NCBI RefSeq assembly: GCF_019711355.1
Contig: NZ_CP081297.1
Span: 1,364,001 to 1,428,000, forward strand
From: Qipengyuania psychrotolerans
Lineage (GTDB): Bacteria > Pseudomonadota > Alphaproteobacteria > Sphingomonadales > Sphingomonadaceae
Direction of reading: 5' to 3'
Length of the DNA: 64,000 nucleotides
Shown: positions 1 to 64,000 of the stretch, piece by piece
Numbering within the stretch: the stretch's first letter is position 1
Layout: each line of letters opens with the position of its first letter
Notes under the pieces: generated by a model
The model's database searches: none
What the model was told of the DNA's origin: nothing
Seen by the model: only the letters and a program-made list of their open reading frames with translations
Made by a program: the position numbers and the translations under genes

Positions 1-21
1 TCGGATAGCAACGATGAGTGA
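1..21 (+). CDS. Possible 3' end of an upstream gene (partial)
   Basis: Frame 1 is open from the window edge to a TGA at 19-21 and would encode the last six residues of a protein. The next gene starts at 14 and would overlap it by eight bases, a spacing common among tightly packed genes here. Six codons cannot identify a product. A phage-holin-family membrane protein would fit the small envelope proteins that follow, but that is a guess from context. Confidence 0.25.
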   Translation, partial: SDSNDE

Positions 22-322
22 TCGCAAGTCGCAAATGCTCGCGGACAAGTACCTGCGCGATTCCGCCCGGGCCCTCGTCGATGCCGATCTCGAGAACCTG
101 AAAACAACATTCAGCGGGAAAAGCATGGGCGAACGCGCGTTCGACCGCGTCCGCGAGGGCGCAGTCGATGTTTACGAAGAGGCCATCGACATCGCCGAAA
201 GCAACAAGGGCGCACTCGCTGCCCTGCTCGCGGCAGTCGTCGTGTGGTTCGCGCGCAACCCGCTTTTGGCGATTTTCAGCTTTGATGGCGAAGGCGAAGG
301 CGAGGAAAACGACGAGAAGTAA
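14..322 (+). CDS. Small hypothetical membrane protein
   Basis: This encodes 102 residues and I cannot assign it to a named family. Residues 1-65 are charged and probably helical. A single hydrophobic segment at about residues 65-90 looks like a membrane anchor, and the tail is strongly acidic (EGEGEEN). It precedes a DUF883-like membrane protein in the same direction, separated by 79 bases. The pair resembles small stress-related inner-membrane proteins that occur together in sphingomonads. A role at the cytoplasmic membrane is inferred from the anchor only. Confidence 0.6.
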   Translation: MSDRKSQMLADKYLRDSARALVDADLENLKTTFSGKSMGERAFDRVREGAVDVYEEAIDIAESNKGALAALLAAVVVWFARNPLLAIFSFDGEGEGEENDEK

Positions 323-401
323 CGGATAAACGACGAATAGTCGGAACGAGCGACCCCTCCGATCCGTTGAATCTCCGAACACCTATTCCGGAGAATTTTC
401 C

Positions 402-911
402 ATGACCGATACAACAGCGACCAACGTCACCCCCATCAGCGCAGACAGCCAGCTTAGCGATGAACAAAAGCGCGAACAGCTCCGCGCCCGCATTGAAGCC
501 GGCGAAAGGCGGAATGAGGAACGCAGCTTCGCCGACCAGGCCAAGGAAGCAGCTGACAGCGCTGTCGACTTCGCCAAGAAGCATCCCATCGCAACCGTTG
601 CCGGTGCCGTGGCAATTGGTCTGGCAATCGGCGCGATGACAAGCCGCGGCCGTCAGCTTGGCCGCCGTGGCGGATCGCTTGCTGCTTATGCAGCCGACGC
701 TGCCCTCGCCTACGGCCTGAGCATGGTCGAAGGCGCAGGCGACAAATTTGAAGATTACAGCGATGCAGCCGGCACGCAGGCCCGCCGCCTCAAGCGTGAC
801 GCAGGTTACCGCGCAGATGCGCTTGGTGATGTTCTGCGCTCCAGCGGACGCAAGGCCTCGCGCAAGTCCTCGCGCACCGTACGTGACCTTAAGGCTCGCG
901 TCGGCCGGTAA
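402..911 (+). CDS. DUF883/ElaB-YqjD-like membrane protein
   Basis: The 169-residue product has a polar, helical N-terminal part (residues 1-60) and then the segment KKHPIATVAGAVAIGLAIGA at about 60-79. That lysine-histidine-proline step into a glycine/alanine-rich membrane helix is typical of the DUF883 (ElaB/YqjD) family of inner-membrane, ribosome-associated stationary-phase proteins. The C-terminal half is Ala-rich and then very basic (Arg/Lys/Ser), suggesting nucleic-acid or ribosome contact. The ATG follows GGAG at an ordinary distance. A strong hairpin immediately downstream ends the unit. Confidence 0.65.
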   Translation: MTDTTATNVTPISADSQLSDEQKREQLRARIEAGERRNEERSFADQAKEAADSAVDFAKKHPIATVAGAVAIGLAIGAMTSRGRQLGRRGGSLAAYAADAALAYGLSMVEGAGDKFEDYSDAAGTQARRLKRDAGYRADALGDVLRSSGRKASRKSSRTVRDLKARVGR

Positions 912-934
912 GGCATACGTAATAGTTTAAAGCC

Positions 935-970
935 AAAGCGGCGTGACGGGTTTGCCTGTCGCGCCGCTTT
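935..970 (+). terminator. Hairpin terminator after the DUF883-like gene
   Basis: The arms AAAGCGGCG (935-943) and CGCCGCTTT (962-970) are perfectly complementary. They continue inward through TGACGGG and CCTGTCG with two wobble pairs around a TTTG loop, giving a stem of about 16 pairs. It starts 23 bases after the stop codon at 911. The following T-run is short, so termination is likely but not textbook. Confidence 0.6.
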
Positions 971-1019
971 CGCTATGGCGCACCGCAATTCTTCTCCCCA
1001 ACTTCGGAAAAAATTCATC

Positions 1020-1250
1020 ATGGAAGAAAAAGAGAGCAAGCAGACGCTCTACCTCGTCATGGGCGGCCGCGTGACCGACCCGCGTAGCGTCACCTTCTCC
1101 GATCCGGAAAGCCTCCACGTTGCAGGTGTTTTCTCGACTTACGAAGATGCCGAGAGTGCATGGCGCGCAAATGCCCAGCGCACTGTGGACGATGCTGAAA
1201 TGAAGTACGTAATTGTGCACTTGCACAAGCTACTCGAACCGGACGCCTGA
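1020..1250 (+). CDS. DUF4170 domain protein
   Basis: Starting at the ATG at 1020 the product is 76 residues. It matches my recollection of DUF4170, a short alphaproteobacterial family of unknown function: YLVMGGRV near the N-terminus, an FSTYEDAESAWRA segment mid-protein and YVIVHLHKLLEP at the end. An in-frame ATG at 975 exists, but it lies beside the upstream terminator and would add residues unlike the family. The predicted fold is a compact alpha/beta cytoplasmic domain. The acetyltransferase gene follows within a few bases, so the two are probably cotranscribed. Confidence 0.75.
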   Translation: MEEKESKQTLYLVMGGRVTDPRSVTFSDPESLHVAGVFSTYEDAESAWRANAQRTVDDAEMKYVIVHLHKLLEPDA

Positions 1251-1257
1251 CCGGTCC

Positions 1258-1734
1258 TTGGCCTATACGATCCGCCCTTATCAGGACTCCGACGCGGAAG
1301 CGTTGGCTGACCTGTGCCGCGCGGCGATCCGGGCAATCGGTCCCGGAGCATATTCCGAAGAGCAGGTCGAGGCATGGCTCGCCCGCCATCCCGGCGCGCA
1401 TCTCTACCGCGAACGTGTCGGTAATGGCGCGTCGATCTTCATCGCAGCGGGGGAAGATGATCAGCCGGTCGCTTACGCCCTGCTCGAACCCGATGGTCAT
1501 CTCGACCACCTTTACAACCACCCCGACCATTCGCGCAAAGGCCTGGCGCTAAACCTGCTGGCGACAGCATCGCTATATGCAAAACATCACGGCATGACGC
1601 GGCTTTATACCGAGGCAAGCGACCTTGCCCGCCCGTCTTTCGAACAGGCAGGCTACGTCGCTACCGAAAAGCGCGAGTTTGAGATCGACGGCGTGCCGAT
1701 CCACAATTGGGCGATGGAAAAGACCATCACCTGA
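1258..1734 (+). CDS. GNAT family N-acetyltransferase
   Basis: The product (158 residues from the TTG at 1258) starts with AYTIRPYQDSDAEALADLCR, the usual beta1-alpha1 opening of GNAT enzymes. It has the acetyl-CoA loop region NHPDHSRKGLALNLL at about residues 95-109, then a C-terminal part ending FEQAGYV, the common site near motif B. The acceptor substrate cannot be told. An in-frame ATG at 1213 would overlap the DUF4170 gene by 38 bases and add residues outside the fold, so I prefer the TTG; this choice is uncertain. It converges on greA. Confidence 0.8.
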   Translation: MAYTIRPYQDSDAEALADLCRAAIRAIGPGAYSEEQVEAWLARHPGAHLYRERVGNGASIFIAAGEDDQPVAYALLEPDGHLDHLYNHPDHSRKGLALNLLATASLYAKHHGMTRLYTEASDLARPSFEQAGYVATEKREFEIDGVPIHNWAMEKTIT

Positions 1735-1767
1735 TTCTGGCATGGGCCGCGCATAGAGCGCGTCCGG

Positions 1768-2235
1768 TCAGATAAATTCGATCTTGTCGATCAGGTAAAA
1801 CTTGTCGCCCGAAGGAACGGTCACTTCGACCTCGTCTTCACGCTGCTTGCCGATAAGCGCGCGCGCGATGGGCGAGTTATAGGAAATCCGGCCCTTGGAT
1901 GCATCCGCTTCTGTCTGACCAACAATCTGGTATTTCACCGGTTTGTCGTCTTCATCGAGGAGTGTCACGGTCGCACCGAAGACAACCTTGTCGCCGGTAA
2001 GGGTTGTCGGATCGATGATCTGCGCGCGGCTGACCATTGATTCGATATCGGAAATCATTGCCTCGACCTGGCCCTGGCGTTCCTTGGCAGCATGGTATTC
2101 GGCGTTTTCCGAAAGGTCACCGTGCGCGCGGGCCTCTTCGATCGCATCCACGATCCTGGGCCGTTCGGCGCGCAGCACCTTCAGGTCGGCAGTGAGCTTT
2201 TCGTAGCCCTCGGCCAGCATCGGCACTTTTTCCAT
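1768..2235 (-). CDS. greA: Transcription elongation factor GreA
   Basis: This 155-residue protein is close to the usual 158. The N-terminal coiled coil (residues 1-75) carries the tip acidic pair in [17 protein letters not shown], which inserts into the RNA polymerase secondary channel and stimulates cleavage of backtracked RNA. The C-terminal FKBP-like domain ends in [13 protein letters not shown]. The start at 2235 (MEKVPML) matches the family; an in-frame codon at 2277 would add 14 atypical residues. It lies 112 bases downstream of carB in the same direction and may be read from the car operon or from its own promoter. Confidence 0.95.
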
Positions 2236-2347
2236 CGAACCCAAAATCCTTCCTGTTTGCGCTCCCTCGCCGGACAATTAGAGCCCGGTCCGCAAGGAAA
2301 GCGGAGCCCAATTGCTCTTCTGTGGGGGGAATTCGCGTTTGTTCTTG

Positions 2348-5670
<3,323 letters not shown>

Positions 5671-5671
<1 letters not shown>

Positions 5672-6024
5672 CAGATAACCTTAAAACCGAGTTTGACTGC
5701 TTTATCGACACCTCGGGCATTGTCTTCGATGCAATGGAGGCTTTGCGTGTTTTCGGATGAGATTTCGATGTCGTAGGTGATGCCATGCAAATCGCCGAGC
5801 CGCATCTCAAACTCTGAAAGACCGCATTCACGAAGCATCTCGCCAACCCTGTAGGCAACATTGTCCATCGTCTCTTCACCACCAGGCTCGGTGATGTCAG
5901 GCGCGAATACTGTTCGGTACGCCTTGGGTTCAACCGGATCGCTCTTGATTTGAAGTGCGATTGCGACGCTCACCAAAGATGCGAACGTTCCGAGAGCAAA
6001 CGCAACTAAATTGCTGCGCGTCAC
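5671..6024 (-). CDS. Small membrane-anchored protein between carA and carB
   Basis: This 117-residue product has no family I recognise. Residues 1-25 form a hydrophobic signal or anchor helix, so the rest should lie in the periplasm. The soluble part has two cysteines (in RECGLSEF and SLHCIED) that could form a disulfide. It starts with GTG in a 4-base GTGA overlap with the carA stop and ends in a TGATG overlap with carB. It is therefore embedded in the car operon. Nothing suggests a direct role in carbamoyl-phosphate synthesis, which is cytoplasmic. Confidence 0.75.
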
Positions 6025-7199
6025 CCCAACATCCCCACGAACTTTTCAAACAGGTAGAAGCTGTCCTGCGGTCCCGGCGACGCCTCAGGGTGGTACTGGA
6101 CACCGAAGGCCTTCTTGCCCTTGATCGAGATGCCGCAATTGGTGCCATCGAACAGCGAGACGTGGGTCTGCTCTACACCGTCCGGCAGCGTATCAACATC
6201 GACCGCAAAGCCGTGGTTCATGCTGGTGATCTCGACGAGGCCTTCGCTAGCCCCCCACGCGGACCCGACGCGCTGGACGGGGTGATTGGCGCCGCGGTGA
6301 CCTTGGAACATCTTGGCGGTCTTTGCGCCAGCAGCCAGGCCAAGCATCTGGTGGCCGAGGCAGATACCGAACAGCGGCACGTCCGCGTCCAGCAGTCCCT
6401 TGATTACCGGCACGGCATATTCGCCCGTCGCCGCCGGATCTCCCGGTCCGTTCGAGAGGAACACACCGTCAGGCTTAAGCGCCATGATCTCTTCAAGCGT
6501 TGTGCGCGCAGGCACGACTGTGACCTTGGCCCCCGCTTTCACGAGGTTGCGGAAGATATTGTCCTTCGCGCCGTAATCGATCGCGACCACGTGCGGCTTC
6601 TCCGTCCCGCCTTCGGTATAACCATGGCCAAGCTGCCAATGGCCACCCTTCCAGTCCTCTGTTCCGTCACGCGTAACCGATGGCACAAGGTCCAAGCCTT
6701 CGAGGCCGGACCAGTCTGCGGCCCGCTGCTTGAGCGCTTTCATGTCGAATTCGCCGCGCGGGCTGTGGGCGATCACTGCATTGGGTGCACCGTTCATGCG
6801 AATGCGGCGGGTTAGCGCGCGGGTATCGATGCCCGACAGGCCGATCTTCCCGTGTGCGGTCATCCAATCGGCGAATTCCTGCTGCGCGCGGAAGTTCGAT
6901 TGCGGAGTGACCTCCTGCCGCACGATGCAGCCCACGGCGCCTAGACCGCGGCTCTCGTGGTCTTCCTCGTTCGCGCCGACGTTGCCAATGTGCGGGAAGG
7001 TGAAGGTGACGATCTGGCTGTCGTAGGACGGATCGGTCATCACTTCCTGATAGCCGGTCATGGCGGTGTTGAAGCACACTTCGCCGACGGCCGAACCGGT
7101 CGCGCCGAAGCCCTTGCCCCAGATACATGTGCCGTCTGCAAAGACGAGGACTCCCGTCGCGCCTTTGGGTTGCGCGTGCGAGAATGCGGGCAGGGCCAT
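6021..7199 (-). CDS. carA: Carbamoyl-phosphate synthase small subunit
   Basis: CarA is the glutaminase subunit that hydrolyses glutamine and channels ammonia to CarB. The 392-residue protein has the N-terminal CPSase small-chain domain (FNTAMTGYQEVMTDPSY at about 43-59). A class I glutamine amidotransferase domain follows, with nucleophile Cys280 in FGICLGHQML and His370 and Glu372 in GVQYHPEASPGP. The length is normal. It is the first gene of the minus-strand unit carA-orf-carB and shares 152 bases of upstream DNA with the divergent yqeY-like gene, where the promoters should lie. Confidence 0.97.
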   Translation of the reverse strand: MALPAFSHAQPKGATGVLVFADGTCIWGKGFGATGSAVGEVCFNTAMTGYQEVMTDPSYDSQIVTFTFPHIGNVGANEEDHESRGLGAVGCIVRQEVTPQSNFRAQQEFADWMTAHGKIGLSGIDTRALTRRIRMNGAPNAVIAHSPRGEFDMKALKQRAADWSGLEGLDLVPSVTRDGTEDWKGGHWQLGHGYTEGGTEKPHVVAIDYGAKDNIFRNLVKAGAKVTVVPARTTLEEIMALKPDGVFLSNGPGDPAATGEYAVPVIKGLLDADVPLFGICLGHQMLGLAAGAKTAKMFQGHRGANHPVQRVGSAWGASEGLVEITSMNHGFAVDVDTLPDGVEQTHVSLFDGTNCGISIKGKKAFGVQYHPEASPGPQDSFYLFEKFVGMLG

Positions 7200-7351
7200 T
7201 TGGGCTCTCCGAGTCAGGGGTTTTCCGGCGATGTCGCTAAGCGGTGGCGGCTATAGGTGTGACGCCCCCCCGTCAAGCGCAAGACTTGGCTTTGTGTCAG
7301 CTTGCCCTACATGGGAGCCGAACCATCCACAGATTAGCGTTACGAGGCACC

Positions 7352-7804
7352 ATGCTCCGCGAGACCATCAAGACCGAGACCGTCACCGCCATGAAGGCGA
7401 AGGACAAGGAGCGCACCGCCACGCTCCGCCTGATTGGCGCCAAGATCAAGGACCGCGATATCGAACTGCGCACTTCCGACAAAATGCCGGATGACGACGC
7501 GATGGTGACCGATGTCCTGATGAAGATGGCCAAACAGCGCCGCGAATCGATCGAGATGTACGAAGATGGCGGCCGCCAGGAACTGGCCGACAAGGAAAAG
7601 GCCGAACTCGGCGTTATTGAGGAATTCCTGCCGCAGCAGATGAGCGAGGAAGAAACCCGCGCTGCCATCGCGCAGATCAAGGCCGATACCGGTGCCGAGG
7701 GCATGAAGGACATGGGCAAGGTCATGGGCGAGCTCAAGGCGCGCCACGGTGCGACGCTCGACATGACCAAGGCTAGCGGCCTGGTGAAGGAAGCACTCTC
7801 GTGA
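7352..7804 (+). CDS. GatB/YqeY domain protein
   Basis: The product is 150 residues from the ATG at 7352, preceded by ACGAGG. The family resembles the C-terminal tail domain of the GatB amidotransferase subunit and is thought to interact with tRNA or translation, though its role is unclear. Typical segments are TLRLIGAKIKDRDIE near the N-terminus, EFLPQQMSEEE mid-protein and GKVMGELKARHG near the end. An upstream in-frame start at 7244 would add 36 unrelated residues. It heads a unit running into a lipoprotein gene (GTGA overlap), dnaG and rpoD, an order common in alphaproteobacteria. Confidence 0.9.
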   Translation: MLRETIKTETVTAMKAKDKERTATLRLIGAKIKDRDIELRTSDKMPDDDAMVTDVLMKMAKQRRESIEMYEDGGRQELADKEKAELGVIEEFLPQQMSEEETRAAIAQIKADTGAEGMKDMGKVMGELKARHGATLDMTKASGLVKEALS

Positions 7805-8493
7805 AGCGGCTGTTGTTGATTGCTGCGCCGTTCGCACTGGCTGCTTGCGGACCGGGTGAACCTGAACCAGCGCCCTCGCCCACACCCACCCCAGCTCAGC
7901 CGCGCACACTCGTCGCTGCCGATCTCGACCTGAGCACATTGGGCGCGAAGATTGTCGGACCGCAGGGACCGGAAGTTTCAACCGTGCTGAGCGCTGGCAG
8001 CAGCCAGATTGCCGAAATGGTCAGTTTCGTTGCCTGCCCCCAAGGCGTTGCGGTGTGCGAGCCCGGGCAGATGCCCGAAGGCACGATCTACACCTATGTG
8101 CACCAGGTGACGTTGGCCGCCACCAATGGCGAAGAAGAAGCTGCAGAGGGCGAAGGCCCCGAAGTGGTCGAGAGCCCGCCCACGCTCTTCCGGACCACCG
8201 AAAGGGTTCACGGCTTCAATGCAGCCGTCGGCTATTCCAACGCACAGGCGCTTGCTGCGCTCGGCAACGAGGACGCGATCTCCATTTCGAGCGACGATGG
8301 CCAGTTAATCTGGCGCGTCGTCGAGGGTGACGGCTGGCTACCCGGCGCGACCCTCACCTTCTGGTGGCAATCGACCTTGCCGCCCGCAGGACCTGCCGAT
8401 GCTTACCTGCTGGAGATAGAAGGTAACCAGGCCATCGCGCGCGGTCCCTTCCCGGCCGAAGAAAAAGCGGCACCCGGCGCACCTGCAAACTAG
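7801..8493 (+). CDS. Putative lipoprotein
   Basis: The 230-residue protein opens with a lipoprotein signal, with lipobox LAAC and lipidation at Cys16. A Pro/Glu-rich linker (GEPEPAPSPTPTPAQ) and a globular domain with one further cysteine pair (FVACPQGVAVCEP) follow. I recognise no catalytic motif. The GTG start overlaps the YqeY stop by four bases (GTGA), so expression is coupled. It should sit in the periplasm on a membrane. Its position before dnaG looks like operon packing rather than a role in replication. Confidence 0.8.
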   Translation: MKRLLLIAAPFALAACGPGEPEPAPSPTPTPAQPRTLVAADLDLSTLGAKIVGPQGPEVSTVLSAGSSQIAEMVSFVACPQGVAVCEPGQMPEGTIYTYVHQVTLAATNGEEEAAEGEGPEVVESPPTLFRTTERVHGFNAAVGYSNAQALAALGNEDAISISSDDGQLIWRVVEGDGWLPGATLTFWWQSTLPPAGPADAYLLEIEGNQAIARGPFPAEEKAAPGAPAN

Positions 8494-8525
8494 CGGCGGC
8501 GCGCCGCAGGCGGTAGGGGAAGGCG

Positions 8526-10427
8526 ATGGCCCTATCACCCCAATGGTTGGACGAATTGCGCATGCGGACCACGCTGTCTGCCGTGATCGGCCGCACCACC
8601 CGGCTGACCAAGGCGGGCCGTGAGTTCAAGGCGTGTTGCCCGTTCCACAATGAAAAGACGCCCAGCTTTTACGTAAATGACGAGAAGGGCTTCTACCACT
8701 GCTTCGGCTGCGAGGCGCACGGCGATGCCATCCGCTGGTTGACCGACCAGCGCGGCATGCCGTTCATGGATGCGGTCAAGGAACTGGCCGCAGAGGCGGG
8801 AATGGAGGTGCCCGCGCCCGACCCGCAGGCAGCCAAGCGCGCGGAAAAGCGTGCCAGTCTCCATGATGTGACAACAGCGGCGCAGGTCTGGTTCGAGGCG
8901 AACCTTGCCGGTGCGGGCGGCACGAGGGCTCGCTCCTATCTGGCGCGGCGCGGCTTTTCTGACGCCGTGATCCGCGAATTCGGTTTCGGCTTCGCTCCGG
9001 AGGACCGGCAGGCTTTGAAATCCGCCCTCGCCAATTTCGATGAAGCGATGTTGTCGGAAACCGGCATGCGGATCGAGATCGAGGGCAAGGATCCCTACGA
9101 CCGGTTCCGCGGCCGTTTGATGCTGCCCATCCACGATACCCGCGGCCGGGTTATCGCGTTCGGGGGCCGCATCCTCGACGGCGACAGCAATCCCCACGCC
9201 CCGAAATATCTGAATTCGCCTGATACGCCGCTCTTTGACAAGGGGCGCACCCTCTACAATTTGCACCGGGCAGCTCCTGCCGCACGGCAATCGGGCAGGA
9301 TCGTGGTGGTCGAGGGATATATGGACGTGATCGCCCTCGCCAATGCGGGCATCGCCGAAGCAGTCGCGCCGCTGGGTACAGCGCTGACAGAGAACCAGAT
9401 CGAGCTGCTCTGGCGCCAAGTTGAACGCCCCATCGTATGTTTCGACGGTGACAATGCAGGCCAGCGGGCAGCGATGCGCGCGGTGGAGCGCGCCCTCCCC
9501 ATGCTTCGACCGGGGCATTCCCTCTCGATCGTCCGGATGCCTGCTGGCACCGATCCAGACGATTTGATCCGGGATCGCGGGGTCGGCGCGCTGGAAGAAT
9601 TGCTCGGCAATCCGGCAAGCCTCCTGGATACACTATGGGAATTCGAAAAAGCGGCAGCGCCGCTGACTTCGCCAGAGGAGAAAGCGGGCCTCAAGGACCG
9701 GCTGATGTCGCATGTAGAGATGATCCAGCACCCGGATATCCGGGCTCTCTACAAGCGCGAATTGTCCCAGCGATTCTCCGATTTCGCTTTCCCTCCGCGC
9801 CCGCAGCGCGAGTTCAAGCCGCGCGGGGAGTGGAAAAAATCCGGTTACAAGGCCCCTTCTCCCCAGCTTTCACCAGAAGCGAAATCACGGCTCGAAAGGG
9901 CAATCCAGGGCGGGTCACGCGATGCGCTGGCCAGCGCTGTAATCCACGGACTTCTGCGACATCCGGGTGAAATCGCGCAGCATGAAGCAGCTCTGGCCCG
10001 CGTCGCGCAAAGTGACCGAAATGTCGGTCCGGCCATAGATTCGCTACTTGCCGCAGCGGAAACGCTTGATTCGCACGCGCAATCGCCCATATCGCTACCC
10101 GAAGGCCTACCTGCCCCACCGGCTAACATCCGCTTCGCCTTTCTCGATGAAGGCACTGATCCGGTAGATGCGCGCGAGGAACTGGCCGAAGCCGTGTCGT
10201 TGCTGGTCGAAAGACCGGCAATCGAAGCCGCGCTTGCTGCAGCAACCGCGCGTTTTGAAAGTGACCCCGAAGGGGCCTTCGCCGAGCAGCAGCGCCTGCT
10301 CAAGCGAAAGCTGGAATTCGAGGCACGACTCGGGCAAATGGCAAGCCGCAAGGCCGCTACGGCGACCGCGAAAAATTCAGATGCCGCGAAGGGTGCAGAA
10401 CCTGATAGCGGCGCAAGTACGGACTAA
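8526..10427 (+). CDS. dnaG: DNA primase
   Basis: DnaG makes the RNA primers for replication. The 633-residue protein has an N-terminal CHC2 zinc-binding domain (Cys38, His41, Cys59, Cys62). The catalytic core contains RFRGRLMLPIHD and the TOPRIM motifs VVVEGYMDVIAL and CFDGDNAGQRA. The C-terminal region, where DnaB helicase binds, is divergent and ends in an Ala/Ser/Asp tail. It is followed directly by rpoD, which gives the macromolecular synthesis order without rpsU. Confidence 0.97.
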   Translation: MALSPQWLDELRMRTTLSAVIGRTTRLTKAGREFKACCPFHNEKTPSFYVNDEKGFYHCFGCEAHGDAIRWLTDQRGMPFMDAVKELAAEAGMEVPAPDPQAAKRAEKRASLHDVTTAAQVWFEANLAGAGGTRARSYLARRGFSDAVIREFGFGFAPEDRQALKSALANFDEAMLSETGMRIEIEGKDPYDRFRGRLMLPIHDTRGRVIAFGGRILDGDSNPHAPKYLNSPDTPLFDKGRTLYNLHRAAPAARQSGRIVVVEGYMDVIALANAGIAEAVAPLGTALTENQIELLWRQVERPIVCFDGDNAGQRAAMRAVERALPMLRPGHSLSIVRMPAGTDPDDLIRDRGVGALEELLGNPASLLDTLWEFEKAAAPLTSPEEKAGLKDRLMSHVEMIQHPDIRALYKRELSQRFSDFAFPPRPQREFKPRGEWKKSGYKAPSPQLSPEAKSRLERAIQGGSRDALASAVIHGLLRHPGEIAQHEAALARVAQSDRNVGPAIDSLLAAAETLDSHAQSPISLPEGLPAPPANIRFAFLDEGTDPVDAREELAEAVSLLVERPAIEAALAAATARFESDPEGAFAEQQRLLKRKLEFEARLGQMASRKAATATAKNSDAAKGAEPDSGASTD

Positions 10428-10436
10428 TTGCTCTTT

Positions 10437-12452
10437 ATGGCCACCAAGACCAAGTCGGGCGACAAAGACGACGCACCGCTGATCGATCTCAACGAAGCGT
10501 CGGTGAAGAAGCTCCTCACCAAAGCAAAGAAGAAGGGCTACGTCACCTATGACGAGCTCAACGACGCTTTGCCTCAGGGCGAGATGAGCTCCGACCAGAT
10601 CGAAGACATTCAGGCCGCTCTGTCCGAAATGGGCGTCCAGATCGTCGAGAACGACGAAGACGCCGAGCAGGAAGACGAAGTCGAGGAAATCGCACCCGCT
10701 CCTTCGTCAGCCGAAAAGGAAGCTCCCAAGAAGCCTGCAGGCCCCAAGAAGCTGGCCGCCGGCGAACGCACCGATGACCCGGTACGCATGTACCTGCGTG
10801 AAATGGGCGCCGTCGAGTTGCTCAGCCGCGAAGGCGAAATCGCGATTGCCAAGCGGATCGAATCCGGCCGCGACATGATGATCATCGGCCTGTGCCAGAG
10901 CCCGATCACTTTCCATGCCATCATCCAGTGGTCCGAAGCCCTGAATGCCGAGGAAATGCAGCTGCGCGAGATCCTCGATCTCGACGCCATGCTCTCCAAG
11001 GAACCGCCGGCGGACAAGATGACCGACGACGCGGAAGACGATGATGACGACGGCGAAATTTCGGAAGAGACCGCCGGCCCCACCATTCGCGACGACGATG
11101 ATGAGGACGAAGACGACAGCGATTCCGAAGATGAGGACGGCAAAGAAGGTTCGTCCAAGAAGGACGATGAAGAGGAAGAGGACAACACCATGTCCCTTGC
11201 TCAGATGGAAGCCGCGCTCAAGCCGGACGCCATCGAACGTTTTGCACGCATCGCGGACCTTTTCGGGAAGTTCGAAAAGCTTCAGGCCGATCGCGTTGAC
11301 ACGCTTGCACGCGGAGAAGATTTCCCCGCTGCCAAGGAAAAGAAGTACGAAGCGCTTTCGGAACAGCTCACCGCCGAAGTGGAAAGCGTCCAGTTCCATG
11401 CGACCAAGATCGAATTCCTGGTCGACAATCTTTATGCCTTCAACCGCCGCTTGACTGCACTTGGCGGGCAGATGCTCCGGCTGGCTGAACGTCACAAGGT
11501 CAAGCGCGTCGACTTCCTCGAAGCCTATATCGGCCACGAGCTCGACGATGCGTGGATGGACGACAAGGTCAAGAAGGACAAAAAGTGGGCTGCTTTCGCC
11601 GAGAAGGAAGGCGATGCGATCGACCGTATTCGTGCGGAAATCGCTGATATTGCCAGCGCCACCGGCATGGCATTGCCGGAATTCCGCCGGATCGTGAACA
11701 TGGTCCAGAAGGGCGAGCGTGAAGCACGTATCGCCAAGAAGGAAATGGTCGAAGCGAACCTGCGCCTCGTGATCTCGATCGCGAAGAAATACACGAACCG
11801 CGGCCTGCAGTTCCTCGATCTCATTCAGGAAGGCAACATCGGCCTGATGAAGGCGGTCGACAAGTTCGAATACCGCCGCGGTTACAAGTTCAGCACTTAC
11901 GCGACTTGGTGGATCAGGCAGGCGATTACACGCTCGATTGCCGACCAGGCCCGCACGATCCGCATCCCGGTTCACATGATCGAGACGATCAACAAGCTGG
12001 TACGTTGCTCGCGCCAGTTCCTGCACGATCAGGGCCGCGAACCGACACCTGAAGAGATGGCGGAGAAGCTCTCCATGCCGCTCGAGAAGGTCCGCAAGGT
12101 GATGAAGATCGCCAAGGAACCGATCAGCCTCGAAACGCCTATCGGCGACGAGGAAGATTCGCACCTCGGCGATTTCATCGAGGACAAGAACGCGATCATT
12201 CCGGTCGACGCAGCGATCCAGGCGAATCTGAAGGAAACGGTCACCCGCGTCCTTGCCTCGCTTACCCCGCGCGAAGAACGCGTCCTGCGTATGCGCTTCG
12301 GGATCGGCATGAACACCGACCACACTCTGGAAGAAGTCGGCCAGCAGTTCAGCGTGACACGTGAACGTATCCGTCAGATTGAAGCGAAGGCGCTGCGCAA
12401 GCTCAAGCATCCTAGCCGCAGCCGCAAGATGCGTTCATTCCTGGACCAGTAA
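10437..12452 (+). CDS. rpoD: RNA polymerase primary sigma factor (sigma-70)
   Basis: This is the housekeeping sigma factor. From the ATG at 10437 it is 671 residues. Region 1.1 ([20 protein letters not shown]) is at the N-terminus. A long Asp/Glu-rich non-conserved region lies at about 180-250. Region 2 contains [19 protein letters not shown] and [20 protein letters not shown], which bind and melt the -10 element. Region 4.2 contains [19 protein letters not shown] for -35 recognition. A TTG at 10428 is also in frame next to the dnaG stop, but the ATG gives the usual alphaproteobacterial N-terminus. Confidence 0.97.
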
Positions 12453-12500
12453 TACCGCATTGAAATAACGGGGGATTTGGATGACGACGGCGAACGCCTC

Positions 12501-14183
12501 ATGACCAAGTCCCCCGAGATTTTTCTCTCCTACAATCGTGAAGACGAGGCAGTTGCGCTCCAATTTTCCGAGTCATTCGGGAAGGAGGGTTTATCTGTCT
12601 GGTGGGATACCGAGCTGCGTTCGGGCGAAAACTACGATATCGTCACCGAAGCTGCTCTGCGAGAAGCAAAAGCCGTCGTCGTACTGTGGAGTCCCCGTTC
12701 GGTCGGATCGCGCTGGGTTCGCGCCGAGGCGACCATTGCGGATCGCCGCAAAACCCTGATCCCGGTAACGATCGAGCCTTGTGATAGACCCGTAATCTTC
12801 GAGCTGACGCAGACGGCCGACCTGTCCGGCTGGAACGGCGATCTCAGCCATCCATCTTGGCGATCACTTGTCGAGGAAATCCGCGAATTTCTCGGGCGTG
12901 ACCCTGAACTTGGCGCGGCCTCAGTCCAGCCCGCAAAGACACCTGCCCTTCCTCCTGTCAGACACGGCGAGCGCGGTGATGCCCCCACACTCGCCGTCCT
13001 GCCATTTGCGAACCGATCCGGTCTTGAAGAAGACGAAGTTTTCGCAATCGGCATGGTAGAAGACGTCATCGACACGCTTTCCCACGCGGTAAATGTGCGC
13101 GTCATTTCAAGCTCGGCAACAGCGCGCTTCTACACCGGGAAGCTGCCGGATATCGAAGCGTTGGGCGAACAGCTTGGAGTTCGCTATCTTCTCGAGGGCA
13201 ACGTCCGGCGCAGCGGTAAAGTGCTGCGGGTTACGGCCCAGCTTGTCGAAGCGGGCAACGGCGAGATCGCCTGGACCCAGCGTTTCGAAAAACCGCTCGC
13301 AGAACTTGCAGCTCTCCAAGAAGATTTGATCGAAGAGCTTGCCGCCCATCTCGGTACGCAAGTCTACCGTATGGCCATGGAACAGGCGCTCAAGAAACCG
13401 CGCGATCTGACTGCCTGGGAATTCTGCATGCGCGGGTTGGCGGCACTGCGCCAACTCAATGGCGATTCAGTCGGCAATGCGATCGAGGCTTCAAGTGAAG
13501 CCATCTCAATCGACCCGGATTACGGGCTTGCCCATGCGCTGTTCGCGCACTCGTCCGCCCTCGCCTATCATTTCCTCAGTCCGGACAATCCTGCCGAGGT
13601 AAAACGGATCAAGCTCAACGTAGACCGCGCCCTCGCGTGCGACGGAGAAAGCGCGCCCACGCTGGCCCATGTCGCGTTTGGCCTGATGTATCTGGGGAAA
13701 TTGAAAGACTCGCTCAACTGCTCGATGCGGGCGCATAGGATCAATCCCGGATACGGCTTTGCACAATTGGCAGCAGGCATCTGCAGCCCCATGCTGGGCA
13801 AGCATGAAAACGCGCTTTCGATACTCGATGATTTCATGCAGATCGAACCGCAGTCACCCTATTTGCACTATGCTCTGAATTGGCAGGGTGTCGCATATCT
13901 GGGCCTCGATAATTACGAAGCGGCCGAAAGTGTCTTTCGTGAGAGCATGTTGCTGAACCCTCTCGCGAGCTACACTTATTGGCATTTGGCGCTGATCTGC
14001 TTTCACCTGGGCAATACGGAGGAAGCACGCAAGTTGATGGCCGAGACCCGGCAGCGCGAGCCGACTGCAGATCTGAACTTGTGGCAATTGCGCCTTTCGC
14101 GCTGGGGGCGCTGCAACCAGTCCACTGAAGACCTCAAAGCGCATCTCGACGACTTATGGGCTGAAACTGACGAGGCGGTCTAA
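12501..14183 (+). CDS. TIR domain - TolB-like - TPR signalling protein
   Basis: This 560-residue protein joins three parts. Residues 5-130 are a TIR domain (IFLSYNREDEAVALQFSE; SRWVRAEATIA). Glu76 in WVRAE aligns by eye with the catalytic glutamate of NAD-cleaving TIR domains such as SARM1. Residues about 163-290 resemble the TolB-like domain seen after adenylate cyclase or CadC-type modules (TLAVLPFANRSG; YLLEGNVRRSG). Residues about 300-540 look like TPR helices. I see no signal peptide or membrane helix. The ATG at 12501 is preferred over a TTG at 12477. It follows rpoD by 48 bases; whether it signals, degrades NAD or acts in phage defence is open. Confidence 0.85.
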   Translation: MTKSPEIFLSYNREDEAVALQFSESFGKEGLSVWWDTELRSGENYDIVTEAALREAKAVVVLWSPRSVGSRWVRAEATIADRRKTLIPVTIEPCDRPVIFELTQTADLSGWNGDLSHPSWRSLVEEIREFLGRDPELGAASVQPAKTPALPPVRHGERGDAPTLAVLPFANRSGLEEDEVFAIGMVEDVIDTLSHAVNVRVISSSATARFYTGKLPDIEALGEQLGVRYLLEGNVRRSGKVLRVTAQLVEAGNGEIAWTQRFEKPLAELAALQEDLIEELAAHLGTQVYRMAMEQALKKPRDLTAWEFCMRGLAALRQLNGDSVGNAIEASSEAISIDPDYGLAHALFAHSSALAYHFLSPDNPAEVKRIKLNVDRALACDGESAPTLAHVAFGLMYLGKLKDSLNCSMRAHRINPGYGFAQLAAGICSPMLGKHENALSILDDFMQIEPQSPYLHYALNWQGVAYLGLDNYEAAESVFRESMLLNPLASYTYWHLALICFHLGNTEEARKLMAETRQREPTADLNLWQLRLSRWGRCNQSTEDLKAHLDDLWAETDEAV

Positions 14184-14273
14184 GGCCCCGAACAAGAAAT
14201 TCTTGCGACTTTTCGGACGAATTCTCGCAGTGCCCGTCTGGCAATCTTGCCTCCCCTTCCGTATGGAATTCGC

Positions 14274-14729
14274 ATGCGTATCGCCATTGCCTCCGACCAT
14301 GCCGCAACCGACCTCAAGGCCGAGCTGCGCGACTGGCTTATCGAACAGGGCCACGAGGTCGCAGACCTTGGCCCCGACAATAACGACAGCGTCGATTACC
14401 CTGACTTTGGCTACAAGCTGGCCAATGTCATCGCCGACGGTACTGCTGAGCGCGGTGTTGCGCTTTGCGGATCAGGTATCGGCATCTCGATCAGCGTCAA
14501 TCGCAACCCTGCGGTCCGCTGCGCAATCGCGTCGGAACCGCTTTCTGCTGCTCTTTCGCGTGAGCATAATGACGCCAATTGCATCGCGATGGGCGCGCGT
14601 CTGATAGGCAGCGATATGGCCAAGGCGTGCCTGACCGCATTTCTCGAAACCGCATTCGCCGATTCACTTCCCGGCGGAACAGGGCGTCATCAGCGCCGTG
14701 TCGACAAGCTTTCCAACCCCGAGGTCTGA
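14274..14729 (+). CDS. rpiB: Ribose-5-phosphate isomerase B
   Basis: RpiB interconverts ribose 5-phosphate and ribulose 5-phosphate in the pentose phosphate pathway. The 151-residue product starts [11 protein letters not shown] and has the LacA/RpiB signature [17 protein letters not shown], with the catalytic cysteine in ALCGSG, and the [11 protein letters not shown] segment. A GGA-type ribosome binding site precedes the ATG at 14274; an in-frame ATG at 14247 is less likely. The C-terminus is slightly extended. It lies four bases upstream of glyA, so the two are very likely cotranscribed. Confidence 0.93.
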
Positions 14730-14733
14730 TTTC

Positions 14734-16047
14734 ATGGCAACACAGCCCGCCGACAATTCCCGCGAGCCGATGGACCGCTTCTGGCACGATACACTCGCAG
14801 AAGCCGACCCCGAGGTTTTCGGCGCGGTTCGCAATGAACTCAAGCGCCAGCAGGACAAGATCGAACTGATCGCGAGCGAGAATATCGCCTCCGCCGCAGT
14901 GCTTGAAGCTGCAGGAACGGTATTCACGAACAAATACGCCGAAGGTTATCCCGGCAAGCGCTACTATGGCGGATGCGATTATGCCGACGTGGTAGAAACA
15001 CTGGCAATTGACCGCGCTAAACAGTTGTTTGGATCCGACTTTGCGAATGTTCAGCCGAATTCGGGCAGCCAGATGAACCAGGCAGTGTTCCTTGCGATGC
15101 TGCAGCCTGGCGACACCTTCATGGGCCTCGACCTCAATTCGGGCGGTCACCTTACGCATGGCTCGCCCGTCAATATGAGCGGCAAGTGGTTCAACCCGGT
15201 CAGTTACGGCGTCCGCAAGGAAGACGAACTGATCGACATGGACGCCGTCATGGCGACTGCGAAGGAGCACAAGCCCAAGCTCATCATCGCGGGCGGTACT
15301 GCATACTCGCGAACATGGGATTGGGCCGCTTTCCGCAAGGTTGCTGACGAAGTCGGTGCGATCCTGATGGTGGACATGAGCCACATCTCGGGTCTCGTGG
15401 CGGGCGGTGCCCATCCCTCGCCTTTCCCCCATGCCGATATCGTGACCACTACGACCCACAAAAGCCTGCGCGGCCCGCGTTCCGGCATCATCTTGTGGAA
15501 TGACGAGAAGTACACGAAGCCGCTGAACATGGCGGTTTTCCCGGGCCTTCAGGGTGGCCCTTTGATGCACATCATCGCCGCCAAGGCCGTCGCTTTCAGG
15601 GAGGCGCTGCGTCCGGATTTCAAGGACTATGCCCACCGGATCGTCGAAAACGCCCGTGCGCTTGCCAAGGGTATCGAGGATAACGGCCTTCGCGTCGTGT
15701 CCGGCGGTACCGATAACCACTCCATGCTCGTCGACCTCACGGCCAAGGACGTGACCGGCAAGGCGGCAGAAGCAGGCCTCGACCGGGCTTGGCTGACCTG
15801 CAACAAGAACGGCATTCCCTACGACACCCGCAGTCCTTTCGTGACCAGCGGCATTCGCCTTGGCACTCCGGCTGGCACCACACGCGGTTTCGGTCCCGCA
15901 GAATTCGAAACAGTGGGCAAACTCATCTGCGAAGTGGTAGACGGGTTGTCACGCAATGGCCCCGAAGGTGACGGACAGGTCGAAGAGCAGGTGCGCGCAC
16001 AAGTCGCAAAGCTTTGCGCCGCCTTTCCGGTCTATCCGGGGCGCTGA
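14734..16047 (+). CDS. glyA: Serine hydroxymethyltransferase
   Basis: GlyA converts serine and tetrahydrofolate to glycine and methylene-tetrahydrofolate with PLP. The 437-residue protein has [11 protein letters not shown] near the N-terminus, [11 protein letters not shown], and the PLP-lysine motif [13 protein letters not shown] at about residue 240-250. The length is normal. The ATG at 14734 gives MATQPADNS. It lies in a tight unit rpiB-glyA-small membrane protein-nrdR-trmJ-like gene, an order familiar in alphaproteobacteria, where glyA and nrdR are commonly linked. Confidence 0.97.
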
Positions 16048-16058
16048 GGAACAGGACA

Positions 16059-16283
16059 ATGGACGAAAAAGACCCCAAACATCAGGATCACGACCTTCTG
16101 CCCGATGCTCAGGCCGAGCTGAAGAGCATGATGAAGGAAGGCGTCCACCATCCCTCGACCAAGCCCGTGCTGACTGGCGCAGCGATCGGCGCGGTGGCAG
16201 GCTGGGTGCTGCCCGTGGTTGGTCCGATCATCGGCGGCGTGGCCGGTGCAGGCATCGTCCTTTACAAACGCCTCAGGCCGTAA
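16059..16283 (+). CDS. Small glycine-rich membrane protein
   Basis: The 74-residue product begins after GAGGA at 16046-16050. It has an acidic/His-rich N-terminal 40 residues (DEKDPKHQDHD) and then one hydrophobic, glycine-rich stretch from about 38 to 68 (AAIGAVAGWVLPVVGPIIGG) that could form a hairpin or a glycine-zipper helix. It ends in the basic KRLRP. I know no function. It lies 11 bases after glyA and directly abuts nrdR, so it is part of that transcription unit. Confidence 0.7.
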   Translation: MDEKDPKHQDHDLLPDAQAELKSMMKEGVHHPSTKPVLTGAAIGAVAGWVLPVVGPIIGGVAGAGIVLYKRLRP

Positions 16284-16754
16284 ATGCGCTGCCCTTTTTG
16301 TGCCCATGACGACAGCCAGGTAAAGGACAGTCGTCCGACCGAGGATTCGACCTCGATCAGGCGGCGGCGCCAATGTTCGAAATGCGGAGCGCGCTTCACC
16401 ACATTCGAGCGTGTACAATTGCGCGAGGTGACCGTTGTCAAAAGCGGAGATCGCCGCCAGCCTTTCGATCGCAGCAAGTTGGAGCAATCGATTTCCCTCG
16501 CGTGCCGCAAACGCGACGTTGCGCAGGAACAGATCGACCAGCTCGTGTCCGGCATCCAGCGACAGGTCGAAACTGCAGGTGAGGCCGAAATCCCATCGCA
16601 GCGCATCGGCGAACTCGTAATGGACGGCCTGCGCCAGCTCGACAGCGTGGCCTACATCCGCTTCGCCAGCGTCTACCGCGACTTCAATGAAGCGCGCGAC
16701 TTCGAGGAATTTGCCAGCTCGGTCCAGGAAGCTGCGCCTCATGGCAAAAACTGA
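16284..16754 (+). CDS. nrdR: Transcriptional repressor NrdR
   Basis: NrdR represses ribonucleotide reductase genes in response to ATP/dATP. The 156-residue protein has an N-terminal zinc ribbon (Cys3, Cys6, Cys31, Cys34, with [18 protein letters not shown]) that binds NrdR boxes. An ATP-cone domain from about residue 49 follows ([16 protein letters not shown]). The length is standard. Its ATG comes directly after the stop of the small membrane protein gene, and its 3' end overlaps the methyltransferase gene by 14 bases. Confidence 0.95.
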
Positions 16755-17472
16755 GGTGCGCAAGCCGGTCATTGTGCTGGTGAAGCCCCAGCTTGGCGAG
16801 AATATCGGCAAGTCTGCGCGGGCGATGCTCAATTTCGGCCTGACCGAACTCCGCCTTGTCGAACCGCGCGATGGCTGGCCCAACCCGTCTGCAGGTCCGT
16901 CGGCCGCCGGCGCAGACATCGTGCTCGAGCGAGCCGAAGTCTTCTCCACGACGGCGGAAGCCGTGGCTGATTGCGCCCATGTCTATGCGACGACAGTTCG
17001 CAAGCGCGGCGTTACCAAGCCTGTCTTCACGCCAGAACAGGCCACGCGCGAGATAGCTGTTGCCGAGGGCCGCAGTGCGATCCTGTTCGGACCGGAACGT
17101 TCGGGTTTGGCAACCGAAGATCTCGATCTGGCCCGCGCCATTGTCACCGCACCGATCAATCCGGAATTCGGATCGCTCAATCTGGCGCAGGCCGTGATCC
17201 TTTGTGCTTACGAATGGTCCAAGAACGAATCGCTGGTCCAACCAACACAGGAAGAGATCCTGCCACCTGCCCCGCAGGGGGATCTGGAAGGACTGATCGA
17301 TCATCTAGAGCGGATGCTGGAGCCTACTGGTTATTTCCTTCCCGAAGGCCGCGCAGAGGCGACTCACCGAACCCTGCGCAGCGTTCTGACCAAGCCGGGC
17401 TGGAATCATCTTGAGGTGCGGACGCTTCGCGGTGTCTTGTCCTCGCTTGGGCGCAAACCCAGAAGCAGTTGA
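16741..17472 (+). CDS. TrmJ/TrmH-family RNA 2'-O-methyltransferase
   Basis: This 243-residue SPOUT enzyme starts [17 protein letters not shown]. It has the SPOUT motifs [20 protein letters not shown] near the N-terminus, [19 protein letters not shown] in the middle and [20 protein letters not shown] as the knotted SAM-binding C-terminal motif. That set is typical of TrmJ, which methylates tRNA position 32. The exact site cannot be proven from sequence. It overlaps nrdR by 14 bases, suggesting coupling. The Cys/Trp tail (LCAYEW) fits TrmJ better than TrmL. Confidence 0.88.
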
Positions 17473-17547
17473 TCGAAAACTCATCGACGGTTCATCGATC
17501 GAGAACTATCAGCGCCGACGAATTCATTGAAACGAAGGAAAAATTTC

Positions 17548-17772
17548 ATGCGCTTTGCTGCGATTGCCGCCTCTCTGACACTTATTTCCGTTCCAGTTCT
17601 TGCGAACGAACCCGATGCTCAGAAGAAGGACGAAGCGGTCCAGCAGCAGAAGCCTGCGGAAGAGAAGAACGAAGAAGTCTGCAAGTACATTCGCGCTGAC
17701 ATGAGCAGCCGCCGGAAGCAGAAAGTCTGCATGACGCAGGACCAGTGGGTCGAATTCAACCGCGGCAACTAA
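17548..17772 (+). CDS. Small secreted protein with conserved Cys motif
   Basis: The 74-residue precursor has a clear signal peptide (MRFAAIAASLTLISVPVLA, cleavage likely after ALA at 19). A Lys/Glu/Gln-rich linker (NEPDAQKKDEAVQQQKPAEE) comes next, then a conserved-looking C-terminal block EVCKYIRADMSSRRKQKVC and MTQDQWVEFNR. The two cysteines could pair in the periplasm. I have seen this C-terminal block in sphingomonad proteins of unknown function. The ATG at 17548 follows GAAGGA; an in-frame ATG at 17527 would blur the signal. It converges on the chorismate mutase gene. Confidence 0.75.
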   Translation: MRFAAIAASLTLISVPVLANEPDAQKKDEAVQQQKPAEEKNEEVCKYIRADMSSRRKQKVCMTQDQWVEFNRGN

Positions 17773-17790
17773 GCCCGTAGTGCAGCGGGA

Positions 17791-18114
17791 TCACGCCCTC
17801 AGGCGGTCCCACTCTACCAATTCGTAGGCGATCGAGGTTTCGACCAATTCGCCCCAGATTTGCGCGATCTTCCCAGCGGGAAGGTCGCGCTTTTCTGCAT
17901 CTGCGCGGGCATTGTCGATTACTTCGGTCTTCCGCGCTTCGTCGCGAACGACATTGCGGTCCTGCTTGATGCGGGCCGCAGCGCGCATGTAGCCAAAGCG
18001 GCGGTCCAGCAGTTCCATCAATTCGCGGTCGGTTGCGTCGACCCCGATGCGCACTTCGCGCATGTCGGTGCAGTCTTCGGGAAGCTTGAAATCGGCGGGC
18101 TTTGTCGTGTCCAT
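17791..18114 (-). CDS. Chorismate mutase, AroQ class
   Basis: This 107-residue all-helical protein converts chorismate to prephenate for Phe/Tyr synthesis. The AroQ pattern is visible: [23 protein letters not shown] in helix 1, [18 protein letters not shown] for the active-site Lys/Arg, and a final helix [16 protein letters not shown]. The start at 18114 (MDTTKPAD) fits; a codon at 18183 would add 23 odd residues. It is divergent from trpB, so aromatic amino-acid genes sit back to back. An isochorismate pyruvate-lyase activity (PchB type) cannot be excluded. Confidence 0.85.
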
Positions 18115-18205
18115 GGCCGCGCCGAATGGCGAAGCCAGACGCACTTGTCGAGCGCAAACGAAACCCTCTCTCGACATTGGCATTTCTCCCCGTCATGGAA
18201 GCCCC

Positions 18206-19420
18206 ATGGCAACCAATGCAAATACCTTTCGCAACCAGCCCGACGAGCGCGGACATTTTGGCGACTATGGCGGACGTTATGTCGCAGAAACGCTAATGCC
18301 GCTCGTGCTCGACTTGGAGCGTGAATATCGCAAGGCACAGGCCGATCCGGCGTTCCAGGCGCAGTTCGACGATCTGCTCGAACATTATGTGGGGCGCCCC
18401 TCCCCGCTCTACTTCGCAGAGCGGCTGACAGAGGCGCTCGGCGGCGCACAGGTCTGGTTCAAACGCGATGAGCTCAATCATACCGGCGCGCACAAGATCA
18501 ACAATTGCATCGGGCAGATCCTGCTTGCCATGCGCATGGGCAAGAAGCGCATTATCGCCGAAACCGGCGCGGGTCAGCATGGCGTGGCCACGGCCACCGT
18601 CTGCGCGCGCTTCGGCCTTCCTTGCGTGATCTACATGGGTGCCGAGGACGTTCGGCGCCAATCGCCAAACGTGTTCCGCATGAAGTTGCTCGGCGCGGAA
18701 ATCGTGCCGGTAACCAGCGGACGCGGCACGCTGAAAGATGCAATGAACGAGGGCCTGCGCGATTGGGTCGCGAACGTGCATGACACTTTCTACATCATCG
18801 GCACTGCTGCAGGACCGCATCCCTATCCGGAAATGGTCCGCGATTTCCAGAGCATCATCGGCAAGGAAGCCCGTGCACAGATGCTGTCGCGCATTGGCCG
18901 CCTGCCAGATCTTGCAGTGGCCTGTATCGGCGGCGGCTCGAATGCCCTCGGCCTGTTCCACCCCTTCCTCGACGACCGCGAAGTGAAGTTGCTCGGCGTG
19001 GAGGCTGCTGGACACGGCCTCGACGGCGACGAACATGCGGCCAGCCTGCTTGGCGGCTTTCCCGGCGTGCTCCACGGCAACAAGACCTATCTGCTTCAGG
19101 ACGAGGACGGCCAGATCACCGAGGGTCACTCTATCAGCGCAGGTCTCGATTATCCCGGCATCGGTCCCGAACATGCCTGGCTCAAGGACAGCGGCCGGGT
19201 CGAATACACCGCCGTCACCGATGACGAAGCGCTTGAGGCCTTCCAACTCCTCTGCCGCACCGAAGGCATTATTCCCGCGCTTGAACCCAGCCACGCTATT
19301 GCAGCAGTGGCGAATCGCGCGAAGGACATGCCCAAGGACAGCGTGATCCTCGCCAATCTGTGCGGGCGCGGGGACAAAGACATCTTCACTGTGGCTGAAA
19401 AGCTGGGAGTGGAGATTTGA
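18206..19420 (+). CDS. trpB: Tryptophan synthase beta chain
   Basis: TrpB condenses indole with serine using PLP. The 404-residue protein has [17 protein letters not shown] near the N-terminus, the PLP-lysine motif [13 protein letters not shown] at about residue 90-100, [11 protein letters not shown] and the phosphate-binding GGGSNALG. It ends with LCGRGDKD before the C-terminal helix. The start at 18206 (MATNANTF) is the normal N-terminus. It overlaps trpA by four bases (TTGA), and the proteins form the alpha2-beta2 complex. The often adjacent trpF is not upstream here. Confidence 0.97.
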
Positions 19421-20208
19421 CCCGCCTCTCCAACACCTTTGCCAAACCCCACCCCGCACTTGTCTGCTTTGTCACCGCAGGTGACGGCGACACGGCTGCC
19501 AATCTCGACGCTCTCGTTGAGGGCGGCGCCGATGTCATCGAGCTTGGCATGCCTTTCACCGATCCCATGGCCGATGGCCCTGCGATTCAGGCGGCGAACA
19601 TCCGCTCGCTTGGCGCAGGCACCACCACCGCGGACGTTCTGCGCATCGCGCGCAAGTTTCGCGAGCGCCATCCCGAAGTGCCGCTGGTTCTCATGGGTTA
19701 TGCCAATCCCATGATCCGGCGCGGGCCGGACTGGTTTGCCTCTGCCGCAAAGGATGCAGGCGTCGATGGCGTAATCTGCGTCGACATCCCGCCGGAAGAA
19801 GACGATGCCCTTGGCCCGCAACTGCGCGCGGCTGGCATATCTCCGATCCGGCTTGCGACCCCCACCACCGACGCCAGGCGGCTACCGCAGGTGTTGGAGG
19901 GGTCGGACGGTTTCCTCTACTATGTCGCAGTCGCCGGCATCACCGGCATGCAGCAGGCAGCGATCGAATCGATCGAGGAAAACGTGACGCGCATCAAAGG
20001 CCAAACCGACATTCCGGTTGCGGTCGGTTTCGGTGTCCGTACGCCTGAGCAAGCTGCAGAAATTGCGCAGGTCGCAGACGGGGTCGTCGTGGGATCTGCC
20101 TTGGTCGAATTGATCGCAGAGCACGGCGCCGATGCACCTGCGAAGCTCCGCGAACTGACTGCAGGTCTTGCCAAGGCAGTGCATTCAGCGGCAAAGGGCG
20201 CGTCATGA
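19417..20208 (+). CDS. trpA: Tryptophan synthase alpha chain
   Basis: TrpA cleaves indole-3-glycerol phosphate and passes indole to TrpB. The 263-residue TIM barrel has the catalytic glutamate in [16 protein letters not shown], with the catalytic aspartate in DPMADG. The phosphate-binding [10 protein letters not shown] lies near the C-terminus, and [11 protein letters not shown] fits strand 6. The start is TTG at 19417 within a TTGA overlap with the trpB stop; no better ATG is present. It overlaps accD by ATGA, so the four genes trpB-trpA-accD-folC look like one unit. Confidence 0.96.
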
Positions 20209-21053
20209 ACTGGTTTACACGCGTCCGTAGTTCGATGTCCTGGCTGCCCAAGCGCAGCACCGAAGAAAACCTCTGGGTGAAATGCCCCAGCTGCCAGCAA
20301 ATGGTCTTTGCGCAGGAATACGAGGACAATGCTTTTGTCTGCCCGCGCTGCGACCATCACGGCCGTATCGGCGCGAACGAACGCCTACGCCAATTGCTTG
20401 ACGAAGGCTTTGAGGTCCTGCCTGTGCCTGAAGTCAAAGAAGACCCGCTCAAGTTCAAGGATTCGCAAAAATATACCGACCGCCTGAAGAAGGCCCGCGC
20501 AAAGAACCCGCACCGAGATGCCTTCATCGTCGGTTCCGGGGCGATTGACGGCAAGCCTGCCGTTGTCGGCGTACAGGACTTCACCTTCATGGGCGGATCC
20601 ATGGGCATGGCCGTGGGCACGGCGTTTTGTCAGGGCGCAGAACGTGCCCTTACCCGCCGCGCGCCCTACATCGTTGTTACTGCCGCTGGCGGTGCGCGCA
20701 TGCAGGAAGGCATTCTCAGCCTGATGCAAATGCCCAAGGCGACAGTTATGACGCGGCGCCTGAAAGAAGCGGGCCTGCCCTACATCGTAGTCCTCACTGA
20801 TCCGACAACAGGCGGCGTGACCGCAAGCTACGCGATGCTGGGCGATGTCCACATTGCCGAACCGGGCGCGCTCATCGGTTTTGCCGGCCAGCGCGTGATT
20901 CAGGACACCATTCGCGAACAGCTGCCCGATGGCTTCCAGCGCGCCGAGTACCTGCACAAACACGGCATGGTCGACATGGTGGTTCACCGTAAGGAACTGC
21001 GCGGAATGCTGTCGACCGTTCTCGACTACCTCGCGCCGTCAGAGGCGGCCTGA
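20205..21053 (+). CDS. accD: Acetyl-CoA carboxylase carboxyltransferase subunit beta
   Basis: AccD is the beta subunit of the carboxyltransferase that makes malonyl-CoA. The 282-residue protein carries the N-terminal four-cysteine zinc ribbon (Cys27, Cys30, Cys46, Cys49) and a crotonase-like carboxyltransferase core with [18 protein letters not shown] and [18 protein letters not shown]. Its ATG overlaps the trpA stop by four bases. The trpA-accD-folC order is standard in alphaproteobacteria. folC follows after eight bases. Confidence 0.97.
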
Positions 21054-21061
21054 CCCCTCCC

Positions 21062-22351
21062 ATGCGGGACTTTGCCCGCTCAGATGATGCGGCTGTTCAG
21101 GCGCAGCTCGACCGGCTGGGGGCGCTGTCTGTCCCGGACGGTCGGCTGGGCCTCGAAACCATGCTCGCCTTGCTCGAACGGTTGGGCAGTCCGCACCTCA
21201 GGCTGCCGCCGGTTTTCCATGTGGCCGGGACAAACGGCAAGGGTTCAACCTGCGCCTTCCTTCGCGCCATGTTGGAGGCAGAGGGTCATAAGGTCCACGT
21301 CACCACCAGCCCGCATCTGGTCCGCTACAACGAGCGTATCCGTGTCGCGGGACAGCTTATCTCCGATGCACGTCTTGCAGAATTGCTCGCCAAAGTTCTC
21401 GATATCGGAGCCGATCTTGGTCCCAGCTTCTTTGAAGTAACCATTGCTGCAGCCTTTACGGAATTCGCCCGTGTTCCGGCCGATGCCTGCATCGTCGAGG
21501 TCGGCCTCGGGGGACGGTTCGACGCAACGAACGTCCTGCCCTCGCCCGCTGTGTGCGGTATCGCAGCGCTCGGCATCGACCATGAGCGTTTCCTGCTTAT
21601 CCCCGAAGCCGGCACCCCATATGAGCCGTTGTCGAGGATTGCCTTCGAGAAAGCCGGCATCGCGAAGCAGGGCGTGCCGCTGGTAACCCTGTCCTATCCC
21701 GGCGGTCCCAGGGCCGAAATCATTCGGGCTGCACATGCAAAGAATGCACCGTTGGCAATGCGGTGCGCAGAGTGGACTTCGGAGATTACCGGAACGGCGC
21801 TGCTCTATTCGGACGCCCACGGAAAACTCGAACTGCCGCTTCCTTCAATTGCAGGAGCGCATCAGGCCGAGAACGCAGCACTGGCCGTCGCCATGCTACG
21901 GCACCAGTATACGGTCACGATCAGCGAAGATGCGATGGCCGCTGGAATTGGGGCGGCGCGCTGGCCTGCAAGGCTACAGCGCTTGGGCGACGGACCGCTA
22001 ACTCAGGGCCGCCTCATCTGGCTCGATGGTGGCCACAATCGCAGCGCAGGCCAGGCTCTGGCGGACCATTTCCAGGGGCAGAAGATGCACCTGATCATCG
22101 GGATGCTCGAAGCGAAGGATCCGGCCGCGCTCGTCGATCCGTTGTCAGCCATGATCGCCAGCACTACCGTCGTCCCTGTCCCGGGGCACGATTGGCACAG
22201 TATCGATGCCTTTCCGCAAGGTTCTAAGCGTGCCGAAGATGTCCCTGCGGCCCTGAAGGCCCTGCCCGATGACGGTCTCCTGGTTCTTATCACAGGCTCG
22301 CTCTATCTCGCGGGCGAGGTCCTGCGACTGAACGACGAATTGCCGGATTAG
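21062..22351 (+). CDS. folC: Bifunctional folylpolyglutamate / dihydrofolate synthase
   Basis: FolC joins glutamate to dihydropteroate or to folates. The 429-residue Mur-ligase-like protein has the P-loop GTNGKGSTCAFLRAM (GTNGKGS at 56-62) and the omega-loop TTSPHLVRYNERIRVAG. EVGLGGRFDATNVL and the LDGGHNRSAGQAL motif before the C-terminal domain are also present. The length is normal. It is last in the trpB-trpA-accD-folC unit, and its 3' end overlaps the convergent PilZ gene by four bases. Confidence 0.95.
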   Translation: MRDFARSDDAAVQAQLDRLGALSVPDGRLGLETMLALLERLGSPHLRLPPVFHVAGTNGKGSTCAFLRAMLEAEGHKVHVTTSPHLVRYNERIRVAGQLISDARLAELLAKVLDIGADLGPSFFEVTIAAAFTEFARVPADACIVEVGLGGRFDATNVLPSPAVCGIAALGIDHERFLLIPEAGTPYEPLSRIAFEKAGIAKQGVPLVTLSYPGGPRAEIIRAAHAKNAPLAMRCAEWTSEITGTALLYSDAHGKLELPLPSIAGAHQAENAALAVAMLRHQYTVTISEDAMAAGIGAARWPARLQRLGDGPLTQGRLIWLDGGHNRSAGQALADHFQGQKMHLIIGMLEAKDPAALVDPLSAMIASTTVVPVPGHDWHSIDAFPQGSKRAEDVPAALKALPDDGLLVLITGSLYLAGEVLRLNDELPD

Positions 22352-22728
22352 GTGTTGTACGTGCCCTGCACAAAATCGCGGGCGATAGCGCCCTGGTAAA
22401 CGCTGTCATTGCGCCAAATGCCCGGTGCCTGGTTGCGGGTTTGCTTGATGACCCCTGGACGCAGCGGAAAATCGAACACCAGTGCGAGTTCGTTGCCATT
22501 CCGGCGGCCGACACGGGCGTAGGAATCAAACGACAACCAGCACAATACGCATTCCTTGAACGGCTCTGCGTCAACCAGCAGGCGGATGCGCGCGCCGCCT
22601 TGTGAAAGATCGAGAATTTCGACCTTTTTCCGCCCTTCGAGGGTCTCGACACGAGCAATCACGCCCAAATTCAGGCGCAAATAGTCGCGGCGTTTTTCAT
22701 CATCGAAATTTGCAGCGGACTCGCTCAT
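22348..22728 (-). CDS. PilZ domain protein
   Basis: This 126-residue protein is essentially one PilZ domain, which binds cyclic di-GMP. The first half of the ligand motif is in EKRRDYLRLNLGVIARV (RxxxR type) and the second in ILDLSQGGARIRL (DxSxxG). The end is a short beta-barrel completion. It probably acts as a c-di-GMP receptor in the cytoplasm. GAAGG precedes the ATG at 22728. The polysaccharide locus 20 kb away is a plausible output, but nothing here links them. Confidence 0.88.
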   Translation of the reverse strand: MSESAANFDDEKRRDYLRLNLGVIARVETLEGRKKVEILDLSQGGARIRLLVDAEPFKECVLCWLSFDSYARVGRRNGNELALVFDFPLRPGVIKQTRNQAPGIWRNDSVYQGAIARDFVQGTYNT

Positions 22729-22790
22729 TGCACCTTCTTCTCAGAGAAGGGTTTTCAATTGGCTAACTTCGCCCGGTCAAAATTGTAAAA

Positions 22791-24545
22791 TTATGCGGCA
22801 CTTTCCCCCAGCTCCAGGGCCACGATACCCGCCGCCTTTTTGCCCCGGCTTTCGCGGTACCATTCAGCCAAGCACAGGAATACGGCGATGATGCCGATCA
22901 AGGTGGTGAAAATGAACACGAAATAATACCCGCGCTCCTCGATCATCTGGCCAAGTGCGCCGCGGCCCAGTGTCCCGACCAGCAGCGTAAGAGAAGCCAG
23001 CAAAGCATATTGCACCGCTGCGTATTTCTTTGCGACGATGCTCGACAGCCAGGCGATATAGGCGGCGCCTGCGATACCGATCGCAAGGTTTTCCCAGAAG
23101 ATCGTGAATGTAAGACGCGCGAGGCCATCAATCTCCGACATCTGGAATGCCCCGGCGATGAAGTTCACCAGTGCAGTGAAGCCGATGGCGTCGCTGCCTG
23201 CCTGCATCAGCTCGCCGCCAATGGCGAGATCGGCGTAGAGCAGATTGGTCGCTGCGGCGAGAACCGCGCCGAGCGTCAGCGTGAACATGCGCCCGAATTG
23301 CGTGATGATCCAGCCGCCCAGAGCCAGGCCGAGGAGGATGGCGAATACGCCGAAGAACTTGGACGCGAAGGCGACCTGATCGCCGGTATAGTTCAATTCC
23401 CCAAGATAGAAGGGATAGGCGAAAACGCCCCAGATTGAATCGCAAATGCGATAGGTCAGCACCAGCGACAGGATGAGAACGAGCGACCAGCCCATTCGTC
23501 CGACGAATTCAACAAGCGGCAAGACAAGTGCGCGGTAAAGGTGGTCGGTAAACTTCACCTTGTGCCCCGCGCCCACACCGGGGGCCGAGACGATGATATT
23601 CGTCCCTTCGCGTTTCTGCTTGGCAATCCACGCCGCGATAAACGCCGGCAGGACTACGGTTGCGATGACAATCAGCGGGCCGAAGGTGGTCGTGAACTCG
23701 GTCACATCGGGCCGGGTTTCCGGGGTTGCGGTCATCGATCGGACCATGAAAACAACGACGGTTGCGATCGCCCAGCCCCACAGCAAACCAACGGCCAGCA
23801 GCGCACGATTACGGACCTTTTCGGTCACTTCGCCGGCGTTGTAGAGTTCGGCGACCTCGTCCTCGTTGGCGGCAACAGTCGCGGCCGAGCGTTTCGCGAC
23901 GCTGGCGTCAGGTGCGAACAGGCTGGCGATGCCGATGCTCAGCATGATCGCGCCCATGATCAGATAGGTCTGCGGCCAGCCGATTCGCTCTGCGATGATG
24001 AGGCCAAGCGCCCCGCCAATCAGCGCAGCGAGGCGGAACCCCATCTGGGTAATGGTGGACAGAATATCGAGCGTGGCAGTCTCGTCGGCAACGTCGATGC
24101 GCCAGGCGTTGATCGCAATATCCTGCGTCGCGCTGGCGAAGGCGCCGATTGCCGCAAGCAGGCTGAACCAGCCGAGTGCGCTCCCCGGATCGAGAAAACT
24201 CATGATCAGCAGCGCAATGCCGACGATCAGCTGCATCGGCGCAATCCATTGCTTGCGCTTTCCCAGTCGGCGCAGCCCCGGGATATCGACCTTATCCAGC
24301 AACGGCGACCACAGGAACTGGAAGGCATAAGCCAAGCCGACGAGCGAGAATACGCCCATCGTTTCCAGATCAACTTCAGCCTCGCTCAGCCAGGCATAAA
24401 GCGTGCCGAGGAAGAGCGCAGGAGGCAGGCCCTGGGCGAAACCGAACAACGCCATGAAGCCGGTTTTCTTGTTTGTCAGGGCCAGGCCGAGGGCGCGCCA
24501 GGTCGAAATTTTTTCCTTCTTTGCGTCGGCAACCGCTTCGGCCAT
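22791..24545 (-). CDS. AmpG-like muropeptide MFS transporter
   Basis: The 584-residue protein is a major-facilitator membrane protein with about 14 hydrophobic segments. It starts WRALGLALTNKKTGFMALFGFAQG and continues GTLYAWLSEAEVDLETMGVFSL and QDIAINAWRIDV, close to AmpG permeases that import anhydro-muropeptides for cell-wall recycling. It is longer than the roughly 490-residue enteric AmpG, with a long cytoplasmic loop around residues 200-300. AGGGA lies directly before the ATG. It stands alone and is divergent from the Rieske oxygenase gene. Confidence 0.88.
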   Translation of the reverse strand: MAEAVADAKKEKISTWRALGLALTNKKTGFMALFGFAQGLPPALFLGTLYAWLSEAEVDLETMGVFSLVGLAYAFQFLWSPLLDKVDIPGLRRLGKRKQWIAPMQLIVGIALLIMSFLDPGSALGWFSLLAAIGAFASATQDIAINAWRIDVADETATLDILSTITQMGFRLAALIGGALGLIIAERIGWPQTYLIMGAIMLSIGIASLFAPDASVAKRSAATVAANEDEVAELYNAGEVTEKVRNRALLAVGLLWGWAIATVVVFMVRSMTATPETRPDVTEFTTTFGPLIVIATVVLPAFIAAWIAKQKREGTNIIVSAPGVGAGHKVKFTDHLYRALVLPLVEFVGRMGWSLVLILSLVLTYRICDSIWGVFAYPFYLGELNYTGDQVAFASKFFGVFAILLGLALGGWIITQFGRMFTLTLGAVLAAATNLLYADLAIGGELMQAGSDAIGFTALVNFIAGAFQMSEIDGLARLTFTIFWENLAIGIAGAAYIAWLSSIVAKKYAAVQYALLASLTLLVGTLGRGALGQMIEERGYYFVFIFTTLIGIIAVFLCLAEWYRESRGKKAAGIVALELGESAA

Positions 24546-24618
24546 TCCCTAACGTCCTTCCGTTATGGTCTATTTTTTGCGACACTAGCTGCCGTAGAGA
24601 GAGAAAGGAACAGGACCG

Positions 24619-25782
24619 ATGGGCGTTCCGAACACTTTGGCAGCTGGTCGGCGACCAACCGACGGAATGCTGCGGTTGGCGCAGAATATTGCGCAAAATA
24701 AAAAGCGGGACAGCTTGGGACAGACGACGGTTCCTGCCCGCGTTTATACCGATCCGGACTACTGGGTCCTTGAAAAAGCGGCAATCTATGACCGTCTGCC
24801 GCAAATCTTATGCCCCAGCGCGCTGCTTCCCGACAACGAAATGGCGGTGCCGCACGATGGAACGGGGCGGCCCCTGCTGATCACCCGGGACGCGCAAGGC
24901 AATGCGCACGTGTTTCTCAACGTGTGCCGCCACCGCGGAACCCGGCTTGTGGAAGGCAGCGACACACAGTGCACCAAAAAGCTGGTGTGCCCCTATCATG
25001 CCTGGACCTATTCGGTTGACGGGCGCTTGCTCGCCCTGCCCAGACCCGACACGTTTCCCGACTTGGACAAGGGGGCCATGGGGCTTGTCGAACTACCGTC
25101 TAAAGAAACCGGCGGACTGATCTGGTTCTGCCCGCACGAGGACACAGCCGATTTCTCGCTGGCGGAAGAAGTGGGTGAGGACTTCGACGCGCTTGGCATG
25201 GGCGAGCATTTGCTGTTTCGCCGCAAGACCCACGAGGTCAACGGTAACTGGAAGCTCATCATGGATGCTTTCCTCGAAAGCTACCACGTAACGCGCCTAC
25301 ACGCCCAGACGATCGGCCCCTTCTTCAAGGACGGCGTCACCAGCGGGGACATGATCGGATCTCACGCCCGCAGTGCTGTTGGCAGGCTAGAGGAAATGGA
25401 GGGCGTGGACCTGAGCGATATGGACCAGATGCGCCGGGTCATTACCTTCGCCTATCAATTGCTTCCCGGCGCGCTGATCATCCCCAGCCCAGATTATATC
25501 AACGTCATGGTGATGATGCCGCAGGCCCATAATCGAACCCTCGTCGAAGACTTCATGCTCATCCCTGAACCGCCCGGCACCGACAAGGCACGCGATCACT
25601 GGGAACGCAGCTGGGCGCTGCTGGATGGCGGTGTCTTTGCAGGCGAAGATTTCCGTGCGGCCGAGCTTGGGCAACAAGGGCTGGAGACCGGCGCAGTGCC
25701 CGAACTGACCCTTGGCACCATGGAGGGCGGTATCAGGCGTTATCATGAGACTGTAGAGGAAGCCTTGCGCGCTGCAGGCTGA
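24619..25782 (+). CDS. Rieske [2Fe-2S] ring-hydroxylating oxygenase alpha subunit
   Basis: This 387-residue protein has a Rieske domain with cluster ligands Cys103, His105, Cys124 and His127 (CRHRGTRL; CPYHAWTYS). A catalytic domain follows, with mononuclear iron ligands His223 and His228 in ESYHVTRLH. That is the architecture of aromatic or quaternary-amine oxygenase alpha subunits. The substrate is unknown, and no beta subunit, ferredoxin or reductase gene is adjacent, so electron delivery must come from elsewhere. AAAGGAACAGGA precedes the ATG. A pseudouridine synthase gene follows after 19 bases. Confidence 0.9.
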   Translation: MGVPNTLAAGRRPTDGMLRLAQNIAQNKKRDSLGQTTVPARVYTDPDYWVLEKAAIYDRLPQILCPSALLPDNEMAVPHDGTGRPLLITRDAQGNAHVFLNVCRHRGTRLVEGSDTQCTKKLVCPYHAWTYSVDGRLLALPRPDTFPDLDKGAMGLVELPSKETGGLIWFCPHEDTADFSLAEEVGEDFDALGMGEHLLFRRKTHEVNGNWKLIMDAFLESYHVTRLHAQTIGPFFKDGVTSGDMIGSHARSAVGRLEEMEGVDLSDMDQMRRVITFAYQLLPGALIIPSPDYINVMVMMPQAHNRTLVEDFMLIPEPPGTDKARDHWERSWALLDGGVFAGEDFRAAELGQQGLETGAVPELTLGTMEGGIRRYHETVEEALRAAG

Positions 25783-25801
25783 AGGCCTAATCGCGCACGC
25801 T

Positions 25802-26566
25802 ATGTCCGACAACCGATTACCCGAAGAAGGCGACCGTATCGCCAAGCTGCTCGCGCGTGCTGGTGTTGCCAGCCGCCGAGAGATCGAGCGCATGATCGCT
25901 GACGGGCGCATTTCGCTCGATGGCAAAGTGCTCGATACCCCTGCCATCAAACTGATGAGCCTGCGCGGCGTATCCGTGGACGGTAAACCTGTTGGCCCCG
26001 CCGAAGCTACGCGGCTCTTTGCATTCCACAAGCCATCCGGCCTGATCACCGCCGAATACGACCCCAAGGGGCGACCAACGATCTATGCGGCGCTGCGCAA
26101 CGCTTTGCCGAAAGATGCAGGCCGCGTGATGCCGGTAGGCCGACTGGACTTCAACACCGAAGGCCTGCTTCTCCTTACCAACGACGGCGAACTCAAGCGG
26201 GCGATGGAATTGCCATCTACTGGCGTACCGCGCACTTACCGCGCCCGTGCGTTTGGTGATGTGACCCAGGCAATGCTCGACAAGCTCATCGAAGGCATTG
26301 AAGTCGATGGCATACGCTATGGCCGGATCGAAGCTGATCTTGAGCGCGGTTCGGGCAAGAACCGGTGGATCCAGATGACAATCACCGAAGGCAAGAACCG
26401 CGAAATTCGCAAAGTGCTTGAACATCTCGGATTGCAGGTGAACCGCCTGATGCGCGTAGGTTACGGTCCGTTCGAACTTGACGACCTGCCCCGCGGCCAA
26501 GCGACCGAAATCCAGCCCGCAGAAGTCGAGCGGTATGCCAAACAGCTGAAGACGGCCAAGAAATGA
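25802..26566 (+). CDS. rRNA pseudouridine synthase (RluB/RsuA type)
   Basis: The 254-residue enzyme has an N-terminal S4 RNA-binding domain (RIAKLLARAGVASRREIERM). An RsuA-family catalytic domain follows, with the aspartate Asp116 in PVGRLDFNTEGLLLLTNDG. EGKNREIRKVLEHLGLQVNR is the usual late motif. It isomerises a uridine in rRNA, probably of 23S like RluB, though small-subunit RsuA specificity cannot be ruled out. The stop overlaps the rsmD start by ATGA, so two rRNA-modifying enzymes are coexpressed. Confidence 0.93.
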   Translation: MSDNRLPEEGDRIAKLLARAGVASRREIERMIADGRISLDGKVLDTPAIKLMSLRGVSVDGKPVGPAEATRLFAFHKPSGLITAEYDPKGRPTIYAALRNALPKDAGRVMPVGRLDFNTEGLLLLTNDGELKRAMELPSTGVPRTYRARAFGDVTQAMLDKLIEGIEVDGIRYGRIEADLERGSGKNRWIQMTITEGKNREIRKVLEHLGLQVNRLMRVGYGPFELDDLPRGQATEIQPAEVERYAKQLKTAKK

Positions 26567-27135
26567 GAATTATCGCAGGCGACTGGCGCGGCCGAAAACT
26601 TGCTGCGCCCAAGGGTGATGTCACCAGGCCAACAGCCGATCGCACCCGCGAAACCCTGTTCAATATTCTGAATAGCCGCTTGGGCAGTTTCGAAGACCTG
26701 TCTGTAGTGGACCTGTTTGCCGGTTCAGGCGCCCTTGGGCTCGAGGCTCTGTCCCGCGGTGCCGCGCATTGCCTGTTCGTCGAGCAGGAAGCCGATGCGG
26801 TCAAAACGATCCGCGCCAATGTCAGCGCACTCGATGCCCACAAGCGTGCAACAGTTCAGCAGGGATCAGTAATGAGCCTGGGACCAGCGAAGGGCGAGCA
26901 TGACTTGATCCTGCTGGACCCTCCGTACGAATCCGGCGCAGGCATGGTCGCCCTCGACCGGATGAAGCGGCTTGGATGGATTGGCCCTGCTACTCTGATC
27001 GCGCTCGAAACTGCGCATTACGAGAAAGTGTCGGTGAAAGGTCTGGAGATTATCGACGACCGCCGCGTCGGCAAGGCCAGGATCAGTTTCATGAAGCTAA
27101 GCACCGAAGCGGAAAATTCGCCGCCGGAAGATTAA
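26563..27135 (+). CDS. rsmD: 16S rRNA (guanine(966)-N2)-methyltransferase
   Basis: RsmD methylates G966 of 16S rRNA. The 190-residue Rossmann methyltransferase opens MRIIAGDWRGRKL and has RPTADRTRETLFNIL. The SAM-binding motif is DLFAGSGALGLEALSRGA, and the catalytic motif DPPY is at 119-122. The length is typical. It overlaps the pseudouridine synthase gene by four bases. The 180 bases that follow contain no gene. Confidence 0.94.
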   Translation: MRIIAGDWRGRKLAAPKGDVTRPTADRTRETLFNILNSRLGSFEDLSVVDLFAGSGALGLEALSRGAAHCLFVEQEADAVKTIRANVSALDAHKRATVQQGSVMSLGPAKGEHDLILLDPPYESGAGMVALDRMKRLGWIGPATLIALETAHYEKVSVKGLEIIDDRRVGKARISFMKLSTEAENSPPED

Positions 27136-27279
27136 CGAACCTCTGGCTCGGGCTTCGTTGGCGGTCGATACGGCAGCCTTGCCCGTGACAGCCACCTGAC
27201 GAATGGCGCGTTGCTGCTGGTTTCAGGACGAAGAAAGGGGCAGGATCGCCATGGCAACTCCGCCCCCCTCCAAGCGTCG

Positions 27280-27298
27280 CCGCCACTAATATTGGCGG
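27280..27298. terminator. Possible hairpin between rsmD and the convergent gene
   Basis: CCGCCA (27280-27285) and TGGCGG (27293-27298) can pair around the loop CTAATAT. The hairpin sits in the gap between two convergent genes, where a bidirectional terminator is expected. There is no T-run on either side, so the call is weak. Confidence 0.3.
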
Positions 27299-27317
27299 GA
27301 CTCATGCTGTAATAAAA

Positions 27318-27905
27318 TCAGTCGCCGCGTGTCGCCGGAAGCGGCTCGTCGATTTCGCTGGCGGGACGACCCGGCCAGTATTCGAGCGGACGATTGACGC
27401 CGGGGCCGCGTTTTCCAGCTTCCCACGCGTTGATGCAGTTATCTTCTTCATCGGACGAACAGATCGGAAGTTCGCCGCCGGCGTTCCGGTTTGCAGGCGT
27501 GGTCTGAACCACTTCGCTGCTTACAAAACGCGGGCCTGCCGAAGCAGACGCAGACGTACGGGCAGCAACCGCAGTCTCATTCGCATTGCCCATCTGGGCA
27601 GCGATTGCAGTCCACGCGCTCGCACGCTGGTCCGGTGTCATCTCATAGATGCGCACGCGCTGTTCGTCAGTCAGGACCCACCAGCCTGTCGCCTGTGCGG
27701 GATCGAGCGTCCAATAGTAATCCTGGGCGCCTGCGGGCCATGCATCATAGGTCATACGGCGTTCTTCTGGCCAACCGTCGTACATAACCTGCTGGTCAGC
27801 GCTCAGCACATATTCAGACATCTCGCCTTCCATATGATGATCGGCAAATGCGGGTGTAGCGGTGAATGCAAGCGCCGCGGCGCTGGCTAAAATGAGAATT
27901 TTCAA
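27318..27905 (-). CDS. Secreted hypothetical protein with Trp-rich segments
   Basis: From a TTG at 27905 the 195-residue precursor has a clean signal peptide (KILILASAAALAFTATPAFA). GAGGAGAA lies about seven bases before that TTG, which decides the start over a codon at 27974. The mature part has loosely repeated Trp/Tyr/Asp segments (MYDGWPEERR, TYDAWPAGAQ, YYWTLDPAQATGWW) and then a low-complexity Ala/Ser region. A C-terminal block with two cysteines (LPICSSDEEDNC) follows. I recall similar uncharacterised periplasmic proteins in sphingomonads but no function. Confidence 0.75.
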   Translation of the reverse strand: MKILILASAAALAFTATPAFADHHMEGEMSEYVLSADQQVMYDGWPEERRMTYDAWPAGAQDYYWTLDPAQATGWWVLTDEQRVRIYEMTPDQRASAWTAIAAQMGNANETAVAARTSASASAGPRFVSSEVVQTTPANRNAGGELPICSSDEEDNCINAWEAGKRGPGVNRPLEYWPGRPASEIDEPLPATRGD

Positions 27906-28021
27906 AGGGCTTCTCCTCGTTTCGACATTGCAAACACTACGCGGAACCCCGCCTTCTTGTTCCGAAAGGGGCATCAGCGCACTTGTGCTACAGGGTATCG
28001 TTCCCTAGCTGTTCTGTGAAG

Positions 28022-30334
28022 ATGCCTGATCTCCCAGAACCCAGCGAAGTGGCCGAGACCGGCACGATTCCGCCTTATGCGGCCATGCTAAACGCGCCTC
28101 AGCGCGAAGCTGTGTTGACGACTGAAGGGCCAGTGCTGATGCTGGCCGGAGCAGGTACTGGCAAGACAGCGGCGCTGACTGCACGTCTGGCGCACCTTAT
28201 CGCCACACGGCGTGCCTGGCCTTCCGAAATCCTCTGCGTGACCTTCACCAACAAGGCTGCCCGCGAAATGCGCGAACGCGTGGGGCGTCATATAGGCGAT
28301 GCCGTAGAAGGAATGCCGTGGCTTGGCACATTCCATTCGATCGGTGCCCGCATGCTGCGCCGCCATGCCGAGCTGGTCGGGCTTCAGAGCAATTACACGA
28401 TCCTCGACACCGATGATCAACTTCGACTGCTCAAGCAGATCATTCAAGAACAGGAGCTGGATGAAAAACGCTGGCCTGCGCGCCAACTTGCCGGACTGAT
28501 CGATCGCTGGAAGAACCGGGGGCTCAATCCCGGCGATCTCGATTCAATCGAGAACGAGGCCTACGCCAACGGCCACGGCACCAAGTTCTACAAGCTGTAC
28601 CAGGACCGGCTGAAGGCCCTGAATGCCTGCGACTTCGGTGATCTGTTGCTGCACATTCTGAACATCTTCCGCAAACATCATGACGTGCTGACCCAGTATC
28701 AGCAGCGCTTCAAGTACATCCTGGTCGACGAATATCAGGACACCAACCAAGTCCAGTATCTCTGGCTGCGCTTGCTCGCCCAGGAGCGCAAGAATATTTG
28801 CGTCGTAGGCGATGATGACCAGTCGATCTATTCATGGCGCGGCGCGGAAGTGGCGAACATCCTGCGCTTCGAGAAGGATTTTCCCGGCGCTGCGGTAGTC
28901 AAGCTGGAGCAGAACTATCGCTCCACACCGCAAATCCTCGCAGCCGCATCCGGGCTGATCAACGCCAATAGCGAGCGACTGGGCAAGACACTGTGGACGG
29001 ATCTTCCCGCTGGCGAGAAGGTGCGGGTCGTCGGCATCTGGGACGGTCCGGAAGAAGCGCGCCGCGTAGGCGAGGATATCGAACGCCTGGAATCCGAAGG
29101 CGCCCCGCTGGATGAAGTCGCGATCCTCGTGCGCGCCCAGTACCAGACCCGCGAATTCGAGGACCGGTTCATCCAGATCGGCCTGAACTACCGCATCGTG
29201 GGCGGTTTTCGTTTCTACGAGCGTGCCGAAATCCGCGATATGCTGGCCTATCTGCGGGTCATCTCGCAACCAGCCGACGATCTGGCGTTTGAGCGTATCT
29301 ACAACCAGCCCAAGCGCGGGCTCGGCGCAAAGACATTGGAAGCGATGCGTCGTCATGCCCGGCGAACCCAGTCACCGCTGGCCGCCGCTTCTCTCGACCT
29401 TGCTGACAGCGACGAGCTTCCCGCTCGGGCGCGCAACACGATGATCAGCTTGCTGGGTCAGTTCGTTCACTGGCGCGAGCAGGTGGACAAGATCACGCCG
29501 TCCGAACTGCTCCGCATTGTTGCCTCGGAAAGCGGCTATGAAGAAATGCTCCAGAAGGACCGCAGCCCGGAAAGCGCTGGCCGGCTGGAGAATATCACAG
29601 AGCTTGCCCGCGCGATGGAAGACTACGAAACGCTGGGCGAGTTTCTCGAGCACGTCGGCCTCGTCATGGATAACGACCGCGCCAACGACGGCGAAAAGGT
29701 CACCATCATGACGATGCACGCTGCCAAGGGCCTCGAATTTAATCATGTGTTCCTGCCCGGGTGGGAAGAAGGCGTTTTCCCGAGCCAGCGTTCGATTGAC
29801 GAGGGCGGTCTTGCCAGCCTCGAAGAAGAGCGCCGTCTGGCCTATGTCGCCATTACCCGCGCCAAGCGCCGATGTACGATCCTGCATGCGGCAAATAGGC
29901 GGATTTACGGCCAGTGGACAAGCTCGATCCCGAGCCGGTTCATCGAGGAATTGCCGGACGAGTTCATCGAGAGCGAAACAACGATGTCGGGCGGCGCGTC
30001 ACTTTGGCGTGCGAATTGGAGCGAGAATGACGATCCCTTCGCCCATGTCTCCATAAATCGCCCCGATCGTTCGACTGCGCGCGGTCCTGGCTGGCAGCGG
30101 GCAATCTCCACCGGCTATGATGCGACGCCGAAAAAGCTTGCCGAAACCGGTCGCAGCGCCGCAAGTTTCGCAGCAAAACCGCGAACCGATATCGCCATTG
30201 GCGCGCGCGTTTTTCACGATAAGTTCGGGTACGGTGTGGTCACCGATCAGGAAGGCAACAAGCTGACAATCGAGTTCGAGCAGGCAGGCGAAAAACGCGT
30301 GCTCGACAGTTTCGTCAAACCGACAGGCGATTAA
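28022..30334 (+). CDS. UvrD/PcrA-family ATP-dependent DNA helicase
   Basis: This 770-residue SF1A helicase unwinds DNA 3' to 5' in repair and replication restart. The Walker A motif is LAGAGTGKTAALT (43-49). Further motifs are CVTFTNKAAREMRERV, GTFHSIGARMLRR, ILVDEYQDTNQVQY (Walker B), VVGDDDQSIYSWRGA and VTIMTMHAAKGLEFNHVF. A C-terminal Tudor-like segment (GARVFHDKFGYGVVTDQEG) points to the UvrD/PcrA branch. The ATG at 28022 is preferred to a TTG at 27983. Its end overlaps the convergent hydroxylase gene by four bases. Confidence 0.95.
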   Translation: MPDLPEPSEVAETGTIPPYAAMLNAPQREAVLTTEGPVLMLAGAGTGKTAALTARLAHLIATRRAWPSEILCVTFTNKAAREMRERVGRHIGDAVEGMPWLGTFHSIGARMLRRHAELVGLQSNYTILDTDDQLRLLKQIIQEQELDEKRWPARQLAGLIDRWKNRGLNPGDLDSIENEAYANGHGTKFYKLYQDRLKALNACDFGDLLLHILNIFRKHHDVLTQYQQRFKYILVDEYQDTNQVQYLWLRLLAQERKNICVVGDDDQSIYSWRGAEVANILRFEKDFPGAAVVKLEQNYRSTPQILAAASGLINANSERLGKTLWTDLPAGEKVRVVGIWDGPEEARRVGEDIERLESEGAPLDEVAILVRAQYQTREFEDRFIQIGLNYRIVGGFRFYERAEIRDMLAYLRVISQPADDLAFERIYNQPKRGLGAKTLEAMRRHARRTQSPLAAASLDLADSDELPARARNTMISLLGQFVHWREQVDKITPSELLRIVASESGYEEMLQKDRSPESAGRLENITELARAMEDYETLGEFLEHVGLVMDNDRANDGEKVTIMTMHAAKGLEFNHVFLPGWEEGVFPSQRSIDEGGLASLEEERRLAYVAITRAKRRCTILHAANRRIYGQWTSSIPSRFIEELPDEFIESETTMSGGASLWRANWSENDDPFAHVSINRPDRSTARGPGWQRAISTGYDATPKKLAETGRSAASFAAKPRTDIAIGARVFHDKFGYGVVTDQEGNKLTIEFEQAGEKRVLDSFVKPTGD

Positions 30335-31158
30335 GCGACCGCTTCGCTTTCTTCTTCTGGCTTCGCCGGTTTTCGCGTCCAATACCGCTTTTCGAACGGA
30401 CGGAGCAATTCGCCGCCAATGGACCGCGTGCCTTCCTCGATCCCGGTCTCGCATCCGATGTACGGCTTGGGATCACAGTATGTACCGAACATCTTGTCCC
30501 ACAGCGTGAGAGTATTTCCGAAGTTTGTGCCCATCAGCGCCTCATCACGGATGTGATGTAGGCGGTGTGCTGCAGGCGAGAGGAAAACCCGGCCAAATAT
30601 GCCGAGCGTCCATGGCACATCGCAGTGAACAAAGAAGCCCCAGAACGCTATGCCTACGCCCGCAGCACCGATCGACCATTGCGGGAAGCCAAGCAGCAGC
30701 AAGAGCGAAAGATCGACGCAAACGCTGAGGAGTTTGCTGAGCGGGTGTTTTCGTTGAACGGTCAGCCACGAGAGCGCCGTATCGGCATGATGTGTCGCAT
30801 GGATGCGCCACAGCATTGGTGAATGCTCCAGCCTGTGCCTGACGTAAATAACGAAATCATAGACCAGGAACGCACCAAGCAGCGTCAGCAGTTCGGGAAC
30901 ATTCGCCCAGAATCCGGCGAAACGCTCGCTCATGCCAAGGAACTCGCGGATCGCTCCGCTCGGCAAGGCAAAGAACGGCGCAAGGATCGCCAAATTGATG
31001 ATCATCAGCGCCAGACTGGTGAGGAATTCCTTGCGGCCACGTTCCATGGCCGGGATAATCTGTGTCCGCTTCACCACCAAAGCGAGCGTTCCAAAGCATA
31101 GTCCAGCCAAAAATAGCAGGCTGAAAGTGCTTTTGAATGACTGTACGAAAATTTCCAT
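30331..31158 (-). CDS. Fatty acid hydroxylase / sterol desaturase family protein
   Basis: The 275-residue membrane enzyme has the histidine boxes of the family, which hold a di-iron site: HRLEH (108-112), HATHH (120-124) and HRLHH in the C-terminal half. About four hydrophobic segments flank them. The substrate is unknown; in marine alphaproteobacteria relatives act on lipids, carotenoids or sterol-like molecules. The Glu/Ala-rich C-terminus is short. It stands between two convergent or unrelated genes and shares no operon. Confidence 0.88.
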   Translation of the reverse strand: MEIFVQSFKSTFSLLFLAGLCFGTLALVVKRTQIIPAMERGRKEFLTSLALMIINLAILAPFFALPSGAIREFLGMSERFAGFWANVPELLTLLGAFLVYDFVIYVRHRLEHSPMLWRIHATHHADTALSWLTVQRKHPLSKLLSVCVDLSLLLLLGFPQWSIGAAGVGIAFWGFFVHCDVPWTLGIFGRVFLSPAAHRLHHIRDEALMGTNFGNTLTLWDKMFGTYCDPKPYIGCETGIEEGTRSIGGELLRPFEKRYWTRKPAKPEEESEAVA

Positions 31159-31201
31159 AACGGCTCCGTAACTACGAGATTGTAGTTAGAGAGTTGTTAA
31201 G

Positions 31202-32641
31202 TCAACCTGCCGAAACTTCCAGGAACCCGGGCACAGGACCGTTCCATTCACCCGGATCAGAGGATTCGCCTTTCGCAGCGCCCTTGTGGGGCTTTTTCGG
31301 ACGTTCCACCTTCTGAGGTTGCGCCTTTTCTGCGGCCTTCCTGGCTGGCTTGGGCCTGGGCTCCGACTTTTCCTCGGACTTTGACGGGGCCTCGGACACC
31401 GACTGGGCCTCCGCCTTGGACTCTTCTACCGGCTTGCGCGGCTTGCGCTCGCCCCTAGCTTTGCGCTCGGGCTTTTCGCTGGCGTCCTTCTTGCTTGCCG
31501 CAGGATCGATCAGTTCGACGCGGACGTCGCTCTTTCCGAACACCGGTATCTTGCTGCCGGTCAGCTTTTCGACGTTTGCAATGGCTTCGGCGTCCTCATT
31601 CGATACGAATGTAAATGCGCGGCCCTTGGCGCCTGCCCTGCCCGTACGGCCAATGCGGTGCACATAATCGTCGGGATGCCAGGGCGTGTCGAAATTGAAT
31701 ACGTGGCTCACGCCTTTAACGTCGAGACCGCGTGCGGCAACGTCACTGGCGACAAGGATATTCACCTCGCCAGCCTTGAACCGATCAAGCTCCTTGATGC
31801 GGCTCGACTGATCCATGTCACCGTGGATTTCGCTGCTCGAGAAACCGTGTTGCTGCAGGCTCTTGTTGAGCTCACGCACCGTGGTTTTGCGGTTGGCGAA
31901 AATGATCGCCGTTTCGACATGATCGTTCTTAAGCAACCAGCGAAGCGTCTCACGCTTCTGACGGCTTTGAACCGGGATCTTGAAGGCGGTGATGTCCTTG
32001 TTGGTCGTCGCCGCACGGCTGACCTCGATCCGCTTGGGATTCTGGAGGAATTTCTTGGCCAGCTTTTCGATTGGCGGCGGCATCGTCGCCGAGAACAGCA
32101 TGGTCTGCCGTGTTTCGGGCAATTTGGAACAGATGAACTCGATATCCGGGATGAAGCCCATGTCGAGCATCCGGTCCGCTTCGTCGATAACCAGCAATTC
32201 GCAGCCGTTGAGCAGGATCTTGCCACGCTCGAACAGGTCCATCAGGCGGCCCGGCGTCGCGATAAGCACGTCCACGCCTTCGTTCAGAGCCTTGACCTGG
32301 TCGCCCATCTGCACGCCGCCAATCAGCAGCGCCAGTTTGAGATCGTGATTCTTGCCATACTTCTCGAAGTTTTCAGCAACCTGCGCAGCAAGTTCGCGCG
32401 TAGGCGCCAAGATCAGCGAGCGCGGCATGAGCGCACGGCGCCGACCACTGGCCATGACGTCAATCATCGGAAGAACGAAACTGGCGGTTTTACCTGTACC
32501 CGTCTGAGCAATCCCGATGATGTCTTTCATCATCAGGATAGGCGGAATGGCCTGCGCCTGGATAGGCGTGGGTTCGCTATAGCCGGCGTCTGCAACGGCT
32601 TTAAGCAGGTCAGGTGAAAGGCCGAGATCGGCGAAGTTCAT
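31202..32641 (-). CDS. DEAD-box RNA helicase, RhlE-like
   Basis: The 479-residue ATP-dependent RNA helicase starts MNFADLGLSPDLL at 32641. It has Q-motif PTPIQAQAIPP, Walker A AQTGTGKT (45-52), PTRELAAQV, DEAD at 153-156, SAT and the C-terminal motifs ARGLDVKGVSHV and HRIGRTGRAG. The last 100 residues are Lys/Arg/Glu/Pro-rich and disordered, as in RhlE and other cold-shock or ribosome-assembly helicases. A codon at 32698 would add 19 residues before the Q-motif and is less likely. Confidence 0.93.
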   Translation of the reverse strand: MNFADLGLSPDLLKAVADAGYSEPTPIQAQAIPPILMMKDIIGIAQTGTGKTASFVLPMIDVMASGRRRALMPRSLILAPTRELAAQVAENFEKYGKNHDLKLALLIGGVQMGDQVKALNEGVDVLIATPGRLMDLFERGKILLNGCELLVIDEADRMLDMGFIPDIEFICSKLPETRQTMLFSATMPPPIEKLAKKFLQNPKRIEVSRAATTNKDITAFKIPVQSRQKRETLRWLLKNDHVETAIIFANRKTTVRELNKSLQQHGFSSSEIHGDMDQSSRIKELDRFKAGEVNILVASDVAARGLDVKGVSHVFNFDTPWHPDDYVHRIGRTGRAGAKGRAFTFVSNEDAEAIANVEKLTGSKIPVFGKSDVRVELIDPAASKKDASEKPERKARGERKPRKPVEESKAEAQSVSEAPSKSEEKSEPRPKPARKAAEKAQPQKVERPKKPHKGAAKGESSDPGEWNGPVPGFLEVSAG

Positions 32642-32753
32642 GCGGCTGTCGAGTGCCCCCGGATTTGCGGAAAAGTGAAAAGGGCGCAAATTGCACACTC
32701 TTTCAGGTGCGCGCCTTTGCGCTTTTAGGCCGATTAGTCAAGAAAAAGCGGCC

Positions 32754-33344
32754 TCAACCCTCGGTTTCGAGCACCATTTGGCGTAGCCGAGTGATCTGGC
32801 ACTTTGCCCCCGAACGACTCTGTACGAGGTCACGCTTGATACACAGGTTCCCATCTTTCGATGGCTCCATATAAAAACCGCGGTTGAAGCTGCGCGGGCT
32901 GCAGCCCTTTTCAAGCTCTGCAGACAAGACCTGGCGGTTCTTGAGGAACAACATCAGGCGGTCACCGCTGGCGGCAACTCCGCCGATCCGACTGGCATCG
33001 ATGCATTTCCCGAATGAACGCTCAACCAGCCGCGCCGGCTCTGTATCGCGGGTTTCGGCCATCATGCTTTGCCTGACAGGGCCGCGCGCGGGAGAGACGC
33101 GCAAGATAACCCGCCCTTCGATCCGGACCTGTCGTTCGATTGCGGGCCCTACGCCCTCAAACAGCGGAGCCCATCCAGGCGCGTCGCTTGAAAGCGGCAG
33201 AGGCGAGACGCCGCGATTGTTGTCGCGAGACTGCTGCGCAACCTGCGCTTCACAGATCCCGTCCGCCTTGGGCAATGCATTCTCCTGGCCGCCATGAGAC
33301 AACAGGAGCGCAATCGGCGCAGTCAGGGCGAACAGGCTGAACAT
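32754..33344 (-). CDS. Hypothetical exported protein
   Basis: From the ATG at 33344 the product is 196 residues. It starts with a short hydrophobic segment (MFSLFALTAPIALLL) that could be a signal peptide or an anchor. The mature part has five scattered cysteines (in GICEAQ, GKCIDA, KGCSPRS, NLCIKRD and AKCQITR), suggesting disulfides outside the cytoplasm. I recognise no domain. Longer in-frame starts to 33560 would run into the divergent oxidase gene. It is upstream of rhlE in the same direction, with 112 bases between. Confidence 0.6.
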   Translation of the reverse strand: MFSLFALTAPIALLLSHGGQENALPKADGICEAQVAQQSRDNNRGVSPLPLSSDAPGWAPLFEGVGPAIERQVRIEGRVILRVSPARGPVRQSMMAETRDTEPARLVERSFGKCIDASRIGGVAASGDRLMLFLKNRQVLSAELEKGCSPRSFNRGFYMEPSKDGNLCIKRDLVQSRSGAKCQITRLRQMVLETEG

Positions 33345-33483
33345 CGGGGCTTTTTCAAGTTCCTCGTATTCGCGCCGAAGGAATTCAGCGCGTGTTTGTT
33401 GCACTGCCTCCCGACAATTGAATATCGGCTTAATTGGATTGCGCCGGATAGCAAGAGGTGGCCATTTGCCTATCCAGTGTGGC

Positions 33484-34944
33484 ATGGATGCATCGATGAA
33501 TTCAGACCTTGGGAAATTCGCCAGTGAGGCGGCCGATCTGCTTGGGACACGCGGCTTCACCTGCGATCCCGAACTGCTTGATCCGTGGCTGACGGACTGG
33601 CGTGGACGCTATCATGGGAAAGCAGTTGGACTTGCCTCGCCTGTGAGCACTTCGGAAGTCGCTGCAATAGTGGAATTGTGCGGCGTGCACGGAATCCCCA
33701 TCGTACCCCAAGGCGGAAACAGCGGCATGTCTGGCGGCGCGACACCCGACAGCAGCGGCGATGCGCTGATATTGTCGCTCCGGCGCATGAATGGGGTACG
33801 GCAACTCGATACGAGCGCCATGCAAGTGACCTGCGATGCCGGGGTCGTCCTGCAGACCCTGCACGAGGCAGCGGCGAAGCACCGCTTGCGCTTTCCGCTC
33901 ACATTGGGCGGCAAGGGTTCTGCGACGATTGGCGGCCTCATATCCACCAATGCGGGTGGAACGCAGGTCCTTCGGCATGGCACGATGCGCGCGCAGGTAC
34001 TCGGCCTCGAAGCGGTGATGGCGGATGGCTCGGTGCTCGATACGCTCACTCCGCTCAAGAAGGACAATCGCGGGTTCGATCTCAAGCAGCTGCTGATCGG
34101 GTCCGAGGGGACGCTGGGAATTGTCACAGCAGCCACCTTGCGCCTGCTTCCGGAGACCAGTGATCGCCTGGTTATTTGGGCCGGCCTGCCGAGCCTCCAG
34201 CACGCGCGGCGACTGCTCCTGCATTGCGACAAGATTGCCGGTGATGCTCTCGAAGGTTTCGAAGTTATGCCCGCGCACTGTCTGACGGCGGTGTTGGACC
34301 ACTTGCCCGATGCCCGGTCGCCATTGGCGCAGCAGCACGAGTGGAATGTCTTGATCGAACTGGTAGCCGCCGGAAACGGTGAAGACCTGCAAGCTCTTGC
34401 CGAAAACATGCTCACCGAAGCGTCCGAACAGGAATTCCTCGATGACGCGGTGATCTCAGCGAACGAGGCGCAAGCCGATACCTTCTGGCTTCTGCGCGAT
34501 TCCATTTCCGCAGCCGAGCGGGCAATCGGTCCGGCGATGCAGCACGATATTTCAGTCCCGGTGGCGAAAATGCCCGACTTTGTAGAGACATCCTCGCCCC
34601 AGATAGAGAAACGCTTTCCGGGTACCCAGGTCGCTGCGTTCGGCCATCTCGGAGACGGCAATGTACATTTCCACGTCCTTGCACCGAAGGGTGCCAAACG
34701 CGGCGAATGGGAACTTGCCGAGGGCAAGGACATCAGCGCCTTTGTCCATGACCTGGTGACACAATGGGGCGGATCGATCAGTGCCGAGCACGGGATTGGC
34801 CAGATGAAACGCGATGAATTGGGCCGTCTCGGCGATCCCGCGGCGCTCGCTATCATGCGTTCAGTCAAACAAGCGCTAGACCCGCGGGGATTACTCAATC
34901 CCGGCAAACTCGTGCCGCTTGCGAAAACGGACGTGACAGCTTAA
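33484..34944 (+). CDS. FAD-linked D-2-hydroxyacid dehydrogenase / glycolate oxidase-like protein
   Basis: The product (486 residues from 33484) belongs to the FAD-binding PCMH/GlcD family. The FAD domain shows VPQGGNSGMSGGATPD, GGKGSATIGGLISTNAGGTQVLRHG and LLIGSEGTLGIVT. The cap domain has GHLGDGNVHFHV and AEHGIGQMKR, typical of D-2-hydroxyglutarate or D-lactate dehydrogenases. The substrate is not certain; the metal-binding histidines in GDGNVHFH favour D-2-hydroxyglutarate. The start could also be 33496. It is divergent from the exported-protein gene and is followed by sapC after 84 bases. Confidence 0.9.
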   Translation: MDASMNSDLGKFASEAADLLGTRGFTCDPELLDPWLTDWRGRYHGKAVGLASPVSTSEVAAIVELCGVHGIPIVPQGGNSGMSGGATPDSSGDALILSLRRMNGVRQLDTSAMQVTCDAGVVLQTLHEAAAKHRLRFPLTLGGKGSATIGGLISTNAGGTQVLRHGTMRAQVLGLEAVMADGSVLDTLTPLKKDNRGFDLKQLLIGSEGTLGIVTAATLRLLPETSDRLVIWAGLPSLQHARRLLLHCDKIAGDALEGFEVMPAHCLTAVLDHLPDARSPLAQQHEWNVLIELVAAGNGEDLQALAENMLTEASEQEFLDDAVISANEAQADTFWLLRDSISAAERAIGPAMQHDISVPVAKMPDFVETSSPQIEKRFPGTQVAAFGHLGDGNVHFHVLAPKGAKRGEWELAEGKDISAFVHDLVTQWGGSISAEHGIGQMKRDELGRLGDPAALAIMRSVKQALDPRGLLNPGKLVPLAKTDVTA

Positions 34945-35028
34945 GGCGCGCAGCCAAGGGCGCGTGCCGGTTCCCAGGGACCAAAGTGCCTTATCCCAAA
35001 ACGACTAAATCGACTTCGGAGACAAGAC

Positions 35029-35817
35029 ATGGCGAGCGCGCCGCAGCAGCCTCAACTGCCCCTATTTTTCAACGACCTGATGCCCCTCAACAGCCGTGAT
35101 CACGCGAACTACAAGTCGCGAACTCTCGAAACTGCTCCGTGGCTGGCGAAGGCTCACGCAATTCCCCTGACCGTGGACGAATTTGTCCAGGCCCAGCGCA
35201 ATTTCCCCATCGTCTTCTCGACCGGTGAAAACCCGCTTCCGCTCGCTCTGATGGGCCTCAACGAAGGCTTCAACACCTTCGTCGATAAGGACGGCAAGGT
35301 TTCTGACCCCGTCTACATCCCGGCTTACATCCGCCGCTATCCTTTCATGCTGGCCAAGCTCCAGCAGGATACCGATCAGCTGTCGCTTTGCTTCGATCCG
35401 ACCAGCGATGCGGTTGGCGAATTCGACGAAGGTCGCCCGCTGTTCGAAAATGGCGAAAGCAGTGAAGCAACCAAGCAGATCCTCGAATTCTGCCAGAACT
35501 TCGAAGCTGCTGCTCAGCGCACACAGGCATTCCTCCAGCAGATCAAGGAAGCCGACCTCCTCATGGACGGTGAAGTCACGATCCAGACCGATGGCGATGA
35601 CAAGCCTTTCGTGTATCGCGGTTTTGGCATGATCAACCAGGAAAAGCTTCAGGCACTGTCCGACGAGAAGGTTGCTGAATTCAACAAGAGCGGCCTGATG
35701 ATGCTGATCCACGCGCACATGTTCTCGCTCGACAACATGCGTACGATCTTCTCGCGTCAGATTCAGCAGGGCTGGAAACCAGCTCCGCTTGCGACTGATG
35801 GCGCAGCAAACGCATAA
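35029..35817 (+). CDS. SapC family protein
   Basis: The 262-residue protein matches the SapC family named after Campylobacter S-layer loci and widespread in sphingomonads, where genes lie near TonB receptors. Features are FNDLMPLNSRDHANYKSR, AHAIPLTVDEFVQAQRNFPI, ALMGLNEGFNTFVDKDG and YIPAYIRRYPF. No signal peptide is visible, so it is probably cytoplasmic despite the surface-layer label. Its function is unknown. GGAGACAAGAC precedes the ATG. The M48 protease gene starts just after it. Confidence 0.9.
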   Translation: MASAPQQPQLPLFFNDLMPLNSRDHANYKSRTLETAPWLAKAHAIPLTVDEFVQAQRNFPIVFSTGENPLPLALMGLNEGFNTFVDKDGKVSDPVYIPAYIRRYPFMLAKLQQDTDQLSLCFDPTSDAVGEFDEGRPLFENGESSEATKQILEFCQNFEAAAQRTQAFLQQIKEADLLMDGEVTIQTDGDDKPFVYRGFGMINQEKLQALSDEKVAEFNKSGLMMLIHAHMFSLDNMRTIFSRQIQQGWKPAPLATDGAANA

Positions 35818-35824
35818 TCCAATT

Positions 35825-36856
35825 ATGCGCAGGGCAACTTTGACCCGGCACAAACTCGAATTTTCGTGGCCGGGAGCGGTTGGCGCTCTCGGCCACGTGC
35901 TTTTGTGCGCTTCGGCTTTGCTTTTTAGCGGTTTTGCCTCGTCAGCGTCTGCTGGCGAAACGCAAGCCACGTCGCTGGAAACCTTCCAGAAAAAAGAAGA
36001 CCTGCTCTACCGGACCGGATTCCGATTATCCCGGAGCAATGCGGAGTTTTGCAGTCGCCGAGAAAACTCTCTGGGCATCCTTATTCATGATGCCAGAGCC
36101 TACTGGAACCCTGAGGCTATCCGCTCCATTTTCAATCTTTCGGGAGATATCGGCGTACAGTCAGTCGCAGAAGGCTCACCTGCTGAAGGCGCGGGGTTAG
36201 CTCAGAACGATACCCTTATCGCCGTGAACGGTGTCTTGTTGGCGGACTTGCCAGTGAAGACGAAGGACGACTGGACAAGAGCGACCGCGATCGGGTCTTT
36301 GCTGAAGGGTTCCGCTGCTCGCTCCAGCGTTAGTGTCTCATGGATCGCGGGCAGCGGTGAATTCGTCAGCGCAAATATCGAACCTTTGCCCGTTTGCCTT
36401 TCAAGCTTCGAGTTGCTCAGTGGGAATGACGATGCAGCGGCCGATGGAACCCGCGTGCTCGTCGGAGAGAGATTGCCGGCCTTCGACTATCCCATCGACG
36501 AGTTCGCTGCCGTTCTTGCTCACGAGATGGCACACAACATTCTTGGTCATCTGGAGATGCGCGAGACAAAGAAGAATCGCCAATCAATAGTGCGCCAGAC
36601 GGAACGTGAAGCTGATCGCCTGATGCCATGGTTGCTTGCCAATGCGGGCTATGATCCAACAGCGGCGGTCCGCATGATGGAGCGTTGGGGTCCGCGGCAT
36701 GCCGGCGGCCTGTTCCGCAAGCGAACGCATGATGGATGGGATGAGCGCAGAGACATCATCGAAGCTGAAGTTTCACTGATCCAGAAATCGAGGACTATGC
36801 GCCCTGATCGCTCTGCCGACTGGTTGACACAATTCAATCTTGAGCTAGCGCGCTGA
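35825..36856 (+). CDS. M48-type metalloprotease with PDZ-like domain
   Basis: The 343-residue precursor has a signal region (about residues 20-43, ending SSASA). A PDZ-like stretch follows at about 105-188 (SVAEGSPAEGAGLAQNDTLIAVNG), then a zinc-protease core with HEMAH at 233-237 and the likely third ligand Glu260 in EREAD. The HExxH...ExxAD layout is that of M48 peptidases such as BepA/HtpX, here with the PDZ part first. It should be periplasmic. The start is uncertain; 35798 is also in frame and would overlap sapC. Confidence 0.8.
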   Translation: MRRATLTRHKLEFSWPGAVGALGHVLLCASALLFSGFASSASAGETQATSLETFQKKEDLLYRTGFRLSRSNAEFCSRRENSLGILIHDARAYWNPEAIRSIFNLSGDIGVQSVAEGSPAEGAGLAQNDTLIAVNGVLLADLPVKTKDDWTRATAIGSLLKGSAARSSVSVSWIAGSGEFVSANIEPLPVCLSSFELLSGNDDAAADGTRVLVGERLPAFDYPIDEFAAVLAHEMAHNILGHLEMRETKKNRQSIVRQTEREADRLMPWLLANAGYDPTAAVRMMERWGPRHAGGLFRKRTHDGWDERRDIIEAEVSLIQKSRTMRPDRSADWLTQFNLELAR

Positions 36857-36958
36857 TAGCATAAGGCCGACCGTTGTCAGAGATTGGCGAGTGCTTCCCC
36901 TATTGCGGGGGTACGATCTTTCGCGCTCGCAAGATATTCAAAATATTCGGAGAATTCT

Positions 36959-37996
36959 GTGCCAAGCATTACCCCTGTCGTTCTGTGTGGAGGTAGCGGG
37001 ACTCGTCTTTGGCCACGCAGCCGTGCGACCAAGCCCAAACCGTTTATCCCGTTGCTGGGAAAGACGACGCTCTATCAGGAGACTCTACGCCGGTGCTCGG
37101 ACCGGACGATTTTCACGAGACCGGTAGTCGTGGTGGGGGAACAACATCTTGAACATGCTGTACCGCAAGCGGGCAGCGTCGCACCCGATGCGCAGTTCAT
37201 AGTCGAACCCGTGGGGCGCAACACTGCGCCCGCAATCGCGCTGGCTGCTCTTACGCTAGATCCGGACGCGATAATGCTGGTTTGCCCAAGCGATCATCAT
37301 ATTCTTGATACCGAGGCATTCAAGCGCGCGGCACAGGCCGCCGCCAAACTTGCCAGTGATGACTGGCTGGTGGCGTTTGGCATTTTAGCCACCGCACCGG
37401 AGACGGGCTACGGATATCTTCACCGTGGGGATAGGATCGGCGAAGGCTTTAATATCCAAAGCTTCGTCGAGAAGCCTGATCTACCAACTGCGATCGGATT
37501 CCTCGAGGACGGAAGTTATGCTTGGAACGGGGGCATCTTCGTTTTCAAAGCTGGCCGTTTTCTCGAAGAGCTGGCGCTGCATCGGCCCGAAATGGCCCGT
37601 GACACAGAACATGCCTACAAGACGGGGCTGAAAACCGACGGGGCTCTTCGACCGGAAGCGAACAGCTTTGCTGCAATCAAAGGTGAATCGGTGGACTATG
37701 CTGTTATGGAAAACACCCGAAGGGCAGCAATGGTAGATGCCTCGATGGGTTGGTCAGACATCGGCAATTGGGATGCGCTTCTTCACGAGCGCGAAAAGGA
37801 CGAAAATGGCAATGTAATCATGGGACCGGGCGAGGTTATCGGCGCGTCAGGAAGCATGATCGATAGTGACGGACCCCACGTCACAATCTTGGGTGCAGAC
37901 AACCTGGTGGTCGTGGTCGATGGTAACGACGTGCTCGTCACTGCTCGCAGCGCCGTCCAGCGCGTAGGCGAAGTCAGCCGTTGCAAAAAGAAATGA
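36959..37996 (+). CDS. Mannose-1-phosphate guanylyltransferase
   Basis: This enzyme makes GDP-mannose from mannose 1-phosphate and GTP. The 345-residue protein has the nucleotidyltransferase signature GGSGTRLWPRSRATKPKPF (from residue 11), FIVEPVGRNTAPAIALAA and LVCPSDHHI. The end is a left-handed beta-helix-type stretch. I place the start at the GTG at 36959 because GGAGA lies about six bases upstream; a TTG at 36884 would add 25 atypical residues. It overlaps manA by ATGA. There is no fused isomerase domain; that activity is the next gene. Confidence 0.92.
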   Translation: MPSITPVVLCGGSGTRLWPRSRATKPKPFIPLLGKTTLYQETLRRCSDRTIFTRPVVVVGEQHLEHAVPQAGSVAPDAQFIVEPVGRNTAPAIALAALTLDPDAIMLVCPSDHHILDTEAFKRAAQAAAKLASDDWLVAFGILATAPETGYGYLHRGDRIGEGFNIQSFVEKPDLPTAIGFLEDGSYAWNGGIFVFKAGRFLEELALHRPEMARDTEHAYKTGLKTDGALRPEANSFAAIKGESVDYAVMENTRRAAMVDASMGWSDIGNWDALLHEREKDENGNVIMGPGEVIGASGSMIDSDGPHVTILGADNLVVVVDGNDVLVTARSAVQRVGEVSRCKKK

Positions 37997-38805
37997 TCCG
38001 CAAACTACCCCGCTCTTTCGTCGACAAGGTCTGGGGCGTTGAGCGACTACCGGCCCCCTTACCTCACCCGGCAGATGGGAAAATTGGCGAAGTTTGGTTC
38101 GAGCCTCCGCCCGAAGTCAGCCAACTGCTCGTAAAATATATCTTCGCCAGCGAACGGTTGTCGGTCCAATGCCACCCCAATGACCGCCAGGCAGAAGCTA
38201 TGGGCTTGGGAAAGTGCGGTAAAAGTGAATGCTGGGTAATTCTGGACGCCGATCCTGGCGCAACCATCGCGATCGGGTTCCACGAGGAAATAACGTCCGA
38301 ACAAATGCGGCGAGCAGCCGTGGACGGTTCCATCGTCGACATGCTGGAATGGCACGAAGTACGTGCAGGGGACGCGTTTTATATTCCTGCCGGCACAGTG
38401 CATGCAATTGGAGGCGGCGTCAGTCTGATCGAAGTGCAGCAAAACAGCGATGTGACCTTTCGCCTCTTTGACTACGGGCGCCAGCGTGAACTGCATCTCG
38501 ACCGCAGCGTCGAAGTCGCGCTTACCGGTCCCTACAACAACGGCCACCGTAGCAAGATAGATGGGGACCAAGGCGTGCTCGTCGAGAGTCCGTATTTCGA
38601 TTTACGGTTCTGGCGCGCTGGTAGTCTGGCCCCATTTCCCACCCTCCGTAAAGGACCGGCCCTGGTAATTCCATTTTCCGGCGAATTCGATGTGCAAGGC
38701 GAGAAGCTGGCACCGGGGGAATGCGCAATCCACACTGGACTTTCGGCAGATGCCATTTCTGGTGACGGAGTGCTGCTGATTGCAACGCCGGTAAACGAGG
38801 ATTAA
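37993..38805 (+). CDS. manA: Mannose-6-phosphate isomerase, class I
   Basis: ManA interconverts fructose 6-phosphate and mannose 6-phosphate. The 270-residue cupin enzyme has the zinc motif SVQCHPNDRQAEAMG (QCHPND 59-64), SECWVILDADPGA, the second ligand region GDAFYIPAGTVHAIGGG and LIEVQQNSDVTFRLFDYGR. It is short compared with enteric ManA, as in many sphingomonads. Its ATG overlaps the guanylyltransferase stop by four bases. The pair gives two of the three steps to GDP-mannose; phosphomannomutase is not in the window. A TTG at 37981 is also in frame. Confidence 0.93.
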   Translation: MIRKLPRSFVDKVWGVERLPAPLPHPADGKIGEVWFEPPPEVSQLLVKYIFASERLSVQCHPNDRQAEAMGLGKCGKSECWVILDADPGATIAIGFHEEITSEQMRRAAVDGSIVDMLEWHEVRAGDAFYIPAGTVHAIGGGVSLIEVQQNSDVTFRLFDYGRQRELHLDRSVEVALTGPYNNGHRSKIDGDQGVLVESPYFDLRFWRAGSLAPFPTLRKGPALVIPFSGEFDVQGEKLAPGECAIHTGLSADAISGDGVLLIATPVNED

Positions 38806-38982
38806 GTTCGCCGGCAGCTCTGGCCAATTAGATCAAAGCGGTCGCGCCGGCTCGAAATCAAAGCGATGCAATTACGCGTTTGATCTGGCTTATTTTCTGA
38901 TCGGAGTGCGTAAGTCATTTGGAGTGAGGACCTTCGGTCAGCATTTAGACCGCGCGTCCGAACTCAATTCGAATTACTTGCT

Positions 38983-39924
38983 CTACTCCGCGGCTATCCC
39001 GACATCCGACAGGCACGACAGCCCGCTTAGAATCGCCCCGGAGATAAGTTTCGAAACATTCTCTCTACGACTAGTTGGCCGGTCCAGATCGGCATCGAGA
39101 TAGGTTGTCCTGCACACTTCGATTTGTACTGCATGGATGTTTCGGCGCGGTCGGCCGTGACGATCAAGCGTATAGCATCCGGAATAAGGTCGATTTTGTG
39201 AGACACCACGCCCGTTCGATCGAAGATTACTCGTGATCCGGTAGCTTAGTTTGCTGTCACACGAAGTGCCGAACCGATCCCCAACTACGAAATCGATCGC
39301 AACAGTGGCTTGATCCGCGCGCGCTAGAGGCGGCATTGAATGCAAGTCGATCAGTATTGAGTAGCCCCATGCATCTCGGAGCCTTTCCAATTCCGATGCC
39401 AGCTTCTGATGATAGGGGCGATGGATCCCGTCGATCCGGGCCTCAAGCCGAGAGCGCTTCAATGGTTTCTGCCATAATTCACCCACTCCTGCGAGCCTGC
39501 GCGGGATAAGGCCCAGCCCAGTGCGCGCCCGGCGAGTGACTGATGAGGCTCGCGAATTCGATTGGGATCCGCCAACGATCATGCCCCAGTCGATGTCGTC
39601 TTCCGACCGGTTCAGATCCAGCATCGCTCTGGGGGCATTGGCCACAAGCAGGCTCGCTCCGATCTGCGAAGAGATCGCTTCCGCGATCTGTTCCACGTAG
39701 CGATCCTCTAACCTCCGCTCGAATATGCGCGGATATCTCGCTTCTTCGAGCACATTGCTTGGATAGGAACGTCCCGCATGAGGGGATGCGACGAGGATCG
39801 GCACCCGCGGTTCTACGAGCGATCGATGATAGAACGCCGGGTGCCCTAAGCCTTCAATGTAGCCGCCGGTTTCAAACTGCCAATCAGCTGCCGATTCGTT
39901 CAAGGGAGGCGCCATCTCGCGCAT
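38983..39924 (-). CDS. N-formylglutamate amidohydrolase family protein
   Basis: The 313-residue protein has the amidohydrolase motifs ILVASPHAGRSYP (SPHAGR 47-52), LDLNRSEDDID (105-112) and LIDLHSMPPL (193-198), with an Arg-rich middle. Family members hydrolyse N-formyl-glutamate or related formyl amino acids. I recall such genes next to cpdR in other alphaproteobacteria. Here the RTX protease gene separates them. Codon choice looks less G+C-rich than in genes such as dnaG, which may mean relaxed or transferred DNA. Confidence 0.85.
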   Translation of the reverse strand: MREMAPPLNESAADWQFETGGYIEGLGHPAFYHRSLVEPRVPILVASPHAGRSYPSNVLEEARYPRIFERRLEDRYVEQIAEAISSQIGASLLVANAPRAMLDLNRSEDDIDWGMIVGGSQSNSRASSVTRRARTGLGLIPRRLAGVGELWQKPLKRSRLEARIDGIHRPYHQKLASELERLRDAWGYSILIDLHSMPPLARADQATVAIDFVVGDRFGTSCDSKLSYRITSNLRSNGRGVSQNRPYSGCYTLDRHGRPRRNIHAVQIEVCRTTYLDADLDRPTSRRENVSKLISGAILSGLSCLSDVGIAAE

Positions 39925-39977
39925 CTTGCGCGGAATAGCCGATCATGCAAGCAGAGCGGCGCCTCCTGTTCGCTCGA

Positions 39978-42329
39978 CTAGGCTATGGTGAACATATCTG
40001 CTGTATTGAGACTATCTACCGGCTTCGCATCACCAAGCATGCCGTTGGCTGCTGGGATATCCGAAACCGTTCCAACGAAAAAGTCGCTCGCAGTGAGTTC
40101 GGTGCCCGGCGTGACCTTAGCGAAGATCTTCTTGCTCGCGCCGCCAGAACCGTCTTCATCGTAGTAGATATTCCCTGTGGCCTGGTCGTAGATAATGCGA
40201 TCGGTTGAGTCTCGCGCACTTGTCCCGACAACGAAAGCCGAGGCGGCGAGCTGACCGCCCGAAATCGCGGCAAAGGCTTCAGGATCAAGCAGAATCCCGT
40301 CATCGCCGTTTCCGAAATCGAGAATTTCGTCGACGTGATTGGAGCCCTTAATATCGAAAAAGAACCAGTCTCCCCCAGCGCCGCCGGTAAGCTGATCATT
40401 CCCATTATTGCCATTCAGGACATCCTGATCATTGCCGCCGAACAACTGATCAATACCAAATCCGCCTTCGAGGATATCATCACCAGATCCACCCCGGATG
40501 ACGTCGCTTCCGTCACTTCCTTTCAGCGTGTCATCCCCGTCGTCACCGTCGATGACATCGTTCCCATCGCCGCCGAACACGATATCATTGCCGTCATCAC
40601 CTGAGATAATATCGCCGCTGTGACCGCCATAAAGCATGTCATCACCCACACCGCCGTGAAGCGTATCGCTACCACCGCCACCAAAAAGACGGTCAGGACC
40701 TTGCTGGCCAAATAACTCGTCGGCATCGCTTCCGCCGGCGAGGCGGTCATTGTTGAATCCGCCATAAAGGACGTCTTGCCCGCCACCGCCATCAATCCGG
40801 TCTGAACCAGCACCGCCGATCAGCGTATCGGCCCCACCTCCTCCGTAGATCCAATCATTTCCGTCGCGTCCATCGACGACGTCATTACCGCCACCCGCTC
40901 GAATCAAATTGCCGACATTATTGCCATTGATGACGTCGCTGCCGATTCCGCTGATAGTGTTTTCTATCACGGTGCCGCGACCGATCATGACGTTTCCAAC
41001 CCGACCGCCGATATTCATGAAGACCTCGGCATTCAGATCGATCAATTGATCGGCACTGAATCCGCTGTAGTCCAATGTATCGTTTCCGGCGCTGTCCACG
41101 ATCGTATAAGCAGTGTTATTGAACAGTGAGGCATCATGAATGTCGCGGTTCGAGGTACTGTTGAAACCGTAGGTCGTGTCCCCTGTACGTGTGGTCGTCG
41201 AAGCGCCGTAAAGCCTCAACACTGCGACCACATCGCCGTTCATCGGGCTGGTAACCGGCGCGTAATTGAAACCTAGTTCCTGAAAATAGAAATTCTCCGT
41301 CTGGCTGAAGTACGACATGACAGTCGTCGACCAGGCATCGTTGGCGTAAAGCGCATCGACAGAATAATCGGCCGAACCGTTGTAATTCCCGCCATGTCCC
41401 AATCCCAGCGCATGCCCGATTTCATGCACATATGTCTGGAAGGAATAGCTGCTAAGCGTGGTGCCGTACGTTGCGACCCAGTTGGCGGAAACATTGACCG
41501 TGGACCCTGTGATGGTCGAGCCGAAACGCGAAGACGATGCAAATGCCCCGTCTTCGGTATCCTGAAAGGTAATTTCGCCGGAGCCTGGGCTCGAGACAAA
41601 GTTGATGCCCGTGATATCAGACCAAAGCGCCATTGCCTCGATTGCGAGATACCGCGCGTCGGCCGGTAAAGCGCTGATGTCGTAGGTGATCTGACCGTCA
41701 GTGATGTCGTACGAACGAGCAGTCCCGCCCCAATAACCCTCGGTTAGCTGATCAGCAATCTGGTCGTAGTCGTATACCGGGAGAGGAACAGTCTCGGTGA
41801 CTTCCAGCGTGTACTGACCCGTGTACTGGTTGGCGTAACTATCGACCTCGATATAATATGTGCCATCGGCAACAGCCTCAAATCGCAGTAGCGAGTTGTA
41901 TCCGGCACCGCCGTCATCATTCAACGAAACCAAAACGCCGTTGGCATCATACAGCCTGAGATATGTATCCAAGACCGGATTGTCGCCAGAGCCAAAAAGC
42001 GAAATCGTAATTTCGTCGCCGGCCGACAGCTCGATCCTGATCCAGTCAGTATCACCAACGGTTTCGAGCTCGCTGGTGACTGATTCGCCGATTGCTATAG
42101 TGACCGCTGTCGTTGAATCACCGGCAATGTCGCCAGGCGGTACAACGATCGGGGTGGTCGAGCTCGTCGTCGACCCATTGGATACGGAGCCGCCCTGATC
42201 GTGCTTGTGGTCGTCATCGTTGCAATCATGATGCGAATGTGCGGAGAACGCTAAGGCGTAGCGGGCGCCATTCTCTTGTTCAGTCAAGCCAAGATTCATA
42301 GCACCGAATTCATCGAAAAAATTGCGCAT
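39978..42329 (-). CDS. Secreted RTX metalloprotease (serralysin-like, M10)
   Basis: The 783-residue protein has a His/Asp-rich stretch at about 31-45, then a PPC-type pre-peptidase beta-sandwich at about 75-178. A metzincin zinc protease domain follows with HEIGHALGLGH (His302, Glu303, His306, His312) and Met-turn Met338 in VMSYF. About 18 calcium-binding GGxGxDxxx repeats lie around residues 470-650, with a C-terminal type I secretion-like region behind them. There is no N-terminal signal peptide, which fits type I export. No ABC or membrane-fusion gene is nearby. GGGAGG precedes the ATG. Confidence 0.93.
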   Translation of the reverse strand: MRNFFDEFGAMNLGLTEQENGARYALAFSAHSHHDCNDDDHKHDQGGSVSNGSTTSSTTPIVVPPGDIAGDSTTAVTIAIGESVTSELETVGDTDWIRIELSAGDEITISLFGSGDNPVLDTYLRLYDANGVLVSLNDDGGAGYNSLLRFEAVADGTYYIEVDSYANQYTGQYTLEVTETVPLPVYDYDQIADQLTEGYWGGTARSYDITDGQITYDISALPADARYLAIEAMALWSDITGINFVSSPGSGEITFQDTEDGAFASSSRFGSTITGSTVNVSANWVATYGTTLSSYSFQTYVHEIGHALGLGHGGNYNGSADYSVDALYANDAWSTTVMSYFSQTENFYFQELGFNYAPVTSPMNGDVVAVLRLYGASTTTRTGDTTYGFNSTSNRDIHDASLFNNTAYTIVDSAGNDTLDYSGFSADQLIDLNAEVFMNIGGRVGNVMIGRGTVIENTISGIGSDVINGNNVGNLIRAGGGNDVVDGRDGNDWIYGGGGADTLIGGAGSDRIDGGGGQDVLYGGFNNDRLAGGSDADELFGQQGPDRLFGGGGSDTLHGGVGDDMLYGGHSGDIISGDDGNDIVFGGDGNDVIDGDDGDDTLKGSDGSDVIRGGSGDDILEGGFGIDQLFGGNDQDVLNGNNGNDQLTGGAGGDWFFFDIKGSNHVDEILDFGNGDDGILLDPEAFAAISGGQLAASAFVVGTSARDSTDRIIYDQATGNIYYDEDGSGGASKKIFAKVTPGTELTASDFFVGTVSDIPAANGMLGDAKPVDSLNTADMFTIA

Positions 42330-42672
42330 CGTGCGACCTCCCTAAGCGCCGCACTTGATCCAAAGTACGGCAGCAAACCAACTTGGGCATCGCCCTATAG
42401 AAGAAGGCGTCCCAATCCGTTCAGCAACAAGGTAACCAAGTTGTGAAGAAAAGCGAAGCCCTAAGGCGATCGCAATCTTCCGCGGACTGTACTTTTAACT
42501 AATTGTTCGGGCTTGATATTGCCTGAACGCACCCGGTCTTTTCCAGTGGAACGCATCCGGTTCTGCCCAGTGAAAGGTGTGCGGGTCACTCTGTTCCATT
42601 TTCGAACGCGATGGAGAATGGAAATGGTAAATCGGAAATCCTTTCTTAAACAGCGTCTACTAGGAGCAGCGC
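42330..42672. other. Intergenic region between RTX protease and cpdR
   Basis: This 343-base gap separates the divergent protease and cpdR genes and must hold both promoters. It contains a 24-base tandem duplication at 42525-42572. I see no RNA gene. A reading frame at 42513-42710 has no family likeness and overlaps cpdR, so I do not call it a gene. Confidence 0.6.
42525..42572. repeat. Two-copy 24-base tandem repeat upstream of cpdR
   Basis: The unit at 42525-42548 begins GAACGCACCCGGTC and ends CCAGTG; the unit at 42549-42572 begins GAACGCATCCGGTT and ends CCAGTG. By eye 19 of 24 positions match. It lies about 100 bases before the cpdR start. It could be a double binding site or a chance duplication. 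Confidence 0.45.
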
Positions 42673-43062
42673 ATGAACCATTCCACTTCCGCCCAGATAC
42701 TTCTTGCTGAAGATGATGAAGCGATGCGCGTGTACCTTGAGCGCGCTCTGCTCAAGGCCGGCTACAGCGTCGATTCAGTCGACCGCGGCACCGCTGCGAT
42801 CCCCTATCTGGAGGACGGCGATTATGACCTGCTCCTGTCGGATATCGTCATGCCTGAAATGGATGGCATCGAATTGGCCCAGCGCTGCAACGAAATCAGT
42901 CCGCATACGAAAGTGATGTTCATCACCGGTTTCGCCGCCGTTACCCTCAAGGCGAGCCGCGAACAGCCGCACGCCAAAGTCCTTTCCAAGCCATTCCACC
43001 TGCGCGATCTCGTGATGGAAGTTGAGCGCGTTCTGGAAGACAAGATCAGCGCGCAGATTTAA
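42673..43062 (+). CDS. cpdR: CpdR-type response regulator
   Basis: CpdR is a single-domain receiver that, when unphosphorylated, primes ClpXP to degrade cell-cycle proteins in Caulobacter and relatives. The 129-residue protein has the acidic pocket Asp14/Asp15, phosphoacceptor Asp57 in LLLSDIVMPEMDGIE, Thr85 in MFITGFAAVTL and Lys106 in VLSKPFHLRDLV. These segments match CpdR very closely. AGGAG lies six bases before the ATG. The likely kinase route is CckA-ChpT, encoded elsewhere. A tRNA-Val gene follows. Confidence 0.93.
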   Translation: MNHSTSAQILLAEDDEAMRVYLERALLKAGYSVDSVDRGTAAIPYLEDGDYDLLLSDIVMPEMDGIELAQRCNEISPHTKVMFITGFAAVTLKASREQPHAKVLSKPFHLRDLVMEVERVLEDKISAQI

Positions 43063-43140
43063 TTTTATTTCACACTTGCACGCTCTTGGGCCTCCGGCTA
43101 AACGGCGCGCCTGCCGACCAGTTCGGCTTGTTCGATGTGT

Positions 43141-43215
43141 GGGCGTATAGCTCAGTGGTAGAGCACTATGTTGACATCGTAGGGGTCCCAAGTTCGAACC
43201 TTGGTACGCCCACCA
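43141..43215 (+). tRNA. tRNA-Val(GAC)
   Basis: The 75 bases fold as a tRNA. The acceptor stem GGGCGTA pairs with TACGCCC. The D arm is GCTC-AGTGGTA-GAGC. The anticodon stem CTATG/CGTAG holds the loop TTGACAT with anticodon GAC, which reads GTC valine codons. The T arm is CCAAG-TTCGAAC-CTTGG, and the 3' ACCA is encoded. It lies 78 bases after cpdR and borders the polysaccharide locus. No intact copy of its 3' end was seen elsewhere in the window. Confidence 0.95.
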
Positions 43216-43445
43216 TCGAAGCAGTCATGAAACTTCCCGCAGGGATCCTGGCGGAATGACTGAATGCGTTGCGCCAATCCCACGCATTGGCACAATAATC
43301 ACGCGAATGATTGTGAAGATGTTCTTTCCTGCTAATGCGTGTTTGTGCAAACGGGCTCGTAGCGGGATCATGCTATTTCCGGCTTCCGCCAACTACAATG
43401 CGCAGATGCATGGGCGTCTGCCAAATTCCGGGTAAATTTCATCCG

Positions 43446-44888
43446 ATGAAAAACCAAGCGAGAGAAACTCCGAGTTCATCACGGGTTTCGACGGAAGAAG
43501 GTGGTTCGGTCGCTAAACCTTTTGATCTTTTGGCTGCGGAATTTCAGAAAAATGCGCAAGCTAAGCGTCTATTCCGCAGCAGGGTAAAGATTGCCCTTGT
43601 CGCCGGCGACCTCACCATCCTGCTTGCGTCAATTTACGGATGGTCGCTGGGATACATCCCGGAACGGCTAGCCACATCCACGGCCGGGCTGCTTGCGATG
43701 GCCGTGATCCCGATCTATTTTTTCGTCGCCTATAATCAACGCGCATATCGGATTGCCGACAATACCCGCCCCGGCGTGCCAATATTTGCGGCACTATCGG
43801 GATTGCTGGCGTCAGTCGGCGGGGTTGTGCTGATGATCTTTCTGACCAAGACGACTGACATATCGCGTGTCGTCACAGTCGCATCGACGGCCACTTCGGC
43901 CATCGGGATATGCACTTTTCGAGCCTATGTTTCCTATATTGTTGGCCGCAATCTACCGTCAGGACAGTTTTCGACGCTGTGTATCTACGACGGTTTGCCG
44001 TTGAAGAGGGCGACACATGCCACCCAAATCGATGCTCAGGCATATGGCTTGTCAGCGAATGCTTCAGATCCCGAAATGATCGCCAAACTTGCTCAAATTA
44101 CCAAGGATTTCGATCACCTTCTGGTTCACTGCCCGCCCAACAAAAGGCAGAAGTGGATTTCGGTCATGCGCTCTCTCAGCATACCGAGTGAGATCTTGCT
44201 GCCTGAACTCAACGACATCAATCCAATAGGTCTACGTATCCGTAATGCCGGCGTCAGCGGGATCATAACGGGAGGACCGCTGCAACTGCATGAACGCCTG
44301 CTAAAAAGGGCATTCGACCTGACAATCGTTGTGCTTGCCTTGCCATTTCTGCTGGTGCTAATCTTTGCCATCGGTATTGCCATCAAGCTCGATTCCAAGG
44401 GTCCAGTCTTGTTTTTCCAAGACAGGATCGGACGAGACAATCGGCCATTCCGGATCATTAAACTACGCACCATGCGTGTTGAGCAGTCCGACGCCCATGG
44501 CGCTCAATCGACGCAGCGTGACGATCCGCGAACCACCAAGTTGGGTGAGTTTCTTCGACGCACGAGCCTAGATGAAATACCCCAATTACTTAATGTGCTG
44601 CTCGGCGACATGAGCTTGGTAGGCCCTCGCCCCCACGCGAAGCTATCGAGAGCCGGTGAACGCCTGTTCTGGGAAGTCGATAGTGCCTATTGGCAACGGC
44701 ACAGCGTGAAACCTGGGATCACAGGCCTCGCCCAAGTCAGAGGGCATCGAGGCAATACATTTCGTGAGGAGCACCTTCGAGCGCGGCTTGGTGCGGATCT
44801 GGAATATGTTGCAAACTGGTCCTTGCTCAATGATATCAAAATCATTCTGCGAACGTTCCGAGTTTTGGCGCACGACAACGCATTCTAA
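43446..44888 (+). CDS. Polyprenyl-phosphate sugar-1-phosphate transferase (EPS initiation)
   Basis: The 480-residue protein should start polysaccharide synthesis by moving a sugar-1-phosphate from a nucleotide sugar to undecaprenyl phosphate. The N-terminal half has about four membrane helices and a CoA-binding-like domain. The catalytic C-terminal half has KRAFDLTIVVLALPFLL, VLFFQDRIGRDNRPFRIIK, KLGEFLRRTSLDEIPQLLNV, MSLVGPRPH and HSVKPGITGLAQVRG, the signature of the WbaP/ExoY family. Sugar specificity is unknown. The start at 43446 has no strong Shine-Dalgarno site; in-frame starts back to 43335 exist. Confidence 0.92.
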   Translation: MKNQARETPSSSRVSTEEGGSVAKPFDLLAAEFQKNAQAKRLFRSRVKIALVAGDLTILLASIYGWSLGYIPERLATSTAGLLAMAVIPIYFFVAYNQRAYRIADNTRPGVPIFAALSGLLASVGGVVLMIFLTKTTDISRVVTVASTATSAIGICTFRAYVSYIVGRNLPSGQFSTLCIYDGLPLKRATHATQIDAQAYGLSANASDPEMIAKLAQITKDFDHLLVHCPPNKRQKWISVMRSLSIPSEILLPELNDINPIGLRIRNAGVSGIITGGPLQLHERLLKRAFDLTIVVLALPFLLVLIFAIGIAIKLDSKGPVLFFQDRIGRDNRPFRIIKLRTMRVEQSDAHGAQSTQRDDPRTTKLGEFLRRTSLDEIPQLLNVLLGDMSLVGPRPHAKLSRAGERLFWEVDSAYWQRHSVKPGITGLAQVRGHRGNTFREEHLRARLGADLEYVANWSLLNDIKIILRTFRVLAHDNAF

Positions 44889-44940
44889 CGATCAGGCCCG
44901 CCTTCCGATCAAAGGCTTCAGTTATCCGAGCTGTCTTCAG

Positions 44941-45045
44941 CCCTCGCCTTGTCTAGGATGATAAGGCTGGTCGGTGGGTGGCCCCCGCCTTGCCTGGGAT
45001 GACAAAGTTGGTCGGTGGCTGAGAGCTAGTGGCCCCCGCCTTCGT
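44941..45045. repeat. Degenerate tandem repeat (CGCCTT...GGATGA...GGTCGGTGG)
   Basis: Two related units, 44943-44983 and 44984-45020, share CGCCTTG, a TAGGATGA/TGGGATGA core and TGGTCGGTGG. A third partial copy, CCCGCCTTCG, follows at 45034-45043. Short CCCGCCTT...GGATGAC elements occur between genes in sphingomonad genomes as I recall. The 292-base gap after the sugar transferase holds this repeat and the terminator at 45125 and no gene that I can support. Confidence 0.5.
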
Positions 45046-45124
45046 TTAGCACCGGCGTAATCCATAGCCATGTCTGTTCAATTACGGGATCGCTACCTCT
45101 GCATCGGGAGTGACCCACATACAA

Positions 45125-45160
45125 AAAAGGCCGGAGTCGAATGATCGACCCCGGCCTTTT
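45125..45160 (-). terminator. Rho-independent terminator of the small secreted protein gene
   Basis: Read on the minus strand, AAAAGGCCGGGGTCGA pairs with TCGACTCCGGCCTTTT around a TCAT loop, with one G-U wobble, and runs into TTTTTTG. On the plus strand the same pair is an A-C mismatch, so it is built to stop minus-strand transcription. It begins 21 bases after the stop of the gene at 45181-45414. Confidence 0.9.
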
Positions 45161-45180
45161 AATTTCAGCGTAAGCGAAGC

Positions 45181-45414
45181 TTACGGGCTCAGCGGCTCGT
45201 CGTCGTCGCCGTCAGCAGCAACGATGATGCCAGCGATCACTGCAGCTGCAGCGAGCACAGCGATGATAACCGACGAACCACCACCAAGAGCGGCGGTGTC
45301 TTTGCTGGTTGCGCTAGCGCGCTCAACCGAAACGGCGTCAGCAGCCTGAGCTGCAACTGGCGAGAGCGCCAGAGCAGCTGCGGATGCAGCGAGAATGGAA
45401 TTCTTTAGTTTCAT
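45181..45414 (-). CDS. Very small secreted or membrane protein with acidic tail
   Basis: The 77-residue precursor has a signal peptide (MKLKNSILAASAAALALSPVAAQA). A short Ser/Ala/Thr linker leads to a strongly hydrophobic helix (SSVIIAVLAAAAVIAGIIVA) and the acidic end ADGDDDEPLSP. GGAGG lies six bases before the ATG at 45414, the best ribosome binding site in this area, and a terminator follows directly. That suggests high expression as a single-gene transcript. I recall similar peptides near sphingomonad exopolysaccharide genes, but the function is unknown. Confidence 0.8.
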   Translation of the reverse strand: MKLKNSILAASAAALALSPVAAQAADAVSVERASATSKDTAALGGGSSVIIAVLAAAAVIAGIIVAADGDDDEPLSP

Positions 45415-45456
45415 TAGTAACCTCCAAGAGATAATTTTGGCAGAACTCATTTTGAT

Positions 45457-45475
45457 AAAGGGTTTCACGCCCTTT
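45457..45475 (-). promoter_or_regulatory. Leader hairpin upstream of the small secreted protein
   Basis: AAAGGG and CCCTTT pair around a seven-base loop in the leader, 43 bases before the start codon. It is not followed by a T-run, so it is more likely an mRNA stabiliser or regulatory fold than a terminator. Confidence 0.35.
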
Positions 45476-45483
45476 CAACTTCG

Positions 45484-45511
45484 AGGTATGGGTTTTCCCA
45501 ATGGAAATCAA
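45484..45511 (-). promoter_or_regulatory. Possible sigma-70-like promoter for the small secreted protein
   Basis: On the minus strand TTGATT (45506-45511) and ATACCT (45484-45489) are 16 bases apart, just upstream of the leader hairpin. The -35 match is fair and the -10 match is weak. The call rests mostly on position. Confidence 0.3.
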
Positions 45512-45681
45512 GCCCTTTGTGGAAATGAACACACCTCAATCCGACTTGTTATTGGCACCCTCTAGCTTTCGAAATGGTTAAAAACGAGTTGTCCGATGCA
45601 ATTCGAAATGACCGGAAACTGTGCTGAAATGAAAGGCCGCTGAAAGAATAGACCCTTCAACTCCCCCAAAGATTTGGATTT

Positions 45682-46932
45682 TCAAGGGGCGAGGTGTGCG
45701 GTCTGAATTCTCATGTTAACGCGGCTGCGGCCATTATCGACTTTCGCAATCAAAGTCAGAGTGGCAAAACTGCAACTGGACGGATCAATCGTCCCACTAG
45801 CCACAAGATCGCCCTCCAGGAGTATGGCTTGGCCAATGATGCTTCTAGATTCATCGGCGCAAATCAATCTGGCTTCAAGGCGCCCACCGACTTCGAGTGG
45901 CTCTGCCAATTTCACCACCAGTTGCCGATTGTCCGCCTTGCGAAGGAGACGTTGAGCGACCGGCCCGAAGGATCCGGGTTCAGCGTCGACGGAGAGAACG
46001 TCGCCGTCGCGCTCTACCAAAGTGACGTATTTTCCTGTCGAAGTAAGTTCCCAGCCAAAGGGATCGCTTGTCTTTGCTGATTCAAAGCCGTCACTGTGGT
46101 TCGCGGCGGTCGCGACGGCTACCCCAGAATTGTCTGCGAGCAGGAACAACGCCTCATATAAGCCCGCATCCTTAAGTCCCCGAAAAATCGATTCTCGATA
46201 TTCCTCGTCGAGAGACTTCAGATAACCCTCGTCCTGTCCAAAAAATGCCTCTGCATTCAATAGTGCTACTGGATTTTTCGCGAACTCCGCCCAGAATTCA
46301 GGGAGCCAGATGGGTTCGTTCGACAGCAAATCTCGAATTGCGTTCCGACCTTCTGGGAAGGCGAGCAAGTTGACGAACGATGGCATTGCGGTGGTGCGAA
46401 TTTCACGATTGGTTCTGAGGGTTTGGTCAAAGACTGTGAGCATAGGCGCGATCTCGCCCAACTCTCCATAGTATTGAACCAACCACATATTTGCGATCGC
46501 ATCACGGCGATTAAGCTCAACGAGTCTCTTTACGATCTCAAATGCCTGAGCTTGATCATCGAACGCGATTTCTCCGGTCGCCAGAGTCCTCGCCAGACCA
46601 ATGTCGAGCGGTTTCACCTCATACACACTCTTGGCGGCTTCCAGCGTAGCGCTCGCTGTAGGGCTCGCCTCCCGGCCAGCTTTGATGTCTGTGGCAAGAT
46701 TTTCGCGGAATTGTGCGTCAACCAATCGCGACCTGGTTTCGGCATTGAGGCCCGATTCAAGCGTTTCGGTGAAGGCCAGCGGCTTTATGCCGTTCTCAGA
46801 TCCAGCGTGGATAACCGCAGCCGCGGCTCCGCTCAAAGCGAGCGGGACCAATGCAATACGCAGCCAAAATGGAAGCAATCGATTCCGTCCCGACCGCGCC
46901 TGTTGATCAGTCTCCGGAGCTAGATTGTCCAT
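45682..46932 (-). CDS. Membrane-anchored protein of the polysaccharide locus
   Basis: This product (416 residues from 46932) has one N-terminal membrane helix (LPFWLRIALVPLALSGAAAAVI). The outside part has a helical middle resembling TPR-type repeats (LARTLATGEIAFDDQAQAFEIVK; LVQYYGELGEIAPML) and a beta-rich C-terminal half, possibly carbohydrate-binding. I recognise no named family. It overlaps the wzc-like gene by 26 bases; starts at 46944 and 46962 are also in frame inside the Tyr-Gly coding repeat. The context suggests a periplasmic accessory of chain assembly or export. Confidence 0.75.
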   Translation of the reverse strand: MDNLAPETDQQARSGRNRLLPFWLRIALVPLALSGAAAAVIHAGSENGIKPLAFTETLESGLNAETRSRLVDAQFRENLATDIKAGREASPTASATLEAAKSVYEVKPLDIGLARTLATGEIAFDDQAQAFEIVKRLVELNRRDAIANMWLVQYYGELGEIAPMLTVFDQTLRTNREIRTTAMPSFVNLLAFPEGRNAIRDLLSNEPIWLPEFWAEFAKNPVALLNAEAFFGQDEGYLKSLDEEYRESIFRGLKDAGLYEALFLLADNSGVAVATAANHSDGFESAKTSDPFGWELTSTGKYVTLVERDGDVLSVDAEPGSFGPVAQRLLRKADNRQLVVKLAEPLEVGGRLEARLICADESRSIIGQAILLEGDLVASGTIDPSSCSFATLTLIAKVDNGRSRVNMRIQTAHLAP

Positions 46933-49072
46933 ATCCGTAGCCATATCCGTATTCTGAACCATAACCGTAATCGAGATTGCGATCGTCTGCCTTCGTCACG
47001 ACTGCACCGACAACATTACTGCCAGTTCCTCGCAGGCGGCTGATCGCCCCAACAATCTGGCGCAATCCAGCACGGTTAGCCTCGATGACAAAAGCAACAC
47101 CTTCAACTTGCGCGCCTAGAACAGGCGAATCCGCGATACCTAGGACCGGAGGCGCGTCGATCACGACGTGGTCGAAATCCTGCAGCAGGCTTTCCAGCAA
47201 CTGCGCCACTCGAGGGCCAGAAATCAATTCGCCCGGATTTGGCGGCATCGGTCCGGTTGTCAGGACGGATAGGCCTGGCTGGAACTCATTATGGACCAGC
47301 GATCGGATATCGTCCGAACCTGTGAGGAAGTTAACTGCGCCAAAATCATTTGCGATTTCAAGTCTCTTGCCGACCGACGGGTTGCGAAGATCAAGATCGA
47401 CCAAGACTGTCTTGCGGCCATTGCGTGCCATTCGGCTTGCGATGGCGTAAGATGTAGCGGTCTTCCCTTCGCTGGGAACCGTGCTTGAGGTCATCAGCGT
47501 GCGCGGGAATCCATGTGAAGTGGACATGTCCAACATAATGCCGACCGACAGATATGCCTCGGACATTGCGGACTTCGGATCGGTAAGCTCCTCGTAAAGA
47601 TCGACATCTTCGATCCTCGGAATGACGCCGAGCAAGGACAGGCCAAGCTTGCCCTTTACATCGCTCGGATCCCTTAGGCTGCGATCCATCTCTTCCCTGG
47701 CGAACAGAACCGCACCCGCAATTCCCAAACCAAGCAACAGACCGATAGCCAGATTAAGTGCGAGATTTGGACTGGATGGCTCAATCGGGATCCGAGGAGC
47801 GTCAATGAGTTGGGCATTACTTGCGGCTACGCCGGCGACACCGATCTCTTTGTAACGCTGCAAGAGACTGTTGTAGAGCTCACGATTGGTATCAACTTCC
47901 CGCCTCAGGATGTTGTACTGGACTGTATCCTGCTGTTCTGAATTGAAGGCCGCGCGGTAACTGGCGACCTCCTTTTCCAGACCATTTTCACGATCTATCG
48001 CTTGACGCAGGCTGCGTTGAAGATCTGCCGTACCCGTACCAATTGCCGCTGCGATCTCACGGTCGAGTTCTGCTATCTGACTGTCGAGTGACTGAATTTC
48101 GGGATAACCGGGTTCAAACTGAGCAAGGAGTTTAGCCCGTTCGCCGGAAAGGCGCGCGCGCTCGCTACGAAGGCTTGTCGCGACTTGATTTTGCTGCTGC
48201 TGAGCGCCTGCCCTGAACGCACTTTCGGCCGCCAGGCGGTCAGCACGAGCTTCGACCAACGCCTCGTTCATCGCGGCAAGATCGGAAGCTGCGAGAGTCC
48301 GCTCGGCTCCTTGCACACCCGTCGAGGGCAACGACACGATCCCACTTTGGGAAGCGTAACCTACGAACTGCCGCTCGGAATCTTCTAGCCTCGTGCGAAG
48401 CTCGGCGAGCTGGCTTTCGAGAAACTTTCTAGCATCGCCCGTGGCATCGAACCGGCGTTCTAGATTGGCTGCAATGTATTCGTCGATCCAGGTTGCCACC
48501 ACTGTGCGTGAAAACTCTCGCGATGGGCTCGTGAAACCAACGTCGACAAGACTTGAACCAACAACCGGGTTGATCTGTATATTGTCGAGCAGCAAGTCGG
48601 ACGTGATCTCAATAGAGCGGCGTTGATTTGCTGTGACGATTTCGCCATCCGATGGAATGTCGAACGCAGAAAGAAACTCCTCGTTCGACTGCAAATTCAA
48701 CTTTCGCGCAACGCGCTCTGCCAGATTCTTGGACTCCAGAAGAGCATACTGGGTCCTGTAGAACTCGTCATAAAGCAGGGCGTCGCCGGCTGGCTCGACA
48801 GCTTCGACGTCCGCGACATTGGCCTCGACACGATTAACTTGGATGCGCGCAACCGAAGTAAATTGCGGCGTTGCGAGCAGGGTCAACACAAGCGCAACAG
48901 CCATTGTCAGGCCGATTATCACGGCGACAATAAGCCGGTTATTCCAGATTATCCGCCAAAGGCGCGTAAAAATCGACGGTTCGAACGCCTCGTCATAGGC
49001 GGCGTACGGCTCATCGCCGTTACGTACCATCGGCACCAAACCGTTCTCAGGCAATTCCATCTGGGTATTCAC
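46907..49072 (-). CDS. Wzc-like polysaccharide co-polymerase / tyrosine autokinase
   Basis: This 721-residue inner-membrane protein controls chain length and export. The Wzz domain has helix 1 at about 47-68, a long periplasmic coiled coil (about 210-410) and helix 2 at about 438-457 after PRIPIEPSSPN. The cytoplasmic BY-kinase has Walker A SSTVPSEGKTAT (Lys537), Walker A' VLVDLDLRNP and Walker B VVIDAPP (636-642). The tail carries six tyrosines (702, 704, 708, 710, 712, 714) for autophosphorylation. No phosphatase gene is adjacent. A Wza-like gene lies upstream. Confidence 0.93.
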   Translation of the reverse strand: MNTQMELPENGLVPMVRNGDEPYAAYDEAFEPSIFTRLWRIIWNNRLIVAVIIGLTMAVALVLTLLATPQFTSVARIQVNRVEANVADVEAVEPAGDALLYDEFYRTQYALLESKNLAERVARKLNLQSNEEFLSAFDIPSDGEIVTANQRRSIEITSDLLLDNIQINPVVGSSLVDVGFTSPSREFSRTVVATWIDEYIAANLERRFDATGDARKFLESQLAELRTRLEDSERQFVGYASQSGIVSLPSTGVQGAERTLAASDLAAMNEALVEARADRLAAESAFRAGAQQQQNQVATSLRSERARLSGERAKLLAQFEPGYPEIQSLDSQIAELDREIAAAIGTGTADLQRSLRQAIDRENGLEKEVASYRAAFNSEQQDTVQYNILRREVDTNRELYNSLLQRYKEIGVAGVAASNAQLIDAPRIPIEPSSPNLALNLAIGLLLGLGIAGAVLFAREEMDRSLRDPSDVKGKLGLSLLGVIPRIEDVDLYEELTDPKSAMSEAYLSVGIMLDMSTSHGFPRTLMTSSTVPSEGKTATSYAIASRMARNGRKTVLVDLDLRNPSVGKRLEIANDFGAVNFLTGSDDIRSLVHNEFQPGLSVLTTGPMPPNPGELISGPRVAQLLESLLQDFDHVVIDAPPVLGIADSPVLGAQVEGVAFVIEANRAGLRQIVGAISRLRGTGSNVVGAVVTKADDRNLDYGYGSEYGYGYGYGQSSSGD

Positions 49073-49107
49073 TTAACAAATCTTTCGAAAATTTGATCGC
49101 GCAAGGC

Positions 49108-49815
49108 TCAAAGCTGGCGGGAAAGTATAATGAGCGGCGTGGTAAGCAAGTTGGTGATACCCTGAAAAGTATCGAGCGTGCGGCGACTGCGAGATTCGTC
49201 CACGACTATTGTGTCACCAGGATAAACTATGGGGTCGGCATAATTGCCGTATCGGATGGCCTGCAAATCATAAAGTCCGATATACTCCTGGCCATCGACT
49301 TGTCGCTGTAAGATAATAATCGAGATCTTGGCGAGATCGTCCTCACCACCAGCGGTCGCAATCGCCTGCGACAAGGTGGTCTCGCTACGGAGCGGATAGA
49401 GGCCAGGTTGTCTCACCTGCCCTTCCAAAGTCACAACATTGCTGTTGCCTTCGACCAAATTCACCAGTGCCTGAGGGTCACGAACGTAACGGGCGCGCAG
49501 ACGCTCTTCGATGACGCCCGCGAGTTCAGTCGGTGTCAAACCGGCGGCGGATACAGCACCGGCGATCGGAATGGATACAAAGCCCTGCCCGTCGACGGTG
49601 ATATCACGCCGCATGTCGGGAAGACCAACGATCTCAACAGATATTTTGTCCATCGGGCCGAGTGCATAGACATAGCCCTCGCCGCCATTGACAGGCGCAG
49701 GCATCGCATCGGCCTGCACGTATGCTACATTGGGAGCCTGCCCTAGCTCGGGTGGACCCCCTCCGCATGCAGCCGTCGCCAATACGAGCGCGGCGAGACA
49801 AAACTTACGTATCAT
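49108..49815 (-). CDS. Polysaccharide export lipoprotein (Wza-like)
   Basis: The 235-residue outer-membrane polysaccharide export protein has a lipoprotein signal with Cys17 (LATAACGG). It then has the Poly_export domain (YALGPMDKISVEIVGLPDM; DGQGFVSIPIAGAV) and a SLBB-type domain (VTLEGQVRQPGLYPL; TLSQAIATAGG). It is shorter than E. coli Wza, lacking much of the barrel-lining part, as in many alphaproteobacterial exporters. It would form the outer-membrane pore working with the Wzc-like protein encoded 35 bases downstream. Confidence 0.93.
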   Translation of the reverse strand: MIRKFCLAALVLATAACGGGPPELGQAPNVAYVQADAMPAPVNGGEGYVYALGPMDKISVEIVGLPDMRRDITVDGQGFVSIPIAGAVSAAGLTPTELAGVIEERLRARYVRDPQALVNLVEGNSNVVTLEGQVRQPGLYPLRSETTLSQAIATAGGEDDLAKISIIILQRQVDGQEYIGLYDLQAIRYGNYADPIVYPGDTIVVDESRSRRTLDTFQGITNLLTTPLIILSRQL

Positions 49816-49858
49816 AGAAATTTATTCCTCATCGAGGTAGCTCAGGCGGTGCGACCCG

Positions 49859-51361
49859 TCATTGCTTTCTTTGCCTAGTGCTTTCCGATGGCTGCCGCAT
49901 CATGTCACGGCCGCCGCGGACGCTAGAGATACCGAGGTGAGCGGTCAAGATCACAAAGACGACGGATATGATTGGCGCGCGTAAAGGGTAGTCAATCAAG
50001 CTCGCTGCGAACCACACACCAATCGCCGATGCCAGGTATATAGCCAGATCGCGATGGGGCCGCTTACCACTCATCCATAGCGCGAGGATCTTCCAAACGA
50101 GCCACACCGATCCCCATGCGGCCAGTATCAGCGCTGGTATTCCGCCTTCTATTATCAGCTGCAGAGGATCCAAGTGCGCCTGATTGAGATATCCCGGGCC
50201 AAGTGTTTCGGTAGACTCATACATATGAAACGTCGCAGCAAAGGCTCCGAATCCAGTACCTAATACAAAGAAATCACCGGTCATTTCCCAGAGTAGAGGG
50301 AGAAAAATCCAACGCATCTCATCGGCAGGATCAGAAGCGAACAACCGCGAAAGAGCCGCCTGCCTATCTGACAACGCGAGCACACTGAAAATGCCTGCCA
50401 ACACAATGATCAGTGCAGCCAGAATGAAAGCGACCCTAACCCGCTTCATGTTCACCTTCTTGGCTGCGGACAATTGGTAAACTTTCGAGCGGGAAAGCAA
50501 CCAGAGACTGATCATCAAGGCAGGGAAGCTCATGAGCAGGCCAGCGCGCGAGCCACTCAGGAGAATCAATGGGAAGATAACAAACAAGGTTGCGAGAACT
50601 GCGGCCCCATGAGCCTTTGCCTTGCGCGAAGCAGGGTCAATGAGGGTTGCGAACCACGCGACCGTCATCAGGAGCCACACCAGCAATACTGCTTGGTGAT
50701 TTTTGTTAGAAAACAGGCCTACAGGATGGTGATCATGAGTGATGGCGTAAAAGTGCAGCGCCTTGATCCCAATCGCTTGCAAATATCCCACAGCTGCACT
50801 CGCAAGAGCTAGCGCAACAAGGGCAAGTAGCGACATTCGGACGTAGCGGCCTGATTGAATACAGAAGAGTACTAACGCAGCCAGCGGTACCAACAACGCA
50901 AAAAGCGTGTTCCATGTGCGTGCGGGGTCGAGGCTAAGCGGCCTTGAGACACCGGCCATACCCAAAAGAGTATCAATCTCAGCAATGGCCGATCTCTTGG
51001 GTAATTCTGTCCATACCGACCAAGGTAGCGGGATGAGCTGACAGATCGCGATTGCCATCAAGCCGAGTATTACAGCCAGCGGCACCTTGGCGCCCTTGAC
51101 GTCGCCATTGCGCATGAACCAAAGTCCGTAAAACAAAGCGAAAACTGCTACTGGCCGCAGGATTACTAACGATTGGATATCCGGCCTCGATCCGCCGCCA
51201 GTCAGAGCAACGATACTGAGAAATGCGCAAAACGCTACGAAGCGGCCACGATCAGACCCCAATGCTTCGCCAACCCGCACAAGAAGCGCGCTAGCGGGCT
51301 GCTTTCGAGACCCCTGTTTTGATCTTCTAGCCGACGATGGGCCACGGTGAAGCTGTCGCAT
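49859..51361 (-). CDS. O-antigen ligase / Wzy-type polymerase family membrane protein
   Basis: The 500-residue protein has about 11 membrane helices and the large loop typical of the Wzy_C/O-antigen ligase family. The conserved segment is HHPVGLFSNKNHQAVLL, followed by ILLSGSRAG and LGTGFGAF...YLNQAHLDPLQLIIEGG. It probably polymerises repeat units on the periplasmic face. AGGAG lies four bases before the ATG at 51361, which settles the start over 51403. It is first in the minus-strand group of polymerase, Wza, Wzc and anchored protein. Confidence 0.88.
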   Translation of the reverse strand: MRQLHRGPSSARRSKQGSRKQPASALLVRVGEALGSDRGRFVAFCAFLSIVALTGGGSRPDIQSLVILRPVAVFALFYGLWFMRNGDVKGAKVPLAVILGLMAIAICQLIPLPWSVWTELPKRSAIAEIDTLLGMAGVSRPLSLDPARTWNTLFALLVPLAALVLFCIQSGRYVRMSLLALVALALASAAVGYLQAIGIKALHFYAITHDHHPVGLFSNKNHQAVLLVWLLMTVAWFATLIDPASRKAKAHGAAVLATLFVIFPLILLSGSRAGLLMSFPALMISLWLLSRSKVYQLSAAKKVNMKRVRVAFILAALIIVLAGIFSVLALSDRQAALSRLFASDPADEMRWIFLPLLWEMTGDFFVLGTGFGAFAATFHMYESTETLGPGYLNQAHLDPLQLIIEGGIPALILAAWGSVWLVWKILALWMSGKRPHRDLAIYLASAIGVWFAASLIDYPLRAPIISVVFVILTAHLGISSVRGGRDMMRQPSESTRQRKQ

Positions 51362-51625
51362 GGTACTCCTGGACACTGGGAAAGCTGAACCATGCGCTAA
51401 CAAGCGGAAGGCTCACAATAGTTTTGCGAATGCCATACCCGATCATCAACATCCACTTGTCAGGGCACCGCAGCCCCTATAATCCGCTGATAGATCAAAG
51501 CGTGAAGCGATTAGACCTCGGGCATGTTCGCTCGCCGCCAGCATTTAGCAAAAAAACCTCTCGGCGCAACGAGGGTCATTCGCTGCGACCAGAAACAAAC
51601 TTTCAACAGGAAATTTCCTAGTTCA

Positions 51626-53146
51626 ATGATGCAGACACGTGGGGGCAATTATCAGCGCCCAAATCAAATGAGCCGTAATTCGGGGCCTGCAGTCGTTTCC
51701 GCCAGTCGAGGCCTGACTCGAGGCGGTGCCGTTGCTGACCAGCGCGCTGCGCGCTGGTTTCGGATGGCGCTCATAATATTCATCTGCGCGTTGCCGCTCG
51801 GCTTTATTCCTCTTCAATCAATTGGATTGGCATTTTTAAAGCCGACACAACTTGCCGTCGTCCTCATACTCGCGTTCATTCCTACCATCTTGCGCAGTGA
51901 AGCAGTCGCAAGAAGCGTCACGATGTTCGTGTTTTTGGGAGTTGTGGTGCGACTTTCGGTCCTCCTGATTTCCCTCGCTTGGTCGGACTACGTAATCGAC
52001 GGCCTCACGTTGATCGTTGTCGATTTCGTGAGTGCTTTGGCTACGTTGCTGATCTGCGCCATGGCTTCAAGGTTTTCTCTCTCTGACCTAGCGGGTATCT
52101 TTGCCTGGGGGTCTCTCGGATTGGCCATATCCCTGCACTTCGTGATTTTTGTCGGTCATGCGGCAACAGGTAATTTCAGCCTCTCAATCGCGCTCGATGC
52201 TTTGTTGAGCGGACAAATCAGACAGTTGAAATCGCTCTATTTCGTAGGTGCCTTGCACGGCCTTGGACTTCAGGGGGTCGCAAGCTTCTTCTCTGAAGTT
52301 GCGCCGAAGTCGACGAACGCTTTCGGAAGTTCAATCCTGACACCGACACTGGCAGCAATACACCTCCTCGCTGCGGACCGGATCATGACTAAAACCCGCG
52401 ACGCTGCTCGCGACTGGGCCGTACGAATTGCCATGCTGAATGCTGTCTTCTGCATACTGATGGCGTATAGTGACCGGGTTACCGTTTTTGCGGGTCTGAT
52501 CCTGCTGACACACATCTTCTATTTCGGTTTCGTAGAGGGAAATCGCAAAACCCGCTTTCTGATGATCTACGCATTCACCATGGGCTTTGGTGCGCTTCTC
52601 ATTTATCTCGGTTGGAGTATCGCAGCCCAAGACGGGATTGGTGAATTTGTAGCAAAATTCCTGGACAATCCTCGTTTCAATGACCTGAGCAGAATATTGA
52701 TGGTCCTGGACGATGGTGGCCTGTTCGGATCGGGATTGGGCACCAACCTTAATTTACCCGGCCTTGGCTATAAATATGCTCACAACCTATTTTTGGCAGA
52801 CTACTTTTCTGCCGGCCTCTTAGGTCTTGCCGCCGCAGTGTTCTGGTTTTTTGTCCTTGCAAAATTCGCATTGGCAGGGCTGTTCAGACTGCTTGAACCG
52901 AACGCTTCTGCGGCGGAACGCAGATTGATGATCGGCGGTATTACCATCGTGCTCTATAGTATCGCGCTCACGCAGCTGTCGGCGCAGGGCCTATTCGATC
53001 TCAACGATTGGATCGGACTTGGAATCGGGTTGATCCTAATCATCAAAGCCCGCCAAATGGCTTTCTACCGACAGCGCCCCAATCCGGCCGAGATAAAGCT
53101 CTCCCGTAAACTGCAACGCAGACCGCGTCGCCGATTGAGCGTTTGA
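51626..53146 (+). CDS. Second polymerase/ligase-like polytopic membrane protein
   Basis: The 506-residue protein has a basic, disordered N-terminus of about 45 residues and then about 10-11 hydrophobic helices (FRMALIIFICALPLGFIPLQSIG onward in pieces). A loop contains GLFGSGLGTNLNLPGLGYKYAHNLFLADYFSAGLLG, a pattern seen in O-antigen polymerases where GxGxG precedes a His-Asn pair. The C-terminus is very basic. It runs opposite to the neighbouring polymerase gene, with 264 bases between. The start at 51626 is uncertain (51524 is in frame). It could be a ligase, a polymerase or a different acyl/sugar transferase. Confidence 0.72.
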   Translation: MMQTRGGNYQRPNQMSRNSGPAVVSASRGLTRGGAVADQRAARWFRMALIIFICALPLGFIPLQSIGLAFLKPTQLAVVLILAFIPTILRSEAVARSVTMFVFLGVVVRLSVLLISLAWSDYVIDGLTLIVVDFVSALATLLICAMASRFSLSDLAGIFAWGSLGLAISLHFVIFVGHAATGNFSLSIALDALLSGQIRQLKSLYFVGALHGLGLQGVASFFSEVAPKSTNAFGSSILTPTLAAIHLLAADRIMTKTRDAARDWAVRIAMLNAVFCILMAYSDRVTVFAGLILLTHIFYFGFVEGNRKTRFLMIYAFTMGFGALLIYLGWSIAAQDGIGEFVAKFLDNPRFNDLSRILMVLDDGGLFGSGLGTNLNLPGLGYKYAHNLFLADYFSAGLLGLAAAVFWFFVLAKFALAGLFRLLEPNASAAERRLMIGGITIVLYSIALTQLSAQGLFDLNDWIGLGIGLILIIKARQMAFYRQRPNPAEIKLSRKLQRRPRRRLSV

Positions 53147-53416
53147 TTAGCCCGAAAATAGCGTGCGATTTATCTTTCTCCCGATTCCGAACCTTGCCCT
53201 GAGCATCTTTGGATCAGTGCCAGTCCCGTTAACCAGACACGGCCTTGAACGGTTCAATTCGTCCTGAAAGTAATGCTTCGTTTCTCAGCGTTCTGCGGCC
53301 ACGCCGTCAACCTAGTGCCTTTGAACCCGCAAAGGAACCGGGCTGCCACAGCAGGATGACGCCTCGAAACTGATCAAGGATGGCACCGCAACCATCGGGC
53401 GGAACAAAAACGTTAA

Positions 53417-55216
53417 GTGACGATAAATCTGCAGTGGCGCCACATGGCATCAAGTTACGAACCGCAAATGCCGCTCGTTGTCGGTTGGGGAAGCAGTAAG
53501 AGCGTTGGAGTATTACCGATCGACCGCAGAAATCTCATCAAAGGCAGTCTGGCCTTTGGCCTTCTTTCGGGAACGGTGCTCGGCACCACGAAGACTTTGT
53601 CGCACTTGAACAGCGACGGAGATATTACTGCTGAGCTTCGCAATAGCGGACCCGGCGAAGTCATCCGTATTAAACGCGGCGTATGGACGGTCAGCGAACC
53701 CATCAAGGTCGCAGCCAAGGTCATCTTTGAAGGCGGCGTCATAGTACCTGCTACCGGATCCGTGGTCGAGTTCGAGCAAGATATCCAGACTACTTCGCCC
53801 GGCCCCTTGTTCAACCTCCGGAACGTTCAATGGTCGAAAGGCTTGCCTCGAAGCTCAGCGCGGAAGCGAGGCAGTTTCCTGTGGCAAACTTACGGCGGTA
53901 TCCGCCTGCCAGGCATCGCCAAGGCAAGTTGGTTCGGTGCTCTTGAGCAACCTGGTCACGATAACACACTAGCGCTTCAGGCCATGCTGGATAGCGAAGC
54001 TAAAATCGCGGTTCTTGATGGATTTTTCGAACACACGGCAAATTGGGTAGCTAGCGGCCAGACACTCCGAGGAGATGCCGACTTAGGCCAGGGAGCTCGC
54101 GTCGGCCTCAAGACGATGATCCATGGCGAAAGCTTTGCCGATCTACTAGCGAATAGTGCGCCTCGCTCTCCGGCGGAGCAGGCCTTCCGCGGGCTTTCTA
54201 CACGTTCAGGCGCGGAAGATATCGTCTTTTCCGATTTTGAATATGACGGTTCTGCCAGAGAGCATTTCGATCACCGCGACGGATATCGTAATTATCTCTC
54301 CGACACCGGCGGCAAGGCCGCCGGAAAGAAGTCGTTCCGCCGTCACTTGTTGCGGCAGGGCGGCATAAACATTGGTGAGATGGAGGAAGACGAAGGCTAC
54401 CGTGCGCCGAGCAGCACGCTAATTGAAAGGATGCACATCCACAACACGGTCCGCAGCGGAATCGTGGCCAATCGCGCTCCCAAGGTAACCATTCGTGATT
54501 GCCGAATTGCCGACAGCGATACGGACCACCTAATCTACGCAGATCGCAACCCGGATATACTCGTACAAAACACGCATCTATCGGGTTACGCACATGATGC
54601 GATGGTGGTGATATCCTGCGGAATGATCCGCGATTGCCGAGTTACCGATCTCGCTCCTAATCCAATCGACGGACTTGATACACAGTCGGTGCTATGGCTG
54701 AGGAGCGATCTGGATCAACCAACCTTGATCGAACGCCTCGAAATCACGGGTGATCTCTCTACCCTTTACAAGGGGAACAATCCTTCTCAGATCGTCCATG
54801 TAACCGGAGAACGCTCAGCTTATTTTGGAGATATTTCGGTCACTCACCAAGGCCCTCGCTTCGCGAATACGACCGTGTTTGGGGCCAAGTTCGCATCGTC
54901 GAGAATTGTGATTGAAAGGCTGACAGCTTCGGCAATGCCGGAAGGCGCAATGTTGTGGAAGAGCGATAAGAAGGTTTCGGATCTCTCCATTCGCGACATC
55001 ACATGGAGTTTCGATGACGAGATCGCCGATGCCGCAGCCCTCATGCAGTTTGGTACTTTGAGCAATGCCAACTTCGACAATTTCAGACTCATCAACGGTA
55101 AGGTCGACGCGCTCGTTGAAGTGAGGCGCAAGGCCAGGGGCGTGAATTTCCAGGATATCGAGGGATCCGATAGGATTAATGTTCTTCTAACTGAAGAAGT
55201 CGGTTTTCTCAGCTAG
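53417..55216 (+). CDS. Right-handed beta-helix protein with twin-arginine motif
   Basis: The 599-residue protein has DRRNLIKGSLAFGLLSG near the N-terminus (Arg37-Arg38), a twin-arginine export signal followed by a hydrophobic core. The rest has the repeated short strands of a parallel beta-helix (RAPKVTIRDCRIADSDTDH; NPDILVQNTHLSGYAHD; GMIRDCRVTDLAPN), as in pectate-lyase-like and epimerase folds. Catalytic residues cannot be assigned. Folded export through Tat suggests a lyase, hydrolase or epimerase acting on the locus polysaccharide. The start may be 53417 (GTG), 53444 or 53468. 270 gene-free bases precede it. Confidence 0.75.
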   Translation: MTINLQWRHMASSYEPQMPLVVGWGSSKSVGVLPIDRRNLIKGSLAFGLLSGTVLGTTKTLSHLNSDGDITAELRNSGPGEVIRIKRGVWTVSEPIKVAAKVIFEGGVIVPATGSVVEFEQDIQTTSPGPLFNLRNVQWSKGLPRSSARKRGSFLWQTYGGIRLPGIAKASWFGALEQPGHDNTLALQAMLDSEAKIAVLDGFFEHTANWVASGQTLRGDADLGQGARVGLKTMIHGESFADLLANSAPRSPAEQAFRGLSTRSGAEDIVFSDFEYDGSAREHFDHRDGYRNYLSDTGGKAAGKKSFRRHLLRQGGINIGEMEEDEGYRAPSSTLIERMHIHNTVRSGIVANRAPKVTIRDCRIADSDTDHLIYADRNPDILVQNTHLSGYAHDAMVVISCGMIRDCRVTDLAPNPIDGLDTQSVLWLRSDLDQPTLIERLEITGDLSTLYKGNNPSQIVHVTGERSAYFGDISVTHQGPRFANTTVFGAKFASSRIVIERLTASAMPEGAMLWKSDKKVSDLSIRDITWSFDDEIADAAALMQFGTLSNANFDNFRLINGKVDALVEVRRKARGVNFQDIEGSDRINVLLTEEVGFLS

Positions 55217-55247
55217 ATGAAGGCCAGGCAATTCACGGGATCGATAG

Positions 55248-56360
55248 TCACTTCGGAAGCATCAATGCCTGAATGACAGTCTGCACGTGGGACGACCAAG
55301 TCAGCTTCGCGTCGGAAAAACGCTTCGCTGCCAAGCCAATACGAATTGGTTTGTCGGGATCGTCGAGGAGCTTTTCGATTAGGTCTGCAAGGCCATCGAT
55401 ATCTCGCCCATCGACAAGATAACCGGTTTCACCGTCTACGATGAAGTCGAGTGGCCCACCGTTGTTTCCTGCAATCGGGACACACGCGAATTGCATCGCA
55501 TCTGCAATGGTGATGCCGAATCCCTCGATATCTGCGCCATTGTCGGCAATCACCTGAGGGTGAAGGAACAGCGCAGAACGGCTGTACTCCTCGACCATTC
55601 GCGCTTCACTAGTGAAGCCGAGCATTTCGACATGCTGGCCGAGGCCATGCTCCTCGATGGATTGCCTAATCCCATCCGCCTCCGGTCCGGTCCCAGCGAT
55701 CCGATATCGAAAGTGCTTTCCCCGGTCACGAACCAAAGCCAAAGCCTCGATGCACGCGACGATATTCTTCCGTTCGACCAGCCGGCACACAGTGAAAATT
55801 GCCGAGGTTTCTCGTTCCGGCAAAATCTTGGGATGATCAAACTTTGTGGTGCCGTTCCACGCGACAACTGTTCGTTCAGCCAGTCCGGGATAGGCCGCAT
55901 CGAATTTTTGACGAATTGCTTCGCTTACAAAAATCAATCGATCGGCTTTTGACAGAACCTGACGCGCAAGCTTTTCCATGGGTTTGGAAATTGTGAAAAC
56001 TTCTTTTCCATGGACGGTAATCGCCAGAGGGGTCCTTGGCCAAACCAAGCGGGTCAGCCCCCCTACCCTCCAGCTCGTCGCGTGGATCATATCTGGGCTG
56101 TATCCGGCAAGGCGCAATCGCAACAATCCGGCCAGCATCTTTACCGCAACGCTTGCCTGTGAGCGCTGCTTGACGGAGAGGAACCAATCGAACGCGCTAG
56201 TCTCAGTCAAAGCCTCATCGATATGCGAGGCCAAGACTCTCACGACTTTGCCGGACTCGGCGTAGGCTGAGGCAACTTCGTAAGAATATGTTTCGATCCC
56301 TCCGATATCCGGGGGGAAGCCTTTGGCAATTACGAGAACGTTTTCTGGTTGGGTTGACAT
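55248..56360 (-). CDS. Glycosyltransferase family 4 protein
   Basis: The 370-residue GT-B enzyme has the N-terminal VLVIAKGFPPDIGGIETYSYEVA motif in pieces and a nucleotide-sugar domain with AIFTVCRLVERKNI, RIAGTGPEADGI and DIEGFGITIADAMQFACVPIAG, the GT4 donor-binding loop. It probably adds one sugar of the repeat unit on the cytoplasmic face. The start at 56360 (MSTQPENV) leaves a 41-base gap to the sulfotransferase upstream; starts up to 56477 are in frame but would overlap it. The donor sugar is unknown; GDP-mannose is possible. Confidence 0.9.
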   Translation of the reverse strand: MSTQPENVLVIAKGFPPDIGGIETYSYEVASAYAESGKVVRVLASHIDEALTETSAFDWFLSVKQRSQASVAVKMLAGLLRLRLAGYSPDMIHATSWRVGGLTRLVWPRTPLAITVHGKEVFTISKPMEKLARQVLSKADRLIFVSEAIRQKFDAAYPGLAERTVVAWNGTTKFDHPKILPERETSAIFTVCRLVERKNIVACIEALALVRDRGKHFRYRIAGTGPEADGIRQSIEEHGLGQHVEMLGFTSEARMVEEYSRSALFLHPQVIADNGADIEGFGITIADAMQFACVPIAGNNGGPLDFIVDGETGYLVDGRDIDGLADLIEKLLDDPDKPIRIGLAAKRFSDAKLTWSSHVQTVIQALMLPK

Positions 56361-56401
56361 GGATCTTGGACTGGCTTTCGAGCGTAACCGAGTGGGGTGC
56401 T

Positions 56402-57340
56402 TCAAGATTTGATGTAAGTGCGACGGGCCAAAGCGCCGGGCCAAGCGAACAGCCATGCCGAAGCGCGATAATACCAAGGTGCCTTGCGGCGCCCCTTTGT
56501 CCGCGGATTAAAGGCCATCTTGCCTTCGTGCTTGAACTCATTCCCTCCAATCAGATGGTCGATTTCGAAGGCCTCTCCGGCAGCGATCCGATCGGTCACT
56601 GAGGACATATCCATGGAGAGAAAATCTCCGATCCGTTCGAGTTCGGCACGCGGGTTTGCGGAGAGATTGTCATGCGAAACATGTAATACCCGTTTCGGGA
56701 ACGCGCTGGCGATCCTGACCGCTGCCAGCATTCCCACTGACCATCCTGCCGCGAGCAGCATCATGAAGGGAAAAGTCATGAGCCCGGGACGATAGAGTCG
56801 CTTCATGAACTTTATAGGGCTGCCCGTGCCAAGCCTGTAATAGTGGGAGGTGATGGTGATGTCAGGCTCACGATAGATATGAATGACTTTCGCAGCCGGG
56901 TCAGACTTTAACATCATCAGTCCGCGCGTGTATTCCTTGTGGCTATCGACAAAAGCTTCAACTCCGAAGACCTTGCCAATAGCGGCGCTGAGCGAGCGCG
57001 TTGCAGAGGCATAGAACGCCCACCGATCATCAACGTTCTCTGGTTTGCTTGACAGCGCTGACCTGAACTCACGTATGTCAGTCATTTCGTAAAGGACGGG
57101 GATGTCATCGTCCAGACTGCGGCCGGTATCCCGTTGGTATTGGTCGAATACCTTTGACCATTTGACACACTCGCGAATTGGCTCTCCGCAGGAGCACTTC
57201 TCTTCTGGCCCCCGTGCAAACGCATCGAGGATCTCCCCGCATCCCTCGATGCCGGGATGACCATGCAAGAGAACGGTCAAGATTGTAGATCCCGAATGGG
57301 CCCGTCCGATCACGTAGATGGGCATCACACCATCAGCCAT
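56402..57340 (-). CDS. Sulfotransferase family protein (1)
   Basis: The 312-residue protein has the PAPS 5'-phosphosulfate loop YVIGRAHSGSTILTVLL (GRAHSGST 12-19) and a Cys-rich EKCSCGEPIRECVKW segment. IHIYREPDITITSHYY looks like the 3'-phosphate-binding motif. A hydrophobic stretch (FPFMMLLAAGWSVGMLAAV) may be a membrane contact. It would transfer sulfate from PAPS to a sugar hydroxyl. AGGAGGGG precedes the ATG at 57340, which decides the start; the gene overlaps the second sulfotransferase gene by eight bases. Confidence 0.85.
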   Translation of the reverse strand: MADGVMPIYVIGRAHSGSTILTVLLHGHPGIEGCGEILDAFARGPEEKCSCGEPIRECVKWSKVFDQYQRDTGRSLDDDIPVLYEMTDIREFRSALSSKPENVDDRWAFYASATRSLSAAIGKVFGVEAFVDSHKEYTRGLMMLKSDPAAKVIHIYREPDITITSHYYRLGTGSPIKFMKRLYRPGLMTFPFMMLLAAGWSVGMLAAVRIASAFPKRVLHVSHDNLSANPRAELERIGDFLSMDMSSVTDRIAAGEAFEIDHLIGGNEFKHEGKMAFNPRTKGRRKAPWYYRASAWLFAWPGALARRTYIKS

Positions 57341-58319
57341 GCGCCCCTCCTGAATATTTGGCAGCAAGCGGGGACCAGTCCGAAATATCGAATGGGACCA
57401 TGCTTTGGAGCTTGCGACAATCTTCTAAGAAATAGGCGTTGAGCCTGTCGCGCATTTCCTCACTCAATCTTTCGGGCCGGTCTGCAAATCTATCAACAAA
57501 TTGTGTCACGCTCCTGCTTACGCTTCGGCGAAGTCCCGGTGAAAGCAGGGGCTTGACCATGGACTTAACCAGGCTGGGCCGATTGAAACCATTGCGGATC
57601 GCGCCCAGGGTTTTGTTTTTGTGTTGCACAGTCACATTCTCGCGATCGCCGGATTGCACTTCGGCGGCTGGAATTTCCAGAAATTGGCAGATACGGTCGA
57701 AAACGGCCTGACTGTCAGCGCGAAAATCCTCGAACTTTAGCAGGAGAATTCGTTCATCGCCGAATGCATCAAGATACCGCTGCAAGTGCTGAGAATAAAG
57801 GCCGGTATAAAGGTACCGCCAACCGTATACCCAGTCGTCGCGGCCCCCTGACAATTCCTCATCGACCGCCTCTTCGAAGGTTAAAGCACGTTCGTTCCCG
57901 CGCGAGGAATTATAGCCCCAAGCGGAGTAGGCACGAGCGACCGGGTCACGCAATGCGATGATGATGCGCGCATTCGGCACCGTTTCGCGAATTCGCCGCG
58001 CCGCGTTGGGCGATGGAAAATAGGGTGTAGAGGCGTCTCCCCTGTGCGTGGCCAATTGCGCCGCACGGGATGCAAACATCGCCGCATAGGCCTGCTCCGT
58101 AAAAACGCCCATGTCGACCTGCGAGAGATCCTGGATTGTGCCATCAGGTCCAGGGCGTTTCATGGTTTGCCAACGCTCTTGGTCATCGAAGCCGCGAATG
58201 AAATAGCCCGGCTCCTTGGGAGTGGACATGAAAACATTCGGATGCTTGGCCAGCATCGCGTGCAAGCTGGTAGTCCCCGCCTTCTGCGCGCCCGCGATGA
58301 AAAATGTAGGGGCTGTCAT
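57333..58319 (-). CDS. Sulfotransferase domain protein (2)
   Basis: This 328-residue sulfotransferase is the most canonical of the three. It has the 5'-phosphosulfate loop FIAGAQKAGTTSLHAML (10-19), the 3'-phosphate motif RDPVARAYSAWGYN (124-132) and KEPGYFIRGFDD, a layout like heparan-type and other bacterial carbohydrate sulfotransferases. It is cytoplasmic and needs PAPS. Its ATG overlaps the flippase stop by ATGA, so sulfation genes and the flippase are translationally coupled. The acceptor is unknown. Confidence 0.9.
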   Translation of the reverse strand: MTAPTFFIAGAQKAGTTSLHAMLAKHPNVFMSTPKEPGYFIRGFDDQERWQTMKRPGPDGTIQDLSQVDMGVFTEQAYAAMFASRAAQLATHRGDASTPYFPSPNAARRIRETVPNARIIIALRDPVARAYSAWGYNSSRGNERALTFEEAVDEELSGGRDDWVYGWRYLYTGLYSQHLQRYLDAFGDERILLLKFEDFRADSQAVFDRICQFLEIPAAEVQSGDRENVTVQHKNKTLGAIRNGFNRPSLVKSMVKPLLSPGLRRSVSRSVTQFVDRFADRPERLSEEMRDRLNAYFLEDCRKLQSMVPFDISDWSPLAAKYSGGAHG

Positions 58320-59659
58320 AACGCTCGTTCCTTAAGCGGGAGAAGGTAGGCCGCGACCGAGGGGTCGATGCCAAGATTCCTTCTGGCCCAGAACACGACC
58401 CAGATATTCCAGCTCGCCTTCAATATGAGGAGCCCGAAGGCAGCCCCCAGACCGCCATAAAGGTAACTCAACAAAATGAGACTGGCGAAGCCCATCGGAT
58501 TGGCAATGAGGAGGATGCGCAGGAATTCGCGATCATGTCCTGTCATGTTCATGAGTTGACCGCTCGATCCGCACATCGCGGCGATCAAGAAACCGCACAT
58601 TACGACCAGTTGGGTCGTCGCTGAGCTTGCGAATTCTTGGTTCAACAGTCCCAGCAGGAGCTCTCCAAAGAAGGCAAGCACAGCGATGCCGGCAAGAGCC
58701 GCCGCCGTTGACCATAAGGCCGTAAAGCTTGCAACGCTTTGAAGACGGTCGCGGTCATTGGCCGCATAAGCACGGGCCAGCAAAGGAGAGGTCAGGAGGT
58801 TAAGTCCCTGCAGAGGGAACGCAATCACAGCCGCTATCCTGACAACAGCGAAAAAGGCGCCGGTTTCAGCAGGACTCACAAAAAGCCCTACGACTACAAC
58901 GCTGAACGGGAGAATGCCTGAATTCATCGCAGAGACCGCCCAAAGCCTCATCGAACTGGCGCGCCAGCCAGCTTTGCTCTGACTTATCGTTTCTTCGTCG
59001 CCGCTGGCAGGTTCCTCAAATTTCGCGAAATTCGTCAATTCGGCCCGCCAACGCGGCCGGGTCAAAAAAAGGAATTGAATAAATGTTAGAAAGGCCAGCG
59101 ACAACGCCAAGACCCAGATCGCCGCATTTGCATCCACCAAGATCGAGATTCCTCCACCGATCAAGGCGAGAATACCAAGGGCGATGGGACGCCAGACGAT
59201 TTCGCGCGGAACCAACGAACCGACCAGACTTCCCAGTCCTCGTAAGATGTGGGCCTGAAAATCGGCGGCCAGCATTCCGATGGATAGTAGCGCTACCGCA
59301 GTTGCCGACGCGTTCATGTCGCTCACGGCATTAAAGGCGAAAATTATTAGTACGGCGAGGAGCGCGCCCATGGCCGTCTTGGCCATACTATAGCGAAGCA
59401 CGGCGCGCATGAGGTCTGGCCTATCTCGCTCACGATAAGCGGCCAGCGATCGCAAAATCAAGCGCTGCTGACCCAGGTCGGTCACAAGAGAAACCGTTGT
59501 CGCAACGCTGAACGCAAAGCCGAAGTGGCCAAACTGGGTCGTCGTCATCCATTTCGACATGACGAAAATTAGCCCAAAGCCCAAAGCTGCGGACAGAAAT
59601 CGGATCAAGATCGCGACGCTACCCCAGCGCATGAGCTTGCTGATGCGCATAGTGCCCAT
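58316..59659 (-). CDS. Polysaccharide flippase (Wzx/MATE-like)
   Basis: The 447-residue protein has about 12 hydrophobic helices arranged as in the oligosaccharide-flippase families (FGHFGFAFSVATTVSLVTDLG; QRLILRSLAAYRERD). It would flip lipid-linked repeat units to the periplasm for polymerisation. The start at 59659 (ATG) shares one base with the upstream stop (TGATG); a TTG at 59662 is also in frame. The ATGA overlap at its 3' end joins it to a sulfotransferase gene. This implies sulfation before or together with flipping. Confidence 0.88.
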   Translation of the reverse strand: MGTMRISKLMRWGSVAILIRFLSAALGFGLIFVMSKWMTTTQFGHFGFAFSVATTVSLVTDLGQQRLILRSLAAYRERDRPDLMRAVLRYSMAKTAMGALLAVLIIFAFNAVSDMNASATAVALLSIGMLAADFQAHILRGLGSLVGSLVPREIVWRPIALGILALIGGGISILVDANAAIWVLALSLAFLTFIQFLFLTRPRWRAELTNFAKFEEPASGDEETISQSKAGWRASSMRLWAVSAMNSGILPFSVVVVGLFVSPAETGAFFAVVRIAAVIAFPLQGLNLLTSPLLARAYAANDRDRLQSVASFTALWSTAAALAGIAVLAFFGELLLGLLNQEFASSATTQLVVMCGFLIAAMCGSSGQLMNMTGHDREFLRILLIANPMGFASLILLSYLYGGLGAAFGLLILKASWNIWVVFWARRNLGIDPSVAAYLLPLKERAL

Positions 59660-60570
59660 CAAGCAGCCTCGTTCGGAAAAAACCGCGCCATCTCATCGGC
59701 GCTAAAACCGACTGACCGCGCGCCTTCAGCCCATTTCTCCGAATCCGGCCGAAGCCCCCTCGAAGCGGGTTTAAGCCAAGAACTATCAATTGATACGCGG
59801 GCGATTCCAGCGAGATCCTGAATCTGCGAAATGTTTACCGCAGGCTCGCTGCAAAGCTCTTCAAATGACAGTGACATAAATTGATCGCCGTAACATTCTC
59901 GTCCCTCGCTCTCCGCCAGGCGAAATGCGCCGAGCCATATCGCGAGGAGACGATGGAAAGCAGGGACATTGCTCGCCAACTTTGGCAAACTCACTCCGGC
60001 TTCGGATAAGAGTGAAGCGGTAGCGTCGAAGTGAAGGCCACGCGTGAGTTCTTCCATTCCCCAGCCATTAAACCGGCGCTTGCGCTGTAGCGCAGTCCTG
60101 CGGTTCCAGCTTTTACGCAGCCCGAATGGGTCGAAACTATCTGAAGGTTGGAGGTGTGAACTCGCAAAGGCGACGGGATGCCTGAAGAGATGGACAAGCA
60201 CTGCATCGGAGGCGGCCTCATGGAGCGCCCGGATCTTGCCCATGCATCTCGTCACATCAAACGCGACCGGTCCGCTGTCGAGCAGATACTGAAGGTACTG
60301 AACTTGCCCTTCGGAAAACTCGCGGGTGACTTCTTCCCCTCGGCTGATCGGTGCATAAAGATCGCGAAAACGCTGGGGGTCGCGATTGTACAGCGCAATG
60401 AATTCGGCGCGGGTCCGCTTCTGATTTTCGGCGGGCAAGTCATGGAGCAGCCTGCTGAAGGGTTCATCATAGCAGGTGTATCGTCGATCCTGACGGAGCA
60501 GGTTCCACAGTGCTGTCGTGCCTGAGCGACGCAGGGCAACAACCGCAATATGTTTGGGAGAGGCCACCAT
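59659..60570 (-). CDS. Sulfotransferase family protein (3)
   Basis: The 303-residue protein has the phosphosulfate-loop motif VVALRRSGTTALWNLLRQ (14-21) and the 3'-phosphate-type motif HLFRHPVAFASSHL (130-138). It is only distantly like the other two sulfotransferases here, so it is not a recent duplicate. A helical C-terminal domain with FMSLSFEELCSEP is common in this family. The gene stop overlaps the flippase start. It lies eight bases downstream of the GT2 gene. Confidence 0.85.
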   Translation of the reverse strand: MVASPKHIAVVALRRSGTTALWNLLRQDRRYTCYDEPFSRLLHDLPAENQKRTRAEFIALYNRDPQRFRDLYAPISRGEEVTREFSEGQVQYLQYLLDSGPVAFDVTRCMGKIRALHEAASDAVLVHLFRHPVAFASSHLQPSDSFDPFGLRKSWNRRTALQRKRRFNGWGMEELTRGLHFDATASLLSEAGVSLPKLASNVPAFHRLLAIWLGAFRLAESEGRECYGDQFMSLSFEELCSEPAVNISQIQDLAGIARVSIDSSWLKPASRGLRPDSEKWAEGARSVGFSADEMARFFPNEAA

Positions 60571-60578
60571 GCTTTCTA

Positions 60579-61406
60579 CTAACGGCTACGCAGCCATTGC
60601 ATCACTCGCCGGGCATTTACGAAACCAGCATTGAAAAACCATCCACCCATGAGCTGCAGCGACTTAGCGAGCGGAAGCTGTTCCTGCGTACGGTAAACGT
60701 TCCACTGAAACGGGATCACCTTGAACTTGTTGGACGACACCGTACCGCTGTGAATACGGTAGCTGCTGGTGACTTCGTCAAGCAACCGGGCTTCGCCTAA
60801 AACTTTGAGCAAGCGCAAGAAAAAAACGAAATCCTGACGCTTCCTGATGAGCGGAAAATAAACGGGCTTTGGAAGGGCGCCGAGATCAACCATCAAGCTT
60901 GAAGTTCGGATGATGCAATGCCGCAGAAGTTCCTCGTAAGTGACGCTCGCGGCTAACGGACCGCTCGAGCCAATCTTGCTACCCTCACTGTCGATCAGAT
61001 CGTACCTTGTGTAGCACATTTTCGCTCCGCTCGATTGCATGAACCGAAGCTGCTTTTCGATCTTATCTGGATACCAGCGGTCATCGGAATCCAAGAGGGC
61101 AAGGAATTCGCCAGAAACGGCATCAATACCCTTGTTCCGGGCGTTGCCTGCGCCCGCATTCGTGTCTAGCGGAATAATCTTTAACCGCGGATCATCGATT
61201 TTATCGAGCAGGTCTAGGGTGTCGTCGCTCGACGCATCGTCAACTGCGAGAATTTCGAGGTTCTCGTGCGACTGATTGAGAACGGAATTCACCGTCTCAA
61301 GAATATGCGAACGCGAATTATGCATCGGGATAACGACCGACACCAATGGTGCCGAAGCACGACTCAATGTACGACCGGGGCTGTCTGCCGGCATATGGGC
61401 GACCAT
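60579..61406 (-). CDS. Glycosyltransferase family 2 protein
   Basis: The 275-residue GT-A enzyme has PLVSVVIPMHNSRSHILETV near the N-terminus, LEILAVDDASSDDTLDLL and the metal-binding DSDD at 106-109 in FLALLDSDDRWYPDK. It probably adds a sugar to the growing lipid-linked unit. It is the first gene of the minus-strand group GT2-sulfotransferase-flippase-sulfotransferase-sulfotransferase-GT4, with gaps or overlaps of no more than 41 bases. The start could be 61406 or 61394. The 209 bases to icd hold promoters for both directions. Confidence 0.9.
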   Translation of the reverse strand: MVAHMPADSPGRTLSRASAPLVSVVIPMHNSRSHILETVNSVLNQSHENLEILAVDDASSDDTLDLLDKIDDPRLKIIPLDTNAGAGNARNKGIDAVSGEFLALLDSDDRWYPDKIEKQLRFMQSSGAKMCYTRYDLIDSEGSKIGSSGPLAASVTYEELLRHCIIRTSSLMVDLGALPKPVYFPLIRKRQDFVFFLRLLKVLGEARLLDEVTSSYRIHSGTVSSNKFKVIPFQWNVYRTQEQLPLAKSLQLMGGWFFNAGFVNARRVMQWLRSR

Positions 61407-61615
61407 TTACAATGTGTTGCGAGGGATTCGACTGGTTAGACCGAAGTGAAGGCCTGCCCGAATGCATTCAGGCGGCGACTTAGGACTTTGTCTAGCGATG
61501 GCGTCATCAAATTCAACCCCATTTGTTGACGCGATCGTTCCAAGCCCCCGTCCCTTGCTCTAGTCCACTCCTCTGCTAAAGCGCGCATAAATCAATTCGA
61601 ACAGACAGGAAATTT

Positions 61616-62836
61616 ATGGCCAAGATCAAGGTAGCCAACCCGGTCGTCGAACTAGACGGCGATGAAATGACGAAGATCATCTGGAAGTGGATCCGCGAGC
61701 AGCTGATCCTTCCTTATCTGGATGTTGACCTGAAATACTACGACCTCTCGATCGAGAAACGCGACGAGACGGACGATCAGATCACGGTCGATGCCGCTAA
61801 TGCGATCAAGGAACACGGTGTTGGCGTCAAATGCGCCACTATCACTCCTGATGAAGCCCGCGTTGAGGAATTCGGCCTCAAGAAGATGTGGCGCTCGCCC
61901 AACGGCACCATCCGCAACATCCTTGGCGGCGTGGTTTTCCGCGAGCCCATCGTGATCGACAACGTTCCGCGCCTAGTGCCCGGCTGGACTGACCCGATCG
62001 TGGTTGGCCGTCACGCATTCGGTGACCAGTATCGCGCCACTGACACCCTGATCCCCGGCGCCGGCAAGCTGCGCCTTGTGTTCGAAGGTGCCGACGGGAA
62101 GAACATCGATCTCGATGTGTTCGAGTTCGAAAGCCCGGGCGTCGCCATGGCGATGTATAATCTCGACGACAGCATCCGCGATTTTGCCCGCGCCAGTTTC
62201 CAGTACGGTCTGGACCGCAAATGGCCGGTCTACCTGTCGACCAAGAACACCATCCTCAAGAAGTACGATGGCCGCTTCAAGGATCTGTTCCAGGAAGTGT
62301 TCGAAGCTGAATATCAGGCGGACTTCGACAAGCACGGCATCACTTACGAACACCGTCTGATCGATGACATGGTCGCGGCAGCGCTCAAATGGAGCGGCAA
62401 GTTCGTCTGGGCCTGCAAGAACTACGATGGCGACGTTCAGTCGGACATCGTGGCACAGGGCTTCGGCTCGCTCGGCCTCATGACCTCCGTGCTGATGACG
62501 CCCGACGGCAAGACCGTCGAAGCAGAAGCGGCGCACGGCACCGTCACTCGCCATTATCGCCAGCATCAGCAGGGCAAGGCCACTTCGACCAACCCTATCG
62601 CCAGCATTTTCGCCTGGACGCGCGGTCTTATGTATCGCGGCAAGTTCGACAACACCCCAGACGTGGTCAAATTTGCCGAAACGCTGGAAGCTGTCTGCAT
62701 CAAGACGGTTGAAAGCGGCAAGATGACCAAGGACCTCGCACTGCTTATCGGCCCCCAGCAGAGCTGGATGACGACCGAGCAGTTCTTCGCAGCGATCGTC
62801 GAAGGTCTCGAGCAGGAAATGGCCAACTGGGGCTGA
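61616..62836 (+). CDS. icd: NADP-dependent isocitrate dehydrogenase
   Basis: Icd oxidises isocitrate to 2-oxoglutarate in the TCA cycle. The 406-residue protein is of the type II (eukaryote-like, homodimeric) NADP class: [19 protein letters not shown] at the start, [24 protein letters not shown] for isocitrate binding, and [32 protein letters not shown] in two pieces near the end. AGGA lies five bases before the ATG. It stands alone between the polysaccharide locus and a strong terminator. Confidence 0.96.
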
Positions 62837-62880
62837 CACCAATTGCCTGCTGCGGCATTTCGTAAGCAAGGCTAGATCTT

Positions 62881-62914
62881 ACGGGGTCGGCAATTGCCGG
62901 CCCCGTTTTCTTTT
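62881..62914 (+). terminator. Rho-independent terminator after icd
   Basis: ACGGGGTCGGC (62881-62891) pairs with GCCGGCCCCGT (62896-62906) around an AATT loop, with one wobble pair. TTTCTTTT follows directly. It is 44 bases after the icd stop and 27 bases before the next start. Confidence 0.9.
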
Positions 62915-62940
62915 GCGGCTCAAGGATAAACGAGAGATAC

Positions 62941-64000
62941 ATGGCGAAGATACCGGCGAAAAAGCGCGCACCGCGCCGCAAGACGAGCGAAAAATTCGGC
63001 CAGAAGCGGCTCGAAATTCGCAATGCCATGATCAAGGATATCCCTGGAATTGCGCACCTCGTCAGGCGCGTTTACGACGATATGCCCGCGTACACGCACG
63101 GTGAAATCCGCGGCCAGATCAACAATTTTTCGGAAGGCTGTTTCGTCGCACTGCTCGACGAGGAAGTTGTTGGATACTGCGCGACGATGCAGGTCGGCGA
63201 AGCCCTCGCCTTCCAGGACCATACTTGGGATGAGATTACCGGTAACGGCTACGGCAGCCGCCACGATCCGACCGGCGACTGGCTGTATGGCTACGAGATG
63301 TGTGTCGACCCGAAGGTGCGCGGCGTGCGCATTGGGCGCAGGCTTTACGAAGAACGGCGTGCGCTTGCTGAAGAGCGCGACCTCACCGGCATCGTATTTG
63401 CGGGCCGGATGCCAAACTATCGGCGCTTCCAGAAACGCGTCGAAGGTCCTAAAGATTACCTTGAGAAAGTCGTTGAAGGTAAGCTTCACGACCCGGTCCT
63501 GCGCTTCCAGCTCGCCAATGGTTTTGAGCCGGAACGCATCCTTGTGGGCTACCTTCCCGAAGACAAGGCTTCGATGGCGAACGCCGTGATGATGGTCTGG
63601 CGCAACCCGTATGTGGAGCGCGATCAGCCGGTGAAGAAGCGCCTGCCTCGCGGGGTAGAGGCGGTTCGCGTGGCCACGTGCCAGCTACAGGCGCGCCAAG
63701 TTGCCGACTATGACGAGTTCATGCGCCACGTCACATATTTCGTCGATGTTGCAAGCGATTACGAAGCAGACTTCATTGTCTTTCCCGAACTCTTCACGCT
63801 AATGTTGCTGAGTTTCGAGGAAAAGGAACTGTCTCCGGTGGAGGCCATCGAGAGGCTTTCTGAATACACACCGCGCTTGCGCCAGGACATTTCCGAGATG
63901 GCGATGCGCTACAACATCAACATCATCGCTGGCAGCCACCCGACGAGGATGGACGACGGCGACATCCACAACATCGCCTATGTCTGCCTACGGGACGGTT
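62941..64000 (+). CDS. GNAT acetyltransferase - carbon-nitrogen hydrolase fusion (partial)
   Basis: An open frame from the ATG at 62941 runs to the window end with no stop, giving at least 353 residues. A basic N-terminus (residues 1-22) leads into a GNAT domain: RNAMIKDIPGIAHLVRRVYDD, CVDPKVRGVRIGRRLYEERR and FQLANGFEPER. From about residue 238 a nitrilase-type domain starts (VEAVRVATCQLQ), with the catalytic Glu in ADFIVFPELFTLML. The nitrilase Lys and Cys lie beyond the window. Bifunctional proteins of this build are known; the substrates are not. GAGAGATAC precedes the ATG. Confidence 0.9.
   Translation, partial: MAKIPAKKRAPRRKTSEKFGQKRLEIRNAMIKDIPGIAHLVRRVYDDMPAYTHGEIRGQINNFSEGCFVALLDEEVVGYCATMQVGEALAFQDHTWDEITGNGYGSRHDPTGDWLYGYEMCVDPKVRGVRIGRRLYEERRALAEERDLTGIVFAGRMPNYRRFQKRVEGPKDYLEKVVEGKLHDPVLRFQLANGFEPERILVGYLPEDKASMANAVMMVWRNPYVERDQPVKKRLPRGVEAVRVATCQLQARQVADYDEFMRHVTYFVDVASDYEADFIVFPELFTLMLLSFEEKELSPVEAIERLSEYTPRLRQDISEMAMRYNINIIAGSHPTRMDDGDIHNIAYVCLRDG

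What the first reader, a model, noticed from the sequence alone, without database searches (positions are those of the whole stretch)
55248..61406. Three different sulfotransferases in a glycan assembly operon: a sulfated polysaccharide
Six minus-strand genes (GT2, sulfotransferase, flippase, two sulfotransferases, GT4) are joined by overlaps of 1-8 bases or short gaps. The three sulfotransferases have PAPS-loop motifs but differ from one another, so they probably act at different positions or sugars. Sulfated bacterial exopolysaccharides are known but few pathways are defined. With the initiating transferase, Wzc, Wza and polymerase nearby, the window may hold a nearly complete set.
Basis: partly seen in the sequence, partly recalled or inferred. 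Interest (0 to 1): 0.75.

Follow-up and report, generated by a model that had tools for sequence, protein, structure and literature searches.

The report
Sulfated exopolysaccharide locus with three sulfotransferases
A bacterium related to Qipengyuania carries a compact, exchangeable set of genes that most likely builds a slime or capsule sugar chain and decorates it with sulfate using three dissimilar enzymes, a set-up of which few bacterial examples are described.

Summary
Six minus-strand genes (55248-61406) encode GT2, ST1, a Wzx-type flippase, ST2, ST3 and GT4. The three ST proteins exceed Pfam's Sulfotransfer_3 cut-off, keep their PAPS-site residues and are mutually dissimilar; models of ST1 and ST3 match solved sulfotransferases. 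ST1-Wzx-ST2-ST3 recurs in the same order in Qipengyuania citrea H150, at the same site beside icd, and in a MAG titled Rhodobacteraceae, so it behaves as an inherited, transferable unit. The interval from a response-regulator gene to icd (42.7-61.6 kb) is a Wzx/Wzy exopolysaccharide locus whose content differs widely among 20 genus mates examined; I found one or two sulfotransferases over the cut-off in 7 of them, three in none. PAPS can be made: cysNC lies about 380 kb away. Best explanation: the lipid-linked repeat unit is sulfated in the cytoplasm by up to three sulfotransferases, flipped by Wzx, polymerised and exported. No sulfate has been measured; sugars and positions are unknown. Sulfated bacterial polysaccharides with sulfotransferase-bearing clusters are already described (synechan, Cobetia, Vibrio), so this is a new variant of a known kind.

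The parts
60579..61406 (-). GT2 glycosyltransferase (275 aa; nearest named model TuaG, below its cut-off)
   Evidence: PF00535 118.5 bits; NCBIfam TuaG 197.6 bits vs cut-off 400; 72% identical in Q. citrea
59659..60570 (-). ST1, sulfotransferase of a rare subfamily (303 aa)
58316..59662 (-). Wzx-type flippase, about 10 hydrophobic segments
   Evidence: MatE 28.4 bits (cut-off 24.9), Polysacc_synt 24.6 (cut-off 28.2); hydropathy; between ST1 and ST2 in L015 and L016 too
57333..58319 (-). ST2, sulfotransferase nearest in sequence to 3rnl and to heparan-sulfate NST/3-OST (328 aa)
   Evidence: PF13469 80.5 bits; PDB 3rnl E 4e-37, NDST 8e-12, 3-OST-3 7e-11; K13-T17, E36, R124, S132
56402..57340 (-). 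ST3, sulfotransferase (312 aa from ATG 57340; 321 aa if TTG 57367)
55248..56477 (-). GT4 glycosyltransferase (start uncertain)
   Evidence: PF00534 114 bits; 36% identical counterpart at the other end of the Q. citrea locus
53417..55216 (+). Right-handed beta-helix protein with a Tat-like N-terminus (my reading), possible tailoring enzyme or lyase
   Evidence: PF13229 25.6 bits, just under the 25.9 cut-off; 49% identical in Q. citrea; no PDB sequence match at E <= 1
51524..53146 (+). 540-aa protein with about 10 hydrophobic segments, no family match; no hit in the Q. citrea locus
49859..51403 (-). Wzy-type polymerase
   Evidence: PF04932 55.1 bits; 45% identical in Q. citrea
49108..49815 (-). 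Wza-type outer-membrane export protein
   Evidence: Poly_export 70.7 bits, SLBB; 62% identical in Q. citrea
46907..49072 (-). Wzc-type co-polymerase with kinase domain
   Evidence: Wzz, GNVR, AAA_31; TIGR01007 123 bits vs cut-off 108; 66% in Q. citrea
45682..46962 (-). 426-aa protein of unknown family, conserved beside Wzc
   Evidence: no Pfam match at E <= 0.01; 34% identical in Q. citrea
43335..44888 (+). Initiating polyprenyl glycosylphosphotransferase
   Evidence: PF02397 210 bits; TIGR03025 296.2 bits vs cut-off 295.55
42673..43062 (+). Response regulator gene, fixed border of the variable interval
   Evidence: PF00072; 81-89% identical in the 9 of 20 genus-mate stretches that reach it; 85% in Q. 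citrea
61616..62836 (+). icd (isocitrate dehydrogenase, by my reading of its sequence), fixed border of the variable interval
   Evidence: translation, no family search; 91-97% identical in the 20 genus mates fetched; 88% in Q. citrea

Best explanation
The interval 42.7-61.6 kb is a Wzx/Wzy-type exopolysaccharide (or capsule) locus whose present allele makes a sulfated polymer. The initiating transferase loads the first sugar phosphate on undecaprenyl phosphate, and GT2 and GT4 extend it (a trisaccharide if no transferase from elsewhere takes part). ST1, ST2 and ST3, read as cytoplasmic enzymes that use PAPS from the housekeeping CysNC enzyme, sulfate the lipid-linked unit at up to three places. 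Wzx, encoded between the STs, flips the sulfated unit; Wzy polymerises it; Wzc and Wza export it. Shown: gene content, intact cofactor motifs, modelled sulfotransferase fold (ST1, ST3), conserved linkage, PAPS-synthesis gene. Inferred: that the acceptor is the repeat unit, timing before flipping, number and position of sulfates, surface location.
For: Three Sulfotransfer_3 proteins over cut-off in one operon with GTs and a flippase. Conserved PAPS-site residues. Confident models of ST1 and ST3 whose 50 listed solved-structure matches each are sulfotransferases by title, except four Teg12/Teg14 rows for ST1, which I recall as glycopeptide sulfotransferases. ST1-Wzx-ST2-ST3 conserved in order in L015 and L016, with GT2, beta-helix protein, Wzy, Wza, Wzc, 426-aa protein and a GT4 also in the Q. 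citrea locus. Identities of the four genes fall together (65/59/59/73% to Q. citrea; 56/50/55/67% to the MAG). Equal longest-contig lengths among database hits: 5 shared by ST1 and ST3, 5 by ST1 and Wzx, one of these the window's own. Surroundings of 6 of 6 distant ST3 relatives hold GT, Wzy, Wzx or Wzc genes. An ST is next to a Polysacc_synt flippase gene in 5 of 7 ST-bearing genus-mate loci, one of the five flippases under the family's cut-off. CysNC present. A hydropathy scan shows no membrane-like segment in ST1 or ST2; the one in ST3 lies in a long helix of the modelled fold. No signal-peptide predictor was run.
Against: No sulfate measurement. No PAPS genes found in the locus, whereas the Vibrio paper calls their co-location a hallmark (passage). 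ST acceptors cannot be read from sequence; the best structural matches of ST1 and ST3 are polyketide-pathway and tyrosyl-protein sulfotransferases, with heparan-sulfate enzymes lower, and Foldseek TM-scores for ST1 are low. Glutamate 36 of ST3, a candidate base, is present in only 11 of 22 rows (my count). In the MAG the glycosyltransferase surroundings differ, so the acceptor need not be the same. Wzx is under the Polysacc_synt cut-off. Glycosyltransferases elsewhere in the genome were not surveyed.
Confidence: 0.8

Rival explanations
1. The three STs act on something other than this polysaccharide, such as carotenoids (sulfated xanthophylls are known in Erythrobacter), lipids or a protein-linked glycan, and only share the operon.
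For: Sulfated carotenoids are reported for Erythrobacter flavus, with conversion in extracts that suggests sulfotransferase (passages). The best structural matches of ST1 and ST3 are not carbohydrate enzymes.
Against: ST1, ST2 and ST3 stay linked to a flippase in three genomes, and distant ST3 relatives sit near polysaccharide genes in 6 of 6 fetched places. Six other ST places exist in this genome that could serve small molecules.
Confidence: 0.07
2. The polymer is sulfated, but by fewer than three of the enzymes: one or two STs are silent, redundant or act on another glycan.
For: In synechan, deleting xssE did not substantially alter bloom formation or EPS accumulation (passage; sulfate content of that mutant was not in the passages I saw). 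GT number and ST number need not match.
Against: Cofactor motifs are conserved in 31 ST1 rows, 22 ST3 rows and 8 ST2-type proteins; the three are kept together at 55-73% identity in two other genomes.
Confidence: 0.25
3. The product is a sulfated LPS O-antigen rather than an exopolysaccharide or capsule; the 540-aa multi-spanning protein would then be a ligase.
For: The 540-aa protein has about 10 hydrophobic segments and lies beside a Wzy.
Against: Wza and Wzc in the same locus are export components of EPS/capsule systems (recalled); the 540-aa gene gave no hit in the Q. citrea locus.
Confidence: 0.1

Closest known systems
Synechan xss cluster of Synechocystis PCC 6803 (PMC8205485, passages seen)
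   Same: Wzx/Wzy-type EPS cluster carrying sulfotransferases of distinct subfamilies; product shown to contain sulfate.
   Different: Cyanobacterium, megaplasmid, 8 GTs and 2 STs with about 2 sulfates per 8 sugars; here 3 GTs and 3 STs in the locus, ST genes on both sides of wzx, chromosomal locus of variable content. XssA/XssE sequences were not compared here.
Vibrio sp. KMM 8419 sulfated capsule cluster (PMC11641403, passages seen)
   Same: Marine proteobacterium, three ST genes in a capsule/O-antigen cluster, one near wzx; sulfated polymer established by NMR.
   Different: ABC-transporter capsule, about 80 genes with STs in three separate regions, PAPS genes inside the cluster; here a compact Wzx/Wzy locus without PAPS genes.
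Cobetia marina KMM 1449 sulfated capsule cluster (PMC11766843, passages seen)
   Same: Sulfated polysaccharide with ST genes in its cluster.
   Different: ABC-dependent, PAPS operon inside the cluster, disaccharide repeat.
Heparan-sulfate N- and 3-O-sulfotransferases / PDB 3rnl (for ST2)
   Same: Sequence similarity across the cofactor site and flanking motifs.
   Different: The heparan-sulfate enzymes are eukaryotic Golgi enzymes (recalled); ST2's acceptor is unknown and the heparan-sulfate matches cover about 120 residues.

Membership tests
PAPS-dependent sulfotransferase (Pfam Sulfotransfer_3) | Profile match over the curated cut-off | tested here: met
   45.5, 80.5, 52.3 bits vs 27 for ST1, ST2, ST3
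PAPS-dependent sulfotransferase (Pfam Sulfotransfer_3) | 5'-phosphosulfate loop and 3'-phosphate-binding R...S (spacing 8); the meaning of these motifs is recalled | tested here: met
   ST1 14-19, R130/S138 in 31/31 rows; ST3 16-19, R157/S165 in 22/22 rows; ST2 K13-T17, R124/S132, present in 8/8 by eye
PAPS-dependent sulfotransferase (Pfam Sulfotransfer_3) | Sulfotransferase fold | tested here: met
PAPS-dependent sulfotransferase (Pfam Sulfotransfer_3) | Transfers sulfate to a glycan | not testable with these tools
   needs an assay
Wzx/Wzy-dependent exopolysaccharide pathway | Initiating glycosylphosphotransferase | tested here: met
   PF02397, TIGR03025 just over cut-off
Wzx/Wzy-dependent exopolysaccharide pathway | Wzx flippase | tested here: met
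   MatE over cut-off, Polysacc_synt under cut-off, NCBIfam Wzx-like far under cut-off (23.5 vs 300); about 10 hydrophobic segments
Wzx/Wzy-dependent exopolysaccharide pathway | Wzy polymerase, PCP (Wzc) and OPX (Wza) | tested here: met
   PF04932, Wzz/GNVR/TIGR01007, Poly_export
Sulfated-polysaccharide biosynthesis cluster | PAPS-synthesis genes inside the cluster (hallmark proposed in PMC11641403) | tested here: not met
   The only APS-kinase match in the genome is about 380 kb from the locus
Sulfated-polysaccharide biosynthesis cluster | Product contains sulfate ester | not testable with these tools
   needs chemistry

The most novel reading that the evidence does not exclude
ST1-Wzx-ST2-ST3 is a transferable sulfation-and-flipping module: the flippase recognises the sulfated lipid-linked unit, so sulfation is a licence for export. 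The module moves as a block between alphaproteobacterial orders and into different glycosyltransferase settings, giving a densely sulfated, heparin-like bacterial polymer (up to one sulfate per sugar). The interval between the response regulator and icd acts as a capsule-like exchange locus in which surface sulfation is gained and lost between related species.
Probability: 0.25. Interest if true: 0.72.

Novelty: new variant of a known kind. Interest (0 to 1): 0.52.

Why it matters
Bacterial sources of sulfated polysaccharides are sought, and few complete genetic pathways turned up in my searches. This locus is small, has equal numbers of glycosyltransferases and sulfotransferases, and has a named relative (Q. 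citrea H150) in which deletions and chemistry could be done. It makes testable whether sulfation precedes flipping and which enzyme sulfates which position. The varying presence of sulfotransferases at the same site in related species offers natural alleles to compare for surface properties.

Tried and rejected
Carotenoid sulfation as the role of the STs: considered because of Erythrobacter flavus, set aside on linkage. ST3 as a membrane-anchored enzyme: hydropathy flags one segment (196-214 of the 321-aa form), but the model places it in a long helix of the fold (H186-213 in the 312-aa numbering); ST1 has a similar long helix (H204-230). First BLAST of loci gave nothing because the loci were stored under another file name; repeated. 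The first ST seed set took the wrong strand for two genome STs and left one out; redone. PDB sequence searches with ST1 and with the beta-helix protein found nothing at E <= 1. GC content is low in the locus (52-57% by gene, window 57.6%), but the drop begins near 36 kb, outside the locus, so it was not used as evidence of transfer. Literature searches. One search (sulfotransferase + exopolysaccharide + Wzy + Alphaproteobacteria) returned 0 papers; no gene cluster for a sulfated EPS of Erythrobacter or Qipengyuania appeared among the titles listed, but one search listed only 20 of 430 papers, 20 of 24, and subscription journals are not held. Distribution searches with alignments scored only 5-6 candidates per genome, so their absences are soft; (single protein, 149 genomes) all candidates were scored in the 21 genome rows shown.
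Full report
What is there. Pfam places ST1, ST2 and ST3 in Sulfotransfer_3 above the curated cut-off (45.5, 80.5, 52.3 bits against 27). NCBIfam has no model for them at E <= 0.1. The three do not find each other by BLASTP better than E 0.19.

Is it a unit? A scan of named genomes with ST1 gave two loci: Qipengyuania citrea H150 (L015) and a MAG titled uncultured Rhodobacteraceae (L016). Both hold ST1-flippase-ST2-ST3 in the same order and strand. Identities to the window are 65/59/59/73% and 56/50/55/67%. Q. citrea also has GT2 (72%), the beta-helix protein, Wzy, Wza, Wzc, the 426-aa protein and a GT4 (36%), all between icd and the response regulator, plus a fourth ST-like gene (PF00685, 31.9 bits). 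The MAG has a second ST3-like gene (41%) and different neighbours: UDP-glucose/GDP-mannose dehydrogenase, a GT4-type transferase, a PfkB/cytidylyltransferase-like fusion, an epimerase, GlcNAc-2-epimerase family and GT9. Among database proteins, ST1 (33 hits), ST3 (22 hits at E <= 1e-10) and Wzx (9 hits at E <= 1e-30, candidates capped at 8000) share longest-contig lengths: 5 for ST1/ST3, 5 for ST1/Wzx including the window's own, 2 for ST3/Wzx. Equal lengths suggest the same contigs; apart from L016 (29,414 bases) the contigs themselves were not read. The flippase cluster P0060, 98% identical to the L015 protein, stands for 107 member sequences and carries a Tara source label.

How rare? ST1 was found in 1 of 149 genomes of the family, 1 of 397 with the profile and 1 of 385 of the class, each time only the window's own; these draws overlap. 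ST3 at E <= 1e-30 was found in 5 of 396 genomes of the order and 3 of 398 of the phylum, own genome included both times. The profile searches scored only 5-6 candidates per genome, so they may miss some. In contrast, Sulfotransfer_3 as a whole is common: 95 of 99 family genomes. The window's genome has 7 places for it and 6 for Sulfotransfer_1, 9 distinct places in all, 3 of them the operon.

The locus is exchanged. icd was found in 41 of 41 genomes of the genus drawn. I fetched 18.5-18.7 kb beside it from 20 of the 40 others, down the list of best icd matches with four skipped. In these, icd is 91-97% identical, and the response regulator, reached in 9 of 20, 81-89%. Where a counterpart of the initiating transferase, Wzy, Wza or Wzc is found it is only 27-44% identical. 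In L035 the response regulator sits about 270 bases from icd with no hit of the locus genes between. Candidate STs were sought among ORFs of 180 aa or more with ten seeds and an iterated profile, then checked by Pfam: genes over the cut-off occur in 7 of 20 (L021, L022, L023, L024, L026 with two, L032 with two, L034), three in none. L025 and a second gene of L021 fall under the cut-off, and a weak candidate in L027 was not checked. For L032 and L034 the response regulator was not reached, and more genes may lie beyond the fetched stretch in the 11 loci that do not reach it. A Polysacc_synt protein is encoded right next to an ST in 5 of the 7 (L022, L024, L026, L032, and L034 under the cut-off). 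L022, L024 and L026 look related, so these are not five independent events. The two others (L021, L023) showed no such neighbour in what I scanned.

Distant ST3 relatives. The surroundings of the six other genomes' hits were fetched. Each holds at least one polysaccharide gene, by Pfam or by similarity to the window's proteins: initiating transferase and GT4 (L051), Wzy, Wzx, Wza and Wzc (L052), Wzy (L053), Wzx, Wzy and Wzc (L054), Wzy, Wzc, GT4 and a second ST (L055), GT4 (L056). The large membrane protein next to the ST in L051 has no Pfam match, and in L053 and L054 my ORF picking did not list the ST itself, which rests.

Sulfate donor. One APS kinase in the genome, in a CysNC fusion (1056.6 bits, cut-off 715), about 380 kb from the locus. 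Five proteins of the inositol-phosphatase family, which contains CysQ (recalled), are present; which of them removes PAP was not determined.

How it most likely works. See the best explanation: assembly on undecaprenyl phosphate by three glycosyltransferases, cytoplasmic sulfation from PAPS, flipping by the Wzx encoded between the STs, polymerisation by Wzy, export by Wzc/Wza. The trisaccharide and 'up to three sulfates' follow from counting genes in the locus and may be wrong if other transferases take part. Sulfation before flipping is inferred from PAPS being cytoplasmic (recalled) and from the lack of membrane-like segments in ST1 and ST2; no signal-peptide predictor was run.

What is known. 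Synechan (PMC8205485, passages): Wzx/Wzy, two STs, sulfate shown; the authors write that ST genes had to their knowledge not been found in other bacterial EPS clusters and that no sulfated polysaccharide was reported in other bacteria. Other papers do report such polymers: Vibrio KMM 8419 (PMC11641403, passages; three STs spread over about 80 genes, ABC capsule, PAPS genes inside) and Cobetia KMM 1449 (PMC11766843, passages). Shark Bay metagenomes list alphaproteobacterial orders holding the genes for production (PMC9723792, passages). Pontiella (PMC7356697) and Actinoplanes (PMC13390465) were seen in search listings only. So I rate this a new variant: a compact Wzx/Wzy locus, by all signs alphaproteobacterial, with three dissimilar STs in a conserved ST-Wzx block inside an exchange locus.

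Noticed in passing
window 42673-61616 and L018-L037: The interval between the response-regulator gene and icd behaves as an exchange locus for exopolysaccharide genes in the genus; L035 has the two borders almost adjacent (empty allele).
   Followed up: partly
L015 16125-17051: Q. citrea carries a fourth sulfotransferase-like gene (PF00685) between its beta-helix and Wzy genes; no counterpart found in the window.
   Followed up: partly
L016 14228-15157: The Rhodobacteraceae MAG has a diverged second ST3-like gene (41% identical) directly after the first, giving four sulfotransferase genes with the flippase in one run.
   Followed up: partly
window 53417-55216: Beta-helix protein with a Tat-like start, conserved inside the locus; may be a lyase or epimerase acting on the polymer.
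   Followed up: partly
window 51524-53146: 540-aa protein with about 10 hydrophobic segments and no family match, opposite strand, no hit in the Q. citrea locus; possible second polymerase or ligase.
   Followed up: no
window 44889-45681: Gap holding a small minus-strand reading frame with signal-peptide-like and hydrophobic stretches (read by eye from the DNA printed).
   Followed up: no
window 39978-42329: RTX serralysin-type metalloprotease gene next to the border of the locus; genes similar to it also lie near ST3 relatives in L054 and L055.
   Followed up: no
window 36884-38805: Mannose-1-phosphate guanylyltransferase-like and mannose-6-phosphate isomerase-like genes just outside the locus (both under NCBIfam cut-offs); GDP-mannose may be a precursor.
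   Followed up: no
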